Of a DNA stretch of 64,000 nucleotides, positions 1 to 64,000 are shown piece by piece. Source of the stretch: Candidatus Thiobius zoothamnicola (lineage in GTDB: Bacteria; Pseudomonadota; Gammaproteobacteria; Chromatiales; Chromatiaceae); assembly GCA_030826945.1 (NCBI GenBank), contig JAPQLC010000005.1, forward strand, positions 62,001 to 126,000. Direction: 5' to 3'. Positions within the stretch are counted from its first letter, which is position 1; every line of letters begins with the position of its first letter. The notes under the pieces are model-generated. The model did not search any database, was not told where the DNA came from, and saw only the letters and a list, made by a program, of their open reading frames with translations. A program made the position numbers and the translations under genes.

Positions 1-147
1 TTTTGCTGTCGTTAGCGAATCGGCGTACATGGCGTGCGCCAGATCAGCATAGTGGTCCATGACGGCTTGTGGTGTTACGTTCGCCGCAAACGATGGTGCA
101 CTCAGCACCAAAGCGCTGAGCAGACTGATTAAACGGGTGAATTTCAT
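1..147 (-). CDS. Imelysin-family (peptidase M75-like) periplasmic protein, N-terminal fragment
   Basis: Only the first 49 codons are inside the window; the gene continues past position 1. The visible protein starts with a signal peptide (MKFTRLISLL, then an AFA-like cleavage site near residue 21). It continues with QAVMDHYADLAHAMYADSL, which closely resembles the start of the mature imelysin/iron-regulated IrpA-type proteins. These are periplasmic or outer-membrane helical proteins linked to iron uptake; despite the 'peptidase M75' label a protease activity is doubtful. It is the third gene of a hemP - porin - imelysin series read on the minus strand behind a Fur-like box, which supports an iron role. 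The assignment rests on a short stretch. Confidence 0.7.
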   Translation of the reverse strand, partial: MKFTRLISLLSALVLSAPSFAANVTPQAVMDHYADLAHAMYADSLTTAK

Positions 148-174
148 CTTGGGTTCCTGGCGGTGTTGAGCGGA

Positions 175-1130
175 TTAAAATTCGATGGCGAGCTTGCCGG
201 TAATGGTGTCAGTTTCTGTACCGGCATAAGATTCAGCTTGGGCATATTCGAGTCCCAAGGTTGCGCCTGCCATTAATTCAACACTGAAACTTAAGCGGCA
301 GGTTTTTCATCATCGGCATCGGCAAAACTTTCGGCAGCCGCCAAATATTCGCCGATCAAGGTGAAGTCACTGATGTTCAGTGAAGTCGATAACACCCAAC
401 CGGCGGATTCATTACCAGCGCTGAACCAAGCTGGATCAGCATCAACAATGCCGTTGCTTTCACCCAGATTATTGATGTATCCCAGATGGCCGTTGAGGCT
501 CATGGCGTCATTTTCCATGCTGGCGTTTAGCGCCAAACCATAGTTGTCAATTTCTGTGGTGTGGTTGCCTTGAAAAAGGTAGGCGGAAGCACCAAAGTTG
601 TCATTTGCGAAGCCGAATTCAATCGCACTATCGCCAGCCTCGCCAAGATCTAAAGTGATCGGATCTGACACCATGTGCGTTTCATAAACGCCAAAGGGTA
701 AGGTGAATTGACCGGCGTTGACGAACCACTGACTATCCGGGTTGGCGATGGTGACTTTTGCGGTGTCAATATTCAGAGTGCCATTGTTGTTGGTTTCTTC
801 TTCATATTTCGCCACAATTTCAGCATTGATCCAGTCATTCACCTGCCCGGCAATGCCCAATTCGACGGTGGATGCTTTGATATCACTTGTATCATTGGCA
901 TTGTCAGCAGAGGTTTGAGACGCTTCAATTTCAATCACACCACTGAGTTCGATTTTATCGAACCAATTATCGCCAGTTGCGTTGATCGCCTGGTCTTGTG
1001 ATTGCACCCGCTGCTCCAGATAGGCAGTGCGTTTTTCCATCGCGGCCAAGCGGTCTTTCATGGCAGTGGCCGAAGCGTGGGCGGCGATAAAGGTGGAACC
1101 GACGGCCACAGCGAGTAGCATTTTTTTCAT
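175..1130 (-). pseudogene. LbtU-type siderophore/iron porin, reading frame broken near the 3' end
   Basis: The first frame runs from MKKMLLAVAVG (AGGAG six bases upstream) to a stop at 291-293. It has a signal peptide, a short coiled coil (residues ~23-46, MEKRTAYLEQRVQSQDQ) and a beta-barrel of the LbtU family, outer-membrane porins named for legiobactin uptake in Legionella. It stops after DADDEKPAA without a closing strand. A second frame, from about 290 to a stop at 175-177, encodes MAGATLGLEYAQ and ends KLAIEF, the terminal aromatic strand expected of a barrel. The two frames differ by one base around an A5 run near 310. From memory of the family, some tens of residues that usually lie between these strands also seem to be missing, so an internal deletion with frameshift is likelier than a simple slip. 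It could still be a sequencing error or a slippage-controlled gene. Confidence 0.72.
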
Positions 1131-1169
1131 CATTGACTCCTGGGTCATAAATATTGGGAGAGGCTGAAA

Positions 1170-1340
1170 TTATTTGGTCAGAATGAGTTTGCCTTGACGG
1201 GTGATTTGCAAACGATAAATCTCCTTTCGGTGAGAGATTTCGATCAGTGATTGGCCTGCAAATAAGGTTTCCGTATCCCAACGCTGGATGGGGTCATTTC
1301 TATGGCGTTTATCTGAATTTTTATCGGAAGAGTGATTCAT
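1170..1340 (-). CDS. hemP: HemP/HmuP-type hemin uptake protein
   Basis: This 56-codon gene begins MNHSSDKNSD and ends RLQITRQGKLILTK. The C-terminal RxxITRxGKLILTK block is the family signature of HemP (PF10636), a small protein usually encoded first in haem or siderophore uptake operons and needed for full expression of the linked receptor. The LFAGQ motif in the middle also fits. Length is normal for the family. It lies about 40 bases upstream of the LbtU-type porin on the same strand and directly behind a Fur-like box, so iron-repressed co-transcription is likely. No haem receptor is visible here. Confidence 0.88.
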   Translation of the reverse strand: MNHSSDKNSDKRHRNDPIQRWDTETLFAGQSLIEISHRKEIYRLQITRQGKLILTK

Positions 1341-1348
1341 TAAATATC

Positions 1349-1367
1349 AATAATAAAAATTATTATC
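1349..1367 (-). promoter_or_regulatory. Fur-like box upstream of hemP
   Basis: The minus strand reads GATAATAATTTTTATTATT, matching 14 of 19 positions of the classic Fur consensus. It ends 9 bases before the hemP start codon, where repressor binding would block transcription. The surrounding bases are very AT-rich, so part of the match may be chance. Confidence 0.6.
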
Positions 1368-1422
1368 CTTTTTGTAGCTTTAAGCGGAATTGAGAGTAAG
1401 AATAGGCGTGTAACCGTGTTAT

Positions 1423-1605
1423 CTAACGCTGAGTTGATTTATCCGATGGTTTTTTTGTGGATTGCCGACTTAATTCGCGGATGTGTCGCCAACGCTTGGC
1501 ATAATCACTTTTTCTATGCAGATGAATAAAAAAATCCGTTAAAGCTTGCAGCCAAGTGTTCTTCAAGCGGGTGTATATGGGATTAAGTTGCGGCAAATGG
1601 TTCAT
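1423..1605 (-). CDS. Possible small basic protein downstream of bfd
   Basis: A 60-codon frame starting MNHLPQLNPIYTRL overlaps the last 23 bases of bfd and could be translated by coupling. The protein is basic and its C-terminal part (RKSDYAKRWRHIRELSRQS) vaguely recalls small DUF1127-like proteins. The ribosome-binding site is weak. It may be a chance frame. Confidence 0.25.
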   Translation of the reverse strand: MNHLPQLNPIYTRLKNTWLQALTDFFIHLHRKSDYAKRWRHIRELSRQSTKKPSDKSTQR

Positions 1606-1786
1606 GAATTTCTTGCATTTGTGAATTTTGGGCACTGTGTAACGTGCGTATGGCGTATTCCTTGCAGCGACCACAGCATGTCGCCACATTCAGCATTTTT
1701 TGCAAGCATTCAAATGAACATGCGCCATTCTCACAAGCGCCATGAATATCATGGTCGGTGATTTTGTTGCAGATACAAATGTACAT
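1583..1786 (-). CDS. bfd: Bacterioferritin-associated ferredoxin
   Basis: The 67-residue protein starting MYICICNKITDHDI has the BFD-like [2Fe-2S] pattern: CIC at residues 4-6 and CCGRC about 32 residues later. Bfd binds bacterioferritin and passes electrons to its haem so that stored iron can be released as Fe(II). The gene diverges from the two bacterioferritin genes across an intergenic region with a Fur-like box, the usual arrangement for iron-starvation induction of bfd. A longer upstream start is open, but the internal ATG gives the normal family length. The hairpin at 1822-1852 would fall in its mRNA leader. Confidence 0.92.
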   Translation of the reverse strand: MYICICNKITDHDIHGACENGACSFECLQKMLNVATCCGRCKEYAIRTLHSAQNSQMQEIHEPFAAT

Positions 1787-1821
1787 ATGCAGCACCCAAT
1801 TAGCTGGAATAAAAAGCGTGA

Positions 1822-1852
1822 CTCTCTGATTCAAACGTTGCGAATCAGAGAG
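1822..1852. promoter_or_regulatory. Perfect 11-bp inverted repeat between bfd and bfr
   Basis: CTCTCTGATTC (1822-1832) and GAATCAGAGAG (1842-1852) are exact inverted copies separated by 9 bases. The element lies 36 bases upstream of the bfd start codon, so it would be a stem-loop in the bfd leader or an operator between the divergent genes. No T-run follows it, so it is not a typical terminator. Confidence 0.55.
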
Positions 1853-1912
1853 CACGATAAGTGCAGAAGGAAATTAGATGTTGTTGATGAACCACATCTT
1901 TCTTTAATTTAA

Positions 1913-1933
1913 TGCAATTGATAATGATTTGCA
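1913..1933. promoter_or_regulatory. Fur-like box between bfd and bfr
   Basis: TGCAATTGATAATGATTTGC plus a final A is an imperfect palindrome with a GATAATGAT core, close to the Fur 7-1-7 consensus. It sits in the 306-base region separating the divergent bfd and bfr starts and could control both. A TTGATA element inside it may be a -35 for the bfr side. Confidence 0.6.
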
Positions 1934-2092
1934 ACAACAAAGTTAATTATATTTAGTTTGTCTTTATAAAACAATAACTTAAAGTTGTTGCTGATGTTGG
2001 CATTTGCTATGTTGAGCGATCATCTTAATGTCAGCCATTCTCATCCTGAGATAGCCAGCATTTTCCTTACCTACTATCTCGGGAGAAACCGC

Positions 2093-2563
2093 GTGAAAAG
2101 TGATCCAGCTATTACACAGATGCTCAACCTGTGTTTGAAAGACCAACTCACCGCCATCAATCAATTTTTCCTGCATGCGCGGATGGCGAGAAATTGGGGA
2201 TTAAAGACGTTTAATGAGCATGAATATCACTGCTCCATCAAGGCCATGAAAATAGCCGATGAATTGATTGAGAGAGTCTTGTTTCTGGAGGGACTGCCGA
2301 ATCTGCAGGATTTAGGCAAGTTAATGATTGGTGAAAATATTCCAGAAATATTACGAGGCGACTTACAAATGTTGACGGCGATACGTGAGCGTCAGCAGGC
2401 GGCGATCAAACAATTTGAAGCAGCGCAGGATTTTGTCAGCCGGGATGAGCTGGCTGAAATGCTGGAAGAAACCGAGGAGCATATGGATTGGATTGAAACC
2501 CAGCAATGGTTGATCGAAAACACCGGGTTGGAAAATTACCTGCAATCGCAAATGGAGAGCTGA
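2093..2563 (+). CDS. bfr: Bacterioferritin, haem-binding subunit lacking the ferroxidase site
   Basis: A 156-residue bacterioferritin with a GTG start chosen because GGGAGA lies six bases upstream and because it gives the same length as the downstream partner. Against E. coli Bfr numbering, the haem ligand Met52 is present. The diiron ligands are largely gone: Glu18 is Gln, Glu51 is Ala, His54 is Ile, Glu94 is Leu and Glu127 is Thr; only His130 remains. The C-terminal NYLQSQM helix is conserved. This matches the non-ferroxidase subunit of two-gene bacterioferritins known from Neisseria, Pseudomonas and Magnetospirillum. It would bind haem at dimer interfaces of a mixed 24-mer and serve iron release through Bfd. 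The next gene starts one base after its stop. Confidence 0.9.
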   Translation: MKSDPAITQMLNLCLKDQLTAINQFFLHARMARNWGLKTFNEHEYHCSIKAMKIADELIERVLFLEGLPNLQDLGKLMIGENIPEILRGDLQMLTAIRERQQAAIKQFEAAQDFVSRDELAEMLEETEEHMDWIETQQWLIENTGLENYLQSQMES

Positions 2564-2564
2564 G

Positions 2565-3035
2565 ATGAAAGGCAATGAACAAGTGCTTGCCCATTTGCAG
2601 ACATTATTAAATGGCGAACTTGGCGCGCGTAACCAGTATATGGCGCATTCGCGCAAGTACAAGGATTGGGGGTTGAACAAACTGTATGAGCGGCTCAATC
2701 ATGAAATGGAGGAAGAAGTTGAGCATGCCGACGCCATTATCGAGCGTATGTTGTTCCTTGAGGCTGAGCCGGATTTTAATCAGCAGGATGCCGCACGCGT
2801 CGGTAAAGATGTGCGTGAAATGCTGCAAAATGACCTGGATGTTGAATACGCAGTGACTGATGCGTTGAAAACAGCGATTGCGGTATGTGAGCAGGCGCAA
2901 GATTACGATACGCGCGAGATTCTGGTCAAACTGTTGGATGATACGGAAATGGATCATGCCTATTGGCTGGAGCAACAGCTTGGCCTGATTGATAAGGTGG
3001 GATTACAAAATTATCTCCAATCTCAAATGAGCTAA
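2565..3035 (+). CDS. bfr: Bacterioferritin, ferroxidase subunit
   Basis: A 156-residue bacterioferritin that keeps the diiron site (Glu18, Glu51, His54, Glu94 and an ExxH pair at Glu128/His131) but has Val in place of the haem ligand Met52. It should oxidise Fe(II) and mineralise iron in the shell, while its neighbour supplies haem. The start is one base past the stop of the first gene, so translation is probably coupled and both subunits made together. A GC-rich hairpin follows. The complementary losses in the two proteins point to an obligate heteropolymer. Confidence 0.93.
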   Translation: MKGNEQVLAHLQTLLNGELGARNQYMAHSRKYKDWGLNKLYERLNHEMEEEVEHADAIIERMLFLEAEPDFNQQDAARVGKDVREMLQNDLDVEYAVTDALKTAIAVCEQAQDYDTREILVKLLDDTEMDHAYWLEQQLGLIDKVGLQNYLQSQMS

Positions 3036-3044
3036 CGTTAATAT

Positions 3045-3069
3045 GGCCGGGGTGTGGCTTGTCCCGGCC
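3045..3069. terminator. Hairpin between convergent bfr and purD
   Basis: GGCCGGG (3045-3051) pairs with CCCGGCC (3063-3069) across an 11-base loop, in the gap between the convergent genes. It lacks a clear T-run on either strand, so it may act with Rho or as a weak bidirectional terminator. Confidence 0.5.
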
Positions 3070-3084
3070 TCTCAGATCAGATTA

Positions 3085-4368
3085 TCAGGTATTTTCCCGC
3101 TGCACGGCTCGATAGCCGATATCCTTACGATAGTACATGCCATCCCATTGAGTTTGCTTTACAAGCTCATAAGCAGCTTGTTGCGCCTGGGTGACATTCT
3201 CGCCTAACGCGGTGGCACACAGCACTCGTCCGCCTTGAGTCACGATTTCGCCACTGCGTATTCCGGTTCCCGCATGAAATATTTTGCTGTCGGGCAAGTT
3301 TTCCGCCAGCTTTTTGATCGGTAGTCCCTTTGGATAGTCACCCGGATAGCCATCAGCGGCGAGTACGACGCCAAGCGCGGCACGTTCATCCCAGTCGGCT
3401 TTTTCTTGATGTAGTTCGCCTTTAAGTGCAGCCAGACAGTGTGCAACCAGATCAGATTGCAGACGTAGCAGGATGGGTTGGGTTTCCGGATCGCCAAACC
3501 GGCAATTATATTCAATGACTTTAGGTGTGCCTTGCGCGTCAATCATCAGTCCGGCATATAAGAAGCCGGAATAGGGTGCGCCTTCTGCGGCCATGCCGCG
3601 TACCGTCGGCTCTATCACCTCAGCCATAATACGTTGGTGGATGGTGCTGGTGATGATGGGTGCTGGCGAGTAAGCGCCCATGCCGCCCGTGTTAGGTCCG
3701 GTATCGCCCTCACCAATCCGCTTATGATCCTGGCTGGTCGCCATGGGGAGTATGTGTTCGCCGTCAACCATGACGATAAAACTGGCTTCTTCGCCGGTCA
3801 AAAATTCCTCAATCACCACACGATGTCCGGCCTCGCCAAAGGCATTACCCGCCAGCATGTCACGGATCGCCTGCTCAGCTGTGGCTTCATCCTGAGCGAC
3901 GATAACGCCTTTGCCGGCGGCCAGACCATCTGCTTTGATGACAATGGGGGCGCCTTGTTGTTTCAAATATTCCAGTGCTGGTTCTATTGCGGTAAAGGTT
4001 TGATAAGTCGCAGTGGGTATCTGGTGGCGTGCCAAAAAGTCCTTGGTGAAAGCTTTGGAGCCTTCCAGTTGCGCGGCGGTGCGAGTCGGACCAAAACAGC
4101 GCAAATGATTGGCTTGAAAGAGATCCACAACGCCAGCGACCAGCGGTGCTTCCGGGCCAACGATGGTCAGGCCAATAGCCTCTGTCTGGGCGAAGTTCAG
4201 CAAGCCGGTCAGATCATCCGCAGCAATGGCAATGTTCTCCACGCCAGGCTCTTTGGCTGTGCCCGCGTTGCCTGGCGCGACATAGATTTTATCGGCCAGT
4301 TTGGATTGGGCGGCTTTCCAGGCCAGTGCGTGTTCGCGTCCTCCGCTGCCAATGATAAGAATCTTCAT
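3085..4368 (-). CDS. purD: Phosphoribosylamine-glycine ligase (GAR synthetase)
   Basis: The 427-residue protein begins MKILIIGSGGREHALAW, the typical PurD N-terminus. It carries the ATP-grasp segments VIKADGLAAGKGV, the GDTGPNTGGMGAY loop and EYNCRFGDPETQ. It joins glycine to phosphoribosylamine with ATP in de novo purine synthesis. The start at 4368 is preferred over an upstream in-frame codon because homology begins there and AGAGG lies upstream. It follows pilT on the same strand with a 49-base gap. In many gammaproteobacteria purH and purD are adjacent; here purH is 8 kb away on the other strand. Confidence 0.97.
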   Translation of the reverse strand: MKILIIGSGGREHALAWKAAQSKLADKIYVAPGNAGTAKEPGVENIAIAADDLTGLLNFAQTEAIGLTIVGPEAPLVAGVVDLFQANHLRCFGPTRTAAQLEGSKAFTKDFLARHQIPTATYQTFTAIEPALEYLKQQGAPIVIKADGLAAGKGVIVAQDEATAEQAIRDMLAGNAFGEAGHRVVIEEFLTGEEASFIVMVDGEHILPMATSQDHKRIGEGDTGPNTGGMGAYSPAPIITSTIHQRIMAEVIEPTVRGMAAEGAPYSGFLYAGLMIDAQGTPKVIEYNCRFGDPETQPILLRLQSDLVAHCLAALKGELHQEKADWDERAALGVVLAADGYPGDYPKGLPIKKLAENLPDSKIFHAGTGIRSGEIVTQGGRVLCATALGENVTQAQQAAYELVKQTQWDGMYYRKDIGYRAVQRENT

Positions 4369-4417
4369 GATGATGCCTCTTGGAATATATGAATGTTTGA
4401 ATGCCAGGCAAAGGGGT

Positions 4418-5440
4418 TTAATGGCTTGTTTGAGCAATGCAATCGGATGGCGATACGAATCCTTCGCGGATGAGCTGGTTGGTTGCCTGATCCAATGTTT
4501 GCATGCCCTGAGCCTGGCTGGTTTGCAGGGTTGAATAAATCTGCGCCACTTTGTTTTCACGGATCAGATGGCGGATGGCGGGTGTACCAAGCAGGATTTC
4601 ATAGGCGGCGATACGACCGCCGCCTTGGCGTTTCAGCAGGGCTTGCGCCACGATGGCATGGAGTGATTCCGACAGCATGGAGCGCACCATGGCTTGTTCG
4701 CCGCTTTGAAATACATCAATAATCCGGTCAACGGCTTTCGGGGCTGAATGGGTGTGTAATGTGGCTAAAACCAGATGGCCGGTTTCCGCTGCCGTCAATG
4801 CAAGCCGGATCGTTTCAGGATCGCGCATTTCGCCAACCAGGATGATGTCGGGATCTTCACGCAATGCTGAGCGTAAAGCGCTGGCGAAGGTTTGAGTATC
4901 CCGCGCGATTTCACGCTGATTGACCAGACATTTGATCGGTTGGTGAATATATTCAATAGGATCTTCAATGGTGAGAAGGTGTTTGTATTCTGTGGCGTTT
5001 TTATGATGTGCCATCGCCGCTAATGTCGTTGATTTTCCGGAGCCGGTCGGGCCAGTCACCAAAATCAAACCGTGTTGCGCTTGGCAGATGCGTTGTAAGG
5101 CAGCGGGTGCTTGTATGGCGTCCAGCGTGCGGATTTGATTCGGAATGTTGCGGAATACAGCGGCTGCGCCACGGTGTTGGTGGAAGGCGTTGATTCTGAA
5201 ACGGGCGATGTCCGCCAGTGCATAGGCGAAATCCAGTTCCCAATGCGTTTGGTAATACTCACGTTGCTCAGCACTCATCAAGCTGTGCAGCATACGGAGG
5301 ATATTTTCGTGGTTCAAAACCGGCGATTTGATGCGGCGCATGTCGCCATCCACCCGGATCATTGGCGGCATGCCAGCAGAAAGATGTAGATCGGAAGCCT
5401 GCTGTTTGAGAGTGAAACCGAGTAATTCCTTGATGTCCAC
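4418..5440 (-). CDS. pilT: Type IV pilus retraction ATPase PilT
   Basis: A 340-residue secretion-type ATPase beginning MDIKELLGFTLKQQASDLHL. It has a PAS-like N-terminal domain, a Walker A motif GPTGSGKST, an Asp box (LTIEDPIEY), a Walker B region (DPDIILVGEMRDPET) and the His box. The C-terminal AIRHLIRENKVAQIYSTLQ and GMQTLDQ segments fit PilT rather than PilU. It should power pilus retraction and twitching motility from the cytoplasmic face. It lies three bases after gmk, in a minus-strand series DMT permease - gmk - pilT - purD. No pilU or other pilus gene is visible. Confidence 0.93.
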   Translation of the reverse strand: MDIKELLGFTLKQQASDLHLSAGMPPMIRVDGDMRRIKSPVLNHENILRMLHSLMSAEQREYYQTHWELDFAYALADIARFRINAFHQHRGAAAVFRNIPNQIRTLDAIQAPAALQRICQAQHGLILVTGPTGSGKSTTLAAMAHHKNATEYKHLLTIEDPIEYIHQPIKCLVNQREIARDTQTFASALRSALREDPDIILVGEMRDPETIRLALTAAETGHLVLATLHTHSAPKAVDRIIDVFQSGEQAMVRSMLSESLHAIVAQALLKRQGGGRIAAYEILLGTPAIRHLIRENKVAQIYSTLQTSQAQGMQTLDQATNQLIREGFVSPSDCIAQTSH

Positions 5441-5443
5441 GTT

Positions 5444-6064
5444 TTAACGGCCCGGCAACATGGCATCCAGCAAATGGGCCTGAGCCTGTTGTTGTCGGGC
5501 AATGCCCAGGCGTTGCGCCGCGACGATGTATTGGATGTCTTGCAATGCTTGGTCAAAGACATCATTGATAATGAGATAGTCGTATTCAGCATAGTGGGCC
5601 AGCTCATTTTGTGCATCGCGCATGCGGCGTTCAATGATGGCTTCGCTATCCTGGCCGCGTGAGGATAAACGCTGGCGTAATGCGTCAATACTTGGCGGCG
5701 CGATGAAAATGGAGACGGCGGATGGAAAACGCTCACGTATCTGGCGCGCGCCTTGCCAGTCAATTTCGACCAGGACATCTTGTTCAGCCAGTTGTGCCTG
5801 CAAAGTCGCTTGGGCGGTGCCATAAGTATGATCAAATACTTGGGCGTACTCTAAAAAAGCGTTCTGCTTAATCATTTGCTGAAAAGTGGCAGGGTCCACA
5901 AAATGGTAATCTTCGCCGTTCTTTTCGCCGGGTCGCATGGCGCGGGTGGTGTGTGAAATGGATAGGCTCAGGCGATGATCGGTTTGGAGCAAAGCTTTTA
6001 GCAGACTGCTTTTACCCGCGCCGGACGGGGCGGAAACGATGAATACAGTATGTGATTCAGGCAT
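5444..6064 (-). CDS. gmk: Guanylate kinase
   Basis: The 206-residue protein has the P-loop SAPSGAGKSS near the N-terminus and the GMP-binding SHTTRAMRPGEKNGEDYHF segment. It phosphorylates GMP to GDP with ATP and is normally essential. Its start overlaps the last 8 bases of the upstream DMT permease gene, so coupled translation is likely. Length is normal. The usual rpoZ/spoT neighbours are absent. Confidence 0.97.
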   Translation of the reverse strand: MPESHTVFIVSAPSGAGKSSLLKALLQTDHRLSLSISHTTRAMRPGEKNGEDYHFVDPATFQQMIKQNAFLEYAQVFDHTYGTAQATLQAQLAEQDVLVEIDWQGARQIRERFPSAVSIFIAPPSIDALRQRLSSRGQDSEAIIERRMRDAQNELAHYAEYDYLIINDVFDQALQDIQYIVAAQRLGIARQQQAQAHLLDAMLPGR

Positions 6065-6953
6065 GGTTTTTCATTTTCTTGGTCGCAAGATAAACAGCGA
6101 TAGTGGTCAGTAGCATACCGAAAATCTGCGTGGCGCTCAGTTGATCGTTGAACAGATAATAGGCTTCAATTGTCGTGATGGCGGGCACTAAATAGAACAG
6201 GCTGGCGACCTGGTGTGATTCATTGCGTTTGATCAAATACATCAGCAGCAGGATCGCGCCAATAGAGAGTCCTAAGGTCAACCAGGCCATGGCGAACAGG
6301 AATTGATGGGTGATCTGGATTGCGCCGGTTTCAAAATACCAGGCGCCGAATCCAAATAAGACCACCGCACTCATGTATTGCACGGCGGCGCCACTCACCA
6401 ATGGCGCTTTGGCACAGTATTTGTTTTGGTAAATTGCGCCGCTGGTGATGCTGAGTAGTGCTATACAGGCGGCGATCCATGCGTCTGGTGATTGACTGAC
6501 ATCATCAATTGACGGCAGCAGAATGATCGTGATGCCGATGACGCCCAGTAAAATACCCATCCAATTCAGTCTTGATACGGTGCGACCAAAAATCCAGGGC
6601 GTGACCGCCGTGGTGAGTAAGGGTTGTAAACCCACAAGCAGTGCGCATAACGCTGGCGACATACCCGTATCAATCGCGTAAAAAACGCCGCTCAGATAAC
6701 CGCCGTGGATGAGCAGTCCGGTTATCAGCAGGCCGAACCATTGGTGTTTTTCAGGCCACTTAAGCGAGAGTAAAGGAATGATCGGAATCAGTAAAATCAA
6801 GGATGCGAGAAAACGATAAAACAGCAGAGTAAAAGGTTCAGCGAAGGGCAGCGCATATTTCGCGCCAATAAAGCCAGTGCTCCATAGCAACACAAATAAA
6901 ATGGGCGCGACATGGCGCAGAGAAAGCTGGCTGAAGATTGGCGGTTTTTGCAT
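6057..6953 (-). CDS. DMT-superfamily (EamA/RhaT-like) transporter
   Basis: A 298-residue membrane protein with about ten hydrophobic segments arranged as two EamA repeats (roughly residues 15-145 and 160-290), ending in a basic KKMKNHA tail. The family exports or imports metabolites and drugs at the inner membrane. The N-terminal LFVLLWSTGFIGAKYALP and the later PLLTTAVTPWIFGRTVS are typical. Substrate cannot be inferred. It lies 17 bases after the sensor kinase gene and overlaps gmk by 8 bases, though this need not imply a functional link. Confidence 0.88.
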   Translation of the reverse strand: MQKPPIFSQLSLRHVAPILFVLLWSTGFIGAKYALPFAEPFTLLFYRFLASLILLIPIIPLLSLKWPEKHQWFGLLITGLLIHGGYLSGVFYAIDTGMSPALCALLVGLQPLLTTAVTPWIFGRTVSRLNWMGILLGVIGITIILLPSIDDVSQSPDAWIAACIALLSITSGAIYQNKYCAKAPLVSGAAVQYMSAVVLFGFGAWYFETGAIQITHQFLFAMAWLTLGLSIGAILLLMYLIKRNESHQVASLFYLVPAITTIEAYYLFNDQLSATQIFGMLLTTIAVYLATKKMKNHA

Positions 6954-6970
6954 TTAGATGGCGTCGCGTT

Positions 6971-9517
6971 TTAGCGGACGGTTGTTGAATCTGAAACCAA
7001 ATTGTTGCGTGAGGCGACGTAGGCATCGAGCGCTTGCAAAGTGGCTGGCCAGGCTGTTTGAAAGGCTTGCATGGCTTTGCGCGCGGTATCTGGCCATAAT
7101 GATGGGTCTATGTGCTGGCTTTGGTCCGCCAACGTTTGCATTTGAATCAGTCCCAGATAAGCGCTTGATCCTTTCAAGGCATGCGCGTGATGTGTGAAGT
7201 CCTGTAAATTATCTTCCGTTATGGCGAGCTGCATCCCAGTGAGCCGTTCACGCGTATCTTGCACATAAGAATTGTACAGATTGTCTTGGTACGCTTTTGA
7301 GGCATTCAAGTTAAATGCGGATTCAATCGCTTTTGTATCAACCAGCTTATTCTGGTTTTCAACTGGCGTTTTTTCGGATTGAGGGGAATGAGTTGGCGAG
7401 TGCGGCATGGCTTTACGCTCAAGCGTGTTGGCGATGCAATCAAAAAGCGCGGCTGACTTGATCGGCTTGGTCAGATAATGTTTGATGCCCACTTGCGCCA
7501 CCCGCTCCCGCGTTGTTTCATCAATGTTCGCGGTTAGCAGGATGAAAGGTGGGATGTCGTCAGGTGATGTTTCAGCCTGGTAAATTTGGAAAGCGTCAAT
7601 GCCGTCTATTTTCGGCATACATAAATCGGAGATGATTAAATCCCATTTTTGAGTTTTCAGTTGTTGCAGTAATTGTTCTCCATCACTGACGATGGTCGGA
7701 TGCAAACCGACGTTGTTGAGCATGGCTCTTAATACAGTTGCATTGGTTTCGTGGTCTTCGGCGACCAATATGGCGAGATTTTGGTATATCGGCTTGGAAT
7801 GATGCTGTTCAACCGCGTTATCCGTGTCGCTGTTTGATAAGGCGCTGCTGTGGATCGCATTAAAAAGGTGGACGTAATTGATCGGGTTTTGAGGGTTAAA
7901 CAGGTAATATCTTTCAAACTCATGAAATCGTTTTATCGTCGGCTTCTCGGCGATCTCAATCAAAGAAGCCGGTGAAGCATAGTCCATGTCGGTGAATTGG
8001 CGTAACAGCGCTTTTAATGCGTGCTGGTCGAATTGATCTGGATTGATCATCAAGGCACCATCAATGCGTTGGTCTTCCGTACGTTGTTCACGCAAAAATT
8101 GTGTCACTCTTGGCAAATCGCTTTCCAGCCGGTAAGAAAGGCCCCACTGTTCGAATCGCGTTTGCAGATTTGACCCAATTGGATTGGGGCTGAACACCAG
8201 CCAATAGGTGTCTGCAAGTTTATTGTTTTGTTGGTCCTGACCATCCAAGGTGAAAGGGAGATTAATTTTAAAGACCGATCCTTTATTCAAGGTGCTTTTA
8301 ACAGACAAAGTGCCTTCCATTTGGTCAATCAATCGTTTTGAGATGCTGACCCCTAGCCCGGTGCCACCATATTTTCTTGTCGTACTGACGTCACCTTGCG
8401 CGAATGGTTTGAAGATCCGGTCGATGGTTGCGCGATCCATCCCGATTCCAGTATCGGCAATCAGGAAAGAAACTTGTTGTCTTTGGCCATCATTTTTCCG
8501 GCATTGGATTTTTATATGAATATATCCACTTTCTGTGAATTTAATCGCATTGCCCAGGATATTGGTCAGGATTTGTCGAACCCGGTGTGGGTCACCAATG
8601 AGCTGATATTGCAGATTTAAATCGAAATGCACGATGAGAGAGAGGTTTTTTTTACGGGCCTCCAGCCGGAAAGATTCGACGCAACTGTTGACGATGTGGT
8701 GTAAATCAAAGGGTGCTTCTTCCAGCGTCAATCCATCGGATTCCAGTTTTGACGTATCCAAAATATCATTGATGGTTTTCAGCAGGTGCTGGCCGGAATC
8801 CAATATGCGCCCTGCGTAATTAGCCGCTTCTCTTTTTAGCTTTAGTGAAATCAGTAACTCGCTCAGTCCGATGATGGCGTTGAGCGGCGTACGTAATTCG
8901 TGAGTGACTTGGGCCAGAAATTCACTTTTCGCTTTATTCGCCTTTTCAGCGCGTTGTTTGGCTTTTTGCTCCCGGTAAAGTAAAACGGCGATGTAGGGAG
9001 GCAATATCACCAAGGAAATCAACATACTTATCCACATGGGAAAGTTTGTTTGCCAGAAAGAACTGAGCAAGTAGACGGCGATGAAACCGCACAAGGCCAG
9101 GATGGCGGAGCCGACCAGATAAGGGATGCCGAAACGGAAGCCATTGCCGAAAGCGACCCAGAGATAAATCGCGAACAAAGGAACGGCGATTTCCCCTGTG
9201 GTGATTAATGCCGCTGTGAGAAAGCCGTTGTCCATGAGCATGCCGGATATACGTCGATAGTGGACCCAAGGCTTTTGCAGGTTGATCAGGACGACGCTAT
9301 GCAAAAGTAACGATGACAAGCCATAGGCGATGGCCAGTTCAATGATTAAATCCATTTGCTGATCACCGCCAGCATCACCCGTGTAATTAAATATCAGGTA
9401 ATAACTGAACAAGAAAAAGGCCACCACCACCCTTATCATGCTTTGCTCAAATTCTGGACGGTTTGAGGCTTTTGCCTGTTGGTGGGAAAAGTTAAGACCG
9501 GATAGTAATTTTCTCAT
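6971..9517 (-). CDS. RpfC-like hybrid sensor histidine kinase with receiver and HPt domains
   Basis: An 848-residue hybrid kinase. Residues ~25-185 form five to seven membrane helices, followed by a short coiled coil and a DHp helix with HELRTPL (His206). The ATPase domain has GNAIKFTESG, DTGIGMD and GGTGLGVSISKRL. A receiver domain with phosphoacceptor Asp631 (SDLCMPKIDG) and a C-terminal HPt domain with His779 (HALKGSSAYLGL) follow. The N-terminal layout and the kinase-receiver-HPt order resemble RpfC, the DSF quorum-signal sensor of Xanthomonas. No rpfF synthase or rpfG partner is nearby, so the ligand is unknown. Between the kinase and REC domains (~450-580) is a degenerate receiver-like segment. 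Confidence 0.85.
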   Translation of the reverse strand: MRKLLSGLNFSHQQAKASNRPEFEQSMIRVVVAFFLFSYYLIFNYTGDAGGDQQMDLIIELAIAYGLSSLLLHSVVLINLQKPWVHYRRISGMLMDNGFLTAALITTGEIAVPLFAIYLWVAFGNGFRFGIPYLVGSAILALCGFIAVYLLSSFWQTNFPMWISMLISLVILPPYIAVLLYREQKAKQRAEKANKAKSEFLAQVTHELRTPLNAIIGLSELLISLKLKREAANYAGRILDSGQHLLKTINDILDTSKLESDGLTLEEAPFDLHHIVNSCVESFRLEARKKNLSLIVHFDLNLQYQLIGDPHRVRQILTNILGNAIKFTESGYIHIKIQCRKNDGQRQQVSFLIADTGIGMDRATIDRIFKPFAQGDVSTTRKYGGTGLGVSISKRLIDQMEGTLSVKSTLNKGSVFKINLPFTLDGQDQQNNKLADTYWLVFSPNPIGSNLQTRFEQWGLSYRLESDLPRVTQFLREQRTEDQRIDGALMINPDQFDQHALKALLRQFTDMDYASPASLIEIAEKPTIKRFHEFERYYLFNPQNPINYVHLFNAIHSSALSNSDTDNAVEQHHSKPIYQNLAILVAEDHETNATVLRAMLNNVGLHPTIVSDGEQLLQQLKTQKWDLIISDLCMPKIDGIDAFQIYQAETSPDDIPPFILLTANIDETTRERVAQVGIKHYLTKPIKSAALFDCIANTLERKAMPHSPTHSPQSEKTPVENQNKLVDTKAIESAFNLNASKAYQDNLYNSYVQDTRERLTGMQLAITEDNLQDFTHHAHALKGSSAYLGLIQMQTLADQSQHIDPSLWPDTARKAMQAFQTAWPATLQALDAYVASRNNLVSDSTTVR

Positions 9518-9592
9518 CCAGGAAAACCTTGCGGATAGTGATTTTTCGACAATGGAATAAAATTCAGGGCGTGTTGACTGGGGTATACCCCG

Positions 9593-10330
9593 TTATGAAA
9601 GCGGTTGTACAAGCAATTGTTTCATTTCCATCACCGCGCGTTCCAACCCAACGAAAAGCGCGCGAGCGATAATGGCATGCCCGATATTGAACTCCATGAT
9701 TGCTTCAATCGCCGCAACCGGTTTGACATTATGGTAATGCAGACCATGTCCGGCGTTGACTTGAAGACCCAGTTGATGACCATATTCGGCTGCGTGCTGA
9801 ATCCGTGCTAAAGCATTTGCTTTCAGAACCTGATTGCTGATGTCAGCATATCGTCCGGTATGAATTTCCACGACTGGCGCCTGGATCTCAGCAGCGGCTT
9901 CCAATTGCTGGTCTTCAGCATCAATAAACAGAGACACTCGTATCCCGGCTTCGGATAATGCCGCACAGTAATCCCGTAGGCGACTGATTTGATTGGCCGC
10001 ATCCAGACCACCCTCAGTGGTTAATTCCTGACGACGCTCTGGCACGAGACAGCAATCCGTGGGTTGAATTTCGCAAGCTATTTGCTGCATTTCCGGCGTG
10101 GCGGCCATTTCCAGATTCATGCGGGTTTGCAGGCACTCGGCCAGTAAGCGCACGTCACGATCCTGAATATGCCGTCGATCTTCACGTAAGTGTAAAGTAA
10201 TGAGGTCGGCACCCGCCTGTTCAGCGATTAACGCCGCTTGGATGACTTCAGGATAGCGTGTGCCGCGTGCTTGACGAATGGTTGCAATATGATCAATGTT
10301 GACGCCCAACAGGCGAGAGCTGGTTCTCAT
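9593..10330 (-). CDS. pdxJ: Pyridoxine 5'-phosphate synthase
   Basis: A 245-residue TIM-barrel enzyme starting [18 protein letters not shown] after a short leader. It has the substrate-binding [15 protein letters not shown] segment and the closing [12 protein letters not shown] segment. PdxJ condenses 1-deoxyxylulose 5-phosphate with 3-amino-1-hydroxyacetone 1-phosphate in the DXP-dependent vitamin B6 pathway. Length and motifs are normal. Unusually, it is not next to recO, era or acpS, its common neighbours in this class. It diverges from the FAD oxidoreductase gene. Confidence 0.97.
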
Positions 10331-10382
10331 AGGGGAGTGTCGCTAAGGTGTACCGGGCGTTTATGTTAGCAATAAAACCTGA

Positions 10383-11450
10383 TTGGTTTTTCTCAGATTG
10401 AATTACGATTTCATCATTATCGGTCAAGGCCTGGCAGGGAGTTTGCTGGCCTGGCGACTCATTGAGCGCCAGCAAAAGGTATTGGTGATGGATGACCGTC
10501 GTCGTACAGCGTCGTCAATGGTCGCTGCCGGGATGGTGAACCCAATGGCGGGCATGCGTTTTAACTGCCATCCGCGTATGGATGATTGGCTAAATGCCGC
10601 CATGGTGTTTTATCAGTCACTGGAGCGTTTTTCAGGCAAGCGCTATTGGCACCCGTTAAATATGCAAAGATTGTTTCGTTCCAGAGAACAAAGGCGTTTT
10701 TATACGCGCCGGTTGGATGAAAAAATCTGTCAAAGATATTTGGGGCCTGAGTTAGATCAAACGGATGTGCCGAATCTTGTGCAAGCACCTTATGGCGGTT
10801 TTTGGCAATATCAAACTGGCTATGTGGATATACCCTCGCTTTTATTGGATATTGGCCACTGGCTCACACAACGCAAGGCGTTATTAGAACAGGTTTGCGA
10901 TTACCAGCAGATTAAACTATCAGATCGCCATGTCAGCTATGGGGATATACGCGCGAAATTCCTCATATTTTGTGAAGGCTATCGAATGCAGGCTAACCCA
11001 TGGTTCAAAGCATTGCCTTTACAGCCGGATAAAGGCGAAATACTCACCTTGACGAGTAATGAGAACCTTTGTAAAACAATCATTAACAGTGCCCATTGGC
11101 TGGTTCCACTACGCAATGGCGATTATCGTTTTGGCGCAACCCATCAGCATCAGGGCATTGATAATCAGCCAACCCGACAAGGGGAAAAAGATTTACGACA
11201 AGGCTTGGATGCGCTATTGACGTCATCTGAGGGTTTACGCATCAAGTCGCATTTGGCTGGTGTGCGTCCCGCCACCCGTGATCGTCATCCTTTCATCGGC
11301 GTGCATGCCACGCATTGGCGATTAGGTCTTTTCAACGGGTTTGGCGCTCGTGGGGCTTTAACCATCCCCTGGTATAGTCAACGTCTCGTCAATTATTGGC
11401 TTGATAGCGTTGATTTACCGGCGGAAGCCAATATCGAACGTTGTATATGA
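10383..11450 (+). CDS. FAD-dependent oxidoreductase of the DAO type, MnmC(o)-like
   Basis: A 355-residue protein with a TTG start (a second TTG at 10398 is possible; no strong Shine-Dalgarno for either). The Rossmann motif is YDFIIIGQGLAGSLLAWRL. The C-terminal block AGVRPATRDRHPFIG plus LFNGFGARGALTIPW is the pattern also found in the oxidase half of MnmC, which removes the carboxymethyl group from cmnm5s2U34 of tRNA. The gene overlaps an MnmM-type tRNA methyltransferase by four bases (ATGA). Together they could perform the two steps of MnmC. The DAO superfamily is broad, so an unrelated amine oxidase is possible. Confidence 0.7.
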   Translation: MVFLRLNYDFIIIGQGLAGSLLAWRLIERQQKVLVMDDRRRTASSMVAAGMVNPMAGMRFNCHPRMDDWLNAAMVFYQSLERFSGKRYWHPLNMQRLFRSREQRRFYTRRLDEKICQRYLGPELDQTDVPNLVQAPYGGFWQYQTGYVDIPSLLLDIGHWLTQRKALLEQVCDYQQIKLSDRHVSYGDIRAKFLIFCEGYRMQANPWFKALPLQPDKGEILTLTSNENLCKTIINSAHWLVPLRNGDYRFGATHQHQGIDNQPTRQGEKDLRQGLDALLTSSEGLRIKSHLAGVRPATRDRHPFIGVHATHWRLGLFNGFGARGALTIPWYSQRLVNYWLDSVDLPAEANIERCI

Positions 11451-12007
11451 ATCACCAACCACTGACCCAGATCGCCCACAGCAAAATTGCGCGCCAATTA
11501 CATTCTGGTGACTGGGTGATTGACGCAACAGCAGGCAATGGACATGACACCGTATTTCTGGCGGAGAACGTCGGCACTGCAGGGCATGTGTATGCTTTCG
11601 ATATCCAGACTCAGGCGATAAAAGCCACAGCATCCCGTTTATCGGCGGTGCATTTGCAGGAGCGGGTGACTTTATGCCACAACAGCCACGGGGCGATACA
11701 GGCACATACGCCATCAATTTGGCATGGCGCTGTGGCGGTTATTATGTTCAATCTGGGGTATTTACCACATAGTGATAAATCCATGATCACGCGACCTGAT
11801 GCGACCATCCCGGCGCTTGAGCAGAGTCTCTGTTTGCTTAAGCCGGGTGGGATATTATCAATCATAGCCTACCGATCACATGGCGGCGGACTGGATGAAA
11901 GTGAAGCCGTCATTGACTGGATCCAGTCAAAAAGACAGTTTTTCAGCCATGAGTTATACGACTCCAAAGGCCCGGTTTTGCATCTTTGCCATAAAAATTC
12001 AATTTAG
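11447..12007 (+). CDS. mnmM: MnmM/YtqB-type tRNA-wobble methyltransferase
   Basis: A 186-residue class I SAM methyltransferase of the PF06962 group. Motifs include DATAGNGHDTVFLAE (SAM binding), YAFDIQTQAI, IMFNLGYLPHSDKS and LLKPGGILSIIAYRSHGG. B. subtilis YtqB (MnmM) methylates 5-aminomethyl-2-thiouridine at tRNA position 34. The ATG at 11447 overlaps the TGA of the FAD oxidoreductase gene, so both are probably made together. Older annotations call the family 'rRNA methylase' without direct evidence. The match is strong along the full length. Confidence 0.8.
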   Translation: MNHQPLTQIAHSKIARQLHSGDWVIDATAGNGHDTVFLAENVGTAGHVYAFDIQTQAIKATASRLSAVHLQERVTLCHNSHGAIQAHTPSIWHGAVAVIMFNLGYLPHSDKSMITRPDATIPALEQSLCLLKPGGILSIIAYRSHGGGLDESEAVIDWIQSKRQFFSHELYDSKGPVLHLCHKNSI

Positions 12008-12094
12008 GACATCGGCGGGGATACCGATTTAATTCTGCAATAATTCTGTAATGTCGATACAATTCAAACTTTGCTGTATTAAGGTTATTTCATT

Positions 12095-13657
12095 ATGCCC
12101 TCAATCACGCGCGCACTGATCAGCGTATCGGATAAAACCGGCGTTGTTGAATTCGCCTATGCTTTAGCAGAAGCGGGAGTGGAAATCTTATCAACCGGCG
12201 GCACCGCCAGATTATTACGCGAAAACAGCGTGCCAGTGCTGGAAGTGGGTGATTACACCGGCTTCCCCGAAATGATGGATGGCCGATTGAAAACGCTGCA
12301 TCCGAAGATACACGGCGGCATTTTGGGACGCCGGGGTCAGGATGACGATATCATGCTGGAGCATGGCATTGGCCGCATTGATTTAGTCGCCGTTAACTTA
12401 TACCCGTTTGAACAAACCATCGCCAGACCGGATTGCGACCTGAGTTTGGCGGTTGAAAATATTGATATTGGCGGCCCGACCATGTTGCGCGCTGCTGCGA
12501 AAAACCACCAGGATGTCGCCGTTATTGTAGATCCGACGGATTACCTGCATGTACTGGATGAAATGCGTCAGATGAGCGGCGCAGTCAGCTCAGCGACATG
12601 CTATCGCCTCGCCGTCAAAACTTTTGAGCATACGGCCCGTTACGATGGAGCAATTGCTGGCTATTTAGGCTCAATGGAGCCGGAAGGCGGTAAACGTGAG
12701 TTTGCTAATACTATTAACCTGCAATACCGTCAGGCGCAAACCATGCGTTATGGCGAGAACCCCCATCAGAATGCGGCTTTCTATGTCGAAGAAGGTTATA
12801 CGGAAGCTTGCGTCGCCACCGCGAATCAATTACAGGGCAAACCGCTGTCATTCAATAATATTGCTGATACGGACGCGGCTTTGAGCTGCGTTAAACAATT
12901 TAATCAGGGACCGGCTTGCGTCATTGTCAAACATGCGAACCCATGCGGCGTCGCCTATGGCGATCATTTGCTGGACGCCTATGACCGCGCCTTCAATACG
13001 GATGCTGAATCCGCTTTTGGTGGCATCATCGCTTTTAACCAAGCACTCGATTCAGAAACGGCACAGTCTATTATTGAGCGCCAGTTTGTTGAAGTGATTA
13101 TTGCGCCTAAAGTGCATCCAGATGCCGTGCAAGTGATTGCGCAAAAGAAAAATGTGCGCTTGCTGGAATCTGGCACATGGGCTGAGAACCCTATTGACCG
13201 GTTTGATTTCAAGCGGGTGGAAGGCGGTTTGTTGATGCAAAATGTGGATCGGGCTTTATATCATGAACTCAAAGTTGTGACTCAGCGTGAGCCCAGTGAA
13301 CAAGAAATGCGGGATCTATTGTTTACTTGGCGGGTTGCCAAATTTGTTAAATCAAACGCCATTGTTTATGGCCAAGCGCAAAGGACGATTGGCATTGGCG
13401 CTGGCCAGATGAGCCGGGTGAATTCAGCGCGTATCGCCGCGATTAAAGCCGAGCACGCTGGTCTTAAAGTGGAAGGAGCCGTTATGGCTTCTGATGCCTT
13501 TTTCCCATTCCGCGACGGTATTGATAGCGCCGCCGAAGCAGGCATTGCCGCCGTTATTCAACCTGGTGGATCAATGCGGGACGAAGAAGTCATCGCTGCT
13601 GCTAACGCGCATGGCATGGCGATGGTGTTTACCGGCATGCGGCATTTCCGTCATTGA
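12095..13657 (+). CDS. purH: Bifunctional AICAR transformylase / IMP cyclohydrolase
   Basis: A 520-residue protein. The N-terminal MGS-like IMP cyclohydrolase domain (residues 1-~195) has [26 protein letters not shown] and [13 protein letters not shown]. The larger transformylase domain has [32 protein letters not shown]-like and the terminal [11 protein letters not shown]. It performs the last two steps of IMP synthesis using 10-formyl-THF. Length is normal. The following lpxA start lies 32 bases past its stop and the two may be co-transcribed. Confidence 0.98.
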
Positions 13658-13689
13658 AGAACGTGTTGCAAAAGACTTTCAGTATTGAA

Positions 13690-14496
13690 ATGTCAACTTT
13701 GATTCATCCAACGGCGATTGTTGCGGATAGTGCGACAATTCATCCCAGCGTTAGCATTGGCCCTTATTGCATCATTGATGAAGGTGTTGTGATTGGCGCG
13801 CACTGTGTTCTGGATTGTTATGTGCGCGTATACGCCGGGGTTGTGTTGGGCCAGCACAACCGGATTTGCCAAGGCGCGGCTATCGGTGCTGAACCACAGG
13901 ATATTGGCTACACACCGGATAAAGCCAAGCCTCTGGTGATTGGCGACCACAACCATTTTCAGGAGAACACCAGCATCAGCCGGGGGGTGAAAACGGAGCA
14001 GGGCACCTGCATCGGACATCACAATTATCTGATGCACGCCGCCCATATTGGACATGATTGCATTCTGGGCGACCACAATATCATCGCCAATAATGCGGCG
14101 ATCAGCGGCCATATCACGATTGGTGATCATGTATTTGTTTCCGGCACGGTCGCTATCCATCAATTCTGCCGGATTGGCTCTTATGCCATGATTGGCGGTT
14201 CGACTGGCGTGGTTCAGGATGTGCCGCCTTACTGTATGGTGAATGGTCAGCGAGCGCGTTATGTTGGTTTGAATCTGGTTGGTTTGAAACGACATGGCTT
14301 CAGTTCAGCGCAGCGCAATCGTATCAAGCGCGTCTACCGACTTTTGATGTCGTCCAGCATGCCGCGTCAAGAAATGCTTCAGCAACTGCGACGGCACGCT
14401 GACTCAGCAGAAGAATGGGCCATCATTCATTTTGTCGAAAATTCGGAACGTGGTTTGGTATCTGCATCAAGAATGAAAAAAAACCGTACCGATTAA
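13690..14496 (+). CDS. lpxA: UDP-N-acetylglucosamine O-acyltransferase (LpxA-type), outside the lpx cluster
   Basis: A 268-residue left-handed beta-helix protein with many hexapeptide repeats (IHPTAIVADSATIHPSVSIG onward) and the LpxA segments AHIGHDC and HQFCRIGSYAMIGG, including the histidine that aligns with catalytic His125 of E. coli. A C-terminal helical domain starts near residue 200 (LVGLKRHGFS). LpxA starts lipid A synthesis by acylating UDP-GlcNAc. In most Gram-negatives it lies with lpxD, fabZ and lpxB; here it is alone after purH, so it may be a second copy or a related acyltransferase. ATG at 13690 is chosen because homology starts at MSTLIHPTA. Confidence 0.85.
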   Translation: MSTLIHPTAIVADSATIHPSVSIGPYCIIDEGVVIGAHCVLDCYVRVYAGVVLGQHNRICQGAAIGAEPQDIGYTPDKAKPLVIGDHNHFQENTSISRGVKTEQGTCIGHHNYLMHAAHIGHDCILGDHNIIANNAAISGHITIGDHVFVSGTVAIHQFCRIGSYAMIGGSTGVVQDVPPYCMVNGQRARYVGLNLVGLKRHGFSSAQRNRIKRVYRLLMSSSMPRQEMLQQLRRHADSAEEWAIIHFVENSERGLVSASRMKKNRTD

Positions 14497-14635
14497 AACG
14501 TTTCCGTTTATTAGGTATTCTTCAACTCCCGGTTTTATCCCTTCGTCGTTTCAAGACAACCTCAACGCTTCATCTTATATACCATTGAGATAGGTTCTGG
14601 ACTGCGTCTGCCATCTTACCAATAGGGAGGAGCCT

Positions 14636-14659
14636 ATGTTAATGTCGGTATCCCTTTAA
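14636..14659 (+). other. Seven-codon mini-ORF with strong ribosome-binding site upstream of dgt
   Basis: GGGAGGAG lies just before ATGTTAATGTCGGTATCC and a stop at 14657-14659. This is the best Shine-Dalgarno in the 184-base gap between lpxA and the dGTPase gene, whose own start has only a weak AAGAA. It may be a leader peptide or a relic of a lost gene. The rest of the gap shows no clear feature. Confidence 0.25.
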
Positions 14660-14680
14660 AAATGGAACGGTATTTAAGAA

Positions 14681-15994
14681 ATGGAATTCAAGTGGCATGA
14701 ACGTCGAAACCCAGGTAAGAAAGAAATGGAGCCATTTAATGGATCGAAAGATGCAGGAGATGCGCAAAGAGATAGAGCGCGGATAATTCATTCATCCTCT
14801 TTTCGGCGTCTCCAAAACAAAACCCAAATTCTGGGGATTGGAGAGAATGATTTCTATAGGACCCGGCTTACCCATTCTCTTGAGGTTGCTCAAATAGGCT
14901 CTGGAATATGTGAATATCAACGTAATCGTGAAGACTTATCCTCAGAGATACAAAGGTGGATGCCTTCATTATTTCAAATAGAGGCCATTTGCTTAAGTCA
15001 TGATATTGGTCATCCGCCTTTTGGCCATGGTGGGGAAGTGGCGCTAAATTATTTTATGAGAAGTCACGGTGGTTTCGAGGGTAATGGCCAGACGTTAAGA
15101 ATTGTTTCACGGTTGGGGGAATATTCGAAGGATCATGGGTTGGATTTAACTCGTCGCACGATGCTTGGCTTACTCAAGTATCCTGCTATTCATAGATATA
15201 CCAATAATTATAAAATATCTGAGAATTTATCTCAGACTAATATAGATTGGGCTAAACCACCGAAATGTATCCATGATGATGAAATGGATGTCCTAGAATG
15301 GATTATATCCCCTTTCAATGATCTGGATAAAGAAAGATTCAGATCAATAGATAATTCTGGCTCAAAACATTTTAGGACGATTCATAAAAGTTTTGATACA
15401 ACTCTCATGGAATTAGCAGATGATATTGCTTATGGCGTCCATGATTTAGAAGATGCACTCGAACTTCAACTGGTGTCTGAGAAGACATGGCAGGATAATG
15501 TTGTCGATAAATTAGATCCTTATTGTGAGATTAAAGAAAGAATTTACTTCTTAAATGAGAAGTTATTCTCAAAGAAAAATAGAGAGCGAAAATTTGCTGT
15601 CAGTCAACTTGTGAATTACTTCATAAAGAACATTGATATTGATGTGAATAAGAAATTCACTCACCCTTTGCTGAGGTATCAAGCAACGATGAAGGAACCA
15701 GCAGTAAGCACTCTTGAACTGCTCAAGAAATATGTTGCTGAAGAAGTGATTCGTAAGCCAGAAGTGCAAGCATTAGAGTACAAAGGGCAGAAAATTGTGC
15801 TTAGATTATTTGAGGTATTAAGCGAAAATCCAGATAGATTGTTGCCGAAATCAACATATGCTGAATATGAGGGAAGTGGTAACAGAGCGCGGATAATATG
15901 CGATTATATTTCAGGAATGACAGATGCTTACGCAACAAAGCTTTACCATAAACTTTTTAGCCCATCTATGGGTTCAATTTTTGATCGCTTATGA
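14681..15994 (+). CDS. dgt: dGTPase (deoxyguanosinetriphosphate triphosphohydrolase), Dgt-type HD enzyme
   Basis: A 437-residue HD-domain protein. Metal-binding motifs are visible: His in RTRLTHSLEV, His-Asp in LSHDIGHPPFGH, and Asp in LADDIAYG. FRRLQNKTQ and the terminal ICDYISGMTDAYA follow the E. coli Dgt pattern; E. coli Dgt is about 505 residues. It cleaves dGTP to deoxyguanosine and triphosphate. Such enzymes can defend against phage by draining dNTPs. Codon use and base composition are clearly more AT-rich than the flanking lpxA and cyclophilin genes, and it stands alone between them, which suggests recent transfer. Confidence 0.9.
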   Translation: MEFKWHERRNPGKKEMEPFNGSKDAGDAQRDRARIIHSSSFRRLQNKTQILGIGENDFYRTRLTHSLEVAQIGSGICEYQRNREDLSSEIQRWMPSLFQIEAICLSHDIGHPPFGHGGEVALNYFMRSHGGFEGNGQTLRIVSRLGEYSKDHGLDLTRRTMLGLLKYPAIHRYTNNYKISENLSQTNIDWAKPPKCIHDDEMDVLEWIISPFNDLDKERFRSIDNSGSKHFRTIHKSFDTTLMELADDIAYGVHDLEDALELQLVSEKTWQDNVVDKLDPYCEIKERIYFLNEKLFSKKNRERKFAVSQLVNYFIKNIDIDVNKKFTHPLLRYQATMKEPAVSTLELLKKYVAEEVIRKPEVQALEYKGQKIVLRLFEVLSENPDRLLPKSTYAEYEGSGNRARIICDYISGMTDAYATKLYHKLFSPSMGSIFDRL

Positions 15995-16064
15995 GTGTGT
16001 TAATTCAGCGGCTGGAAAATGAGTTTTGATGAGTTCTGGATATGGTACCACCTTGTTTGTCGCG

Positions 16065-16087
16065 CGCTCCCGCGTCCTGCGGGAGCG
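16065..16087. terminator. Strong hairpin between convergent dgt and ppiB
   Basis: CGCTCCCGC (16065-16073) and GCGGGAGCG (16079-16087) form a perfect 9-bp stem with a 5-base loop, immediately before the ppiB stop on the opposite strand. No long T-run is present on either side. Confidence 0.55.
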
Positions 16088-16094
16088 TGACAAC

Positions 16095-16592
16095 TTATTC
16101 GGCGTCTTTAACCATAGTTGCTGACTCAACCACAATGGGTTCTACCGGTACATCAGCATGTCCTGACTGATGGCTGGTTTCGACGGTTTTCATGGTGTTC
16201 ACAATATTCATGCCTTCAATGACTTTGCCGAATACGCAATACCCCCAACCATCCTGGCCCGGATAATCTAGAAAATCATTGTTTTTCACGTTAATAAAAA
16301 ATTGGGCTGAAGCGGAATGCGGTTCGGGGGTGCGGGCCATGGCGATGCTACCAGTTTCATTTTTCAAGCCGTTATTCGCTTCATTCTTGATGGGGTCTCG
16401 CGTCGGTTTTTGCGTCATGTCCGCCATAAATCCGCCGCCTTGGATCATGAAATTATTAATCACACGATGGAAAATGGTGTTGTCATAATGGCCGTCACGG
16501 ACATATTGCTCAAAATTAGCGCAGGTTTCAGGCGCGGCCTGATAATTTAATTCGATGACGATATCGCCCATGTTGGTTTTAAACGTGATCAT
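16095..16592 (-). CDS. ppiB: Cytoplasmic cyclophilin-type peptidyl-prolyl isomerase
   Basis: A 165-residue cyclophilin without a signal peptide. Active-site segments are FHRVINNFMIQGGGF, NGLKNETGSIAMAR and SAQFFINV, and GWGYCVFGKV closes the barrel. It accelerates cis-trans isomerisation at proline bonds. Its start overlaps the stop of the upstream exported cyclophilin by four bases (ATGA), so the pair is one transcript giving a periplasmic and a cytoplasmic form. Confidence 0.95.
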   Translation of the reverse strand: MITFKTNMGDIVIELNYQAAPETCANFEQYVRDGHYDNTIFHRVINNFMIQGGGFMADMTQKPTRDPIKNEANNGLKNETGSIAMARTPEPHSASAQFFINVKNNDFLDYPGQDGWGYCVFGKVIEGMNIVNTMKTVETSHQSGHADVPVEPIVVESATMVKDAE

Positions 16593-17161
16593 TGCGTTTC
16601 CTGTGTGGTTAAACGTTTAATGGATTGAATCAGGATAGGAGGCGTCGGCACATCGGCGCGTCCAGCCCGGAAATGCGTTTTACTGGCGGCGATTTTATCG
16701 ACAACGTCCATACCCTGAGTGACTTTGCCAAACACGGCATAGCCCCAGCCATCAAAGCTTGGGTAATCCAGATTCGGGTTGTTCCGGTGATTGATAAAGA
16801 ATTGCGCCGTGGCGGAATGCGGACGGTTAGTGCGCGCCATGGCGATGCTGCCGCGCGCATTTTTCAACCCATTGGCGGCTTCATTTTCAACCGGATCATG
16901 CGTGTTTTTCTTTTTCAAATCTGGCGTCAGGCCGCCGCCTTGAATCATGAAATTTTTAATCACGCGATGGAAAACTGTGCCATTGTAAAAACCCTCATCC
17001 ACGTAGCGGAGGAAATTGGCGACTGTTTTCGGCGCTTTTTCCTGATTCAACACCAAGGTGATATCGCCTTGATTCGTACTGATGAGAACAGCGGGTTGAG
17101 AGGCCAGGGCCGCACCCGTGAGGCAGACCGCCAATAAAGCGATGTAAAAGAATTGCCGCAT
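16589..17161 (-). CDS. ppiA: Exported cyclophilin-type peptidyl-prolyl isomerase
   Basis: A 190-residue cyclophilin with an N-terminal signal peptide (MRQFFYIALLAVCLTGAALA, cleavage near residue 20). It carries FHRVIKNFMIQGGGL, ARGSIAMARTN and TAQFFINH. It should assist folding of periplasmic proteins. It is followed by ppiB with an ATGA overlap and diverges from cysS across 90 bases. Confidence 0.94.
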   Translation of the reverse strand: MRQFFYIALLAVCLTGAALASQPAVLISTNQGDITLVLNQEKAPKTVANFLRYVDEGFYNGTVFHRVIKNFMIQGGGLTPDLKKKNTHDPVENEAANGLKNARGSIAMARTNRPHSATAQFFINHRNNPNLDYPSFDGWGYAVFGKVTQGMDVVDKIAASKTHFRAGRADVPTPPILIQSIKRLTTQETQ

Positions 17162-17251
17162 GTGGTTTTCCTATGGAAATCGGGAAGGGTTTTGAATCTT
17201 GGTCATGAATCACTAGAATAACCCACTTTTGTTACTGGCGGCTTTATCTTC

Positions 17252-18622
17252 ATGCTCAAACTGCACAATGATTTATCGGGTAAAAAAGAGGTTTTCACGC
17301 CATTACAGGCGGGCAAGGTCAATTTATATGTCTGCGGTATGACCGTCTATGATTTATGCCATCTTGGTCATGCCCGGGTCATGGTGGCGTTTGATGTGGT
17401 GTATCGTTACCTGCAAACATTGGGCTATGAAGTGACTTACATCCGCAATATCACGGATATTGATGACAAAATCATTCGGCGCGCCAATGAGCAGGGCGAA
17501 CCTTTTGAACAACTGACCGAACGTTTTATTCAGGCAATGCATGAGGATGCTGACGCATTAGGTGTGTTGCGCCCAACGGTTGAGCCAAAAGCGACAGATC
17601 ATATTGCGCAAATCATTGCGATGGTGGAACGCCTGATTAAGCGTGGCCATGCGTATGTTGTTGATAATGGCGATGTGTATTATCAGGTCGCCAGTTTTCC
17701 TGATTATGGGAAATTATCTGGCAAATCGATTGACGATTTAAAAGCCGGGGCGCGTGTTGAACCCGGTGAGTTAAAGCGTGACCCGCTGGATTTTGCTTTG
17801 TGGAAATCCGCCAAGCCGGATGAACCTTATTGGCCCTCGCCCTGGGGCAATGGTCGGCCTGGTTGGCATATCGAATGTTCTGCCATGTCCACCCAGGCAT
17901 TGGGTGATTCATTTGATATTCACGGCGGCGGCGCGGATTTGTTGTTTCCGCATCACGAAAATGAAATCGCCCAGTCTGAGGGCGCGACGGGCCATCCCTT
18001 TGTGAAATATTGGATGCACAATGGTTTTGTACGTATCAATGATGAAAAGATGTCCAAATCATTGGGCAACTTTTTTACGGTGCGCGAGGTGCTGGCGCGT
18101 TATCGTGCGGAAGAGGTGCGTTATTTCATTTTGACCAGCCATTATCGCAGCCCACTGAATTACAGTGATGAACAGCTTGATAATGCGCGCGGCGCTTTGA
18201 CCCGTTTTTATACGGCGATGCGTGGCTTGCCGAGCGCCCAACCCGTTGACGATACGCCATTCAAGCAAAAATTTGATGCGGCGATGTCAGATGACTTCAA
18301 TACGCCGGAGGCGCTCGCCGCGATGTTTGCATTGGCACGCGAAATCAACCGGTTGCGCCAGGAAGATATAGGGCGCGCAGCGGCGCTCGCGGCGGCGCTG
18401 AAGCAAATGGGCGCTATTCTGGGCATTCTGCAGGATGACCCAGAAAGTTATCTGCGGGGCGACATGGTAGACGACGAAGCCATTGATGCGCTGATCGCTC
18501 AACGAACCGCCGCAAAAGCCAATAAAAACTGGGCTGAAGCGGACCGTCTGCGTGACCAGTTGCAAGGGATGAATATTCTGTTGGAAGACAGCCCGGCGGG
18601 TACTACTTGGCGGCGTGGCTAA
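17252..18622 (+). CDS. cysS: Cysteinyl-tRNA synthetase
   Basis: A 456-residue class I synthetase. Visible are the zinc ligand and HIGH-like region [17 protein letters not shown], the second zinc region [19 protein letters not shown] and the KMSKS loop ([11 protein letters not shown]). The C-terminal DALR-type anticodon-binding part runs from about residue 310. It charges tRNA-Cys. Pairing with a divergent cyclophilin gene is common in gammaproteobacteria. Its stop overlaps the next start by one base. Confidence 0.98.
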
Positions 18623-18969
18623 TGGCTAAACCGCTCCATAAAATCCAACAACGCGTTTTCAAGGTATTTTATCGGGATGAATTGAATGGGCAGGCGGTTG
18701 CCTCAACGAATCCTCAATCCATGTTGCTCATGAATATTCCTGAATTGGCGGAGCGCATTTTGCAGCATGCGGACAGCTTCATCGGCATTATTGATACTAA
18801 CGATACGATATTGCAGTTGTATCTGGATGGTGAGGATCAAGTGATGTTGGAAATGATTTTCCCCAATGCGGTGGAAGGCCATGTCGAGCCGTATGCCTAC
18901 CAGGACGCATTAGGTAAAATTAACGGTTTACCGGCTCAATTCAGTCTTGCCTGGTTGCTTCAGGGATAA
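18622..18969 (+). CDS. Uncharacterised 115-residue protein between cysS and a Nif3 gene
   Basis: The start [16 protein letters not shown] lies at a TAATG overlap with cysS, and its stop overlaps the next gene in the same way, so the three genes are translationally linked. I do not recognise the family. The protein is soluble, with no signal peptide, and has an acidic strand-rich middle (IIDTNDTILQLYLDGEDQ). Its tight packing suggests a real gene. Confidence 0.75.
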   Translation: MAKPLHKIQQRVFKVFYRDELNGQAVASTNPQSMLLMNIPELAERILQHADSFIGIIDTNDTILQLYLDGEDQVMLEMIFPNAVEGHVEPYAYQDALGKINGLPAQFSLAWLLQG

Positions 18970-19718
18970 TGCGCATGGCCTTGTTACAAGATATTGCGAT
19001 GTATTGCGACCAACGTTTGGCAATTGATCAATTTAAAGATTATTGTCCAAACGGTTTGCAGGTTGAAGCGGGGACTGACGTGCAGAAAATCATTTCTGGC
19101 GTCACCGCGAGTCTGGCTTTGATTGAGGCAGCGATTGCGCAGCATGCTGATCTGTTACTCGTTCATCATGGCTATTTCTGGAAAAATGAGGCCGCGCCGC
19201 TGATTGGCATGAAAGGTCGGCGGATTCAGCAGTTGATGAAAGCGAATATCAGCTTACTGGCTTATCATCTGCCTTTGGATGCACATCCTGAATTGGGTAA
19301 CAATGCGCGTTTAGGACGACTACTGGGGTTGCGCGGCAAGCCCATTGCACATGAATCATTGATTTGGGGCGCTGATTTGGATCAGTTTATGTCAGCCCAG
19401 GCTTTGGCGGATTTATTACATGCGAAACTGGGTAGAACGCCAATCGTAATTGATGCGTCATCGAATATTCAACGTGTCGCCTGGTGTACAGGTGCGGCGC
19501 AAAGTGCCATTACGCAAGCGGCAATGGCTGGTTATGATGCGTTTATCAGCGGTGAGATTTCGGAACAAACCCTGCATCAGGCTCATGAGTTAGGCATCAG
19601 CTATTTTGCGGCAGGCCATCATGCAACAGAAAAATATGGTGTCCAAGCACTGGGCGATGAGGTGGCAGGGCATTTCGCCATAGAGCATAAATTTATTGAT
19701 TTTCCCAATCCTGCGTGA
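18969..19718 (+). CDS. Nif3-like dinuclear metal-centre protein
   Basis: A 249-residue NIF3/YbgI-family protein. Metal-ligand regions are LLVHHGYFW, AYHLPLDAHPELGNNARLG and, near the C-terminus, AAGHHATEKYGVQAL. Family members form hexameric rings with a di-metal site; they are often annotated GTP cyclohydrolase 1 type 2 homolog, but a physiological reaction is not settled. The start overlaps the upstream stop by one base. Confidence 0.93.
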   Translation: MRMALLQDIAMYCDQRLAIDQFKDYCPNGLQVEAGTDVQKIISGVTASLALIEAAIAQHADLLLVHHGYFWKNEAAPLIGMKGRRIQQLMKANISLLAYHLPLDAHPELGNNARLGRLLGLRGKPIAHESLIWGADLDQFMSAQALADLLHAKLGRTPIVIDASSNIQRVAWCTGAAQSAITQAAMAGYDAFISGEISEQTLHQAHELGISYFAAGHHATEKYGVQALGDEVAGHFAIEHKFIDFPNPA

Positions 19719-19912
19719 AGTTTGTTGATGGAAATGCTGCCAGAAAAACGCAGCCATAAGCAAATCTCGTCATGTGATATAAAAAGACCTTTCTTGACCA
19801 GGATAAGGCCTTATAAGAAAATCACCTGCTGTTTCTTATCGTTATTTAAGAATATTCTTCACATCAAATCACGACCCAGCTGTGGTTTTGGCTGGATCAA
19901 GAGGAGTCACGC

Positions 19913-20506
19913 ATGAGTTCAGATGGCGTAGATCTGAAAAAACGCCGCTTCCTGACCGCCACAACGGCTGTGGTAGGCGCAGTCGGCGGTGTTTTTGCAG
20001 TCGTTCCCTTCATTAAAAACTGGAATCCATCTCAGCGCGCGCGCGCAGCCGGCGCACCCGAGGAAGCGGATATCAGTGGTTTGGCCGAAGGTGCATTAAT
20101 GCGGGTCAAGTGGCGTGGCAAGGTTTGCTGGGTCGTACATCGCTCCAAGCAGCAATTAGCGGACTTGGAAAGCCTTGACGGTATATTGGCTGATCCGGAT
20201 TCAGCCGTTCCCCAACAGCCGTCCTATTGCACCAATAAACATCGATCAATTAAACCTCAATATCTGGTCGCGATTGGTATCTGCACTCATTTGGGATGCT
20301 CACCGACCTATCGCCCAGAGATCGCTCCGGCTGATATGGGAGCGGATTGGAAAGGTGGTTTCTATTGTCCTTGCCATGGATCCAAGTTCGATCTTGCAGG
20401 CCGGGTCTATTCAGGCGTGCCTGCGCCAACCAACTTAGAGATTCCACCACATCAATATGTGGCCGATGATGTGATTCTGATCGGCGTCGATGGGGGTAAC
20501 GCATGA
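19913..20506 (+). CDS. petA: Ubiquinol-cytochrome c reductase iron-sulfur (Rieske) subunit
   Basis: A 197-residue protein with a Tat-like N-terminus (KKRRFLTATTAVVGAVGG) that also serves as its membrane anchor. The Rieske cluster motifs are CTHLGC and CPCHGS. It takes electrons from ubiquinol in the bc1 complex and passes them to cytochrome c1. GAGGAG lies about seven bases before the start. First of petABC; the 194-base gap upstream holds the probable promoter. Confidence 0.98.
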   Translation: MSSDGVDLKKRRFLTATTAVVGAVGGVFAVVPFIKNWNPSQRARAAGAPEEADISGLAEGALMRVKWRGKVCWVVHRSKQQLADLESLDGILADPDSAVPQQPSYCTNKHRSIKPQYLVAIGICTHLGCSPTYRPEIAPADMGADWKGGFYCPCHGSKFDLAGRVYSGVPAPTNLEIPPHQYVADDVILIGVDGGNA

Positions 20507-21735
20507 GCTTTATGAATTGGATTGACGCACGTTTTCCAGCGACCAGCACCTGGAACGAGCATTTGGCGGAATATTATGCGCCGAAAAATTTTAATTTCTG
20601 GTACTTCTTCGGTTCTCTGGCTTTATTGGTCTTAGTCAACCAGATTGTCACTGGCGTATGGTTGGCGATGGCTTACAAGCCTTCAGCGGCGGAAGCCTTC
20701 GCTTCTGTTGAATACATCATGCGTGATATGGATTATGGCTGGCTGATCCGTTATATGCATTCAACGGGCGCATCCGCCTTTTTCCTGGTGGTCTACCTGC
20801 ATATGTTCCGTGGTTTGATTTATGGTTCTTACCGTAATCCGCGCGAACTGATCTGGATCATCGGCTTGTTTATTTATCTGGCGATGATGGCGACAGCTTT
20901 CTTCGGTTACTTGTTGCCTTGGGGCCAAATGTCCTATTGGGGCGCCCAGGTTATCGTCAACTTGTTCGCCGCCGTGCCTTTTGTCGGCGAAGAATTGTCA
21001 GTATGGATACGCGGCGACTATGTCATCTCTGACGCCACCCTGAACCGCTTCTTCGCGTTACATTTCCTGTTGCCTTTCGTGCTGGCTGCCTTAGTGTTCA
21101 TTCACATCGTAGCACTGCATAAAGTCGGCTCCAATAACCCGGATGGCATCGAAATCAAAAAGAATAAGGATGAAAACGGCATTCCCAAAGACGGCATTCC
21201 GTTCCACCCTTACTACACCGTCAAGGATATTTTTGGCGTTGGCGTATTTTTGATCTTTTTCGCCGCCGTGATCTTTTTCTGGCCTGATTTTGGTGGTTTG
21301 TTCCTGGAGCCGCCTAACTTTGAACCGGCGAATCCATTGAAAACACCAGAACATATCGCACCGGTTTGGTATTTCACTCCGTTCTATGCCATGTTGCGTG
21401 CAGTGCCGCCAATGTTCGGTTCGCAATTCCCCGGCGTTATCGTGATGTTCGCATCAATCCTGATCCTGTTCGCTTTACCTTGGTTGGATCGTAGCCCGGT
21501 TAAATCCGTTCGTTATAAAGGCATGCTGTTCAAGGCGGCGGTCGCTATCTTCGTGGTCAGCTTCATTTTCTTGGGTTATTTGGGCATGGTTGCGTCAACC
21601 AAGGTCATTTTGGGCTTTACCGCCACATTCTGGGCGCAATTGTTCACGGCGGTGTATTTTCTGTTCTTTTTGTTGATGCCTTGGTATTCCGTCCTGGATA
21701 AAACCAAGCCTGTGCCAGAGAGGGTCACACAATGA
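20503..21735 (+). CDS. petB: Cytochrome b of the bc1 complex
   Basis: A 410-residue membrane protein with eight or so helices. Haem-ligand histidines are seen in HSTGASAFFLVVYLHMFRG and HFLLPFVLAALVFIHIVALH. The quinol-site PEWY motif is PVWY here (APVWYFTPFYAMLRAVP), a variant known in gammaproteobacteria. It overlaps petA by four bases and petC by four. Confidence 0.98.
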   Translation: MSFMNWIDARFPATSTWNEHLAEYYAPKNFNFWYFFGSLALLVLVNQIVTGVWLAMAYKPSAAEAFASVEYIMRDMDYGWLIRYMHSTGASAFFLVVYLHMFRGLIYGSYRNPRELIWIIGLFIYLAMMATAFFGYLLPWGQMSYWGAQVIVNLFAAVPFVGEELSVWIRGDYVISDATLNRFFALHFLLPFVLAALVFIHIVALHKVGSNNPDGIEIKKNKDENGIPKDGIPFHPYYTVKDIFGVGVFLIFFAAVIFFWPDFGGLFLEPPNFEPANPLKTPEHIAPVWYFTPFYAMLRAVPPMFGSQFPGVIVMFASILILFALPWLDRSPVKSVRYKGMLFKAAVAIFVVSFIFLGYLGMVASTKVILGFTATFWAQLFTAVYFLFFLLMPWYSVLDKTKPVPERVTQ

Positions 21736-22547
21736 AAAAGTTGTTTGCACTGATCACTTTCATCGCGTTGACCCCAATCACAGCATGGTCGGCGGGAGGT
21801 CCTTCCGTTGCATTGGAGCAAGCCAATATCGACTTGAACAACCATGCCGCTATCCAACGTGGTGCCAAGTATTTCGTCAATTACTGCATGGGATGCCATT
21901 CAGCGAAATACGTGCGTTACCAGTTGATGGAGAAAGTGGGTTTGACCACTGAACAGATTAAAAACAATCTGATTTTCGATGGTGGCAAGGTTGGTGGTCT
22001 GATGACCAATGCCATGCCAGAGAAAGATGCGGCTGAATGGTTTGGCGGTCCGGCACCGGACTTGACCTTGACGTCACGCATCAGAGGCGGCGAAGACTGG
22101 ATTTACAGTTATCTGAAAAGCTTTTATACCGATCCATCACGCCCGATGGGAGTGAATAACACGGTCTTTAAGAACGTTGGTATGCCGAATGTGCTATGGG
22201 AATTGGAAGGCATCAAAGAACCCGTTTATCACTATGCAGTGATACATGATGGTCATACAGAAAAAGTTTTTGACCATGAGGAAGATGCCAAGAATTATAT
22301 TCGTGAGCATGGCAAAGGCTATAAACTGGAGAAGGTCGTCGATCATCTGGAGATCACTCGACCGGGACAATTAACCTCGACCGAGTTTGACCAAGTGGCG
22401 CGTGACTTGGCGACTTACCTGACTTACATTGCAGAACCGATGAAGTTGGAACGTCATAGTCTCGGATTATGGGTCATCCTTTTCCTCACGGTATTCACTA
22501 TCCTGGCGTATATGACCAAGAAGGAATGGTGGAAGGCTATTCACTAA
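21732..22547 (+). CDS. petC: Cytochrome c1 of the bc1 complex
   Basis: A 271-residue protein with a signal peptide (MKKLFALITFIALTPITAWS), one haem c site CMGCH, the later Met-ligand region (NAMPEKDAAEWFGGPAPDL), and a C-terminal membrane anchor (LWVILFLTVFTILAYMTKKEWW). It hands electrons to soluble cytochrome c. It is somewhat long; a charged stretch around residues 170-205 (HDGHTEKVFDHEEDAKNYI) seems to be an insertion before the conserved QVARDLATYL. A 263-base gap without recognisable features follows. Confidence 0.97.
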   Translation: MKKLFALITFIALTPITAWSAGGPSVALEQANIDLNNHAAIQRGAKYFVNYCMGCHSAKYVRYQLMEKVGLTTEQIKNNLIFDGGKVGGLMTNAMPEKDAAEWFGGPAPDLTLTSRIRGGEDWIYSYLKSFYTDPSRPMGVNNTVFKNVGMPNVLWELEGIKEPVYHYAVIHDGHTEKVFDHEEDAKNYIREHGKGYKLEKVVDHLEITRPGQLTSTEFDQVARDLATYLTYIAEPMKLERHSLGLWVILFLTVFTILAYMTKKEWWKAIH

Positions 22548-22810
22548 ATCGGCTTTCTACTTTTTGCCTGGGCGGCGCAAGGATGCGCCATCAGGCTATA
22601 ACTTAGTTAGCCACCTTCACTATTGCGTTCGCTATAGCGCATTACCTTAGCCCGTGAATATTTCAATAGACTTTTCCAATCTTTACTCCCACGTAAAATA
22701 ACCCCGAACTCCTTCCTTTTGCATAGGTCTGAATAATCGGTTAGCGTTTGATGCTTCTAATGAAACACAATCATTAGCCTCAGGTCAAAACAACGGATTC
22801 ACTCATCACT

Positions 22811-23551
22811 ATGCCATCAAACATTTTTCAATTTTCCTCTCCGGCCACTTTTTACCCGCTGGCAGGCCGTTTGGTGCCATGGTTTTCAGTCATCGCCATT
22901 ATCCTGATCGCCGTTGGCTTATACATGAGCTTTTTCGTCGCACCCACGGATTATAAGCAGGGCGAAGGTTACCGCATTATTTTCGTGCATGTACCTGCCG
23001 CCTGGATGTCCATGTTAATTTATTTGGTGATGGCTGGCTGGAGTATTGTTGGTTTGGTTTTTAATGCCCGTTTATCCGCCATGATGGCGCAGGCGTTGGC
23101 GCCAACGGGCGCCATGTTTACCTTTGTCGCACTGTGGACCGGCGCTTTTTGGGGCAAACCCATGTGGGGAACCTGGTGGGTGTGGGATGCGCGTATCACT
23201 TCTGAATTGATTCTGTTGTTTTTGTATTTGGGCTATATCGCTTTGATTGGTTCAATTGATGACCGCCGCCGGGGTGATCGCGCGGGTGCTATTTTATTAT
23301 TGGTCGGCGTTGTCAATATCCCCATCATCTATTTCTCGGTGGAATGGTGGAATACCTTGCATCAGGGGTCCACAATCAAGATGAATGCGCAAACCATTAT
23401 GGATGAAACCATGCTGGTCACCATGTTGATCATGGCTTGCGGTTTTTGGGCGTATTCGATTGCAGTTGCACTCATTCGCGTGCGACAAATCATTTTGCAG
23501 CGCGAGCATCATGCCAGTTGGGTGCGGGAAATCATTGGAGATCAAGCATGA
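22811..23551 (+). CDS. ccmC: Haem exporter permease CcmC
   Basis: A 246-residue membrane protein with about six helices, the tryptophan-rich WGTWWVWDARIT motif and flanking haem-ligand histidines (HVPAAWMS and WNTLHQGST). CcmC loads haem onto CcmE in System I cytochrome c maturation. The usual ccmA and ccmB genes are not directly upstream; the gap after petC holds no gene. ccmD starts in a four-base overlap with its stop. Confidence 0.96.
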   Translation: MPSNIFQFSSPATFYPLAGRLVPWFSVIAIILIAVGLYMSFFVAPTDYKQGEGYRIIFVHVPAAWMSMLIYLVMAGWSIVGLVFNARLSAMMAQALAPTGAMFTFVALWTGAFWGKPMWGTWWVWDARITSELILLFLYLGYIALIGSIDDRRRGDRAGAILLLVGVVNIPIIYFSVEWWNTLHQGSTIKMNAQTIMDETMLVTMLIMACGFWAYSIAVALIRVRQIILQREHHASWVREIIGDQA

Positions 23552-23715
23552 CGTTCAGTGAATGGTTTGATATGGGGGGTTATGCCCTCTATGTCTGGGG
23601 TTCTTTCGGCATGACCGTATTGTGTATGCTGATTGAAGTTTTGCAGTTGAAGCGCGGTGGCGAAACATTACGCCAACGGATTGCTCGCTTGAATCGATGG
23701 GAGAATGCGCAATGA
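23548..23715 (+). CDS. ccmD: CcmD, small membrane subunit of the haem exporter
   Basis: A 55-residue protein beginning MTFSEWFDMGGYALYVWGSF with one membrane helix and a basic C-terminal tail (LKRGGETLRQRIARL), the standard CcmD layout. It stabilises the CcmC-CcmE complex and helps release haem-loaded CcmE. ATGA overlaps on both sides tie it to ccmC and ccmE. Confidence 0.92.
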   Translation: MTFSEWFDMGGYALYVWGSFGMTVLCMLIEVLQLKRGGETLRQRIARLNRWENAQ

Positions 23716-24161
23716 AAGCACGTCAACAACGTTTGATGCTGATACTGATCGCTTTAGCGGCGCTTGGCTTGGCGACTTATCTGGTGCTGAATGCCTTGGG
23801 TGGCAACTTATCTTATTTCTTTTCTCCGACTGAAGTGATTGAAGGCAAGGCACCGACTGACCGCATCTTCCGGCTGGGCGGCATGGTGCAAGCGGACAGT
23901 GTGGCACGCGCTGAAGGGGATCTGACAGTTACCTTTACCGTGACCGATCACCATAAAAGCATTCCAGTCGCTTACACCGGTATTTTGCCGGATTTATTTG
24001 CTGAAGGTCAGGGCATGATCGCGCAAGGCAAAATGAATGCGGATGGCGTCTTTATCGCGGATGAAGTATTGGCCAAGCATGATGAAAACTATATGCCGCC
24101 TGAAGTGGCCGCCGCTATGGACGCGGGGCAGAAAGCAAAATTGCAATCGACCACCAATTGA
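23712..24161 (+). CDS. ccmE: Haem chaperone CcmE
   Basis: A 149-residue protein with an N-terminal membrane anchor (RLMLILIALAALGLATYLVL) and an OB-fold periplasmic domain. The haem-binding segment VLAKHDENYMPPEV contains the covalent-binding His and the downstream Tyr. It carries haem from CcmC to CcmF. Start at 23712 is fixed by the ATGA overlap with ccmD. The operon is interrupted after this gene: ccmF begins 2.4 kb later. Confidence 0.96.
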   Translation: MKARQQRLMLILIALAALGLATYLVLNALGGNLSYFFSPTEVIEGKAPTDRIFRLGGMVQADSVARAEGDLTVTFTVTDHHKSIPVAYTGILPDLFAEGQGMIAQGKMNADGVFIADEVLAKHDENYMPPEVAAAMDAGQKAKLQSTTN

Positions 24162-24200
24162 ACATGAATCAATTTGCATAAGCGAAGAGATCAATTAGAT

Positions 24201-25598
24201 ATGCATGAAATCATCTGCCCACATTGCACAAAAGCCTTCAAAATTGATGAGGCCGGATATGCAGACATCCTCAAGCAGGTTCGCGATGATGAATTTGAAC
24301 GGCAGTTGCACGAAAGGCTTGAACTGGCCGAGAAAGACAAGCGGAATGCGGTTGAACTCGCCAAAAATGCAGTCGGCAGCGAAATGCACAAAGCAGTGGC
24401 AGCCAAAGATATTGAAATCCAAACATTAAAAGCAAAACTGGAAAATGGTGACGCGGAACGGGAACTTGCTGTCACCCAAGCACTCGGCCAGATTGAGAAG
24501 GAGCGTGATGCGCTCGCCAATCAACTGAAGCAAGTAAAGCAGGATCAACAAACGGCTTCCAAACTCGCCGAGGCAAATCTTGCTAAGGAACTGCAAAAAA
24601 CAGCGGCAGCCAAAGATACGGAAATTCAAGCGCTACAGGCCAAATTGGATAAGGTTGATGTTGCACAAAAGCTCGCTATCACCGAAGCGGTTGGTGTGAT
24701 CGAAAAAGAGCGGGATGCATTAAAGAACGGTCTCAAGCAAGCCGAGTTGGAAAAACAGATTGCCGAAAAATCCCTCAAGGATAAGTACGAGACTCAAATC
24801 AAGGATCGTGATGATGCAATTGAACGCTTGCGGGATATGAAGGCGCGCCTGTCCACCAAAATGGTTGGCGAAACCCTTGAACAGCATTGCGAGACAGAAT
24901 TCAATCGTATTCGGGCGACCGCTTTTCCCAAAGCCTATTTTGAGAAAGACAATGATGTCCGTACCGGCAGTAAGGGTGACTATATTTTCCGTGATCAGAA
25001 TGAAGATGGTACGGAAATCGTTTCAATCATGTTTGAAATGAAAAGTGAAAACGACGCCACCGCCACGAAGAAAAAAAATGAGGATTTTCTCAAGGAACTG
25101 GATAAGGATCGCACGGAGAAGCAGTGTGAATACGCCGTGCTCGTATCCTTACTTGAGGCTGATAGCGAACTCTACAATACCGGGATTGTTGATGTATTTC
25201 ATCGCTATCCAAAGATGTATGTGATTCGGCCACAATTCTTCCTGCCCATGATCACGCTGTTGCGCAATGCTGCGATGAAATCGCTGGAATACAAAACCGA
25301 GCTTGCACTCGTTAAAGCACAGAACGTTGATATCACGAACTTCGAGGATAAACTCGAAACCTTCAAAACCGCTTTTGCAAAGAATTATGATCTTGCCTCC
25401 AGGCGTTTTCAAAAGGCGATTGATGAGATTGATAAGTCCATCGATCATTTACAGAAGACGAAAGACGCCTTGCTCGGAACAGATCGGAATTTGCGACTGG
25501 CGAACGACAAGGCACAAGATGTGACACTCAAGAAACTGACTTGGCGTAATCCGACGATGGCAGCGAAATTCAAGGAGATTGGCGATCAAGAGAAATGA
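24201..25598 (+). CDS. DUF2130 protein with coiled coil and PD-(D/E)XK-like domain
   Basis: A 465-residue protein beginning [15 protein letters not shown] (a short zinc-ribbon-like start). A long charged coiled coil covers residues ~30-230, and the DUF2130 domain follows. In that domain GSKGDYIF and FEMKSEND fit a D...ExK nuclease core, so nucleic-acid cleavage is plausible but unproven. Two coiled-coil segments 69 residues apart are near copies (AAKDxEIQxLxAKL ... [10 protein letters not shown]). The gene splits ccmE from ccmF and sits beside a toxin remnant, which suggests a transferred element. Its cellular role is unknown; relatives often lie near restriction or other conflict genes. Confidence 0.8.
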
Positions 25599-25605
25599 TT
25601 AGCGT

Positions 25606-25803
25606 TCAAAATGAGTCGTAATGACCACCAATGGCAAAAATATAGATGCAATCGTCATCATACTTGTATACAACGCGGTCTTTTTGACGGATTCGTCGGG
25701 ACCATAAGCCGGAGAGATGGTCAGATGGATGCATTGTCATAGATGAGTCAAAGATCATTGAAATATACCGTGCTATAACGCCTAAGAATGGACACAATGT
25801 CAC
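25606..25803 (-). pseudogene. Truncated Txe/YoeB-family toxin remnant
   Basis: The C-terminal half is clear: HLSGLWSRRIRQKDRVVYKY and IYIFAIGGHYDSF match the end of YoeB-type mRNA interferases, including the terminal His-Tyr. The N-terminal part of the fold is absent; the residues before HLSG (VIARYISMIFDSS) do not match the family well, and no YefM-like antitoxin lies next to it. It is on the opposite strand to the ccm genes. It is most likely a decayed toxin-antitoxin module left by an insertion. Confidence 0.75.
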
Positions 25804-25827
25804 TGTGATGATAACAGGCTAACCAAA

Positions 25828-26382
25828 ATGAATAAGTTGATATTCAGATTCTTGGTTTTACTTATAGGCTGTTCTACGCTAAATGCAACAGAGCTTGTTG
25901 ATATCGAGAAAGACGACTTCCATGTCATATTATCCAGTTTACTGGGGGTAAATAAAGACAGACACTCCTACATTGACAGTAAGAGCAAATCACATGCCAA
26001 TGAATTGATGCTGTTTAAGGAGCTAGAAGAAGTCTATATTCAATATATTGAGCCGCAAGACAATGGTGTATATACCGAGAAGCAATTAAAAATTATCATG
26101 TTATTTTCATTCTATGCCGTCAATAAAAACTCTGGCGCATTCAATGAATACCTCGCGACTGATTTAATGCCTATTTTTCTAGATAATCAATCAACCTTTC
26201 TAGCGCATATGCGCGAACTCCCGTTTCTCATACCCTCAGTTTGCGACAGATTAAGTGCATATTTCGGATTCGAGAACAAAGATCAATCCGGTAAAGAAGT
26301 ATTTATCGAGAAAATAAAACTTCAGATGCATGCCATCCTGACAGATAAGCAAGCCAGAAGTTGCTTGATTGAATTTGAGTAA
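25828..26382 (+). CDS. Uncharacterised exported protein within the ccm interruption
   Basis: A 184-residue protein with a signal peptide (MNKLIFRFLVLLIGCSTLNA; the LIGCS could also be a lipobox). The mature part is mainly helical with two cysteines (SVCDRLS and SCLIEFE). No family recognised. Base composition is AT-rich compared with the ccm genes, consistent with its arrival as part of the insertion between ccmE and ccmF. Confidence 0.6.
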   Translation: MNKLIFRFLVLLIGCSTLNATELVDIEKDDFHVILSSLLGVNKDRHSYIDSKSKSHANELMLFKELEEVYIQYIEPQDNGVYTEKQLKIIMLFSFYAVNKNSGAFNEYLATDLMPIFLDNQSTFLAHMRELPFLIPSVCDRLSAYFGFENKDQSGKEVFIEKIKLQMHAILTDKQARSCLIEFE

Positions 26383-26507
26383 ATTATCTGATGCGAGTTG
26401 ACCTACCCCGATTTTGCCGTGTTACGCCAATGGTATTATGCAGGGTAGGGGATAGCTCTATGACAACATAACCTAACAAACCATTTCAAAAAATGGAGGA
26501 ACCCATC

Positions 26508-26546
26508 ATGCACAACAACATCACCTGTCAGGTTTGTCACCAATGA
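26508..26546 (+). CDS. 12-residue leader peptide with a CxxCH motif, coupled to ccmF
   Basis: ATG at 26508 follows GGAGG with 8-base spacing and encodes MHNNITCQVCHQ before a TGA at 26544-26546. That stop overlaps the ccmF ATG at 26543 as ATGA. The peptide contains CQVCH, the haem-attachment motif that CcmF acts on, although it has no signal sequence. ccmF itself has only a weak ribosome-binding site, so translation of ccmF probably depends on this mini-gene. An in-frame ATG at 26493 lacks a Shine-Dalgarno. Confidence 0.5.
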   Translation: MHNNITCQVCHQ

Positions 26547-28504
26547 TCCCGGAACTTGGACAAATAGCTTTGGCTTTAGCGTTGGTTCTGGCACTGGCAC
26601 AAAGCATTTTACCTTTGGTCGGCGCTCAGCTCGGCATCAGTAATTGGATCGCTTTCGCCAAACCGGCGGCACAGCTACAGACCGCCGCTTTAGCGGTGGC
26701 ATTTGGTCTACTGACTTACAGTTTTTTAACGCACGATTTTTCCGTCGCTTACGTCGCCAATAATTCCAATACCCATTTGCCGACGCCTTATTTATTTTCC
26801 GCCGTCTGGGGGGCGCATGAAGGTTCATTGCTGCTTTGGGCGTTAGTATTGGCTTTATGGACGACAGCGGTGTCGCTGTTCAGCCGCAGCGTGCCGGAAG
26901 TGATGACGGCACGCGTCATCGGCGTCATGGGACTGGTCAGCGTCGGCTTTTTGCTGTTTATGATATTAACGTCCAATCCATTTGACCGCATGGCACCAGC
27001 GGCGATTGAAGGGCGTGATTTGAATCCGTTGTTACAAGACCCCGGGCTGATCATACACCCACCGATGCTGTACATGGGTTATGTCGGTTTCGCTGTGCCT
27101 TTCGCCTTCGCCATTGCAGCCATGTTAGGTGGTCGCCTGGATGCTGCCTGGGCGCGCTGGTCACGCCCTTGGACCAATATCGCCTGGTTGTTTCTGACCT
27201 TGGGCATCACCTTGGGTAGCTGGTGGGCTTATTATGAATTGGGCTGGGGCGGCTGGTGGTTCTGGGATCCGGTTGAAAACGCCTCTTTCATGCCTTGGCT
27301 GGTGGGCACAGCCTTGATGCATTCCCTCGCAGTGACGGAGAAACGTGGCGCTTTCAAGGCCTGGACCGTGTTGTTGGCAATTTTTGCTTTCTCACTCAGT
27401 CTGTTAGGTACTTTCCTGGTGCGTTCGGGCGTACTCACTTCGGTTCATGCATTCGCCTCGGATCCTGAGCGCGGGGTGTTTATTCTGGCCTTTTTAGTCG
27501 CGGTGGTCGGTTCATCTTTGTTGCTGTATGCGCTACGCGCCGATCAAATCAAAAGCAGCGTGCGTTTTGAATTGTTATCCCGTGAAACCGGGCTATTGAT
27601 GAATAATGTGTTCCTTGTGGTCGCCGCCATTGCTGTTCTGCTTGGCACTCTGTATCCGTTGCTCAGCGATGCGTTGCAACTCGGCAAAATTTCCGTGGGT
27701 CGGCCTTACTTTGATTTAGTGTTCATGGTGTTAACCTTGCCGTTGATCGCCTTAGTGGGTATCGGTGCCATGTTACGCTGGAAAAAAGATGATGCGCAGC
27801 GCATCTGGCGGAAATTGCGTATTGCCTTGTTCTCAGCGGTATTCGTCGCCTTGTTGTGGGTACTTGTATTCACCCCTTACTTCGTCACCATGGCGTTAGT
27901 GGGTATGACGCTGGCCTTATGGGTGTTGGCTGCCACCCTGACAGCATTACGTGAAAAATTACATCCTCACTATAACCCACTACATGCACCACTGGGTTTC
28001 TGGGGTATGGTGCTGGGCCATATCGGTCTGGCCGTGTTTGTGATTGGTGTGACATTAACTTCTGTTTATTCGACTGAAAAAGATATCCGTCTTACCCCTG
28101 GTGAGGCCTATGAAATGGGGGGATATCGCTTTTTATTCCACGGCGTGAAAACCGTACCCGGGCCTAATTACACGGCATTCCGTGGTCACGTCACAGCCAG
28201 TCATAATGGCCAATTAGTGGCTGAAATGTATCCAGAGAAACGTACCTATCTGGTGCAGAAAATGCCGATGACTGAGGCGGCGATTGATCCCGGATTAACC
28301 CGCGATTTGTTCGTCGCTTTAGGAGAGGATCTGGGCGGACAGGCCTGGAGTTTGCGTCTGTATCATAAACCTTTCGTACGCTGGTTGTGGTTAGGTGCCA
28401 TCATCATGTCGTTAGGCGCATTATTGGCGGCATCAGATCGACGTTACCGCGTGTTGGCCAAACGCCAACAGGCAGTGAATGCGGCGCAGGTCAACAAGGC
28501 ATGA
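26543..28504 (+). CDS. ccmF: Cytochrome c haem lyase subunit CcmF
   Basis: A 653-residue membrane protein with many helices and the tryptophan-rich WGGWWFWDPVENASFMPW motif. It attaches haem from CcmE to CxxCH sites in apocytochromes together with CcmH and CcmI. A periplasmic domain precedes the last helix (residues ~520-610). The ATG at 26543 is preferred over a TTG at 26534 because homology starts at MIPELGQ and because of the leader overlap. It overlaps ccmG by four bases. Confidence 0.97.
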   Translation: MIPELGQIALALALVLALAQSILPLVGAQLGISNWIAFAKPAAQLQTAALAVAFGLLTYSFLTHDFSVAYVANNSNTHLPTPYLFSAVWGAHEGSLLLWALVLALWTTAVSLFSRSVPEVMTARVIGVMGLVSVGFLLFMILTSNPFDRMAPAAIEGRDLNPLLQDPGLIIHPPMLYMGYVGFAVPFAFAIAAMLGGRLDAAWARWSRPWTNIAWLFLTLGITLGSWWAYYELGWGGWWFWDPVENASFMPWLVGTALMHSLAVTEKRGAFKAWTVLLAIFAFSLSLLGTFLVRSGVLTSVHAFASDPERGVFILAFLVAVVGSSLLLYALRADQIKSSVRFELLSRETGLLMNNVFLVVAAIAVLLGTLYPLLSDALQLGKISVGRPYFDLVFMVLTLPLIALVGIGAMLRWKKDDAQRIWRKLRIALFSAVFVALLWVLVFTPYFVTMALVGMTLALWVLAATLTALREKLHPHYNPLHAPLGFWGMVLGHIGLAVFVIGVTLTSVYSTEKDIRLTPGEAYEMGGYRFLFHGVKTVPGPNYTAFRGHVTASHNGQLVAEMYPEKRTYLVQKMPMTEAAIDPGLTRDLFVALGEDLGGQAWSLRLYHKPFVRWLWLGAIIMSLGALLAASDRRYRVLAKRQQAVNAAQVNKA

Positions 28505-29037
28505 ATAAAGCACTAATCCCTTTAATCCTTTTTATGGCGCTGGCTGGTTTGTTCTTATTAATGCTGAGCCGGATGAATGACGGTGAATATAATCCGCGTG
28601 ACGTGCCCACAGAGTTTATTGGCCGTGCTGCGCCGGACTTTTCCTTACCGGCGCTACATCAACCTGAACGGCAGGTCAGTCCATCCCAATATCAAGGGAA
28701 AGTTTGGTTACTGAATGTCTGGGGAACTTGGTGTGCTGAATGCTGGCGCGAACATGACTTTCTGCTGGAATTAGCCGGAAAAAATATTCCCATATTAGGT
28801 TTGAACTGGCGGGATGAAGCAGTTGACGCCAAAAACATGCTGGTCCGCCTGGGTGATCCGTTTGATCAGGTTGCGTTCGATCCAAACAGCCAAGCTGTGA
28901 TTGATTGGGGAGTTTATGGTGCGCCTGAGACTTTTCTGATTGACACCAAAGGGATTATTCGTGAAAAACACAAAGGCGCGTTAAATCCAACCATCTGGCG
29001 GGAAAAGTTTCAGCCTTATTTTGAAGGTGAATCATGA
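28501..29037 (+). CDS. ccmG: Thiol:disulfide interchange protein CcmG/DsbE
   Basis: A 178-residue membrane-anchored thioredoxin-like protein. The anchor is residues 1-23 and the active site is NVWGTWCAECWREH (WCxxC). It reduces apocytochrome cysteines before haem attachment. The cis-proline region is GVYGAPETFL. Overlaps ccmF and ccmH by four bases each. Confidence 0.97.
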   Translation: MNKALIPLILFMALAGLFLLMLSRMNDGEYNPRDVPTEFIGRAAPDFSLPALHQPERQVSPSQYQGKVWLLNVWGTWCAECWREHDFLLELAGKNIPILGLNWRDEAVDAKNMLVRLGDPFDQVAFDPNSQAVIDWGVYGAPETFLIDTKGIIREKHKGALNPTIWREKFQPYFEGES

Positions 29038-29507
29038 AATTTATTGGGATTATGGGCTTTCTGTGGCTGATTGTCGGCCTGGCTCAGGCATCTAATGCCG
29101 AAGTCTACACATTCGATAACCCAACTGATGAACAGACGTATCAATCGTTGACTGAAGAATTACGTTGTCTCGTCTGTCAAAATCAAAACATTGCTGATTC
29201 CAATGCCGAGCTGGCTCAGGACATGCGGCGTAAAACCTATGAATTGGTTAAACAAGGCAAAAACAAGCAAGAAGTTGCAGATTTTATGGCGGAACGCTAT
29301 GGCGATTTCGTGCTGTATAAACCACCGTTCAAACCTGAGACGGCGATTTTATGGATAGCGCCTTTCGTGATGTTAATTGCCGCTGTATGGCTTTTGCTGC
29401 GCGCCATTCGCGCCCGCCGCAATGCAGATGAAACAGCCAGACTCAGCGAACGCCAATTACAAGAAGCCACCGATCTTTTGTCTTCCACCAAACATAAATC
29501 ATCATGA
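29034..29507 (+). CDS. ccmH: Cytochrome c maturation protein CcmH (CcmL type)
   Basis: A 157-residue protein with a signal peptide, the redox motif LRCLVCQNQNIADSN and one C-terminal membrane helix (AILWIAPFVMLIAAVWLLL). It passes electrons from CcmG to the apocytochrome and forms the haem lyase with CcmF and CcmI. It is the short form; the TPR part is the separate ccmI gene that overlaps it by four bases. Confidence 0.96.
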   Translation: MKFIGIMGFLWLIVGLAQASNAEVYTFDNPTDEQTYQSLTEELRCLVCQNQNIADSNAELAQDMRRKTYELVKQGKNKQEVADFMAERYGDFVLYKPPFKPETAILWIAPFVMLIAAVWLLLRAIRARRNADETARLSERQLQEATDLLSSTKHKSS

Positions 29508-30748
29508 TCCGTTTTATTCTCCTGAGCACTTTGATGATTGGAGCCGTTTTAGTCCTGCTCGCGCCGGTTTTATTGCGACGCTCCAAACAAACCGCTAATG
29601 CGGATGTCCATGAACACAATGTGCGCATTGCGCGTGAACGTCTCGCCGAACTGGAGAAGGAGCAAACCAGAGGCGATCTGTCTGATGAAGAATTTGCGCA
29701 AGCTAAACAAGATTTGCAAATCGCTCTGGCGCAGGATTTAAGCGGCGGAAAAGTTGGCGAAACTCAGCGCTCAGTGGGCAAAATCACCAATTTATTCACC
29801 TTAGCCGTCTTAACGCTGTTAATGCCGCTTGGCGTTGCGGCGATTTATCTGCAGATTGGCGCACCTCAGCATTTGGAATTGCGCGGACCAGGCAATCTAG
29901 CCAACCAACAAGTCTCAGATATCGCCGATCTGGCGGTTAAACTGGAAGCCCGATTACAAGAGAATCCACAAAATATCGAAGGCTGGTTCCTGCTGGGCCG
30001 TACTTATATGCAGCTTGAACAATATGCCGATGCGGTGCGCGCCTACGAAACCCTGTACGCCAAAATGCCGGAAGACGCTTCGGCACAGCTTTCATTAGCC
30101 AATGCCTTGGCGATGTTGCATGGTGGCCAACTCAATGCCCGGGGCGTTGAATTGCTTGAGAAAGTGTTAAAAACCGAGCCTGACAGCGTAACCGCACTAT
30201 GGCTGCTCGGCCAAAATGCGATGCGGCGGAATCGACCCGCCGAAGCCTTGGACTATTGGCGGCGTGCTTATCCATTACTTGCCGCCGAACCGCAAGCGCA
30301 ACAACAATTGGGGCGGATGGTTGCACAACTGGAGCGCGGCATGGGTATAACGCCGCAACAGGTTACTCAAGCTGAAACGCCTGCGGTTGTGCAAAACACC
30401 CAACCTGGTCTGACTGTGTCGGTCGATCTGGATCCGGCTTGGCGAAATAAGGCATCGCCAAATGATGTGGTGTTTGTGTATGCCAAAGCACTGCAAGGTC
30501 CGCCAATGCCATTGGCGGTGGCGCGTAAAAGCGTCGCCGATTTACCCATCATCGTTAAACTGGATGACAGCATGGCGATGTTGCCGCAGATGAAATTATC
30601 CGCCTTTGAACAAGTACTTGTCGGCGCCCGCATCAGCAAAACCGGACAAGCGATTCCACAAACTGGTGATTTGCAAAGTATGGAAGTACAGGCGGGAAAT
30701 AAACAGATTGAGACCATTGCATTGGTGATTGATCAATTGCGCAAGTAA
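29504..30748 (+). CDS. ccmI: Cytochrome c maturation protein CcmI
   Basis: A 414-residue protein with an N-terminal helix (residues 1-22), a second helix near residue 90-110 (ITNLFTLAVLTLLMPLGVAAIY), TPR repeats around residues 150-270 (GWFLLGRTYMQLEQYADAV) and a C-terminal beta domain (VFVYAKALQGPPMPLAVARK). It holds apocytochrome c C-termini for the haem lyase. Last gene of the ccm operon. Confidence 0.93.
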   Translation: MIRFILLSTLMIGAVLVLLAPVLLRRSKQTANADVHEHNVRIARERLAELEKEQTRGDLSDEEFAQAKQDLQIALAQDLSGGKVGETQRSVGKITNLFTLAVLTLLMPLGVAAIYLQIGAPQHLELRGPGNLANQQVSDIADLAVKLEARLQENPQNIEGWFLLGRTYMQLEQYADAVRAYETLYAKMPEDASAQLSLANALAMLHGGQLNARGVELLEKVLKTEPDSVTALWLLGQNAMRRNRPAEALDYWRRAYPLLAAEPQAQQQLGRMVAQLERGMGITPQQVTQAETPAVVQNTQPGLTVSVDLDPAWRNKASPNDVVFVYAKALQGPPMPLAVARKSVADLPIIVKLDDSMAMLPQMKLSAFEQVLVGARISKTGQAIPQTGDLQSMEVQAGNKQIETIALVIDQLRK

Positions 30749-30807
30749 TGATCTATAACATTCTGCCAAATATAGTTGCCGCAACACTGATTAAGGGTGG
30801 GATCACT

Positions 30808-31356
30808 ATGCGTTTTTACGGGTTCATATTCGTTTTATGTTTCCCACATTGGGTACAAGCTGTGCAAGACGCAGCAGATCCATACAGTATTTATCACAAT
30901 ACATCTGATTATGATGAAAACCTGGCTTCCCCTTGGGTTGAACATCAAGTCGAAATTGGCGGTTGGCCAGAAGATGAACATCTGACTAAGCTGAGGATGG
31001 ATAAAATGCCAATGAACATGACGTTATATGCGGATTTATCCCATCTGACAGTTGGCAATGAAGATTATGTCACCCGCTTATGGTTGGCCGTTCGTTCCAC
31101 GAAGGGTGCTTACAATGGAACTTATGAAGGATTCCGCTGCGCCACAGGGGAATACAGAATTTATGCTTATGCCAACCCTGAACGCCGTGAACCTTTACGC
31201 ATTGCTTCATCACCGCATTGGCGGAAGGTTAGGGGAAAGAGTTATCGGCATGAATTGATGGTGGATTATCTTTGCCATGATACCCGGCCCAGATCGCCGG
31301 ATGCCGTGGCTGAGCGATTGAACAGCAATATGATAAGCGATGAAACTGCCTATTGA
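30808..31356 (+). CDS. CNP1-like exported protein
   Basis: A 182-residue protein with a signal peptide (MRFYGFIFVLCFPHWVQA). The conserved pattern is visible: EDEHLTKLRM, LSHLTVGNEDYVTRLWLAVRS, GAYNGTYEGFRCATGEYRIYA and VDYLCHDTRP. This is the CNP1-like family (PF08750) of periplasmic proteins with two conserved cysteines and no defined function. ATG at 30808 is preferred over an upstream in-frame codon because it starts the signal peptide and has GGTGGG upstream. Confidence 0.8.
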   Translation: MRFYGFIFVLCFPHWVQAVQDAADPYSIYHNTSDYDENLASPWVEHQVEIGGWPEDEHLTKLRMDKMPMNMTLYADLSHLTVGNEDYVTRLWLAVRSTKGAYNGTYEGFRCATGEYRIYAYANPERREPLRIASSPHWRKVRGKSYRHELMVDYLCHDTRPRSPDAVAERLNSNMISDETAY

Positions 31357-31390
31357 GTGGGATTGCTTGCCTGGCAGGAGAACAAATAAT

Positions 31391-31418
31391 TTGACATTTA
31401 ATAAAATTCTAATATACT
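31391..31418 (+). promoter_or_regulatory. Near-consensus sigma-70 promoter
   Basis: TTGACA (31391-31396) and TATACT (31413-31418) are separated by 16 bases, 65 bases before the glycine-rich protein gene. It is the closest match to the consensus noticed in the window and implies strong, constitutive expression of that gene. Confidence 0.75.
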
Positions 31419-31483
31419 AACGCTCAATGAGAGATTACAGACGGTAACTCTCCAGTTCTTACCCAGCTTATTAGGAGAATCCC

Positions 31484-31792
31484 ATGAAAAAAATTATCGC
31501 TATCGCCGCTATCATCGCTTCCGCTCAAGTCGCCGCTTTTGATTTCGGTGACAGCAACACCAATACAACGGGTCAGTACCGTGGTAACGGCGATTTTGTT
31601 GGCAATGGTACAGGCGAAGGTGAAGCGACTTTCTCAATGGAATTCAAAGGTCGTGGCAGAACTAATGGCGACTTTAAAGGCAACGGCGACACAAATGGCA
31701 ATTATGCTGGCTACAATGCGCCGTATCATTACGCGCCTTACGGTTATGCTCCTCAGCAAATGCCAGCTCCTGTAGCTCCAGCTGCTCAGTAA
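31484..31792 (+). CDS. Small exported Gly/Asn-rich protein, sulfur-globule-protein-like
   Basis: A 102-residue protein with a signal peptide (MKKIIAIAAIIASAQVAA), then GNG/NGDF-type repeats around a FSMEFKGRGRTNG core, and a tyrosine/proline-rich tail (YHYAPYGYAPQQ). The layout resembles the sulfur globule proteins of purple and colourless sulfur bacteria, which coat extracytoplasmic sulfur deposits; low complexity makes this tentative. AGGAGA precedes the start; a strong promoter lies upstream and a clean terminator downstream, so it is probably an abundant single-gene product. With FccB and the FccA-like domain at 52-64 kb it would fit sulfide oxidation to stored sulfur. Confidence 0.55.
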   Translation: MKKIIAIAAIIASAQVAAFDFGDSNTNTTGQYRGNGDFVGNGTGEGEATFSMEFKGRGRTNGDFKGNGDTNGNYAGYNAPYHYAPYGYAPQQMPAPVAPAAQ

Positions 31793-31804
31793 TAGGGCTT
31801 CCTG

Positions 31805-31837
31805 AAAAAAGTCTCATACATGGTATGAGGCTTTTTT
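31805..31837 (+). terminator. Rho-independent terminator after the Gly-rich protein gene
   Basis: AAAAAAGTCTCATAC and GTATGAGGCTTTTTT form a long stem with a 3-base loop, ending in a run of six T. It is the strongest intrinsic terminator noticed in the window. Confidence 0.9.
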
Positions 31838-31930
31838 AAACATCTATTATTTAACATAATATACATTATACGCAATTATTGATCGGTGAAATCGACTACC
31901 TCATAGGGCTTGGCGGTTATAATAGCCCGC

Positions 31931-32725
31931 ATGAAACACCGGGCACGCAAACATTTTGGACAAAACTTTTTATCCGACCACCAGGTCATTCAGCGCATCA
32001 TCCAGGCGATTAACCCTCAACCGCAGGATCAAATACTGGAAATCGGCCCAGGCCAAGCTGCGCTGACCATCCCTTTACTGCAAACAATTGGCGCATTGCA
32101 GGCAATTGAGATTGATCGTGATCTGATTCCATTGATTAAAAAGCAATGCGCACCATTTGGACGGCTACAACTTTACCAAGCCGATGTCTTGACAGTGGAT
32201 TTTGTTCAATTCATTACCAATGAGAGGAAACTCAGATTGGTTGGCAACTTGCCTTACAACATTTCCACGCCGATTTTGTTCCATGTATTGCAGCAACGCG
32301 ACTTGATTCAGGACATGCACTGCATGTTGCAGAAAGAAGTTGTGGAACGGATGGCGGCTGAACCCAACAGCAAAGCCTATGGTCGTCTATCCGTGATGTT
32401 ACAGGCGGTTTGTCAGGTTGATCATTTGTTTGATATTGCCCCTGGTGCATTCAAACCAGCGCCCCAGGTTGATTCCAGTTTTGTGCGTCTTACGCCTTTG
32501 ACGGAACAACCTGATATTGACGAAGCCCACTTCAGTAAAATTGTCGCCACTTGTTTTGCGCAGCGGCGCAAAACACTGCGCAATAATCTGAAAGGTCTTA
32601 TTGAGGCAACTCAACTTGAAGCTATTGGTATTGACCCTGGTGCGCGCGCTGAAACCTTATCGATAAATCAATTCTGTGCACTGACCAACTGCTATACAAA
32701 GCGCATTGAGAAGTCAACGGATTGA
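31931..32725 (+). CDS. rsmA: 16S rRNA dimethyladenosine transferase (KsgA)
   Basis: A 264-residue SAM methyltransferase starting MKHRARKHFGQNFLSD. The SAM motif is EIGPGQAALT, and the catalytic NLPYNIST motif is present, followed by the KEVVERM helix. It dimethylates A1518 and A1519 of 16S rRNA. A TATAAT at 31918-31923 is only seven bases before the ATG and no Shine-Dalgarno is seen, so the mRNA may be leaderless. Its 3' end overlaps the convergent nadC by 34 bases. Confidence 0.97.
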   Translation: MKHRARKHFGQNFLSDHQVIQRIIQAINPQPQDQILEIGPGQAALTIPLLQTIGALQAIEIDRDLIPLIKKQCAPFGRLQLYQADVLTVDFVQFITNERKLRLVGNLPYNISTPILFHVLQQRDLIQDMHCMLQKEVVERMAAEPNSKAYGRLSVMLQAVCQVDHLFDIAPGAFKPAPQVDSSFVRLTPLTEQPDIDEAHFSKIVATCFAQRRKTLRNNLKGLIEATQLEAIGIDPGARAETLSINQFCALTNCYTKRIEKSTD

Positions 32726-33534
32726 ATATCTTTGGTCAAACCGCCAATTGAAATATCGTCAACGCCAGTTTCTGCAATACTGCGCACGGTTTGCAGACTC
32801 ACACCACCTGACGCCTCCAATCTGGCACGTCCTTGATTGATCGCGACAGCTTCCCGCAATTGCACTAAATCAAAATTATCCAGCAAAATGCGTTTAGCAT
32901 CCGCATTCAACGCCTGAGTGAATTCTTCCAGATCCTCAACTTCAATCTGGATTTGATTATCTTGTTCATGGACTTGCTGTCTGGCGATTTGCATGGCTTG
33001 CGCAATCGAACCCGCCGCTAAGATATGGTTTTCTTTAATAAGCACCGCATCATACAACCCCAGGCGTTGATTATCCGCGCCGCCGCACCGCACGGCGTAT
33101 TTTTGTGCCAAACGTAAGTTCGGCACGGTTTTACGGGTATCCAGAATCCTGACACCCGTTCCTGCGACAGCACGTACATACTGAGCCGCCTGGGTGGCAA
33201 CGCCGGAGAGCGTTTGAATAAAATTCAATGCCGTACGCTCACCCGTTAATAAGGCGCGGGCAGATCCGTGAAGCTGGCAAATCACTTGTTCATCCTGCAA
33301 TTTATCGCCATCGGCGATATGCCAGTTGATTTGAGCAATCGGATCAAGCTGTTGAAATACCGTATTGAACCAATCAACGCCACATAAGATGGCGGGTTGG
33401 CGCGCAACCACCCTCGCCTCACTGATCCGGTCAGCCGGGATTAACACAGCCGTTAAATCTCCCGGACCGATATCCTCTTGCAATGCGGCTCCAACCTGAT
33501 GTTGAATCTGCTCAAGCGTTGGCGGTGCCATCAC
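32692..33534 (-). CDS. nadC: Quinolinate phosphoribosyltransferase
   Basis: A 280-residue protein with [11 protein letters not shown] near the start, [35 protein letters not shown] and [10 protein letters not shown], all typical of NadC. It makes nicotinate mononucleotide from quinolinate and PRPP. nadA is 10 kb away; nadB is not in the window. Its start overlaps the stop of the upstream FKBP gene by four bases. Confidence 0.97.
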
Positions 33535-33869
33535 AAAATTTTGATTAATTCGACATCAAAAACCAACGTCGCATTGGGCGGAATCACATGACCAGCCCCT
33601 TGCGCGCCATAGCCTAACTGAGGAGGAATGGTCAGTTTCCGTTTGCCGCCGACTTGCATACCGGAAACCCCCTCATCCCAACCACGGATCACCATGCCTT
33701 TACCAAGGTGAAATTGAAAAGGTTCGCCACGATCAACGCTTGAATCAAATTTTTTGCCGTCAGTTAGCCAACCTGTGTAATGTACGCTTACGCGATCTCC
33801 ATTTTTTGCCGTATCCCCTTCGCCTTGAACCAAATCTTCATATTTCAGGCCGGAATCAGTCACCATCAT
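33531..33869 (-). CDS. FKBP-type peptidyl-prolyl isomerase
   Basis: A 112-residue single-domain [39 protein letters not shown] and [19 protein letters not shown] are diagnostic. No signal peptide, so it acts in the cytoplasm. It precedes nadC in an ATGA overlap and diverges from ampD across only 19 bases. Confidence 0.95.
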
Positions 33870-33888
33870 TGCTATTTATCTCGTTTAA

Positions 33889-34464
33889 ATGTCAGAAATT
33901 CTCAATTGTAACAGTATAGGAACGGATGCTGGTATTTGGTTGCCGGATATAAAACGGACACCCTCCCCTAATTGTGATGCACGGCCTGATCCACAAGACA
34001 TCAGCCTACTGGTTGTGCACAGCATCAGTTTGCCGCCAAATGAATTCGGTGGTGAAGCCGTTGAAGCTTTTTTCCAAAACCGGTTGGATTCGACGCAACA
34101 TCCTTATTTTGCACAAATTGCTGACTTGCGGGTATCAGCCCATGTATTTATCCGGCGGAACGGCGATGCGCAGCAATTCGTCGCACTGGAACAACGCGCC
34201 TGGCATGCCGGTATATCCAGTTTCCATGGACGGGAACAATGCAACGATTTCTCAATCGGCATCGAATTGGAAGGAAGCGACGATCACGCTTTTACCGAGC
34301 AGCAATACGTGGAACTAACAAAAATCACCCGGCAGGCGCAAAAAAGATATCCAATGATCACGAAAGATCGTATTGTCGGCCATAACGACATAGCCCCTGG
34401 GCGTAAAAATGACCCAGGGCCATTTTTTAAATGGGATGACTACTTAGAAATGATTGAGGAATAA
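33889..34464 (+). CDS. ampD: 1,6-anhydro-N-acetylmuramyl-L-alanine amidase AmpD
   Basis: A 191-residue cytosolic zinc amidase. Zinc-ligand regions are LLVVHSISLPP, and VGHNDIAPGRKNDPGPFF with the His and Asp near the C-terminus. AHVFIRRNGDAQQFV and RAWHAGISSFHGR are also typical. It recycles peptidoglycan and, by removing anhydro-muropeptides, keeps AmpR-controlled beta-lactamase low where present. The first 25 residues are variable in the family. Confidence 0.95.
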   Translation: MSEILNCNSIGTDAGIWLPDIKRTPSPNCDARPDPQDISLLVVHSISLPPNEFGGEAVEAFFQNRLDSTQHPYFAQIADLRVSAHVFIRRNGDAQQFVALEQRAWHAGISSFHGREQCNDFSIGIELEGSDDHAFTEQQYVELTKITRQAQKRYPMITKDRIVGHNDIAPGRKNDPGPFFKWDDYLEMIEE

Positions 34465-34468
34465 AGGT

Positions 34469-35416
34469 TTACTGAAGCAGCTCTATCTGCATTTTTTGTT
34501 TTCTACGCATTTTGGGAACGCCTCCAGTAAGATGTGCATCTAAAACATCTCCTTTGAAGAAAGGATAGAGAGCGGCTAATGCATCAATATTTCTGTTAAG
34601 CTCAGAAAAGTATAAGTGGTCAAGTTCGACTCCGATAGCATCATATCCAATCGCTTTGCAAGCTGCTATTGTTGACCCTGAACCACAAAAAGGATCCAGA
34701 ACCGTTCCCTCACCGGAAGGAAGCAAAGAGCGGCAAAGAATACGAAGTAATTGTTGAGGTTTCAATGTTGGATGGCCTGAAATGGATTCTTCCACCTTTG
34801 GTGTTTTGCTGCTTTGCAATGTATCCGGCAAAGGCTGATCTGTGCTAATTCTACGTAGCGCCCCCGTTCTCCACTTTCGTAAATTCATCGCCACCGTACG
34901 TTCTGCTATTGGTTTTCTAAAAAGCATCCAGGGTTCATAAGTGCCTCGTGGCGTTACGCAAACGTCGGAAAATTCTTTTTCAGCTAATTTAGGACGATCT
35001 CCCCCTCTAAACCCACGATATAAACGCATAATAGCGCCCCGAATTTCAAACTCTGCTTCCGCCATTCCTTTTTGCACTAAGTGCTGAAGCATGGGTGTGC
35101 CAGCAAGCAAAACATGGGCGCCAGGTGTCAGGGTTGGAAATAAACAATTCCCAAACTCTTTGAAGTATTGATAAACGTGCGCCAGTTCTTTCTCAGTTAA
35201 CGTGGTGAATCTGGGTAAAGGCGCACGTTGGCTTCCCCCTATCATTGGAGGAAGTCGCCAAACGCCACCCTTGCCTTTTCGCATTTTTTCAATCTCGTGA
35301 GGGAGAAACTCAACAATGCCAAAAGGAGGGTCCGTACACACTGCTTCAATAGATTCAGGCTCTTGTTCCTTTAGCCACTCAAAACAGTTTCGATGATGTA
35401 GTTCAAAATTAGTCAT
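34469..35416 (-). CDS. Type II DNA methyltransferase (beta-class, N6-adenine or N4-cytosine)
   Basis: A 315-residue amino-methyltransferase. Catalytic motif IV, TDPPFG (Asp29), lies near the N-terminus and the SAM motif VLDPFCGSGST near the C-terminus, so the order is IV - target domain - I, the beta class. DPPF favours adenine methylation. HPTLKPQQLLRILCRS is motif X-like. It diverges from the HTH-endonuclease gene across a palindromic 60-base region and protects host DNA from that enzyme. More AT-rich than its neighbours, consistent with a mobile cassette. Confidence 0.9.
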   Translation of the reverse strand: MTNFELHHRNCFEWLKEQEPESIEAVCTDPPFGIVEFLPHEIEKMRKGKGGVWRLPPMIGGSQRAPLPRFTTLTEKELAHVYQYFKEFGNCLFPTLTPGAHVLLAGTPMLQHLVQKGMAEAEFEIRGAIMRLYRGFRGGDRPKLAEKEFSDVCVTPRGTYEPWMLFRKPIAERTVAMNLRKWRTGALRRISTDQPLPDTLQSSKTPKVEESISGHPTLKPQQLLRILCRSLLPSGEGTVLDPFCGSGSTIAACKAIGYDAIGVELDHLYFSELNRNIDALAALYPFFKGDVLDAHLTGGVPKMRRKQKMQIELLQ

Positions 35417-35432
35417 GGATCAATCTTCACCT

Positions 35433-35470
35433 ATAGTTGAAAGACTGTCAACTATTCAGTCGTTAGACTG
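35433..35470. promoter_or_regulatory. Two inverted repeats between the methyltransferase and HTH-endonuclease genes
   Basis: ATAGTTGA (35433-35440) pairs with TCAACTAT (35448-35455), and CAGTC (35457-35461) pairs with GACTG (35466-35470). The pair of adjacent palindromes in a divergent restriction-modification promoter resembles the tandem operators bound by controller (C) proteins. The likely ligand is the HTH domain of the adjacent endonuclease protein. Confidence 0.6.
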
Positions 35471-35476
35471 ATACTC

Positions 35477-36376
35477 ATGGAGAACTTGCAGAAAATCATC
35501 GGGGCTTGCGTCAGAAGCCTTCGCAAACAGCAAAGACTTTCCCTTGAAGCCCTAGCTTCCAAAGCCGGGATGAGCTATCAATATTTGTCCGGCATTGAAA
35601 CTGGTAAGGAAAATTTTACAGTCCAGATTCTTGAGTCATTGGCTCAGTCTTTATCGGTTCCCGTTAAAACTCTGATTATCGCTGCCTATGATGGCGCTTC
35701 CAGCATTAGCAGCCCAAAACTTGAGAGAAAATATTTCCGGCCACGGGTCCCATTGCCTAAACAGTTGGATATTAATCATATTGAAGCAGCGGCTAACTTA
35801 ACCCAATCGATTATTCACCGAATCAATCATAATATGTCTGTTGAGACTGGACTTAACCTGCAATCACTCATACAAGGTAATAATTTCTCTGGTTTGGTTT
35901 CAAATATATTCACCAATTCCATTGATGGATGCTCACCATACCAACATAATCATGAACAAAAATATCCTGATCTAATATGTAAAGAATGTGATAACGGAAA
36001 GAATGTGGGGTTAGAAATTAAAACTACAATGAATATTGGTAAAGGAGGCGAAAGCCACAATGGCCATAGCGGTTGGCATTTAGTCGCCTGCTACAAATTT
36101 GTGGATTCCATCAATATTCGGTTTATCCACATCATGCTTGCAGATATCAATGGTCACCAAACCGATCATCCGGATTGGAATTACGTTGGAAGCAAGATCA
36201 ACTTGACAACAGGAAGCCGTCGGACCGAAACGTACAATACCAATCTGAAAGGCACGACTAAATTAAGAGATGGTTCCATATTTCTGGATACCGATGCGGT
36301 CAAATTCAACCGATGGAGGCAGGAAAGGACGGGAACTATCCCTCCATGGTCTATTTTCGCCAAAAACATGCAATGA
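35477..36376 (+). CDS. Restriction endonuclease with N-terminal Xre-type HTH (controller-like) domain
   Basis: A 299-residue protein. Residues ~5-66 form an Xre-type helix-turn-helix (LSLEALASKAGMSYQYLSGI), as in C proteins of Type II systems. The rest looks like a PD-(D/E)XK nuclease with Pro164-Asp165 (KYPDLICKE) and Glu180-Ile-Lys182 (GLEIKTT). Controller and nuclease would thus be one polypeptide that can repress its own divergent promoter. The TGA stop overlaps the aguB ATG by four bases. Recognition sequence unknown. Confidence 0.82.
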   Translation: MENLQKIIGACVRSLRKQQRLSLEALASKAGMSYQYLSGIETGKENFTVQILESLAQSLSVPVKTLIIAAYDGASSISSPKLERKYFRPRVPLPKQLDINHIEAAANLTQSIIHRINHNMSVETGLNLQSLIQGNNFSGLVSNIFTNSIDGCSPYQHNHEQKYPDLICKECDNGKNVGLEIKTTMNIGKGGESHNGHSGWHLVACYKFVDSINIRFIHIMLADINGHQTDHPDWNYVGSKINLTTGSRRTETYNTNLKGTTKLRDGSIFLDTDAVKFNRWRQERTGTIPPWSIFAKNMQ

Positions 36377-37272
36377 AACTCAAAGCCAGCTTAATCCAGC
36401 ACCACCATCAAGGCAGCAGAGCCGCCAATCAACAATACATCGCCGACCAGATCAAGTTGGCAACCCAGCAAGGCGCTCGTCTCATTGTGTTGCAGGAGTT
36501 ACATGATCATGCTTATTTCTGCCAGACGGAAGAAGTTGACCATTTCGATTTAGCCGAAATCATCCCTGGCCCGAGCAGTCAGTTTTTCGCCGCGTTGGCC
36601 GATCAACATCAGTGCGTCATCGTGAGTTCGTTATTTGAGCAACGCACTAAAGGTCTGTATCACAACACCGCCGTTGTATTCGACACGGATGGCAAGCTGG
36701 CCGGGTTATACCGAAAAATGCATATTCCCGAGGATCCGGGGTTTCACGAGAAATTTTATTTTACGCCGGGCGATCTCGGATTTACGCCGATTCAAACCAA
36801 CATCGGCAAATTGGGCGTACTGATCTGTTGGGATCAATGGTATCCAGAGGCCGCCCGTTTAATGGCGTTAGCTGGCGCTGAATTATTGATTTACCCAACC
36901 GCGATTGGCTGGGATCCTCTGGATGAATCAGCCGAACAACAACGCCAGCTTGCAGCCTGGCGTACGATTCAGGTAAGTCACGCCATCAGTAACGCCTTGC
37001 CTGTACTGAGCTGCAACCGGGTTGGTCATGAACCTTCACCACGACCTGATGCGCCAGGGATTGATTTTTGGGGTCATTCATTCGTTTGCGGACCTCAAGG
37101 TGAAATGATTGCACAAGCTGATCAAAGCGATGAAACCTTAATCGCCGAAATTGATCTAGACCGTACGGAAACATTACGTCGTATCTGGCCTTTTCTACGT
37201 GATCGGCGCATTGATGCTTATGCGGGTTTAAATGAGCGTTTTTTATCCATGCCTCAGCGCAGCACAAGCTAA
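36373..37272 (+). CDS. aguB: N-carbamoylputrescine amidase
   Basis: A 299-residue nitrilase-superfamily enzyme. The catalytic triad is visible: Glu in IVLQELHDHAYF, Lys in YRKMHIPEDPGF and Cys in LGVLICWDQWYPEAAR. The exact segments match AguB, which makes putrescine from N-carbamoylputrescine. No aguA agmatine deiminase is nearby. Its ATG lies inside the stop of the restriction endonuclease gene, so the cassette ends exactly at this gene. Confidence 0.93.
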   Translation: MKLKASLIQHHHQGSRAANQQYIADQIKLATQQGARLIVLQELHDHAYFCQTEEVDHFDLAEIIPGPSSQFFAALADQHQCVIVSSLFEQRTKGLYHNTAVVFDTDGKLAGLYRKMHIPEDPGFHEKFYFTPGDLGFTPIQTNIGKLGVLICWDQWYPEAARLMALAGAELLIYPTAIGWDPLDESAEQQRQLAAWRTIQVSHAISNALPVLSCNRVGHEPSPRPDAPGIDFWGHSFVCGPQGEMIAQADQSDETLIAEIDLDRTETLRRIWPFLRDRRIDAYAGLNERFLSMPQRSTS

Positions 37273-37352
37273 CATCCGCACTTTATCTGGTTATTCTGCC
37301 CAAGAAATTTCCTATACTCCCTGGCATCCCTTGTTTGAGCCAACCTGGAATC

Positions 37353-38456
37353 ATGAATCAAACAGCACTTGACCAAGCCATGCATTCGATCATCCAGCGC
37401 ATTGCCACTGGACCGGATCTATCAAAGGATATCGAACAAGAAGAAGCCCGCATTGGCATGTTGGGTTTGCTGGAAAACGCCATTGATCCTGTTCAGGCCG
37501 GTATTTTTTTAATCGCCCTGCGCATGAAACGCGAAACCCCAGAAGAAAATCGCGGCATATTACAAGCGATTTTGGAGCAAACAGACCGCATCACGGCTGA
37601 TGTCGCTGAAGTGGCTGATATTGCGGATCCTTATGATGGCTATAACCGCACTATCCCGGCATCACCTTTTTTAGCGCCCCTGCTGGCCGCCTGTGGACTA
37701 AAAGTCGTCACCCATGGCCTGAATTCGGTTGGACCAAAATACGGAATCACCCATCGTCACGTCCTCGCCGCCGCTGGTATACCGGTTGATTTATCACCCC
37801 GGCAAGCCGCGCACCGATTATCCGATGAGCGATTAGGATGGGCCTATATTGATCAAGCGCAATTTGCGCCCAAGCTGCACCATCTCATTGATTTACGCCA
37901 AAAAATGATCAAACGGTCAGTAATCACCACGGTTGAAGTTTTGGCGAAACCGATTGTTGGTCAGGAGCGTACGCATTTCGTCACTGGCTATGTGCATAAA
38001 CCTTATCCACCCGTTTATGCCGATCTGGCGCGACATGCCGGATTTGACAGTGCATTGTTGATCCGGGGTATTGAAGGCGGTGTCATCCCCTCGTTGCGGC
38101 AAGTGGGTAAATATTTCGCTTATCAAAATGGCGGCGAAGAGCTGCCTTACGAGATCAACCCGGATGATCTGGGCATCCGCCAAGATATGCGTTGCGTGCC
38201 TGTACCAGCCGACATCCCACAAAGTGCCAAAGGCGAAGGGACCGTCACTATCACCGATATCCCAGCCGGTGCGCGTAAAGCAGCGGAATTTGGGCGCGCA
38301 GCTCTGCAAGGGGAAAAAGGCCCAACCTACGATTCATTGCTCTATAGCGGGGCCATCATTTTGCAACACCTGCAAAAAGTGGCTTCCTTAGCCGAAGGCG
38401 CTGAATTGATCCGGTCTGTACTGGATGCCGGCGAAGCCACTGAGCGGTTACATTAG
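37353..38456 (+). CDS. TrpD2/YbiB-like phosphoribosyltransferase-fold protein
   Basis: A 367-residue protein of the nucleoside phosphorylase-like glycosyltransferase family 3 (ALRMKRETPEENRGILQA, THGLNSVGPKYGITHRHVL, IRGIEGGVIPSLRQVG). It resembles anthranilate phosphoribosyltransferase, but the glycine-rich PRPP site is altered, as in TrpD2 (YbiB), a DNA-binding relative. ATG at 37353 is preferred over an upstream TTG. The Rieske gene starts one base after its stop. Confidence 0.75.
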   Translation: MNQTALDQAMHSIIQRIATGPDLSKDIEQEEARIGMLGLLENAIDPVQAGIFLIALRMKRETPEENRGILQAILEQTDRITADVAEVADIADPYDGYNRTIPASPFLAPLLAACGLKVVTHGLNSVGPKYGITHRHVLAAAGIPVDLSPRQAAHRLSDERLGWAYIDQAQFAPKLHHLIDLRQKMIKRSVITTVEVLAKPIVGQERTHFVTGYVHKPYPPVYADLARHAGFDSALLIRGIEGGVIPSLRQVGKYFAYQNGGEELPYEINPDDLGIRQDMRCVPVPADIPQSAKGEGTVTITDIPAGARKAAEFGRAALQGEKGPTYDSLLYSGAIILQHLQKVASLAEGAELIRSVLDAGEATERLH

Positions 38457-38457
38457 C

Positions 38458-38769
38458 ATGTCCCTGATTCCTATCGCCCGGGCTGGCGAATTAAAACCTA
38501 ATGAGATGAAAGCGTTTGAGGCTGATGGAAAACGCCTGTTACTGGTATTTGCACAAAATACCTATTTTGTGGTGGATGAAATGTGCAGCCACGAGGATTA
38601 TTCACTCGCTCTCGGCTGTATTAAGGGAAAAACCATCAAATGCTCACTGCATGGCAGTCACTTTGATTTGAGCACAGGCGCAGCGCTGGACGATCCTGCC
38701 GATGAACCAATCGGATGCTATCAGGTTGAAGAAAAAGATGGCATGATCTCTGTCAACCTTGGTCAATAA
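38458..38769 (+). CDS. Small Rieske-type [2Fe-2S] ferredoxin
   Basis: A 103-residue protein with both Rieske motifs: CSH at 43-45 (MCSHEDYSL) and CSLHGSHF at 62-69. There is no signal peptide or anchor, so it is a soluble electron carrier like those of dioxygenases or nitrite reductase NirD. Its direct position after the trpD2-like gene suggests co-expression; a partner oxygenase is not visible. Confidence 0.9.
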   Translation: MSLIPIARAGELKPNEMKAFEADGKRLLLVFAQNTYFVVDEMCSHEDYSLALGCIKGKTIKCSLHGSHFDLSTGAALDDPADEPIGCYQVEEKDGMISVNLGQ

Positions 38770-38798
38770 CATCACGAATGCTGAAGAGGCTGCGCTCA

Positions 38799-39449
38799 AT
38801 GAATCTGAAAAATATCATCACTCATGGAATGCTCGTCGCCGCCATGATGATTTTCGGCAGTGTATCGGCTGATACCGTGGCTATTACGCCCGATTTGAAA
38901 AAATTTGAAGGCGTGGTGAATGGCGAAAAAATCACTATTGTCCGCAATCAGGATGCCGATAATCAGATCAGCCCAACCTTCAGCAGAACCTCACGACCTT
39001 GTCCGCCTTTTTGCATCCAGCCCGCCACTTTAGCTCCTGGCGTGGAGACCATCGCGGAACTTGAAGTCATCGACTACATTCAAAAAATGTCTGAGGGCGA
39101 TGACAGCATTCTGTTAATTGACTCACGCTCGCCGGACTGGGTTGCAAGAGGCACCATTCCCGGCGCGGTCAATTTACCTTGGACGAAATTGAATCCTGCC
39201 AGAGGCGCTGATCCAATTTCAATTGGCGAAATCATGGTCGAGCAATTTGGCGTGCAGGAAATGGAGGGATTATGGGATTACCGTGATGCAAAAACCCTCG
39301 TCATGTTCTGCAATGGCATGTGGTGTGGCCAGTCCCCCAACAACATTAAAAGCCTGCTGCGCTTTGGTTACCCGGCTGACAAAATCAAATGGTATCGTGG
39401 CGGTATGCAGGACTGGGAAATGCTTGGCTTGAGCACCATTAAGCCATGA
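38799..39449 (+). CDS. Exported rhodanese-domain protein
   Basis: A 216-residue protein with a signal peptide ([18 protein letters not shown]) and a rhodanese domain from about residue 85. [24 protein letters not shown] and the active-site loop [11 protein letters not shown], with two cysteines, are clear. A PCPPFC pair in the linker (residues ~68-74) may be a second redox site. Start 38799 is chosen over 38778 because GAGG lies upstream. Rhodaneses move sulfane sulfur; a periplasmic one would fit a sulfide-oxidising cell. Confidence 0.85.
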
Positions 39450-39480
39450 TTTGACCGGTATCCCCACGCTCATCGAACAC

Positions 39481-39503
39481 AAAGCGGCGTCAGCCGCTTT
39501 TTT
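39481..39503 (+). terminator. Rho-independent terminator after the rhodanese gene
   Basis: AAAGCGGC (39481-39488) pairs with GCCGCTTT (39493-39500), followed by more T residues. It lies 38 bases before queF. I see no preQ1 aptamer in front of it. Confidence 0.85.
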
Positions 39504-39540
39504 GATTCACCCCTACCCACCTGAGTTGATTTATAACGCT

Positions 39541-39930
39541 ATGCCAAGCAAACCCAGTAAAACACTTGAAACCTTCCCTAACCCATACCCACAACGCGAT
39601 TATACGATTCGGATGCAAATACCCGAGTTCACCTGCCTGTGTCCCAAAACCGGCCAGCCCGATTTTGCGACTCTGGACCTTGAGTATGTCGCCGACCAGT
39701 TATGCGTCGAACTCAAATCACTCAAGTTATACATCTGGTCATTTCGTGAACAAGGCAGCTTCCACGAAGCCATGACGAACCAAATATTGGATGATTTGGT
39801 CGCAGCAATCCAGCCCCGTTTCCTGCGTTTGACCGCCAAATTCAACGTTCGCGGCGGGATTTACACCACGGTCATCGCCGAACATCGCATGCCTGAATGG
39901 CAAGCATCACAACCCATTCAACTGCCATAA
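39541..39930 (+). CDS. queF: NADPH-dependent preQ0 reductase (short QueF)
   Basis: A 129-residue single T-fold Que[14 protein letters not shown] carries the catalytic Cys and Asp; [20 protein letters not shown] holds the QueF motif. It reduces 7-cyano-7-deazaguanine to preQ1 for queuosine in tRNA. It is the short, B. subtilis-like form rather than the longer E. coli form. ATG at 39541 is 38 bases after a terminator, so it has its own promoter or relies on readthrough. Confidence 0.95.
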
Positions 39931-39937
39931 AAACGGG

Positions 39938-41212
39938 ATGGAAGGCTTCATCGGGATTGATTTGGGCACTTCCGGTTGCCGTGCCTGCGTCATCAACCAA
40001 CAAGGTGAATCATTGGCAGAGGCCCGAACCGAATTACCCGCATCCCGAATACCAGCCCCTGGACATGCTGAGCAAACCCCGGATGACTGGTGGCAAGCCG
40101 CGCTGACCCTATTGGATAAACTCCTGACTCAGCGCACCTTCATCCCTAAAGCCATCAGCATTGATGGCACCTCAGCAACATTGTTGGTCTGTGATCAGCA
40201 TGGCCAACCACTAACCCCAGGGTTAATGTATAATGACGCCCGAGCGGTTTCTGCCGCACGCAAGCTGCAAGACATTGCCCCGCCAGACAGTCCAGTCCAC
40301 GGCCCAAGCTCCGCTTTGGCGAAACTGATCCATCTGCATCATAACCAAGCATTTGACAATACTGCCCACGCTTTGCATCAAGCGGACTGGATCGCGGGAA
40401 AGCTGATGAACCAATTCCATCACAGCGATGAAAATAACGCGCTCAAACTGGGCTATGACCCCGTGCAAAGACGCTGGCCGGAGTGGTGGGAACAACTACC
40501 TGACATCACTTGTCTGCTGCCTAAGGTCGCGCCAATTGGCGCATGGCTGGGCGTTGTGAACCCGACATTATTAAGCCGCTGGCGATGTACCGAACCGATC
40601 CAGGTGATTGCGGGAACCACCGACAGTAACGCCGCCGCAATCGCCGCCGGTATCCAGCGACACGGTGATGCTGTCACCAGTCTGGGCAGTACCTTAGTCC
40701 TCAAGGTGTTGTCGGATAAACCCTTATTTTGCGCCAAATACGGTATTTACAGTCATCGACTACCTCACCATTGGCTGGTAGGTGGCGCTTCCAACAGTGG
40801 TGGGCGAACGCTCGCACAATATTTCTCCGACGTTCAAATCGCGCGACTCAGCGAATGCATTAACCCAGATGATGCGAGCGGATTAAATTACTACCCGTTA
40901 CCCCAGCCTGGCGAACGTTTCCCGATCAATGATCCTGAAATGCCGCCTCGTCTTTCGCCTCGACCGGAAAATGACGCCCTATTCCTGCACGGCATGTTGG
41001 AGGGCATCGCCAACATTGAACGGCAAGGCTATCAACTGTTGAACAAACTCGGTGCGCCCTACCCCAAACAAATCATCAGCAGTGGCGGCGGCGCGCGGAA
41101 TGAAACCTGGCGACGAATGCGCCGCAGGATACTGCATGTCCCAGTGGCAATAGCTGAAAATCCTGAAGCGGCTTATGGCACCGCCTTACTTGCGGCACAA
41201 ATGACAGAATAA
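39938..41212 (+). CDS. FGGY-family carbohydrate kinase (ribulokinase/xylulokinase-like)
   Basis: A 424-residue sugar kinase starting MEGFIGIDLGTSGCRACVI with the N-terminal phosphate-1 motif, SIDGTSATLLVCD, then IAGTTDSNAAAIAAG and SSGGGARNETWRRMR near the ATP site. It is shorter than classical xylulokinases (about 490) and closer in layout to the D-ribulose kinases of cyanobacteria and plants. The sugar is not certain. It begins 7 bases after queF. Confidence 0.82.
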   Translation: MEGFIGIDLGTSGCRACVINQQGESLAEARTELPASRIPAPGHAEQTPDDWWQAALTLLDKLLTQRTFIPKAISIDGTSATLLVCDQHGQPLTPGLMYNDARAVSAARKLQDIAPPDSPVHGPSSALAKLIHLHHNQAFDNTAHALHQADWIAGKLMNQFHHSDENNALKLGYDPVQRRWPEWWEQLPDITCLLPKVAPIGAWLGVVNPTLLSRWRCTEPIQVIAGTTDSNAAAIAAGIQRHGDAVTSLGSTLVLKVLSDKPLFCAKYGIYSHRLPHHWLVGGASNSGGRTLAQYFSDVQIARLSECINPDDASGLNYYPLPQPGERFPINDPEMPPRLSPRPENDALFLHGMLEGIANIERQGYQLLNKLGAPYPKQIISSGGGARNETWRRMRRRILHVPVAIAENPEAAYGTALLAAQMTE

Positions 41213-41311
41213 GCCGCAGAAAAATGATTTTAAAAGCCCTTTACTCCCCCTACTCATTTTCCGTTTGACAAGCTAACATGCGGACACGGATTTTATTGTT
41301 TGGAAAACAAA

Positions 41312-42796
41312 ATGAGGCAGAGTGAACCTGTGATTGAGAATCGACTGAAGCAACTTGAACTGCATTTGCAAGAAGAAAATCCGGTGCTGTTAAGCGCCGT
41401 GCAGAGTGTCCGCAAGCTTGACCAAGTCGCTTACCAGATGGGACTGATGGAGCGGAAAAATTCTTATGCGACACAAATTCCCTGGTGGCCTCTGATCGCT
41501 GTATTGGGGACTTTTTCAGCGGGCAAATCAACTTTCATTAATACTTATTTAGGCGCGAAACTCCAACGCAGCGGCAATCAGGCAGTGGATGACAAATTCA
41601 CGGTGGTTTGCTTCAGCAGCAATCAGGAATCCCGTTCCCTGCCTGGTGTGGCACTGGATTCTGACCCGCGTTTCCCATTTTATAAAATCAGCAGCGACAT
41701 TGAGCAAGTGGCTGCTGGCGAAGGTTCACGCATTGATGCGTATTTGCAGCTTAAAACCTGTCCAAGCGAAGCGTTACGCGGCAAAATTTTAATTGACTCA
41801 CCTGGGTTCGACGCTGACGCGCAGCGTACATCCACATTAAAAATCGCTGACCACATCATTAATCTGTCCGACCTCGTGCTGGTGTTTTTTGATGCGCGTC
41901 ATCCCGAGCCGGGCGCCATGCAGGATACGCTGGATCATCTCGTGAGCAATACCATCCAGCGCCCGGATTCCGGTAAGTTTTTGTACATTCTGAACCAGTT
42001 GGACACAACGGCTCGTGAAGACAATCCAGAAGACGTGGTGGCAGCATGGCAACGCGCCATGGGCGAACGTGGATTGACCGCCGGACGTTTTTTCACCATT
42101 TACAACAAAGAAGCAGCCGGGCCAATTAACGACGAAAGCTTGCGCCAACGCTACGAGAAAAAATGCCAGGAAGATAAGGATGAAATTTATCAACGTATGC
42201 AACAGGTCGAAGTAGACCGGGCTTATCGCATTGTTGGTGCTTTGGAAAAAGCAGCGCGCGGCATTGAAAACACAATGGTTCCAAACTTGCAAAGCTTGAT
42301 GCAACGCTGGCGCAAACGCACGTTGATCGGTGATGGTTTGGTGTTCGGCGGCCTTCTCGCGGTTTTTATCACGCTCTCTATCCAATCCGGCCAATGGCAG
42401 GGACTATCCTATCAGGCGGGATGGTGGTTATGGCTGAATGAAATCTCATGGGGTCTTTATGTCGGCGGCGGAATACTCGCAGCGGCGGTGTTGGCCATCC
42501 ACTATACGGTACGCAATCTGGCAGCCAAGTCCTTGTTCGGCATGGCCAAACGTTTAGGCCAGAAAGTTGGTGCTGATTTATTGACGGCTTTCAAAGAGAA
42601 CATCAAGCCATGGCGCAGTATATTCGCCAATCAGCCTAAAGGCTGGGGACGCCGCACTCAACATACCGTCACGGAGGTCGTGGAAGAAAGTGACCAACTG
42701 GTGCAACAATTGAATGACCGTTTCACCAATCCATCAGGCCACTCACAGAAACCAGCAATTTCTGCAGTCGAACCCACCACTTCTTCAGCAACCTAG
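41312..42796 (+). CDS. Dynamin-family GTPase with two membrane helices
   Basis: A 494-residue protein. G1 is LGTFSAGKSTFIN, G3 is LIDSPGFDAD and G4 is LNQLDT. A helical stalk follows, and two hydrophobic segments (FGGLLAVFITLSI and LYVGGGILAAAVLAI) lie around residues 350-405. Bacterial dynamins bind and remodel membranes; a specific role cannot be read here. ATG at 41312 is used, though an in-frame TTG at 41300 is possible. Its stop overlaps the GTG of the ROK kinase gene by one base. Confidence 0.8.
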   Translation: MRQSEPVIENRLKQLELHLQEENPVLLSAVQSVRKLDQVAYQMGLMERKNSYATQIPWWPLIAVLGTFSAGKSTFINTYLGAKLQRSGNQAVDDKFTVVCFSSNQESRSLPGVALDSDPRFPFYKISSDIEQVAAGEGSRIDAYLQLKTCPSEALRGKILIDSPGFDADAQRTSTLKIADHIINLSDLVLVFFDARHPEPGAMQDTLDHLVSNTIQRPDSGKFLYILNQLDTTAREDNPEDVVAAWQRAMGERGLTAGRFFTIYNKEAAGPINDESLRQRYEKKCQEDKDEIYQRMQQVEVDRAYRIVGALEKAARGIENTMVPNLQSLMQRWRKRTLIGDGLVFGGLLAVFITLSIQSGQWQGLSYQAGWWLWLNEISWGLYVGGGILAAAVLAIHYTVRNLAAKSLFGMAKRLGQKVGADLLTAFKENIKPWRSIFANQPKGWGRRTQHTVTEVVEESDQLVQQLNDRFTNPSGHSQKPAISAVEPTTSSAT

Positions 42797-43677
42797 TGCG
42801 TATCGGGATTGACCTCGGCGGTAGTAAGATTGAAGGGGCTGTGATGGACGACACAGGCCAACTGCGGGAGCGCCTGCGTGTACCCACGCCACAAGGTGAT
42901 TATCAGGCGACCTTACAAGCCATCGCGCAACTGGTTGAAAACCTGGAGTCCACAACCGCCAAAGGCCAATCCATTGGTATCTGCACACCAGGTGCCATAT
43001 CACCGGCGAATCATTTACTGCGCAACGCCAACTCTGTGTGCCTGAACGGACAACCTGTACTGGAAGACTTGCAACAAATCTTACAGCGACCTGTGCGCAT
43101 CGCCAATGACGCGGATTGTTTCGCTTTATCGGAGGCCTCAGATGGTGCTGCCGCGCAAGCACATACGGTTTTCGGCGTCATCATCGGAACAGGCGTTGGC
43201 GGCGGCATTGTCATCAATGGCGAATTATTAAGCGGTCCCAACGCCATCGCTGGTGAATGGGGCCATAACCCCCTACCCTGGCCGACAGAAAATGAAACGC
43301 CAGGTCCTGACTGCTACTGTGGCAAGCAAGGCTGTATCGAAACCTATTTATCCGGGCCTGGGCTAAGCAAAGATCATGGTGGCAATTTGACGGCACGGCA
43401 GATCGTGCGGCTCGACCAACAAGGCCACGAAGGTGCGCAAACCACGATGCAGCGTTATTACGACCGTATGGCGCGGGCGCTGGCCAGCGTGATCAATGTG
43501 TTGGATCCAGACATCATCGTACTGGGTGGCGGCTTATCCAATATTAAGCGCTTATACCAGACCGTGCCTGAATTATTAACGCGCTATGTTTTTTCCGATG
43601 TTGTGCGCACTTGCCTCATGCCGCCCAAGTATGGTGATTCCAGCGGTGTGCGCGGCGCAGCCTGGCTATGGCGTTAA
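42796..43677 (+). CDS. ROK-family fructokinase-type sugar kinase
   Basis: A 293-residue ROK kinase with a GTG start at a one-base overlap. RIGIDLGGSKIEGAVMDD binds ATP, IANDADCFALSEA carries the catalytic Asp, GVIIGTGVGGGIVING follows, and the zinc motif is GHNPLPWP...CYCGKQGCIETYLSG. This is the manno(fructo)kinase (Mak) pattern. It phosphorylates a hexose, most likely fructose. Confidence 0.88.
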   Translation: MRIGIDLGGSKIEGAVMDDTGQLRERLRVPTPQGDYQATLQAIAQLVENLESTTAKGQSIGICTPGAISPANHLLRNANSVCLNGQPVLEDLQQILQRPVRIANDADCFALSEASDGAAAQAHTVFGVIIGTGVGGGIVINGELLSGPNAIAGEWGHNPLPWPTENETPGPDCYCGKQGCIETYLSGPGLSKDHGGNLTARQIVRLDQQGHEGAQTTMQRYYDRMARALASVINVLDPDIIVLGGGLSNIKRLYQTVPELLTRYVFSDVVRTCLMPPKYGDSSGVRGAAWLWR

Positions 43678-43726
43678 ACGTATAAATCTTATAACAATGA
43701 GTTGACAAGCAAATAAAATCAATCGA

Positions 43727-44767
43727 ATGGATACCTCTCATCTCTCCCCCACGCTGCGTGCTGTCAAAGTTCCGCCGCATCCAGAATGGCCCGTCCTTAA
43801 CCGCGCGGAAATTGATCAACTGAAAAACCGCATCAAGCAATGGATGCAAACGCGTAATGCTGTACTTGTCGCCCATTATTATGTCGATGCTGAACTGCAG
43901 GCTTTGGCTGAAGAGACTGGCGGCTGCGTGGCAGATTCACTGGAAATGGCGCGGTACGGCACGCAAAGCGATGCTGATGTTTTGATTGTGTGCGGCGTGC
44001 GCTTTATGGGGGAAACCGCCAAGATATTGAATCCGGAAAAGACCGTGCTGATGCCGGATCTGCAAGCCACTTGCTCACTGGATGAAGGCTGTCCGCCCGA
44101 TGAATTCGCTACATTTTGCGACCAACACCCGGAGCGCACTGTGGTGGTATACGCGAACACCAGCGCACAGGTTAAAGCACGGGCGGACTGGACAGTCACA
44201 TCGGGCATCGCTCTGGAGATTGTTCAACATCTGCACAATCAAGGCGAAAAACTGATCTGGGCACCAGACAAGCATTTAGGCCGCTATGTACAACACATGA
44301 CAGGCGCAGATATGTTGCTTTGGGACGGCAGTTGCGTCGTACACGAAGAGTTCAAAGGATTCGCACTTGAGCGTTTACGTCGTTTGCATCCAGATGCCGC
44401 CGTACTTGTGCATCCGGAGTCGCCGCAAGACATTATCGAACAGGCGGATGTGGTGGGATCAACCAGCGCGTTGATTCAAGCCGTGCAACAAATGCCGAAT
44501 CAACAATTCATCGTCGCTACAGACGATGGGATTTTCTGGAAAATGCAACAAATGGCACCGGGGAAAACATTGCTTTCCGCGCCTACTGCAGGTGAAGGAG
44601 CGACTTGCGAATCATGCGCTCACTGCCCCTGGATGGCGATGAACGCGCTGCAAAATCTCGAGAATACGTTGATTGAGCAACGCAACATCGTGCAGATTGA
44701 TCCAGCTATACGGGAACAAGCTGTGGTCTCGATTCAACGTATGCTGGAATTTGCCGCGAACCGTTAA
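43727..44767 (+). CDS. nadA: Quinolinate synthase A
   Basis: A 346-residue protein with three cluster cysteines in [13 protein letters not shown], the [13 protein letters not shown] region and [15 protein letters not shown]. NadA condenses iminoaspartate with dihydroxyacetone phosphate to quinolinate using a [4Fe-4S] cluster. [10 protein letters not shown]-like [11 protein letters not shown] and VHPESP are also typical. nadC is in the window but separate; nadB is not seen. Confidence 0.97.
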
Positions 44768-44827
44768 TCGAGTTTTCAACGGTAATGGCGCAACCAATGA
44801 CTTGAATCATTGATCGTCGCCAATAAG

Positions 44828-46084
44828 CTACATATGGCCGATCATGGCGTCACCGAATGCTGAACAGTTCAATAGCTCGGCATTTTCCATCAAGCGCTCA
44901 AAATCATAAGTAACGGTTTTTGCGCTAATGGTGTCTTCCATCGCCTTGATAATCCGATCAGCGGCTTCGACCCATCCCATATGACGCAACATCATTTCGG
45001 CAGACAGAATCAAAGATCCTGGATTCACTTTATCCTGCCCCGCATATTTGGGTGCCGTGCCGTGAGTCGCTTCAAACATGGCGATGCCATCGGATAAATT
45101 CGCGCCTGGCGCGATGCCAATGCCGCCGACCTGCGCAGCCAAAGCATCGGAAATGTAATCGCCATTCAGATTCAAAGTGGCGATCACATCATATTCTTTC
45201 GGGCGCAACAGAATCTGCTGGAGGAAAGCATCTGCAATCACATCTTTAATCACAATGTCATTGCCAGTCTTCGGGTTTTTGAATACGCACCAAGGACCGC
45301 CATCCAGTTCCACTGCGCCAAATTCCGTTTTCGCTAGTGCATAACCCCATTCTTTAAAGGCACCCTCCGTGAACTTCATGATGTTGCCTTTATGCACCAA
45401 AGTGACCGAAGGCCGGTCATTATCAATGGCATATTGAATGGCTTTGCGCACCAAACGTTCGGTGCCTTCGCTGGAAACCGGTTTGATGCCGATTCCCGAA
45501 GTGCCCGGGAAACGAATTTTCGTCACTCCCATTTCCTGCTGCATGAAATCAATGATTTTCTGGGCTTCAGGTGAACCGGATCGCCACTCAACCCCCGCAT
45601 AGATATCTTCCGAATTCTCACGGAAAATCACCATATCGGTATATTCAGGATTCAGTAACGGACTCGGGGTACCACGGAAATAGCGCACCGGACGCAAACA
45701 GACATATAAGTCAAGCTCTTGACGCAAGCTGACATTCAAAGAACGAATACCGCCGCCGACAGGGGTGGTCAAAGGGCCTTTGATGGACACCACAAACGAC
45801 TTGACGGCTTGCAAAGTTTCTTCCGGCAACCAAACACCTTCGCCATAAACCCGGGTCGATTTTTCACCCGCATAAATCTCCATCCAGGAAATTTTGCGCT
45901 TGCCGCCATAAGCTTTCTCCACAGCGGCATCCACCACTTTCTGCATCACCGGAGTAATATCTACGCCAATCCCATCCCCCTCAATAAAGGGAATAATGGG
46001 GTTATCCGGCACATCCAGAGAATTATCAGCGCGTACAACAATTTTTTCACCATCTCCTGGCGCAAGGATCTTTTCAAAATTCAT
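44828..46084 (-). CDS. icd: NADP-dependent isocitrate dehydrogenase
   Basis: A 418-residue enzyme. Substrate binding is at [15 protein letters not shown], whose first serine corresponds to Ser113, the AceK phosphorylation site in E. coli. NADP-binding [17 protein letters not shown] and metal-binding [17 protein letters not shown] are also present. It converts isocitrate to 2-oxoglutarate. aceK is 6.6 kb away on the same strand. Start 46084 (MNFEKIL) is chosen over an upstream codon by homology. Confidence 0.97.
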
Positions 46085-46179
46085 TCGTTTCCACTCCAGA
46101 TAATCAGATCCGGTGGATTTTAACATCTTGTGATCCTAGGTAGTGTCGCCAAGCCATGCGCATTTCCAATAGCGTTCGT

Positions 46180-46902
46180 TTAACCCGCCGGTTTAGTCGC
46201 CATAAAGGTTATAAAAACGGTATGTGCATTGATAATTTCAATTTGTTCAAAACCCACTGCGGATAACATCTTTAAATGCCATTCGAGTGATCGGGTTGTC
46301 AACACACCTTCAAGCCGCCGCCGTTTCTGCGTGATTTCCTGTTCACTCACACCATTACCACGTTTGTGGTCGTAATACAGCTCATGCATGCGCTCGCTAG
46401 CGGAAACCTTATTAGTGAGAATCAAAGTGCCACCTGGGTTTAGCGAGCGTTCAATCGCTTCCAGATAACGCGTGGATTCGTGAATGAAATGTAACGTCCA
46501 GTTGTTCAACACATAATCAAACGGGCCATAGATTTCAGGAAATTCCGCCGAATGGATCAAGGTTGCCTGGTCAAAAGATTGAGCCAGCATGGCGGCTGAA
46601 GCATCCACCCCATACAAATTACGATAGCCCACCTGATGCAGGTGTCTGAGCATTTCGCCAGTCGCGCTGCCTACATCAATAATTCTAGGTTGCCGACGCG
46701 GATCTTTACTGATAAGGCGCACGCATAAATCCAGCACCCGTAAATAATCCGGTATCTCACGTAGTGCGATTTGATCAAACGTGCTGGCGACTTGATGGTC
46801 AAATCGCCACTGATCAGTCTTTGCCGAACTATCAGGCTCCAGAGCCTCTTGCTGATCGCCGATTCCAATATCGGCATCGTCTTCTAAGGGGCTTTTTTTC
46901 AT
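46180..46902 (-). CDS. CmoA-like SAM methyltransferase
   Basis: A 240-residue class I methyltransferase with the SAM motif IIDVGSATGEMLRHL. Its C-terminal half follows CmoA (carboxy-SAM synthase for cmo5U34 in tRNA): YYDHKRGNGVSEQEITQKRR, aligning with the segment that holds Arg199 of E. coli CmoA, the residue contacting the carboxylate. The N-terminal half is less similar and has a charged leader (MKKSPLEDDADIGIGD). No cmoB lies beside it. It may be a divergent CmoA or a paralogue with another substrate. A start at 46917 is possible. Confidence 0.6.
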   Translation of the reverse strand: MKKSPLEDDADIGIGDQQEALEPDSSAKTDQWRFDHQVASTFDQIALREIPDYLRVLDLCVRLISKDPRRQPRIIDVGSATGEMLRHLHQVGYRNLYGVDASAAMLAQSFDQATLIHSAEFPEIYGPFDYVLNNWTLHFIHESTRYLEAIERSLNPGGTLILTNKVSASERMHELYYDHKRGNGVSEQEITQKRRRLEGVLTTRSLEWHLKMLSAVGFEQIEIINAHTVFITFMATKPAG

Positions 46903-46917
46903 TGACAAGTCCAACAT

Positions 46918-47245
46918 GATTATGAACGCATTTTACAAATAAATCGGATCGTTCTCGGGACGTTTTACCATACCATGGGTTTATAGATGCCGTAGTTTAC
47001 CATCACACCGCAATACACCTGACTCTGCCAGTGACAGCATATAATCAACCCCCGGATAGGGCCATCTCATCTAATTTTTTTATCTATGAGAATCAATAAG
47101 ATTGGGGTGCCTGAAATGATACCCTGCTTTAACTATTTGATTTTTATGGTATTTTCAATTTAGATGAGGTGGCCTTGAATCCTAGGAATAGAAACTGGCT
47201 TTTATCAGATAACTCATGTACCATTCTCGGCCTTTAAACTGCTTT
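46918..47245. other. 328-base noncoding region upstream of tRNA-Ser
   Basis: This stretch separates the minus-strand CmoA-like gene from the plus-strand tRNA. It is AT-rich in its second half (47080-47165) and should hold both promoters. I find no clear -35/-10 pair, repeat or further gene. Confidence 0.5.
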
Positions 47246-47335
47246 GGAGAGGTGGCAGAGCGGTTGAATGCAACGGTCTTGAAAACCGTCGAGGATTAAC
47301 GTCCTCCGTGGGTTCGAATCCCACCCTCTCCGCCA
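47246..47335 (+). tRNA. tRNA-Ser (anticodon UGA)
   Basis: GGAGAGG at the 5' end pairs with CCTCTCC at the 3' end, followed by the discriminator G and an encoded CCA. The anticodon arm ACGGT-CTTGAAA-ACCGT gives anticodon TGA (47280-47282). The long variable arm (GAGGATTAACGTCCTC) and the T-arm GGGTTCGAATCCC are typical of class II tRNA-Ser. Total 90 bases. Confidence 0.97.
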
Positions 47336-47507
47336 TTCCACGTTCCGGCCTACGTTTTCACACCGACCACAATCTCTTTCTTCATCATTGAACAGTGCTT
47401 TTCTATGGCAGCATGTTGCCATGTTTTACTCTCGATCAATGCACTTTTCCCAAATAATGAAATCTACGTTTTACGCCTGTCAGATTTTAGGTCGCCAGGT
47501 TGGATAG

Positions 47508-47575
47508 CTATTTGACAGATTCTTGCTTTACATCAAATAGCAAGACCATCAAGTCAGGCTTCGCATCGTTATAAT
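47508..47575 (+). promoter_or_regulatory. Nested palindromes and a TATAAT upstream of the class II cytochrome c gene
   Basis: CTATTTGA (47508-47515) is repeated inverted as TCAAATAG (47533-47540), and TCTTGCT (47521-47527) as AGCAAGA (47539-47545). TATAAT follows at 47570-47575, with no good -35 at normal spacing. This is the arrangement expected of an activator-dependent promoter for the gene at 47610. Confidence 0.4.
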
Positions 47576-47609
47576 CCACAAAAAACACTTACTCAGGAGA
47601 AAACAGATC

Positions 47610-48272
47610 GTGCAAGCTTTCAACAAAGGTTTTTTGATCATTGTGACAAGTCTGCTATTGACCAGTTCGGTCCAGGCATTCTCATTCAGTATGAGTGATC
47701 ATCATCACCCACGCTGGCATGGATATCCGTATTGGGCGTCGCCTTATTGGGCGGGACCCGGTTATGCGCCCTGGCATATGCCGCCACGGTTATCAGGATA
47801 TGACCGCTTGCGCATGAAACATCGTCGCCAGAGACAAATGGACAATCATGAAGATGCGATGGAGAGCCTCAACGATATGTTGTTTGGCGGGTTTGGTTTT
47901 GACCGGGAAAAGGCCATTAAACTAGCACGCAAAATTCAGTCCTCATCAGGCGCAGCGCTTTCCGGCAACTTCCATCGTGGTTCAATTGCGACATCCGGCT
48001 CACGCGCGGCACCTTCCATTTGGGGAAATGAAGAATCCTTTAAGGCCAACGCAAAAGTCTTGCAGGAAACTGCCAAAGCTTTGGCGCTGGAGTTGGCGAA
48101 ACGTCCTACGGCTGAAGAAGGCGCGGTTTTCCTGAAAACCGGGGCACCCTATAAAGCCCCGAAAGACCGTAAGGATGAACCTGTCTCACCTGCCGTATGG
48201 GAAAAATTCAATGATCTGTCGGACGCATGTTTCGCCTGCCATATGCGATTCCGTGGGTATGAATGGGACTGA
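47610..48272 (+). CDS. Exported class II c-type cytochrome with aromatic-rich N-terminal segment
   Basis: A 220-residue protein with a GTG start and AGGAGA upstream. After the signal peptide comes a His/Trp/Tyr/Pro-rich stretch (residues 30-60, e.g. WHGYPYWASPYWAGPGYAPW), then a four-helix part. The single haem motif CFACH lies ten residues from the C-terminus, the hallmark of class II cytochromes (c' or c556). WGNEESFKANAKVLQETAKAL matches the family helices. The aromatic leader is unusual and recalls sulfur globule proteins. Role: periplasmic electron carrier or NO/CO binding, not decidable here. Confidence 0.75.
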   Translation: MQAFNKGFLIIVTSLLLTSSVQAFSFSMSDHHHPRWHGYPYWASPYWAGPGYAPWHMPPRLSGYDRLRMKHRRQRQMDNHEDAMESLNDMLFGGFGFDREKAIKLARKIQSSSGAALSGNFHRGSIATSGSRAAPSIWGNEESFKANAKVLQETAKALALELAKRPTAEEGAVFLKTGAPYKAPKDRKDEPVSPAVWEKFNDLSDACFACHMRFRGYEWD

Positions 48273-48294
48273 CGAAACAACAAAATAACGCCAC

Positions 48295-48333
48295 TCAGAT
48301 CGTCAGAATTTCCATGCCTCACTGACGATCTGA
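48295..48333. terminator. 12-bp hairpin between the cytochrome c gene and tai4
   Basis: TCAGATCGTCAG (48295-48306) and CTGACGATCTGA (48322-48333) are perfect inverted copies with a 15-base loop, between two convergent genes. T-runs are absent, so a bidirectional or Rho-aided role is assumed. Confidence 0.55.
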
Positions 48334-48349
48334 ACCTGCCACCTTCTCA

Positions 48350-48700
48350 TCAGGCCCCGCTGATATGACGAATAGATTGAATAAATTCAGCATCTTTATC
48401 CAATCTGAAACATTTCAAAAGGTCAGGATCAATATCCTGTTGAGTTTGTAAAACGGGAGCGTATTCCTTAACCTTTAAAGAAACTTCCCGGTATTTTTCT
48501 GCTGAATAAGTCCCCATCTCAACAATCCCGCCAGAAATCGATCGGATATCATTTAGATCGTAATCTTTCTTTTTGAAATACCAAAAAAAGCAATTTGCTT
48601 TGGCAAATTCCAATAATTCATTGGCTGGTGGCTGTATGTTCTGATGCGGGCTGGAGCAACCCAGCGTTAACGCAATCAGGCACCATAGCATGCTCCTCAT
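48350..48700 (-). CDS. Tai4-like immunity lipoprotein
   Basis: A 116-residue protein beginning MRSMLWCLIALTLGCSS, a lipoprotein-type signal with LTLGC. The helical mature part (CFFWYFKKKDYDLNDIRS, YREVSLKVKEYAP) fits the Tai4 immunity family, which blocks Tae4 amidases in the periplasm. Its start overlaps the tae4 stop by four bases, the normal effector-immunity order. The family match alone is moderate; the context makes it convincing. Confidence 0.75.
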   Translation of the reverse strand: MRSMLWCLIALTLGCSSPHQNIQPPANELLEFAKANCFFWYFKKKDYDLNDIRSISGGIVEMGTYSAEKYREVSLKVKEYAPVLQTQQDIDPDLLKCFRLDKDAEFIQSIRHISGA

Positions 48701-49188
48701 TTTGAAGCCTCCCAAAACAACACTCTATTGGCTTGTCCGCCATAGTCTTGGTATAAGCATTTTCCACCATCCCAAAGATCGGCATGCCCCGTTGCATTTG
48801 ACCATCCTGATACTTCAAAGACAATGATTCCCTTTCGTCCGGCCAATTGAGCTTTGTAATTCGATGGCAAATATCGCTCTGGCCCACCATACTTGGCGGT
48901 TAAGTGCCGCACCAGCATCTTGACGCGGAAAATATACCATTGCTGATGTCTTCCAGATGAAACCTGGGCTTCATGCTTTCCATTAGGGCCAATAGCTTTA
49001 AAAAATGGTATTGAATGAGCGCCCCCCACGCCATTCAGCGCTTTTGAAACCCGTGTGGCACACGCATTCTTAAACACACCCATATCATAATTTAGCCCGA
49101 CTTTACCGCCTATGTCGGTGAATACGGTGCCTGCATCCACATTCGGATAATGCGTTTTTAAGGCATCCCAACTCGGTAATTGGTCCAT
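48697..49188 (-). CDS. Tae4-family type VI secretion amidase effector
   Basis: A 163-residue protein starting MDQLPSWDALKTHYPN. Catalytic Cys43 lies in FKNACATRVSKALNG and His135 in SNATGHADLWDG, with Asp148 as a candidate third residue; this is the NlpC/P60-like Tae4 layout. Tae4 cleaves the D-Glu-mDAP bond of peptidoglycan cross-links in rival cells after injection. No signal peptide, as expected. A TTG at 49212 could add eight residues. No T6SS structural genes are in the window. Confidence 0.87.
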   Translation of the reverse strand: MDQLPSWDALKTHYPNVDAGTVFTDIGGKVGLNYDMGVFKNACATRVSKALNGVGGAHSIPFFKAIGPNGKHEAQVSSGRHQQWYIFRVKMLVRHLTAKYGGPERYLPSNYKAQLAGRKGIIVFEVSGWSNATGHADLWDGGKCLYQDYGGQANRVLFWEASK

Positions 49189-49273
49189 ACTCCCCCCATA
49201 AAATTTGTTCAACGGCTATTGCACTGCCAGGAGAATCCCAATTATCAACTCATTGAATAAGCTTACAAGCCTA

Positions 49274-50668
49274 TCAATGAATCCGGTTCAACCCGTACAA
49301 CGCCGCCACGCGGTAAGCTTCTGCCATCGTCGGGTAATTGAACGTGGTATTGGCGAAGTAGTGAATGGAGTTGGCTTCATCTTTTTGCGACATAATCGCC
49401 TGACCAATATGGACAATTTCTGACGCTTGTTCGCCAAAACAATGGATGCCGAGCAACTGCAAAGTTTCACGATGGAACAATAATTTCAGCATGCCCACAT
49501 CGCGCCCGGCGATTTGCGATCGCGCCAGATTTTTGAATTCAGCCCGTCCGACTTCATAAGGGATGTTTTGTTCAGTCAGTTCGCGTTCTGTCCTACCCAC
49601 CGAGCTGATTTCCGGACTGGTGTAGATGCCAGTGGGTACTTCTTTAATCAGATTCCAATCCACTTCGCCGTTGGCGATCCAGTGACCGACGAAACGTCCC
49701 TGATCATAACTGGCGCTGGCAAGTCCGGGCGGCCCCGCCACATCACCCACGGCATAGACGTTTTCCTGAGAGGTTCGAAAATAGTCGTTGACCTCAATCT
49801 GACCACGCGAATTGATCACGACATCAATCTTCTCCAGTCCCATATTGTCCGTATTGCCGGTACGGCCATTCGCCCAGAACAGTAAATCAGAGCGGATTTC
49901 TTTGCCGGATTTGCAACGCAACACCTGGCAATCCTTGTCCTCATAGATCGCCTGGATATTTTCGTTATGCATAATCACCACACCTTGGTCGCGCAGATGA
50001 TAGCTGAGCGCATCGGTGATTTCGTCATCCAGAAAAGACAGCAGCCGATCCCGGGTATTGATCAGATTCACCTTGACATCCAGATTGGCAAAAATTGAAG
50101 CGTATTCACACCCAATCACCCCAGCGCCATAAATCGTCACCCGCCTGGGCGTATGATCCAAGGCCAGCACCGTATCACTATCCACGATCTGTGGATGAGT
50201 AAAATCCACCCCGTCAGGACGATACGGACGCGAACCCGTGGCAATCACCAAATATTCTGCATAGAGTCGTTGCTTCTCGCCTTGCGGATTAATGACTTCA
50301 ACCTGATGTTCATCCAATACATTGGCCCGGCCATGATAAACATGCACCCGGTTGCGGGTGTAATAACGGTTGTGCAGCGTCACCTGCTGATTGATAACCT
50401 GTTCAGAAGTGCGCAATAGATCCGGCCAGCCAATATCCTGAGGATTGACGGTATGCTCGAACAAGGGGTGATGACGGTAGTCCGCCAACAATTGAATCGC
50501 ATGACGCAACGCTTTGCTCGGAATAGTGCCCTTATGGGTGCAGTTACCCCCGACTTGGTTCTGCATTTCGACCACCGCAACCCGCTTGCCTTGTTTGGAA
50601 AGCTTCATGCTGGCACCCTCGCCGGCGGGGCCGGAACCGATGACGATGACGTCATAATTTTGTTGCAT
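49274..50668 (-). CDS. sthA: Soluble pyridine nucleotide transhydrogenase
   Basis: A 464-residue flavoprotein with [19 protein letters not shown] (FAD), [17 protein letters not shown] in which the second redox cysteine of related disulfide reductases is replaced by Thr, a NAD-binding [17 protein letters not shown], and [12 protein letters not shown]. SthA moves hydride between NADPH and NAD. It lies between icd and aceK, enzymes that govern NADPH formation at isocitrate. Confidence 0.96.
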
Positions 50669-50707
50669 AAGGACCGATCCTCTTGGAAATGAACTGAATA
50701 ATCAGAA

Positions 50708-52498
50708 TCAACGCTGGCGTAACGTGACGTTTTTACGGAAACGTACTTCCTGCCGATAGGGATAGATATCCACAGCGCGTCCGGCGGCGGCATCCTGCTG
50801 TAACTGACGCCAAGTATCCGCAGCCAACAAATCCGCATGACTTTCCCGGAACCAACGCCGCCAATCAGGGTGACTCATCAAAAATGTGACGAATTCTTCG
50901 GGAAAAATGTCATTTTCAGCCACGCTGTACCAAGGCTCAGCCGCCATTTCCTGCTCCGGCGTCTGTGGTTCAGGCACCTTACGGAAATGACACTCAGCGA
51001 TCGGCGCAATTTCATCATAATCATAAAAAATCACGCGACAATGACGGGTCACGCCAAAATTTTTCAGTAACAGATCGCCGGGGAAAATACCTGCCGCTGC
51101 AATTTCACGTAACGCCTGGCCATATTCAAACATCGCCCGCTGCCCCTGCGCTTCAGCTGCTTTTTCCAGATACAGATTCAATGGCGTCAAACGCCGTTCA
51201 ATATACAAATGCTTGATGATCACCTGGCCATCTTCAAGACTGATTTTATTCGCCGCCTCATGCTGTAATTCAGCCAACAACTCTGGGGCGAAACGCGTGA
51301 CCGGGAAAGCCGCATAAGAAAACTCCCAAGTATCCGCCATGCGCCCTACCCGATCCTGACGCTTAATATAATGGTGCTTGGCAATCACCTGTTTCTCAGT
51401 GATCCGTTTAGCCGATGCAAAACGATCACGGATCACCTTAAAGACATAAGGATAAGACGGCAAAGTAAACACCAGCATCACCATCCCCTTGATACCTGGC
51501 GCATGAATCAAGCGATCAGACGAATGGCGCAAGTGATCCAGAAAATCCCGATAAAACTCAGCCTTACCCTGCTTATGGAAACCAATCGCCGTGTAAATAT
51601 CCGCTGCCGACTTACTGGGCAGAATAGAAAGCAAAAAACGTACCACTTCAGAGGGCACTTCACAATCGGCTAAAAAATAGGTGCGCGCGAAGCTGAATAC
51701 GTTAGTGACATCATCCGGTTCAGTCACTAACGCATCCACATAAATCGATCCATCTGGCGCACGTAACACTGGCAGAATCAAAGGCACCGTTTCAGGCCCA
51801 TTCAGCACGCGTCCGACAAGATAGGCCGCTTTATTACGGTAAAACACCGTATTCAAGATTTGAATCTGGAAATGCCGGGCCACATAAGGCAACCGACCTT
51901 TCATATGCCGTATTGCATGAATCAAGCTGCGCAGATCGCATCGCTTGTTACGCATCGGCAATCCCAGATCAATCGCATCCAATAACTGTTCCAGCGTTTT
52001 ACGCCAGCCGTTCTGGATCGGATAGTAACTCTGGAATGCGGGTTTATCACCGACAATACGCTCGGTCGAAACAGCGGGCCGGACAAAAATATTATCGTTA
52101 TGATAAAAATGCCGCGCAAACAAACCGACAAAGACCGAATTGTAAAAAGTTTCGGCCAACTCAGGCTGACGATGACCATATAACAAACCCAAATACTGAA
52201 ACTTCACCGCCTGCCAAAGCGGCGTATCCTGCTGATATAAATCGAAACGTTTGCCGATGTCCGTAATCGCCTCATGAACACGCTGGTCATACAGGTTGAT
52301 TCGCTCACTGCAAGTCTGGCGTGCGGCATGCCAATCCCCTTCCATAAAATATTGCCGGGCGCGTTGGGTAGTGGCACGAAAGATCGCAAAATGTCGATTA
52401 AAGGCTTGTAAAATCGCTTCGGCAATGGCCTGAGCGCGCGGGATATACTGTGGGTCTGTGGTTTGCATATTGAGAACAGGTTTCTGGAACCCGGTCAT
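50708..52498 (-). CDS. aceK: Isocitrate dehydrogenase kinase/phosphatase
   Basis: A 596-residue protein with the N-terminal regulatory domain (residues 1-~315) and the kinase domain with the ATP-binding loop APGIKGMVMLVFTLPSYPYVFKVIRD split by a short linker, and GIFPGDLLLKNFGVTRHCRVIFYDYDEIAP. AceK phosphorylates Icd on its active-site serine to send carbon into the glyoxylate bypass, and reverses it. aceA and aceB are not in the window. An alternative start lies at 52468. Confidence 0.96.
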   Translation of the reverse strand: MTGFQKPVLNMQTTDPQYIPRAQAIAEAILQAFNRHFAIFRATTQRARQYFMEGDWHAARQTCSERINLYDQRVHEAITDIGKRFDLYQQDTPLWQAVKFQYLGLLYGHRQPELAETFYNSVFVGLFARHFYHNDNIFVRPAVSTERIVGDKPAFQSYYPIQNGWRKTLEQLLDAIDLGLPMRNKRCDLRSLIHAIRHMKGRLPYVARHFQIQILNTVFYRNKAAYLVGRVLNGPETVPLILPVLRAPDGSIYVDALVTEPDDVTNVFSFARTYFLADCEVPSEVVRFLLSILPSKSAADIYTAIGFHKQGKAEFYRDFLDHLRHSSDRLIHAPGIKGMVMLVFTLPSYPYVFKVIRDRFASAKRITEKQVIAKHHYIKRQDRVGRMADTWEFSYAAFPVTRFAPELLAELQHEAANKISLEDGQVIIKHLYIERRLTPLNLYLEKAAEAQGQRAMFEYGQALREIAAAGIFPGDLLLKNFGVTRHCRVIFYDYDEIAPIAECHFRKVPEPQTPEQEMAAEPWYSVAENDIFPEEFVTFLMSHPDWRRWFRESHADLLAADTWRQLQQDAAAGRAVDIYPYRQEVRFRKNVTLRQR

Positions 52499-52595
52499 AA
52501 TACAGACCCATGCTCTCTATCAACAATATTGATCCCTAATACTCATGCTTCGATAAGCTGGTAGATTGTAAAAACCATTGCGTCCACGGCAGTTT

Positions 52596-53891
52596 CTAGC
52601 TCACATGAAACGTATCCTGAACGAAATTGTTATACCAGCTATAAGCATATTCAACATCTAAAAGCCGTTCTTCCTCGCTGGCATTACTCCGTGAAAGACC
52701 ACCAGCACCGGGGACTGGCGTAATGCGTTGCCCATCTTCGGAAAGGGTATACACCGCCATTACGGAAATCGCGTAGCCGGAACCAACCACGCTATAGCAG
52801 GCATTGCTAAAGGAAGGATCACCCGCTTCAATGCCTTTGAAAGCCGCACTCATCGCCACCGCACAATTCTTTGCTTCCGAATTCGCCGCAAAACCGGATT
52901 TGGGCAAGGCCGTTGCGGTACAAGCGTCGCCCAACACATAGATACCAGCGTGCCGGGTGGATTCAAATGTACGACGATCCACCGGACACCAACCACTTTC
53001 ATCGACCAAGTCAGCTTGGTGCGCAATCCAATTCGCTTTTTGCGGTGGAATCAGGTTAATCACATCAGCATGAAACCGCTCACCATCGTTGGTGACGACT
53101 TCACGATCAGACACATTCACTTCGGCAACTTGATACTCAGAACCGGATATCCACTCAATCATGGAATTATCGGTATCAAAACCATACAGATCACGCCAAG
53201 CTTGCATAAACAAACTCTGCTTGGCGAAACTGGCTTTCGGATCCAAGATTTGAATCTTGGCATTTGGCTTGTATTGCTTGAAGTAATGCGCAATCTGACT
53301 GGCGCGTTCATAAGGTGCTGGCGGACAGCGAAAAGGATTAGGCGGAGCTGCCAGCACAAACACGCCGCCATCCGGCATGGCTTCAAGTTGGGCGCGCAAA
53401 GTCAGCGTTTGTCCACCCGCTTTCCATGCGTGAGGAATTCGTTCCGCCACATTCGCATCATAACCTTCGATCTCGTCGTAACGGAAATCGATGCCCGGTG
53501 ATACGATGCAACGATTATAGTGATATGTTTGACCGGATTGCGTAATAACTGATTTCGCCGCCGGATCAATATTAACCACCCGATCCTGAATTACCTGGAT
53601 ACCCAATCCGGCCAAACCTTGGTAATCCACGCGTAATGAGTCCAATTGACGATCACCACCCAAGACTTCGTTACTCATAAAGCAAGTGTAATATTGGGGA
53701 TTCTCTTCAATTAATGAGATCTGCGCGGAAGGTTCCAACTTTTTCAGATATTTGGCGAAAGTCGCGCCGCCGACGCCACCACCGACCACCACCACTGATT
53801 CGCCTGCGCCGTGCGATATCATCGGAAACCCGAAGCTACCAGCGGCAGCGACTCCCAAACCGACTTTTTTCAGAAAATTTCGTCGTTTCAT
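52596..53891 (-). CDS. fccB: Flavocytochrome c sulfide dehydrogenase, flavoprotein subunit
   Basis: A 431-residue protein with a Tat signal (MKRRNFLKKVGLGVAAAGSF). FAD binding starts at SVVVVGGGVGGATFAKYL. The covalent flavin attachment Cys70 lies in YYTCFMSNEVLGGDR, and Cys189 (FRCPPAPYERAS) and Cys365 (NACYSVVGSGYAIS) match the redox pair Cys161/Cys337 of mature Allochromatium FccB after a 28-residue shift. It oxidises sulfide and passes electrons to a diheme cytochrome. No separate fccA is next to it; an FccA-like domain is found in the giant protein two genes upstream. Its start is five bases after the DUF1501 stop. Confidence 0.95.
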   Translation of the reverse strand: MKRRNFLKKVGLGVAAAGSFGFPMISHGAGESVVVVGGGVGGATFAKYLKKLEPSAQISLIEENPQYYTCFMSNEVLGGDRQLDSLRVDYQGLAGLGIQVIQDRVVNIDPAAKSVITQSGQTYHYNRCIVSPGIDFRYDEIEGYDANVAERIPHAWKAGGQTLTLRAQLEAMPDGGVFVLAAPPNPFRCPPAPYERASQIAHYFKQYKPNAKIQILDPKASFAKQSLFMQAWRDLYGFDTDNSMIEWISGSEYQVAEVNVSDREVVTNDGERFHADVINLIPPQKANWIAHQADLVDESGWCPVDRRTFESTRHAGIYVLGDACTATALPKSGFAANSEAKNCAVAMSAAFKGIEAGDPSFSNACYSVVGSGYAISVMAVYTLSEDGQRITPVPGAGGLSRSNASEEERLLDVEYAYSWYNNFVQDTFHVS

Positions 53892-53895
53892 GAAC

Positions 53896-55203
53896 CTATA
53901 CCTCTATGCCGGTTTGCACCGTAGAGCTGAAAATTGCAGTCTCGGGAGTATTAGCGAAATAACGCAAAGCAAATGGATGTTGGTCAATACCCAACATTTT
54001 ACATACCTCGCTACAGACAATCTTAGGGATAAGACGTATACCGTTATCACTGACTGCCAAAGTTTGAGGGTCAATACTCAACTTTTCATGTTGAGGCCCT
54101 GTTGCGCCGACGATGCGGTTAGTCCAGTCCACATTTTTCGCCATAAAAATGTCTGAACCTGCAGACCAGTGATCCTTACCATTATTCGCGTTATAACGCG
54201 GTGTACGACCCACATCGGAAGTGATATGCAGAACGATACGATCAGCCAAACCTAATGCCTCAGCTTTAACCCACAAATAATCCACTGCACGGGTAAGACG
54301 AGGAAGCGCAGTGCCATGACGTTGATCATGATCATTATGCGTGTCAAAACCACCAATCGAGAAACTGCCAGTCACCGTGGTGCCAGCCAAGGCCATCACC
54401 AAGAACAGATGGAGTTGCCGCACCAGACGATTATCATCTCCTTTTAAATCCTGACTATCCAATTCATCCGGCATCACATCTGATAAGAGGCCCAACTGAT
54501 CAGATGACGTACGCGCCATATATAAGGTATCCAGATTATTTTGCATACGCGGCATATTATTCGCCTGCGCCCGCTGAGCCTCTAGCCGACGTAAACGATA
54601 AGCCATCACTTTTTCTATGTCAGCAGGTTTATGAAAATGCCCACCCGTGGCATTCCGGTTTGGGTTAGCTAAGGCCCGCAACAAATTCTCATCAGGCAAA
54701 TCAGTAAAAGGCAAAATACCGACCGTATCGGAAAATCCACCGCCTCTCACCAAAGGCATCGACATATTTTGACCATGAATACCAGCATACAATTCATTCA
54801 AGCTTGGCGAGCCGCCATTCATCAAGGAACCTGTACTGCGGTTCCGGTCAGCCGCCGCATGACCGTTGGATTGAATGTCTATGCCATTCACCACCAACAT
54901 ATTTTCATGATATTTCATGAAAAACTCGGCATTTTCAGCGAATGGCGCAAAACGTAAATGACCTGCCGTCCCGGCAGGGGCCGTTTCAGCCCAATGATTG
55001 ATAGAGGCGTTCTCACGGGGATCGCAAAAAGAACTCTGATCCCAGCCTCCACCAGCATGGATAGTCATCAGGATGGGACCATTGAACCGGTTATCCGCAG
55101 CAGATACGTTACGGAACATGACTGGCATGGAGCCGACTAAACCAGCACCAGCCAATTGTTTTAAAAAATCACGTCTTTTCATCATTCTGGCGCTACTCAT
55201 AGA
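53896..55203 (-). CDS. Tat-exported DUF1501 protein
   Basis: A 435-residue protein with a Tat signal (MMKRRDFLKQLAGAGLVGS). The DUF1501 pattern, an alkaline-phosphatase-like fold without assigned substrate, is seen in PILMTIHAGGGWDQSSFCDP, MLVVNGIDIQSNGHAAADR and SIGGFDTHNDHDQRHG; HITSDVGRTPRYNANNGKDHW is the typical C-terminal motif. In many bacteria DUF1501 genes follow cytochrome-containing DUF1549/DUF1800 partners; here the partner is the giant multidomain gene, whose stop it overlaps. The start is at 55203 (ATGAGTAG overlap) or 55185. Confidence 0.85.
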   Translation of the reverse strand, partial: SMSSARMMKRRDFLKQLAGAGLVGSMPVMFRNVSAADNRFNGPILMTIHAGGGWDQSSFCDPRENASINHWAETAPAGTAGHLRFAPFAENAEFFMKYHENMLVVNGIDIQSNGHAAADRNRSTGSLMNGGSPSLNELYAGIHGQNMSMPLVRGGGFSDTVGILPFTDLPDENLLRALANPNRNATGGHFHKPADIEKVMAYRLRRLEAQRAQANNMPRMQNNLDTLYMARTSSDQLGLLSDVMPDELDSQDLKGDDNRLVRQLHLFLVMALAGTTVTGSFSIGGFDTHNDHDQRHGTALPRLTRAVDYLWVKAEALGLADRIVLHITSDVGRTPRYNANNGKDHWSAGSDIFMAKNVDWTNRIVGATGPQHEKLSIDPQTLAVSDNGIRLIPKIVCSEVCKMLGIDQHPFALRYFANTPETAIFSSTVQTGIEV

Positions 55204-58200
55204 GGAAACGGACATCACTTAATAAGTAAACCATCACAGCCGCCCAGGCCCGCTTGGTATAAAGCGGATCCTCAGTGTTGTTGTTCAAATTGCATGACAA
55301 ACCCGTCACGACATTCTCACGGTCATTCCACACTTCACGGAACAAGTCATAAGAGCGATCAATCTCAGGATCATTTTGATCTAATGACTCACCCAATAAA
55401 TGTTGATGCAGGTATTGCAGGTTCTGGCGAATACGCTGTTCTCCATGCATCACCCATTGATCGGACGAAGCCAACACCGCCAAGACAGTATCATCCACAT
55501 AGGCATCATTGTTGACGCCGGATAAGCGTTGCCCCGTCATCACAAAACGGATCCTGCGGGTTTGCGCCGGAATTGCCATGTAGCTGTTCACTCCACGCCA
55601 ACTAGAGCCGTTATGAGTCAACGGATGCGAATTGCTTATCACACCTCCAGCAGCATTCAGGAATACCAAATGAATGGCAACGCGGTCATTATCACGACTC
55701 CAAGGACGGAGATTCGCACCAAAGAAAGCTTGGGCATCACCAGAATCAATCGCCTCCGTATGCTGGCTGACATCCACTTCTTGATAAGCAATGGCTTCTT
55801 CAGTCTGTTGATTGCAGATTCCGCCTACTGAGAAGTAATAATCCCCAGCCGCAGAACCTGGACCGCGACACCCGCCATTCGCATGACCCAGATAATCATT
55901 ACTCCATTCGCGCACCATGCCACGTTCAATATTCCAACCCAACATGCCTTGCTCAGCACCAGGATTCACCAGTAAGTTATGCATATCCTGCAAATTATCA
56001 TTCACCAATGGTGTATCCGCTGCAGCGACTTTGGGGAACAACAAACGCTGATCAGAATTGCGCCGGAAGTCATTCCTCACCATATTGCATGACAACTCCA
56101 TGAATATCCGATCTGGAATAGCATTCATCAAACTGTTCATTTCCCTGTTCGGTTTGGTGTGCAGAACGCCCCCATCAAAACCACCATAGAACACACCCAT
56201 GGATGAATTCCATACGCGGCCCGAATCAAAATCACGCCATGAAGCACCAGTCAGCGCATTTAATTTGTGGTTAAGTTCTTCTGGCGTCAATAACCGATGG
56301 ATGCCCCAATCCGCATATCTTGCATTTGCATCAGTACCCAAACCCTGATTATTCGCAACACGGAATAACGGATTGACGACAAATTCAACTAACAGGTCTT
56401 TGACATTGTATGAACCACGACCATTGTTTTGAATAAAGTCCCCAGTGATTGAATCAAACAGCGCATCCTGTTCATTAAAAGCCATTAATGCGGCGGCATA
56501 TCCAGGCTCATCAGGATTCAGCGGAGATTCCAAAGGCTTGCGTTTAAACAAGGCTTTGTACCAGAAATGCACCGCTCCTTTAGCGAAACGTGGATCTTGC
56601 GCCAATTCACCCGCTAACCATTGCAAGTTATCCCTTACGCCAGAATCCGATGACGGATTCGGCAATATCAGCTTAACCGTCGCGCCATCAACATAGGCAT
56701 CCAACTGACCCCGACCACTACGCTGCCCGCGCAGATAAAAACGCAGCGTCGTCGCATTCGCCGGCACATCAACCGTTTCACGGTTGAATCGCCAATCCGG
56801 TTTGCGATGAGTCAAACGTTTGGTTTCAGCAATCATTGCGCCATTCGTATCCATGAAAGCAATATAAACAAACGGGCGATCACGCCATGCAACGGCATTA
56901 CGCATGAAGGCACCATACTCAACCTGCACCTGATTTTGCGCAATTTCAGCTTGATAAGGGGTCAGATCAACCTCTTGATACACTGAAGAAACACGCGTAT
57001 CGCACCCCCCCACCATAAAGAAGTGGTCGCCGATATGAGACTCAGGTACTAATTCCGCATCACAAGCTTGTTCAGGTAAAGCGCGCAGCTCACCCTCAAC
57101 TATGGCCCAACCTTCAGTACCTGATTCAGCACCAGAATTGGCCAACAAATTATCGGTAATGCGCGTGGCGTCACTACTCAGACCACGATGACCGCCCGGC
57201 GCGATTTTGTCTCCATAGCCAGGTGAAAACATGTCACGGTACCAACGATCACCCGTTTGATACCACGGATAACCTGCATGATCCGGTGGATAATCATTAC
57301 CTTTATAAGCGGCATCCAAAGCATCCTGATCGCCGCTCTCACCATTATGATTTTGCTGGTAACGGTTATTGTCACCCCAGTTCATGAAACCGCCAGCCAT
57401 GGGATCCATGCCTTGATGGCATGACGTGCAATTCGGATTTTCCATGGTTGGCACATGAAAGTTCCCGTTCGCGCTATCATCCAACGGACGTTGGCCCAAA
57501 GCTTCAATATCCTGCCCCAGAAACTGCATATGCACCTGATTAACGCGATGACGGTTACGATTAGTGTCCGTTGTCGGGAAGCGTGACAACCAAGCTGTCG
57601 TGCTCAATACGCCTGCATGGGGGTAAGCTTTTTCAGGGAAACGCGCAGAAACGCTCGGCATGCGCGCCGGACGCATCTCATAGGGATTGTCTTCGGTGAA
57701 ATCACTCTCAATCAGTTCCGCGCCAGTCACTTGCGCCATCACCGGGTTGACCATGGCGTAATCCGCCGTGACGATCTCGCGCCAGTCCCGATCATGGCTG
57801 ACGATATAATCCAACAAAGCTACCGGTTGGTGACGCACGGCCCAGCTCAGATCACGACGATCAGCATTGGAAAGCTCGGTGATCGCAGGAAAATCCCGTT
57901 CACTGAAACCTTCATTCCGGTCAACTCCACGCGCGCCTTTCGACAGGAAGGTTTCATATCCAGCGCGATGGACGAAATCCTGTAATGCATCACCATCCAT
58001 CATTTGGCGTAACGTGTCTCTGAGCGTTTCCTCAGAATCCACTGAACCAACTTCTTGTTCAGTCGGCATACGACCTAATAAGATCAACGAAGCCTTGCGC
58101 AAGGTCTGTTGCTCATCAAGCAATTGCATCGCATCGGAAACAATATTCTGACGCGCCAATTCCACCGACAAACCCTCTGAAACCTCAGAGCGGTTGCCCG

Positions 58201-61200
58201 CATGATCCACCGCAACAATTTCATAATGGTAAATACCAAGCGCCAAACCCAGATCGGTGAAGGTATTCCACTCGGTGGAACCGATCAATTCACCATTGCG
58301 ATAAATTTCATAGTAGGCCACGCCCCAATCATCATCGCCATCCATCCAGGTCAACGTAATGCCGTCTTCCAAAGTGGCCGCCAGTTCTGGTGACTCCGGC
58401 GTCTCTGGAGTTTGCAAATCAGTGCCTTGACCGGCGTAGAACTCGGCCAAAGCAGCCAATGCCTGATCACCTGAAGCTTGATGCAGCGTATCTAATGCGT
58501 TTTGCATTAATGTCGGAGCAATGCCACCCCGGTGTACGTAATCCTTCAAAGTCGCTGCAAGATAAGGTTTCCACTGCCCCGCCAGATAGACCCCGGCGGT
58601 GCTCAGGCTACGCCCCTGATTCTGATGGCAACCTGCACAGTATTGATTGTGCAGTTCCTCACCTTCAGACGCCAAACTCACATCCACAGCCTGTTCGACG
58701 CCTTGATAAGGTAAGGCGGCGAAATGTTCAGCCATTAGTCCAAATTGCTCGTCGCTATAGCCTCTGGCCACCCGTCCCATGATAGTGGAATAACGTACTC
58801 CATCTCGATAATCACGCATGGTTTTGGCGAAATAAGCCGCCTCCATACCGGCAATACTCGGCATTGCCGGACCGGCACTATCGCCATCCGGACCGTGGCA
58901 GCTGTAGCAATTCATTACCAAGGCGTCAGTGGATAAATCATTGCCCGGTGACACCTCACCGCAACTCGCCGGATCATTCAGGCGACGGAAAAACGCATCC
59001 AAGGCCTGATAACCCGCTGAATCGGCATCCACAAAGGGCGCGCCGCCGCCATGATTTACTACACCAATGCTCTTATCCAGTACGACTTGGTCACCCAAAA
59101 GCGCAGCGATATTCTGCAAAGCCACCATATTACGTTCTGACGCATTAGGCCCACTGGTCAAAATAAAGCGGGTATTTTGCGCTCCGCCAGCAGCCGAATG
59201 ACAACTTGAGCACTGTTGCAACTCAGGCTCCAAAGATACCCTGAAATATTGCTGATCCGCGCTGCATACATCATTAAGTATCGCTTCAGCGGCGTTTGAC
59301 TCGTCAGACAAGTTACCCCGCGCATCCTGCGCACGTACGGTATACACATAATTATTGCCGGACTCCACACTATGATCGATGAATTCCGTCAACAAAGCAG
59401 TGGCTAACAGACGACCATCACGCAACACCCGGTATCCCGCCACGCCGACATTGTCGGACGCGGCTGACCAAGTCAACCTGACGCTCTGATCGCCTTGTCT
59501 TTCCACTTGCAAATTGTCCGGTGAAGTCGGCGCAATACCGTCGCCGGTCTGCACGCTTAACTCAGCACCTGCACCCGAACGATTACCCGCCTGATCAACC
59601 GCAACAATCTGGTAATGATAAGTCTGGTTATCCGCCAGCCCCCGATCTTCATAGCGTGTAACGTTGACCGTATCGATTTCAACACCATCACGCAAAATCA
59701 CATAATGCGCAAGTTGCAGATTATCTTGAGAGGGTTCCCAGGTCAGCACCACATGATCAGTCCCAACCTGATCAGCCTCAGGCGTCGACGGTGTATCCGG
59801 GGCGATATTATCCTTGCTCAACACAGTGATTGAGTGACTTGGAAGCGACGCGTTGCCAGCCGTGTCCCGGGCCACTACCGCATAGTTATATTGGGTGGCG
59901 ACATCAATTCCCGTATCTCGATAGGCGCTATCGGTCACTTCAACAAGCAATTGACCATTACGCATCACTTGATAAATGCTCACCGCCACATTATCGCTGG
60001 CTGGACGCCAAGCGAGTTGAACGGCGTCATTCATCACTTGAGCATTCAGGTCAGCAGGACTGGATGGCGCCTCAGCATCTGGAATCACCGCTTCAACAGC
60101 CGACGAATCAGATGCCGTGCCATCAGGCCAGACCGTACGCACCTGATACTGGTAAGCCCCCAACACAATCACTTGTTGATCAATAAACGCCGGCGAAACG
60201 ACTTCAGCAATTCGCTCTCCGTTGCGATAAATATGGTATCCAGACGCATGCTTATCCTGCTTCCACGCTAAACTGACATGCGATTGGGAAACTTCCTTAA
60301 CCGTTAAGTCTTGCGGCGCGTCAGGCTTGCCAACAATTAATGGACGCCTGATCAATCTGGCTTCCGCATTACCCGTCCATTCGTAATACTCCATTTTCAA
60401 ACGATGAACGCCCGATAAAAACCGATCAACACGATAACTTTTCGCTTCCTGGCGCTTCCATTCATCAATGATTAAATCGCCATCCAACCACACGCGGCCA
60501 CCATCATCCGAACGTTCAATCAACCTATAGACGCCCGGTTCAAAATGTATGTCTCCCTGCCAACGTACGGAAAACTTGTCGGCTGGCAAACCGACCGGTC
60601 GTCCGGTACTACCCCAATTAAATTGGATGTCTGACTCTAAACGTACATCAGCAGGCTCACCTGCCAATGATGGGTTAGCGAAATATTCTGCGCAAAACGT
60701 ATTGTCGGGAATCTGAGAGCGGCAATCCGTGACTGCCCCCCAATCAAATTGGATTTCCGCATCGCCCCAGGCTTCAAAGTACTCTATATGAATATGATGA
60801 GCACCTACCGGCAGCCGTCGGACAGCACGATATTCAGTCGGGTTTGAATGATGTCTCCATTGATCTAAAACAAGTTCACCATCAATCCACACCCGCACGC
60901 CGCCATCGGTGACCACCCGGAAACGGTGCAAACCTTCATCAAATTCAAAATTTCCGGCCCAGCGAGCAGAGAAATTATTGCCCGGCACACTCAAAGATGG
61001 GCTACCTTGCGCCCAATCAAAATCAATGGCCTGATCGTAACGAACATCAACCGGGTCACCATCAAGCCCTTTATTAGCGTAATATTGAGCACAGAACTGG
61101 CCACTAGGCGTGACGGAACAATCTGGCACAAGCTCCCAATTCAGGCTTGCCTTCGCCTCACCCCAATTCTCAACATGTTCCACCCTGATAACCCGTTCGC

Positions 61201-64000
61201 CAGCGCTCATTGGAACCAACTGCTGATGCTTCCCTTTATTAGACCAAGTATATTTAGTGTCAATCACTAAATTATCATCCACGAAAATGCGCATGCTATC
61301 GTCCATTCCCAGATCAAAACGATAGACGCCTTCCTCAAAGTCAAACCGCCCTTGGTAAAGCGTGGAAAACTGATCCTTCTTCACTCCCTCACTCGGTGAA
61401 CTTTTGCCAACTTCCATAGCAATTGCATCCATCATCACCATGTCAGCCGGATCACCTTGCAGCTCCATATTATTGAAATAAGAAACGCAGAACTGATCTT
61501 TCGGAATATCCGAGCAATCCGCCGATTTCTCCCAATGCAAAGCGGCTTTGGCATTACCCCAGTGCTCAGCGTATTTCACCTCAAGCAGATGACGTCCTGC
61601 TTGTATCGGGTGTAACTTGAAATAATCACCATAATGCGGCTCCGCTTTGGAAAAGCTGAATAAAGGTTCGCCATTCAAACGCACCTCCATCTCATCATCA
61701 ACTTCCGCAATGAAGCGATACATGCCAGACTCAAAATTCACATAGCCTTTCCAATCAGCTTCAAACCGATCTTGCCTGACCACGCCTGGCACTGGACTTT
61801 GATTACCCCAATCAAACTTGATGGTTGGCGTTTGTGCTATAGCGACAGGAGCCAATTCGCCATTATCAGTATTGGCATAAGAGACGCAAAAACGCCCATC
61901 CTCAATCTGGTCACAAGCCGATTCAGAACGCCACATCAAATCAACATTAGCTGGCCCACCCGCCTCAAAATACTCGACCTTGATGCGATGGGTTCCGGCT
62001 GGCAAATTGACGATCGCGTGATACTCCGCTTTCTTGTATTTCCAGCGATCAATAATTAACTGGTCATCCACCCATACCCGAATGCCATCATCAGCACGGG
62101 CGATAAATTCGTATCCCCCAGCCGCAAATTCAAAATCACCTAACCAACGTACAGAGAATTTATCGCGCCAGATCGCGTCGGTCGGTTGCTCGTTGTTCCA
62201 ATCAAAATCGATAACGGGCGTATTGGCTAAATCCTTCGGGTCACCATCCAAATCCCTGTTAGGGAAATATTCACCGCAGAAGCTGCCCGTCGGCACCGTA
62301 TTACAGTCTGGGATCACCTCCCACCAGAATTTAGCCTTGGCTTCCCCCCAGACCTCCTGATACTCAACCTGCACTAAATGCTCGCCCGCTTCGATATAGC
62401 GCGCCTGACGATAACGTCCGCCCCAGGGCCATTGGCGCTTCCAATTATCCAGAATCAACTGACCACCGACCCAAACACGCATACCGTCATCACTATCGGC
62501 ATGAAAACGGTAATAGCCACCGGTAAATTCGTGCATTCCCTGCCAACGTGCCGAGAACTTGTTAACGGGCATATTCTCACTTGGCCCGCCAGCACCCCAA
62601 GTATGATTAATACTGGTTTCCTGCCGTGCAAATACAGGATCACCTGCTAAGTTTGGGTTGGCGTAATAATCCGCGCAAAATGCATCATTTGGCAGGTCGG
62701 CGCTATCACAAGCCGATAAATGCCGCTCCAGCAAGAGCCAATCAAAATCGAACTGGCCGTCAACCCCCAACGCATATTCCACCTCAATCAAGTACTGGCC
62801 GGTTTGATTAACGAGCTTTTGCACACTGGTCTGATTCGGCGTTCCATCACCAACATATAAAGGCGCATTATCAAAACGGATATCGACTTGACCTGAACCA
62901 TGCACAATATTGAACTCCGTTAATCCCCGCTCAAAATTGGCATTAAAACGCCACTTCATGGCCAAATCCTGAAGATTGATCCCTTCAGGCAGTGCATTGG
63001 CATCAAATTGAAAACCGGTCTGACCATCCATATCCACTAATTGAGCGAATCCAACCAATTCCTCATCAGACCACAGTTCCACGCAGGAAGCACCATGATC
63101 AGCCACGCAAGCCAGACGGGTTACGCTCATCGCCACAGCCGCATCAAGACTCACATCCTGATACGCCAACGCAATATCATGCGAACCTCCCGATAAAACT
63201 CGCTCAACGCTCTCCTGGCGTGCATCCGATTCACCTTGCCAACGCTCAAAAACGATTTCGCCATCAATACTTAAACGGACACGATCATCGGCATGAATGT
63301 TGAATCGGTAAAGACCAGCCGGCAAAGCCAATTTGCTTTGCCAGTGCGTGATAAATTCATCCGATCCCACGCCAGCACCTGGACCACCATCCCGCCAGTT
63401 TTCATCCAACAGTGTTTCCGCACTGCCTTGATGAACTAATACCGGTAAATCGCCCTGCTCTGTCAAGGCGGGTTGATCTGGATAACCATCCTGAGAAAAA
63501 CGGGCGACGCAATATTCACCCGCTGAAAGTTCCGGACAAGCCAGAGCCACCAAAGCATCCTGAGTCACCCAAACCCCAGCGTCACTGGTCTGGACTTCGC
63601 TTGCCGTCCCCGGCAAAGTCAAGGTAATGTCCCGATTAACAAAAGTCGCGGGAGAATATGCAGCAATGCGCTCAATCACTGACTCGCCTTCCCGCAAGTC
63701 CGGGGTATAACGCCATACGCGACCTGACGCCGCATCAGCCACAGACAGTAAATAGTCTCGCCCTTCACACGCCAAATTATCGAAAGCCGGTGCATAATCA
63801 GCAACCAATTGACTTTCAGCATCTGATTGCGCCATCGCAATACGCTGCGCCTCCTCCTCCGTCGATCCTCCGTTGAGAAATACCAATCGTCCTACGCTGG
63901 TCAGATTGAAGTGTCGAATAAGCTCTGCGGATTCACGCTCGGAAAATAACCAATGTACTGGTGCATCACGACCCAACTGACGCGTCTGGTTCGTCCTTTC
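55193..64000 (-). CDS. Giant exported multidomain protein: PA14 array, Fn3, FccA-like diheme domain, DUF1549/DUF1588-like C-terminus (5' partial)
   Basis: At least 2,935 residues; the frame is open to the window edge and the true start is outside. Residues are counted from the codon at 63974-63976. About eight PA14-like units span ~147-1214, each opening with a Cys-containing FCxxYxxN-type motif and holding an FSxRWxG strand and DDGxRVW loop. Four Fn3 repeats span ~1217-1572. A CSSCH haem site is at 1589, and an FccA-like domain with CYSCH (1690) and CAGCH (1780) at ~1672-1850. Fn3 number five is at ~1860-1940. The C-terminal part has LLGRMPTEQEV (DUF1549-like), a CTSCHQGMDPMAGG haem site at 2183 (DUF1588-like) and two NLLxNxGAE-type modules (~2273-2438, ~2665-2838). 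Four haems imply export and processing by the Ccm system. Its stop overlaps the DUF1501 gene. Confidence 0.88.
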   Translation of the reverse strand, partial: ERTNQTRQLGRDAPVHWLFSERESAELIRHFNLTSVGRLVFLNGGSTEEEAQRIAMAQSDAESQLVADYAPAFDNLACEGRDYLLSVADAASGRVWRYTPDLREGESVIERIAAYSPATFVNRDITLTLPGTASEVQTSDAGVWVTQDALVALACPELSAGEYCVARFSQDGYPDQPALTEQGDLPVLVHQGSAETLLDENWRDGGPGAGVGSDEFITHWQSKLALPAGLYRFNIHADDRVRLSIDGEIVFERWQGESDARQESVERVLSGGSHDIALAYQDVSLDAAVAMSVTRLACVADHGASCVELWSDEELVGFAQLVDMDGQTGFQFDANALPEGINLQDLAMKWRFNANFERGLTEFNIVHGSGQVDIRFDNAPLYVGDGTPNQTSVQKLVNQTGQYLIEVEYALGVDGQFDFDWLLLERHLSACDSADLPNDAFCADYYANPNLAGDPVFARQETSINHTWGAGGPSENMPVNKFSARWQGMHEFTGGYYRFHADSDDGMRVWVGGQLILDNWKRQWPWGGRYRQARYIEAGEHLVQVEYQEVWGEAKAKFWWEVIPDCNTVPTGSFCGEYFPNRDLDGDPKDLANTPVIDFDWNNEQPTDAIWRDKFSVRWLGDFEFAAGGYEFIARADDGIRVWVDDQLIIDRWKYKKAEYHAIVNLPAGTHRIKVEYFEAGGPANVDLMWRSESACDQIEDGRFCVSYANTDNGELAPVAIAQTPTIKFDWGNQSPVPGVVRQDRFEADWKGYVNFESGMYRFIAEVDDEMEVRLNGEPLFSFSKAEPHYGDYFKLHPIQAGRHLLEVKYAEHWGNAKAALHWEKSADCSDIPKDQFCVSYFNNMELQGDPADMVMMDAIAMEVGKSSPSEGVKKDQFSTLYQGRFDFEEGVYRFDLGMDDSMRIFVDDNLVIDTKYTWSNKGKHQQLVPMSAGERVIRVEHVENWGEAKASLNWELVPDCSVTPSGQFCAQYYANKGLDGDPVDVRYDQAIDFDWAQGSPSLSVPGNNFSARWAGNFEFDEGLHRFRVVTDGGVRVWIDGELVLDQWRHHSNPTEYRAVRRLPVGAHHIHIEYFEAWGDAEIQFDWGAVTDCRSQIPDNTFCAEYFANPSLAGEPADVRLESDIQFNWGSTGRPVGLPADKFSVRWQGDIHFEPGVYRLIERSDDGGRVWLDGDLIIDEWKRQEAKSYRVDRFLSGVHRLKMEYYEWTGNAEARLIRRPLIVGKPDAPQDLTVKEVSQSHVSLAWKQDKHASGYHIYRNGERIAEVVSPAFIDQQVIVLGAYQYQVRTVWPDGTASDSSAVEAVIPDAEAPSSPADLNAQVMNDAVQLAWRPASDNVAVSIYQVMRNGQLLVEVTDSAYRDTGIDVATQYNYAVVARDTAGNASLPSHSITVLSKDNIAPDTPSTPEADQVGTDHVVLTWEPSQDNLQLAHYVILRDGVEIDTVNVTRYEDRGLADNQTYHYQIVAVDQAGNRSGAGAELSVQTGDGIAPTSPDNLQVERQGDQSVRLTWSAASDNVGVAGYRVLRDGRLLATALLTEFIDHSVESGNNYVYTVRAQDARGNLSDESNAAEAILNDVCSADQQYFRVSLEPELQQCSSCHSAAGGAQNTRFILTSGPNASERNMVALQNIAALLGDQVVLDKSIGVVNHGGGAPFVDADSAGYQALDAFFRRLNDPASCGEVSPGNDLSTDALVMNCYSCHGPDGDSAGPAMPSIAGMEAAYFAKTMRDYRDGVRYSTIMGRVARGYSDEQFGLMAEHFAALPYQGVEQAVDVSLASEGEELHNQYCAGCHQNQGRSLSTAGVYLAGQWKPYLAATLKDYVHRGGIAPTLMQNALDTLHQASGDQALAALAEFYAGQGTDLQTPETPESPELAATLEDGITLTWMDGDDDWGVAYYEIYRNGELIGSTEWNTFTDLGLALGIYHYEIVAVDHAGNRSEVSEGLSVELARQNIVSDAMQLLDEQQTLRKASLILLGRMPTEQEVGSVDSEETLRDTLRQMMDGDALQDFVHRAGYETFLSKGARGVDRNEGFSERDFPAITELSNADRRDLSWAVRHQPVALLDYIVSHDRDWREIVTADYAMVNPVMAQVTGAELIESDFTEDNPYEMRPARMPSVSARFPEKAYPHAGVLSTTAWLSRFPTTDTNRNRHRVNQVHMQFLGQDIEALGQRPLDDSANGNFHVPTMENPNCTSCHQGMDPMAGGFMNWGDNNRYQQNHNGESGDQDALDAAYKGNDYPPDHAGYPWYQTGDRWYRDMFSPGYGDKIAPGGHRGLSSDATRITDNLLANSGAESGTEGWAIVEGELRALPEQACDAELVPESHIGDHFFMVGGCDTRVSSVYQEVDLTPYQAEIAQNQVQVEYGAFMRNAVAWRDRPFVYIAFMDTNGAMIAETKRLTHRKPDWRFNRETVDVPANATTLRFYLRGQRSGRGQLDAYVDGATVKLILPNPSSDSGVRDNLQWLAGELAQDPRFAKGAVHFWYKALFKRKPLESPLNPDEPGYAAALMAFNEQDALFDSITGDFIQNNGRGSYNVKDLLVEFVVNPLFRVANNQGLGTDANARYADWGIHRLLTPEELNHKLNALTGASWRDFDSGRVWNSSMGVFYGGFDGGVLHTKPNREMNSLMNAIPDRIFMELSCNMVRNDFRRNSDQRLLFPKVAAADTPLVNDNLQDMHNLLVNPGAEQGMLGWNIERGMVREWSNDYLGHANGGCRGPGSAAGDYYFSVGGICNQQTEEAIAYQEVDVSQHTEAIDSGDAQAFFGANLRPWSRDNDRVAIHLVFLNAAGGVISNSHPLTHNGSSWRGVNSYMAIPAQTRRIRFVMTGQRLSGVNNDAYVDDTVLAVLASSDQWVMHGEQRIRQNLQYLHQHLLGESLDQNDPEIDRSYDLFREVWNDRENVVTGLSCNLNNNTEDPLYTKRAWAAVMVYLLSDVRFLYE
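58157..58399 (-). other. Fifth Fn3 domain of the giant protein
   Basis: This segment encodes an Fn3-like fold (ITLTWMDGDDDWGVAYYEIYR, YHYEIVAVDHAGN) between the diheme domain and the C-terminal DUF1549-like part. The YxIYRNGxxI and VDxAGN motifs match the four Fn3 units before the haem domains, so the haem block appears to have been inserted into an Fn3 series. Confidence 0.7.
58427..58963 (-). other. FccA-like diheme cytochrome domain inside the giant protein
   Basis: About 179 residues with two CxxCH sites 90 residues apart. Segments match the diheme subunit of Allochromatium flavocytochrome c closely: SAGPAMPSIAGM, YSTIMGRVARGYSDEQF, MAEHFAALPYQ, LHNQYCAGCH and LAGQWKPYLAATLKDY. The Met in TIMGR is the likely sixth ligand of the first haem. 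The same operon encodes FccB. Confidence 0.85.
59261..60328 (-). repeat. Four tandem Fn3 repeats of the giant protein
   Basis: Four units of about 88 codons share (A)PxxPxxLxxxxxxxxxVxLxWxxxxDNxxxxxYxVxRxGxxL and YxYxVxAxDxAGNxS patterns. Such repeats are common spacers in extracellular enzymes. Confidence 0.85.
60335..63538 (-). repeat. Array of about eight PA14-like repeats of the giant protein
   Basis: Units of about 130 codons share an opening DxxFCxxYxxNxxLxGxP, a middle FSxRWxGxxxFxxGxYRF, the loop DDGxRVWxDxxLIIDxW and an end HxxxVEYxExxGxAxxxxxW followed by a Cys. Cysteines at both ends of each unit suggest disulfide closure. The two units nearest the N-terminus are most divergent. 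PA14 folds typically bind carbohydrate. Confidence 0.82.

Follow-up and report, generated by a model that had tools for sequence, protein, structure and literature searches.

Does a gene for an FAD-dependent oxidase, overlapping a gene for a tRNA methyltransferase, replace together with it the bifunctional enzyme MnmC? The question is raised by a gene pair in the window, the 64,000-nucleotide stretch of DNA that was analysed. The original prediction read the pair as a candidate split MnmC, in which an FAD protein with an MnmC(o)-like C-terminal block is combined with a second half from the unrelated MnmM family.

Organization of the Gene Pair

Both open reading frames (ORFs) lie where they were predicted, and the ATGA overlap between them was confirmed, with the TGA of the FAD ORF at 11448–11450 and the ATG of the MnmM gene at 11447–11449. 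The start given for the FAD gene, a TTG at 10383, is probably five codons early, since in relatives the gene begins where the window has its TTG at 10398. The MnmM gene starts at 11447 and not at TTG 11441, the first of its ORF. Among the best 80 of 451 confirmed relatives of the FAD protein, the −4 overlap recurs in several and others overlap by 8 to 44 bases. In the window, pdxJ lies divergently upstream of the FAD gene and purH lies downstream in the same direction. The features are:

10398..11450, + strand: FAD oxidase gene (DAO family), 350 amino acids from the TTG at 10398; a proposed cmnm5(s2)U34-tRNA oxidase
11447..12007, + strand: predicted MnmM gene, tRNA 5-aminomethyl(-2-thio)uridine methyltransferase (NF053511, PDB matches, kept residues)
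11447..11450, + strand: ATGA stop/start overlap of the FAD and MnmM genes, read directly
10413..10442, + strand: codons of the GxGxxG FAD-binding segment IIIGQGLAGS (residues 6–15; alignment A2)
11265..11267, + strand: Arg290 codon of the FAD protein, aligned with MnmC Arg567 and B. subtilis glycine oxidase Arg302
11337..11354, + strand: codons of the GFGARG motif (residues 314–319), counterpart of MnmC(o) ALGSRG and unlike ThiO GxYRNG

Elsewhere in the window, a gene for an HD/HD_assoc phosphohydrolase (dGTPase-like; 14681–15994) lies in a stretch of lower GC content (0.413) between lpxA and a pair of cyclophilin genes, and looks like an insertion. The two cyclophilin-type prolyl isomerase genes stand in tandem (16095–17161), apparently as a duplication. 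Positions 24001–26000 have an AT skew of +0.21, with −0.12 and −0.17 in the flanks.

Family Assignment of the Two Proteins

The product of the second gene scores 182.7 bits against the equivalog model NF053511 (cut-off 135), which bears out the original call of an MnmM-family methyltransferase, and its best PDB matches are to the YtqB/MnmM family. According to excerpts of Cho et al. (2023; PMC9976899), MnmM activity is established for the B. subtilis and S. aureus homologs, and the B. subtilis enzyme needs D34, N101, Y104, K110, Y141, and H144, and also K11. Six of these seven residues are kept here (D34, N102, Y105, K111, Y142, and H145), the position of K11 being occupied by His; D34, N102, Y105, Y142, and H145 are identical in 137/137 aligned rows, in which some genes are repeated. 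On its sequence, the second gene is a predicted MnmM that would methylate nm5(s2)U34.

The general DAO model (PF01266, E = 4e-27) is the only one whose threshold the FAD protein clears. Its best specific models are ThiO (TIGR02352; 94.5 bits, cut-off 250.8) and then MnmC1/MnmC(o) (TIGR03197; 79.6 bits, under half of the cut-off of 174.2), with the ThiO score slightly higher and neither cut-off reached. Both motifs quoted in the original prediction, GVRPATRDRHPFIG and GFGARGAL, are present. In the 60-row family alignment (A2), G9 and G11, which align with G271 and G273 of E. coli MnmC, are invariant and G14 is nearly so. The position of Arg290 holds Arg in every row of all five groups compared; its counterpart in glycine oxidase, Arg302, is one that we take to bind the substrate carboxylate. 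A loose GxG[AS][RK]G motif is found in 30/30 FAD-family rows, 13/16 rows of the Bacteroidota-type FAD proteins, and 28/29 MnmC1 rows, and in 0/5 ThiO rows. In place of a tyrosine found throughout MnmC1 and ThiO (MnmC Tyr504, glycine oxidase Tyr246), 29/30 FAD-family rows have Trp. Residues G9, G11, G246, R290, G301, G319, and R348 match the conserved MnmC positions Gly271, Gly273, Gly518, Arg567, Gly578, Gly619, and Arg653, Gly287 lying outside the mapping; excerpts of the 2013 structure paper (PMC3648344) give these FAD-side residues as >98% conserved among 140 MnmC proteins. The kept positions are mostly general to DAO enzymes and are therefore weakly discriminating.

An AlphaFold2 model of the FAD protein (mean pLDDT 96.6) has glycine oxidase as its closest fold (Z 37.7) and MnmC as the next (Z 34.7); behind these come further enzymes that oxidize or dehydrogenate N-substituted glycines and amino acids. 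The pI of the protein is 9.4, and the group medians are 8.8 for the FAD family, 5.8 for ThiO, and 7.4 for MnmC1; a basic pI is expected for a tRNA enzyme, but is no proof of one.

The host assembly (2.38 Mb in 46 contigs) is rated 100% complete. A search of it for a canonical mnmC, whose presence would have counted against the original prediction, found none: MnmC2/MnmD (NF033855) gave no match and MnmC1 (TIGR03197) nothing over its cut-off. The locus shows no fusion of MnmC2 and MnmC1 domains; it has two separate genes, in a genome without MnmC2. The best match to TIGR01212, which we take to be the radical-SAM MnmL family, reached 40.3 bits against a cut-off of 180. A ThiO over its cut-off lies elsewhere in the host genome (TIGR02352; 260.1 versus 250.8 bits) and leaves no need for the FAD protein in that role. 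Given this separate gene and the FAD protein's own score below the cut-off, its assignment as ThiO was rejected.

Phylogenetic Position of the FAD Protein

We placed the FAD protein in a careful tree of 39 rows with thinned groups, from which SolA, L275, and L269 were left out because of their long branches in a quick tree of 90 rows. Only ThiO and DadA served as outgroup, and the root is assumed. The FAD clade is recovered at 100/100. It is adjoined by a clade (99/96) of stand-alone DAO proteins from Bacteroidota that score just under the MnmC1 cut-off. One branch unites these two clades and MnmC1 (100/99), and ThiO and DadA lie on the opposite side. The MnmC1 clade is itself closed at 100/99, and the FAD protein lies outside it. 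The 90-row tree recovers the same main groups and leaves their deep order open.

A grouping of the FAD protein with unrelated amine oxidases, the other result that would have told against the original prediction, was not recovered in this tree: the protein sits on the MnmC(o) side, away from ThiO and DadA. The tree likewise rejects a detached MnmC(o) domain, and the label "split MnmC" was too strong: the FAD protein belongs to a separate sister lineage, so that neither half of the pair is orthologous to MnmC.

The adjoining Bacteroidota clade (L263–L268) contains candidates for further MnmC(o)-like oxidases; the two members scanned, L263 and L266, come close to the MnmC1 cut-off (171 and 162 bits, cut-off 174).

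Conservation of the Pair across Genomes

Among the best 80 of 451 confirmed relatives of the FAD protein, whose loci come from Methylococcales, Chromatiales, Mariprofundus, Nitrosomonas, Bacteroidota, and Opitutales, MnmM is adjacent to the FAD gene in 57 (gap <100 bp, mostly overlapping, as a rule by 4 to 26 bases), further off in 4, and outside the locus in 19, some of these loci being incomplete. It lies within 6 kb in 61/80, the next commonest neighbor family in 16/80, and each of seven window neighbors tested in no more than 2/80. MnmM is the sole recurrent neighbor of the FAD gene in this set. General synteny was rejected as the cause of the adjacency, since neighbors other than MnmM are not kept. 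Taken with the PF01266 and NF053511 scores, adjacency in 57 of these best 80 loci argues that the overlap of the two genes is not due to chance.

The distribution across genomes is the main evidence for the pairing. In an order sample of 147 genomes, the FAD family occurs in 27 and MnmM over its cut-off in 31, and all 27 fall within the 31; MnmC2/MnmD was found in 0/147. The FAD gene is directly 5′ of MnmM at 19 of 30 MnmM loci examined in this sample, the window's own included, and eight of the other eleven belong to genus g10, in which all 8 FAD genomes carry both genes at distant, unlinked places (90 kb apart in G020, for example). MnmM without the FAD family was found in G066, G118, G010, and G076.

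The remaining 116 genomes of the order sample have neither the FAD family nor MnmM over its cut-off nor MnmC2 at the thresholds used; cmnm5(s2)U is presumably the end product in them.

A class sample of 369 gammaproteobacterial genomes contains the FAD family in 28, MnmM in 31 at E ≤ 1e-20 (29 over cut-off), and MnmC1 in 85 at E ≤ 1e-35 (80 over cut-off). MnmM is present in 26 of the 28 FAD genomes, the exceptions being G212 and G531, and MnmC1 over its cut-off in 0/28. Counted by genome, with kinship ignored, Fisher tests give 1e-32 for the association of FAD with MnmM and 0.0013 for the avoidance of MnmC1; counted by family, MnmM occurs in 16/18 FAD families, the total number of families being assumed as 150 or 180. 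An apparent genome with both FAD and MnmC1, G464, was rejected, its 131-bit sub-cut-off match being a ThiO (275.6 bits).

Of the two exceptions, G531 carries MnmD at 213 bits, the only case among the 25 additional FAD genomes of this class in which MnmD was sought. The complete genome of G212 (locus L271) has the FAD protein and neither MnmM nor MnmD; there the neighbors are RdgC and a GGDEF regulator, and no methyltransferase was found in the four ORFs scanned. Conversely, MnmM occurs without the FAD family in G332, G442, G537, G446 (a fragment), and G498 of the class sample, and no oxidase was found in the five ORFs scanned near MnmM in G066, G010, and G498.

The mnmM and mnmC genes are mutually exclusive in the account given in excerpts of Cho et al. 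(2023; PMC9976899). Most genomes here fit that rule, the exception being genus g202 (G332, G442, and G537; loci L257, L258, and L259), which lacks MnmC2 and combines an MnmC1 placed in the canonical clade with an MnmM encoded elsewhere. This is a third oxidase/methyltransferase combination.

MnmD as Partner in Bacteroidota

Of 128 Bacteroidota genomes sampled, 56 reach 1e-30 against the FAD model, and 34 of these exceed 200 bits. The MnmD survey covered 27 of these 34 (26 and G175) and 25 of the 72 genomes with no match, leaving out the 22 weaker matches; it also took in the genomes of 32 of the best 80 loci among the 451 relatives. MnmD over its cut-off was found in 18 of the 27 strong-FAD genomes and MnmD in 2 of the 25 FAD-negative ones, one of these below cut-off (Fisher 1.3e-5, kinship ignored). 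Two of the nine FAD genomes without MnmD, G602 and G644, have MnmM beside the FAD gene, as do G648 and G586 from outside the MnmD survey; the other 7 of the 27 have neither MnmD nor an adjacent MnmM, only adjacency having been examined for MnmM. This pattern argues that the FAD family pairs with one or the other of two methyltransferases that serve the same step but are unrelated.

Proposed Function and Alternatives

The simplest account of these data is that the FAD protein would be a stand-alone cmnm5(s2)U34 oxidase feeding MnmM. According to excerpts of the 2013 structure paper (PMC3648344), MnmC(o) oxidizes the Cα–N bond, and hydrolysis follows. In a corresponding scheme, MnmEG would place a carboxymethylaminomethyl group on the wobble U34; the FAD protein, acting like glycine oxidase, would oxidize the Cα–N bond of this N-substituted glycine; hydrolysis would release glyoxylate and leave 5-aminomethyl-(2-thio)uridine; and MnmM would use SAM to methylate the amine, giving mnm5(s2)U34. 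That the pair replaces MnmC, as originally proposed, is supported by the co-occurrence of the FAD family with MnmM or MnmD and by its avoidance of MnmC, from which we infer the function. The lack of a competing over-cut-off enzyme in the host genome, the position in the tree, the GxG[AS][RK]G motif, the match of Arg290 to MnmC Arg567, and the basic pI also count in its favor. We put at about 0.8 the probability that the FAD protein and MnmM form a two-gene replacement for bifunctional MnmC, with the substrate, product, and step order suggested above. Against this reading stand the ThiO-leaning scores, the slightly closer glycine oxidase fold, the Tyr-to-Trp exchange, the His in place of MnmM K11, genome G212, the seven Bacteroidota FAD genomes with neither MnmD nor an adjacent MnmM, and the open deep order of the 90-row quick tree.

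With a fold and scores no farther from glycine oxidase than from MnmC, the FAD protein might instead act on a small molecule, as a second oxidase of the glycine or sarcosine type, its adjacency to MnmM being an accident of operon structure. We consider this improbable: an over-cut-off ThiO is already encoded elsewhere in the genome, co-occurrence with MnmM persists where the two genes are unlinked, neighbors other than MnmM are not kept, and in Bacteroidota the association extends to MnmD, a methyltransferase that serves the same step but is unrelated to MnmM. A role within tRNA modification at a different point is also unlikely, if a shade less so. The FAD protein would then act on another step or branch of xnm5U34 synthesis, for instance on a different N-substituted aminomethyl group, and MnmM would use nm5U made by MnmEG with ammonium. 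According to excerpts of Cho et al. (PMC9976899), E. coli ΔmnmC regains mnm5s2U when given only ytqB of B. subtilis, so that MnmM can work without an oxidase, and MnmM genomes without the FAD protein do exist (G066, G118, G010, G076, and G498). However, the known FAD-amine-oxidase step of the pathway is the conversion of cmnm5 to nm5 by MnmC(o), and the FAD family occurs in genomes without MnmC(o) over its cut-off.

We give very little credence to the least probable explanation, a genuine split of MnmC in which the FAD protein would be an MnmC(o) domain that exchanged MnmC2 for MnmM. Genus g202, with canonical MnmC1, MnmM, and no MnmC2, seems to be a similar case, but the FAD protein forms part of its own clade (100/100) outside that of MnmC1 (100/99) and falls short of half the MnmC1 cut-off.

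Comparison with Known Systems

The FAD protein shares with the MnmC(o) part of E. coli MnmC (YfcK) the DAO fold (Z 34.7), a GxGSRG-like motif, the positions of Gly518, Arg567, Gly578, Gly619, and Arg653, and, on the proposed reading, the pathway niche. It differs in being a stand-alone protein of 350 amino acids in a separate clade, below TIGR03197, with Trp in place of Tyr504. ThiO glycine oxidase offers the closest solved fold (Z 37.7), the Arg302 counterpart of Arg290, and a chemistry on N-substituted glycines like that proposed here, but the FAD protein falls below the ThiO cut-off, lacks the GxYRNG motif, and comes from a genome that has another ThiO.

The second gene resembles MnmM (YtqB) of B. 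subtilis and S. aureus in exceeding the curated cut-off and in its active-site residues, and differs from it in being partnered with an FAD oxidase. In Gram-positive bacteria, the partner of MnmM is reportedly the radical-SAM protein MnmL, said to have been described by Jaroch et al. in 2024. A table in a review lists "MnmC/MnmL." Our literature search, which did not reach the work of Jaroch et al., returned no description of an FAD oxidase paired with MnmM. MnmD, or stand-alone MnmC2 of the Aquifex DUF752 type, partners the FAD family in Bacteroidota, but was not found in the host genome or in any of the 147 genomes of the order sample.

Excerpts of Cho et al. (2023; PMC9976899) state that it is unknown which MnmC(o)-like enzyme serves organisms with MnmM, and such an enzyme is expected there for organisms with an orphan MnmC(m), Bacteroides included. 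The FAD family, an unassigned one with members in Gamma-, Zeta-, and Betaproteobacteria, Bacteroidota, and Verrucomicrobiota, is likely to consist of stand-alone tRNA cmnm5U34 oxidases that work with MnmM or MnmD and to supply the missing oxidase of many MnmM and orphan-MnmD organisms, in which case the last two steps to mnm5U would be interchangeable modules. It offers a concrete candidate, easy to express, for another large set of organisms, in the Proteobacteria and Bacteroidota, beside the Gram-positives reportedly served by MnmL.

Follow-up and report, generated by a model that had tools for sequence, protein, structure and literature searches.

The operon at the right-hand end of the analysed DNA from Candidatus Thiobius zoothamnicola probably encodes a scaffold-borne flavocytochrome c sulfide dehydrogenase (FCSD), in which an FccAB pair would have been captured by a glycan-binding PSD/PSCyt system. 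FCSD is a textbook soluble periplasmic enzyme, and classical flavocytochrome c operons encode a small separate diheme FccA beside FccB. Here, the diheme FccA is a domain of a giant protein, FccB is encoded by a separate gene at the other end of the operon, and a DUF1501 gene lies between them. Hereinafter, the window is the whole 64,000-nucleotide stretch that was analysed (positions 62001-126000 of contig C21), and the window genome is the 2.38 Mb genome to which it belongs.

Architecture of the window operon

The three genes lie on the minus strand in the order giant, DUF1501, FccB. The giant and DUF1501 genes overlap by 26 bases, and a 4-base gap separates DUF1501 from FccB, in keeping with the overlaps or four-base gap described in an earlier note on this DNA. 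The giant gene occupies 55193..64000 (-) and runs off the window edge. The same note gave the protein at least 2,935 residues, and reading past the edge into the contig yields a full length of 3,211 aa, with an ATG at contig position 126828, 828 bases past the window end. The N-terminus encoded outside the window, MVNFLHRLGVYTFLGVFLLSLSQGAFAG, resembles a Sec signal.

The domains anticipated in the giant were largely recovered by Pfam, with seven PA14, several fn3, Cytochrom_C and Cytochrome_CBB3 above the cut-offs and DUF1592 and DUF1588 below them. Specifically, the seven PA14 stretches span 60389..63481 (-), and the fn3 repeats ahead of the cytochrome part span 59285..60331 (-), both with approximate bounds. 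The first of four CxxCH motifs (residue 1873; 59198..59212 (-)) lies about 101 residues ahead of the first diheme heme, as it does in all relatives. The embedded diheme FccA domain (residues 1964-2135; 58424..58939 (-)) contains CxxCH motifs at residues 1974 and 2064 with conserved axial Met, and aligns end to end with FccA of solved structures (3VRD_A, 5e-39; 1FCD_C, 3e-36). The fourth CxxCH (residue 2467; 57416..57430 (-)) is within a DUF1588/PSCyt3-like segment of the divergent, DUF1592/DUF1588-like C-terminal core (residues 2236-3211; 55196..58123 (-)).

FccB (52596..53891 (-), 431 aa) carries the Tat motif RRNFL and the Pfam domains FCSD_central and FCSD-flav_bind. Its match to 3VRD_B has an E-value of 8e-145, and Cys42, Cys161 and Cys337 have their counterparts in C70, C189 and C365, so that its description as an intact-looking FccB stands. 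On the path from flavin to heme, Tyr306 is replaced by Phe334 and Thr336 by Ala364, while Trp391 is retained. The DUF1501 protein (53896..55218 (-)) is assigned to that family by Pfam, carries a Tat motif (MKRRDFLKQLAG) and has a predicted fold of the sulfatase/alkaline-phosphatase superfamily.

Several other genes lie near the operon. A type VI secretion amidase effector of the Tae4 family (Pfam, 4.8e-21) is encoded at 48697-49212 (-) of the window and is followed by a small lipoprotein-like ORF at 48350-48715 (-), which has no Pfam match and could be an immunity protein. The gene at 47610-48272 (+) encodes a member of the cytochrome c' family (Pfam, 2.7e-14), the N-terminal part of which is rich in His. 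Upstream of the giant (L005 5101-6205) are two successive small ORFs for membrane-anchored, Met-rich, coiled-coil-like proteins of no clear family.

The gene order is conserved in Thiotrichaceae

The order giant with embedded FccA, DUF1501 or DUF1552, FccB is found in 24 of 24 complete loci, which come from 15 genomes, and the three genes are co-directional and nearly contiguous. The genomes are the window genome, in which the operon occurs twice, and genomes of Thiotrichaceae, including Thiothrix. The layout recorded from the window is thus not a one-off. The loci are of two types. In the PA14 type (10 loci) the middle gene encodes DUF1501, and giants wholly inside their locus measure 2,785-3,696 aa. 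In the CBM2 type (14 loci) the middle gene encodes DUF1552; the start of one of these giants (L082) is lost at a contig end. Overall, the giants of diheme-bearing operons span 1,254-3,696 aa. Had an unrelated FccB merely come to lie beside a giant with cytochrome domains, by chance or through misassembly, the same three genes would not be expected in 24 loci that include the isolates T. caldifontis DSM 21228 and T. fructosivorans ATCC 49748; we regard this explanation as refuted, with hardly any probability left to it.

Embedded full-length dihemes in long ORFs are rare outside Thiotrichaceae. A survey of 55 relatives and of 369 genomes from the class found them only in the window genome (G000) and in one genome of another family (G107), and a sample of 398 genomes of the phylum yielded no additional one. 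The family of G107 is Thiotrichaceae (63 genomes), in which they are common; its genus g309 corresponds to Thiothrix and the hosts include Thiothrix sp. UBA5583 besides the two isolates. Every PA14-type giant whose sequence is complete to the C-terminus has four CxxCH motifs, with a near-constant spacing of about 101, 90 and 404 residues. Complete giants begin with Sec-like N-termini, as judged by eye, except for L067, the called start of which is uncertain, and the FccBs share the motif RRxF[LI]. Comparison of sequences confirms a conserved system in which the heme half resides in a giant, predicted exported sugar-binding protein and the flavin half is encoded separately in the same operon.

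The earlier note knew of no described system with this layout. Likewise, we found no account of an embedded FccA in the open-access literature on combinations of these DUF families with FCSD. Genomic studies of Thiothrix list 'fccAB' for the genus and do not mention the giant architecture (PMC7767063, PMC10532065, PMC9455678), and the fccAB genes of other sulfur oxidisers, when compared, were reported to have no conserved neighbours (PMC6382920).

The PA14-type operon of T. fructosivorans (L087 / L067) is located on plasmid pTfr446, and the system may be mobile; a plasmid search returned distant partial matches only. In one Thiothrix genome (G448, L068), the two giant operons are divergent, at 5883-9977 (-) and from 10252 onward (+), with about 275 bases between them.

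FccB accompanies the embedded diheme

Relatives of the giant C-terminus that lack the diheme form two-gene pairs with DUF1501 in Burkholderiales/Rubrivivax, Myxococcales/Polyangia, Oleiphilaceae, Thalassolituus and others. We inspected 25 such DUF1501-type loci, each with at least 2 kb of downstream sequence and with one duplicate record removed, and found neither FccB nor FccA there. Of the 210 genomes in the family to which the window belongs, just one besides the window genome, G006, probably that of the Solemya velum gill symbiont, encodes a relative of the giant C-terminus. The symbiont giant (L090 7051-12805), which has an F5/8 type C domain in its C-terminal region, is a pseudogene with an in-frame stop, and its diheme middle has been lost with a change of frame. 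Diheme remnants persist at this locus, and the DUF1501 and FccB genes are open. FccB therefore tracks the diheme, because it is absent from the diheme-less pairs and present where the diheme is, or was, embedded. The co-occurrence is a strong association and not a series of many independent events, because the diheme-bearing loci form one clade.

Two of the diheme-less DUF1592/1588-DUF1501 pairs (L047 and L049) adjoin a conserved secreted protein that is predicted, by eye, to be beta-barrel-like. L047 also contains an ORF for an ApbE-like flavin transferase, again identified by eye.

Phylogenetic trees separate the two kinds of FccAB on both subunits. Embedded and canonical sequences lie on opposite sides of a 100/100 branch in the diheme tree (25 embedded, 40 canonical) as well as in the FccB tree (24 embedded-type, 37 canonical), where the canonical sequences were drawn from the window's family, from Thiotrichaceae and from a few further families and not from all FCSD. 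All embedded dihemes group together, while neither the PA14 type nor the CBM2 type is monophyletic in either tree. A history in which each scaffold type captured FccAB independently was considered, and the pattern fits equally a single capture with later scaffold exchange, two captures from closely related sources, or limited resolution.

Other candidate partners of FccB

FccB is encoded at four places in the window genome. In addition to the window operon on C21, contig C39 (L008) carries a second giant-type operon, in which a 1,254-aa giant is followed by DUF1552 and FccB. This giant contains three CBM2 domains, the diheme, fn3, a further cytochrome and a clear PSD3/PSD5/PSD4/PSCyt3/PSD2 tail. 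Contig C18 (L006 4624-6150) carries a broken fccAB, with an upstream FccA remnant that consists of the C-terminal part only and an FccB split over two frames. Contig C31 (L007) carries an ordinary stand-alone fccA-fccB pair. A search of the window genome for PF09098 (Dehyd-heme_bind) gave zero matches and was uninformative.

The claim that the embedded domain is the only FccA-like sequence consequently holds for the window operon but fails for the genome, which has the pair on C31. It had also been proposed that a separate fccA encoded with another fccB would argue against a partnership between FccB and the giant. Such a pair exists on C31, but it leaves the partnership unbroken because it sits in a different FccA/FccB clade.

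The C31 pair raises the alternative that the window-operon FccB works with a free cytochrome (a stand-alone FccA, a monoheme FccA-like protein or a soluble cytochrome c), the embedded diheme being a mere internal relay for the PSD/DUF1501 system. The same is suggested by Thiothrix (G446-G461), which encodes several further, more distant FccB-like flavoproteins, some of them beside monoheme-type cytochromes, and by substitutions on the flavin-heme path of FccB (see below). However, nine giant-bearing Thiothrix genomes (G446, G447, G448, G452, G454, G456, G457, G460 and G461) gave no full-length diheme FccA outside the giants in a search at E up to 1e-8, while G449 and G453 have one each. Moreover, FccB joins the PSD/DUF1501 system only where a diheme is or was embedded, and its clade parallels that of the embedded dihemes and not canonical FccA. 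A free cytochrome as the partner is, in our judgement, unlikely. Although the C31 pair counts against it, a partnership of FccB with the embedded diheme on a PA14/Fn3 scaffold, as the earlier note proposed, is strongly supported by comparison, namely by the conserved order, the co-occurrence, the matching clades and the nine Thiothrix genomes.

Catalytic residues and the path from flavin to heme

The redox centres are conserved throughout. The heme-binding Cys and His of both CxxCH motifs and both axial Met are conserved in all embedded dihemes, and the FAD-linking Cys42 and the redox pair Cys161/Cys337 are conserved in 24/24 embedded-type FccBs.

Residues Tyr306, Thr336 and Trp391 (A. vinosum numbering) have been placed between FAD and the interface of the subunits (PMC12010331; numbering taken with an apparent swap of two numbers in its text corrected for). 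Trp391 is kept in embedded-type FccB. Tyr306 is replaced by Phe in 23 of the 24 embedded-type sequences (Tyr in 35/37 canonical ones), and Thr336 by Gly or Ala, likewise in 23/24 (Thr in 37/37). Positions that distinguish the two groups cluster around these residues, with 6 of 18 within 5 residues of them (p 0.002 against random placement, a post hoc value that ignores shared ancestry). The substitutions and their clustering suggest that the flavin-heme path or the substrate pocket has been retuned, so that electron transfer or substrate may not be the same as in FCSD. Mainly for this reason we do not call the system plain FCSD. A dead enzyme was considered in view of the two substitutions and rejected, as the catalytic cysteines and heme ligands are all invariant.

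Changes specific to the lineage are concentrated near Cys337 and along the flavin path, and it is conceivable that FccB and the giant are a genuine pair that no longer oxidises sulfide. The pair would instead oxidise or reduce something else, such as a thiol or sulfur group that the sulfatase-like DUF1501 protein would free from a sulfated or thiolated polymer. The model of DUF1501 (pLDDT 78.9) does match sulfatases and alkaline phosphatases (E 3e-6), with TM of only 0.25-0.4, and the predicted likeness is at most at the superfamily level. Furthermore, PSCyt/PSD proteins with carbohydrate-binding modules (CBMs) have been noted beside sulfatase genes in Verrucomicrobia (PMC5615132). On the other hand, the two redox-active cysteines and the one that links FAD do not vary, and the diheme-type hosts that carry a name either oxidise sulfur or are related to bacteria that do. 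A change of substrate to this extent therefore seems improbable to us, and the redox modules of the giant-FccB system are, on sequence grounds, best accounted for as working like FCSD.

Scaffold and export

The two giant types have homologous C-terminal cores, with an hhalign probability of 97.6% (4e-12) between the window giant profile and the PSD/PSCyt3 region of the second giant, including its PSD4/PSCyt3 core. When recent paralogy of DUF1501 and DUF1552 was considered, their profiles matched weakly and only across the first quarter from the N-terminus, a stretch that contains the Tat signal.

The AlphaFold model of the window giant C-terminus (mean pLDDT 78.5) predicts two inserted beta-sandwich domains, at 56654..57151 (-) and 55463..55981 (-). 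Its jelly-roll domains resemble CBM16-like single-domain folds in Foldseek (TM by target 0.73-0.78), an approximate assignment; top matches to long multidomain proteins had TM of about 0.1 and were discarded. Together with the PA14 domains, the CBM2 domains of the second giant with their conserved Trps and the F5/8 type C domain of the Solemya symbiont, these predicted folds point to glycan binding.

Each of the 10 genomes checked has a T2SS secretin, and export of the folded complex via T2SS is possible; presence of the secretin alone does not show export. Sec-like signals, putative glycan-binding domains and the secretin are consistent, and only consistent, with an extracellular or polysaccharide-bound location. 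A search for literature on the sheath polysaccharide of Thiothrix gave nothing usable.

Proposed mechanism and relation to known systems

The system combines features of two known ones. It shares with FccAB of Allochromatium vinosum (1FCD) and Thermochromatium tepidum (3VRD) the FccB fold with Cys42/161/337, a full-length homologous diheme with both CxxCH and both axial Met, and the location of the genes in one operon. In those enzymes, FccA is a separate subunit of about 20 kDa, whereas here it is part of a giant, a DUF1501 or DUF1552 gene intervenes, FccB carries the Tyr306 and Thr336 substitutions, and the sequences fall in separate clades. Monoheme FCSD (5N1T) likewise has a homologous FccB (2e-120), but its cytochrome is a stand-alone single-heme protein and not a diheme inside a giant. 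With PSCyt/PSD (DUF1592/DUF1588) systems that include DUF1501 or DUF1552, the operon shares the C-terminal core and the neighbouring gene, and in Verrucomicrobia glycan-binding modules such as PA14 are fused to PSCyt proteins (PMC5615132); the 25 compared relatives differ in having neither FccA diheme nor FccB. We therefore regard the operon as encoding a new FCSD variant, because FccA is not a small separate protein and two residues of the interface path differ.

We propose that a two-gene PSD/PSCyt system, composed of a multidomain cytochrome with carbohydrate-binding domains and a Tat-exported DUF1501 or DUF1552 protein, captured an ancestral pair of FccA and FccB. FccA would have become a domain of the giant, and FccB would have stayed a separate gene at the operon end. 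The giant would be exported by Sec and receive its hemes in the periplasm, while FccB (with FAD) and DUF1501 would be exported folded by Tat. FccB would then dock in trans on the embedded diheme. It would oxidise sulfide or a related sulfane-sulfur compound at the FAD/Cys161/Cys337 site and pass electrons to the diheme, from which they would reach the two other hemes of the giant or a soluble cytochrome c. PA14, CBM2 and CBM16-like domains would tether the complex to polysaccharide, for example of a sheath, capsule or matrix.

A more far-reaching version is doubtful, though worth stating: Thiothrix and its relatives may carry out part of their sulfide oxidation extracellularly, on a tetraheme giant that is anchored to polysaccharide and holds FccB via its FccA domain, with the hemes relaying electrons cellward and the process coupled to sulfatase-like DUF1501/DUF1552.

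The cytochrome subunit of FCSD has thus become a domain of giant, predicted exported glycan-binding proteins, and in nine Thiothrix genomes this domain is the sole full-length diheme FccA found. With the extra FccB-like proteins, the diversity of sulfide dehydrogenases in Thiothrix exceeds what 'fccAB' suggests. For the widespread, uncharacterised PSCyt/PSD-DUF1501/DUF1552 systems, the operon offers a concrete candidate redox partner and hence a testable function. Sulfide oxidation may possibly be anchored to a sheath or matrix; if so, this would be an immobilised extracellular sulfide dehydrogenase.
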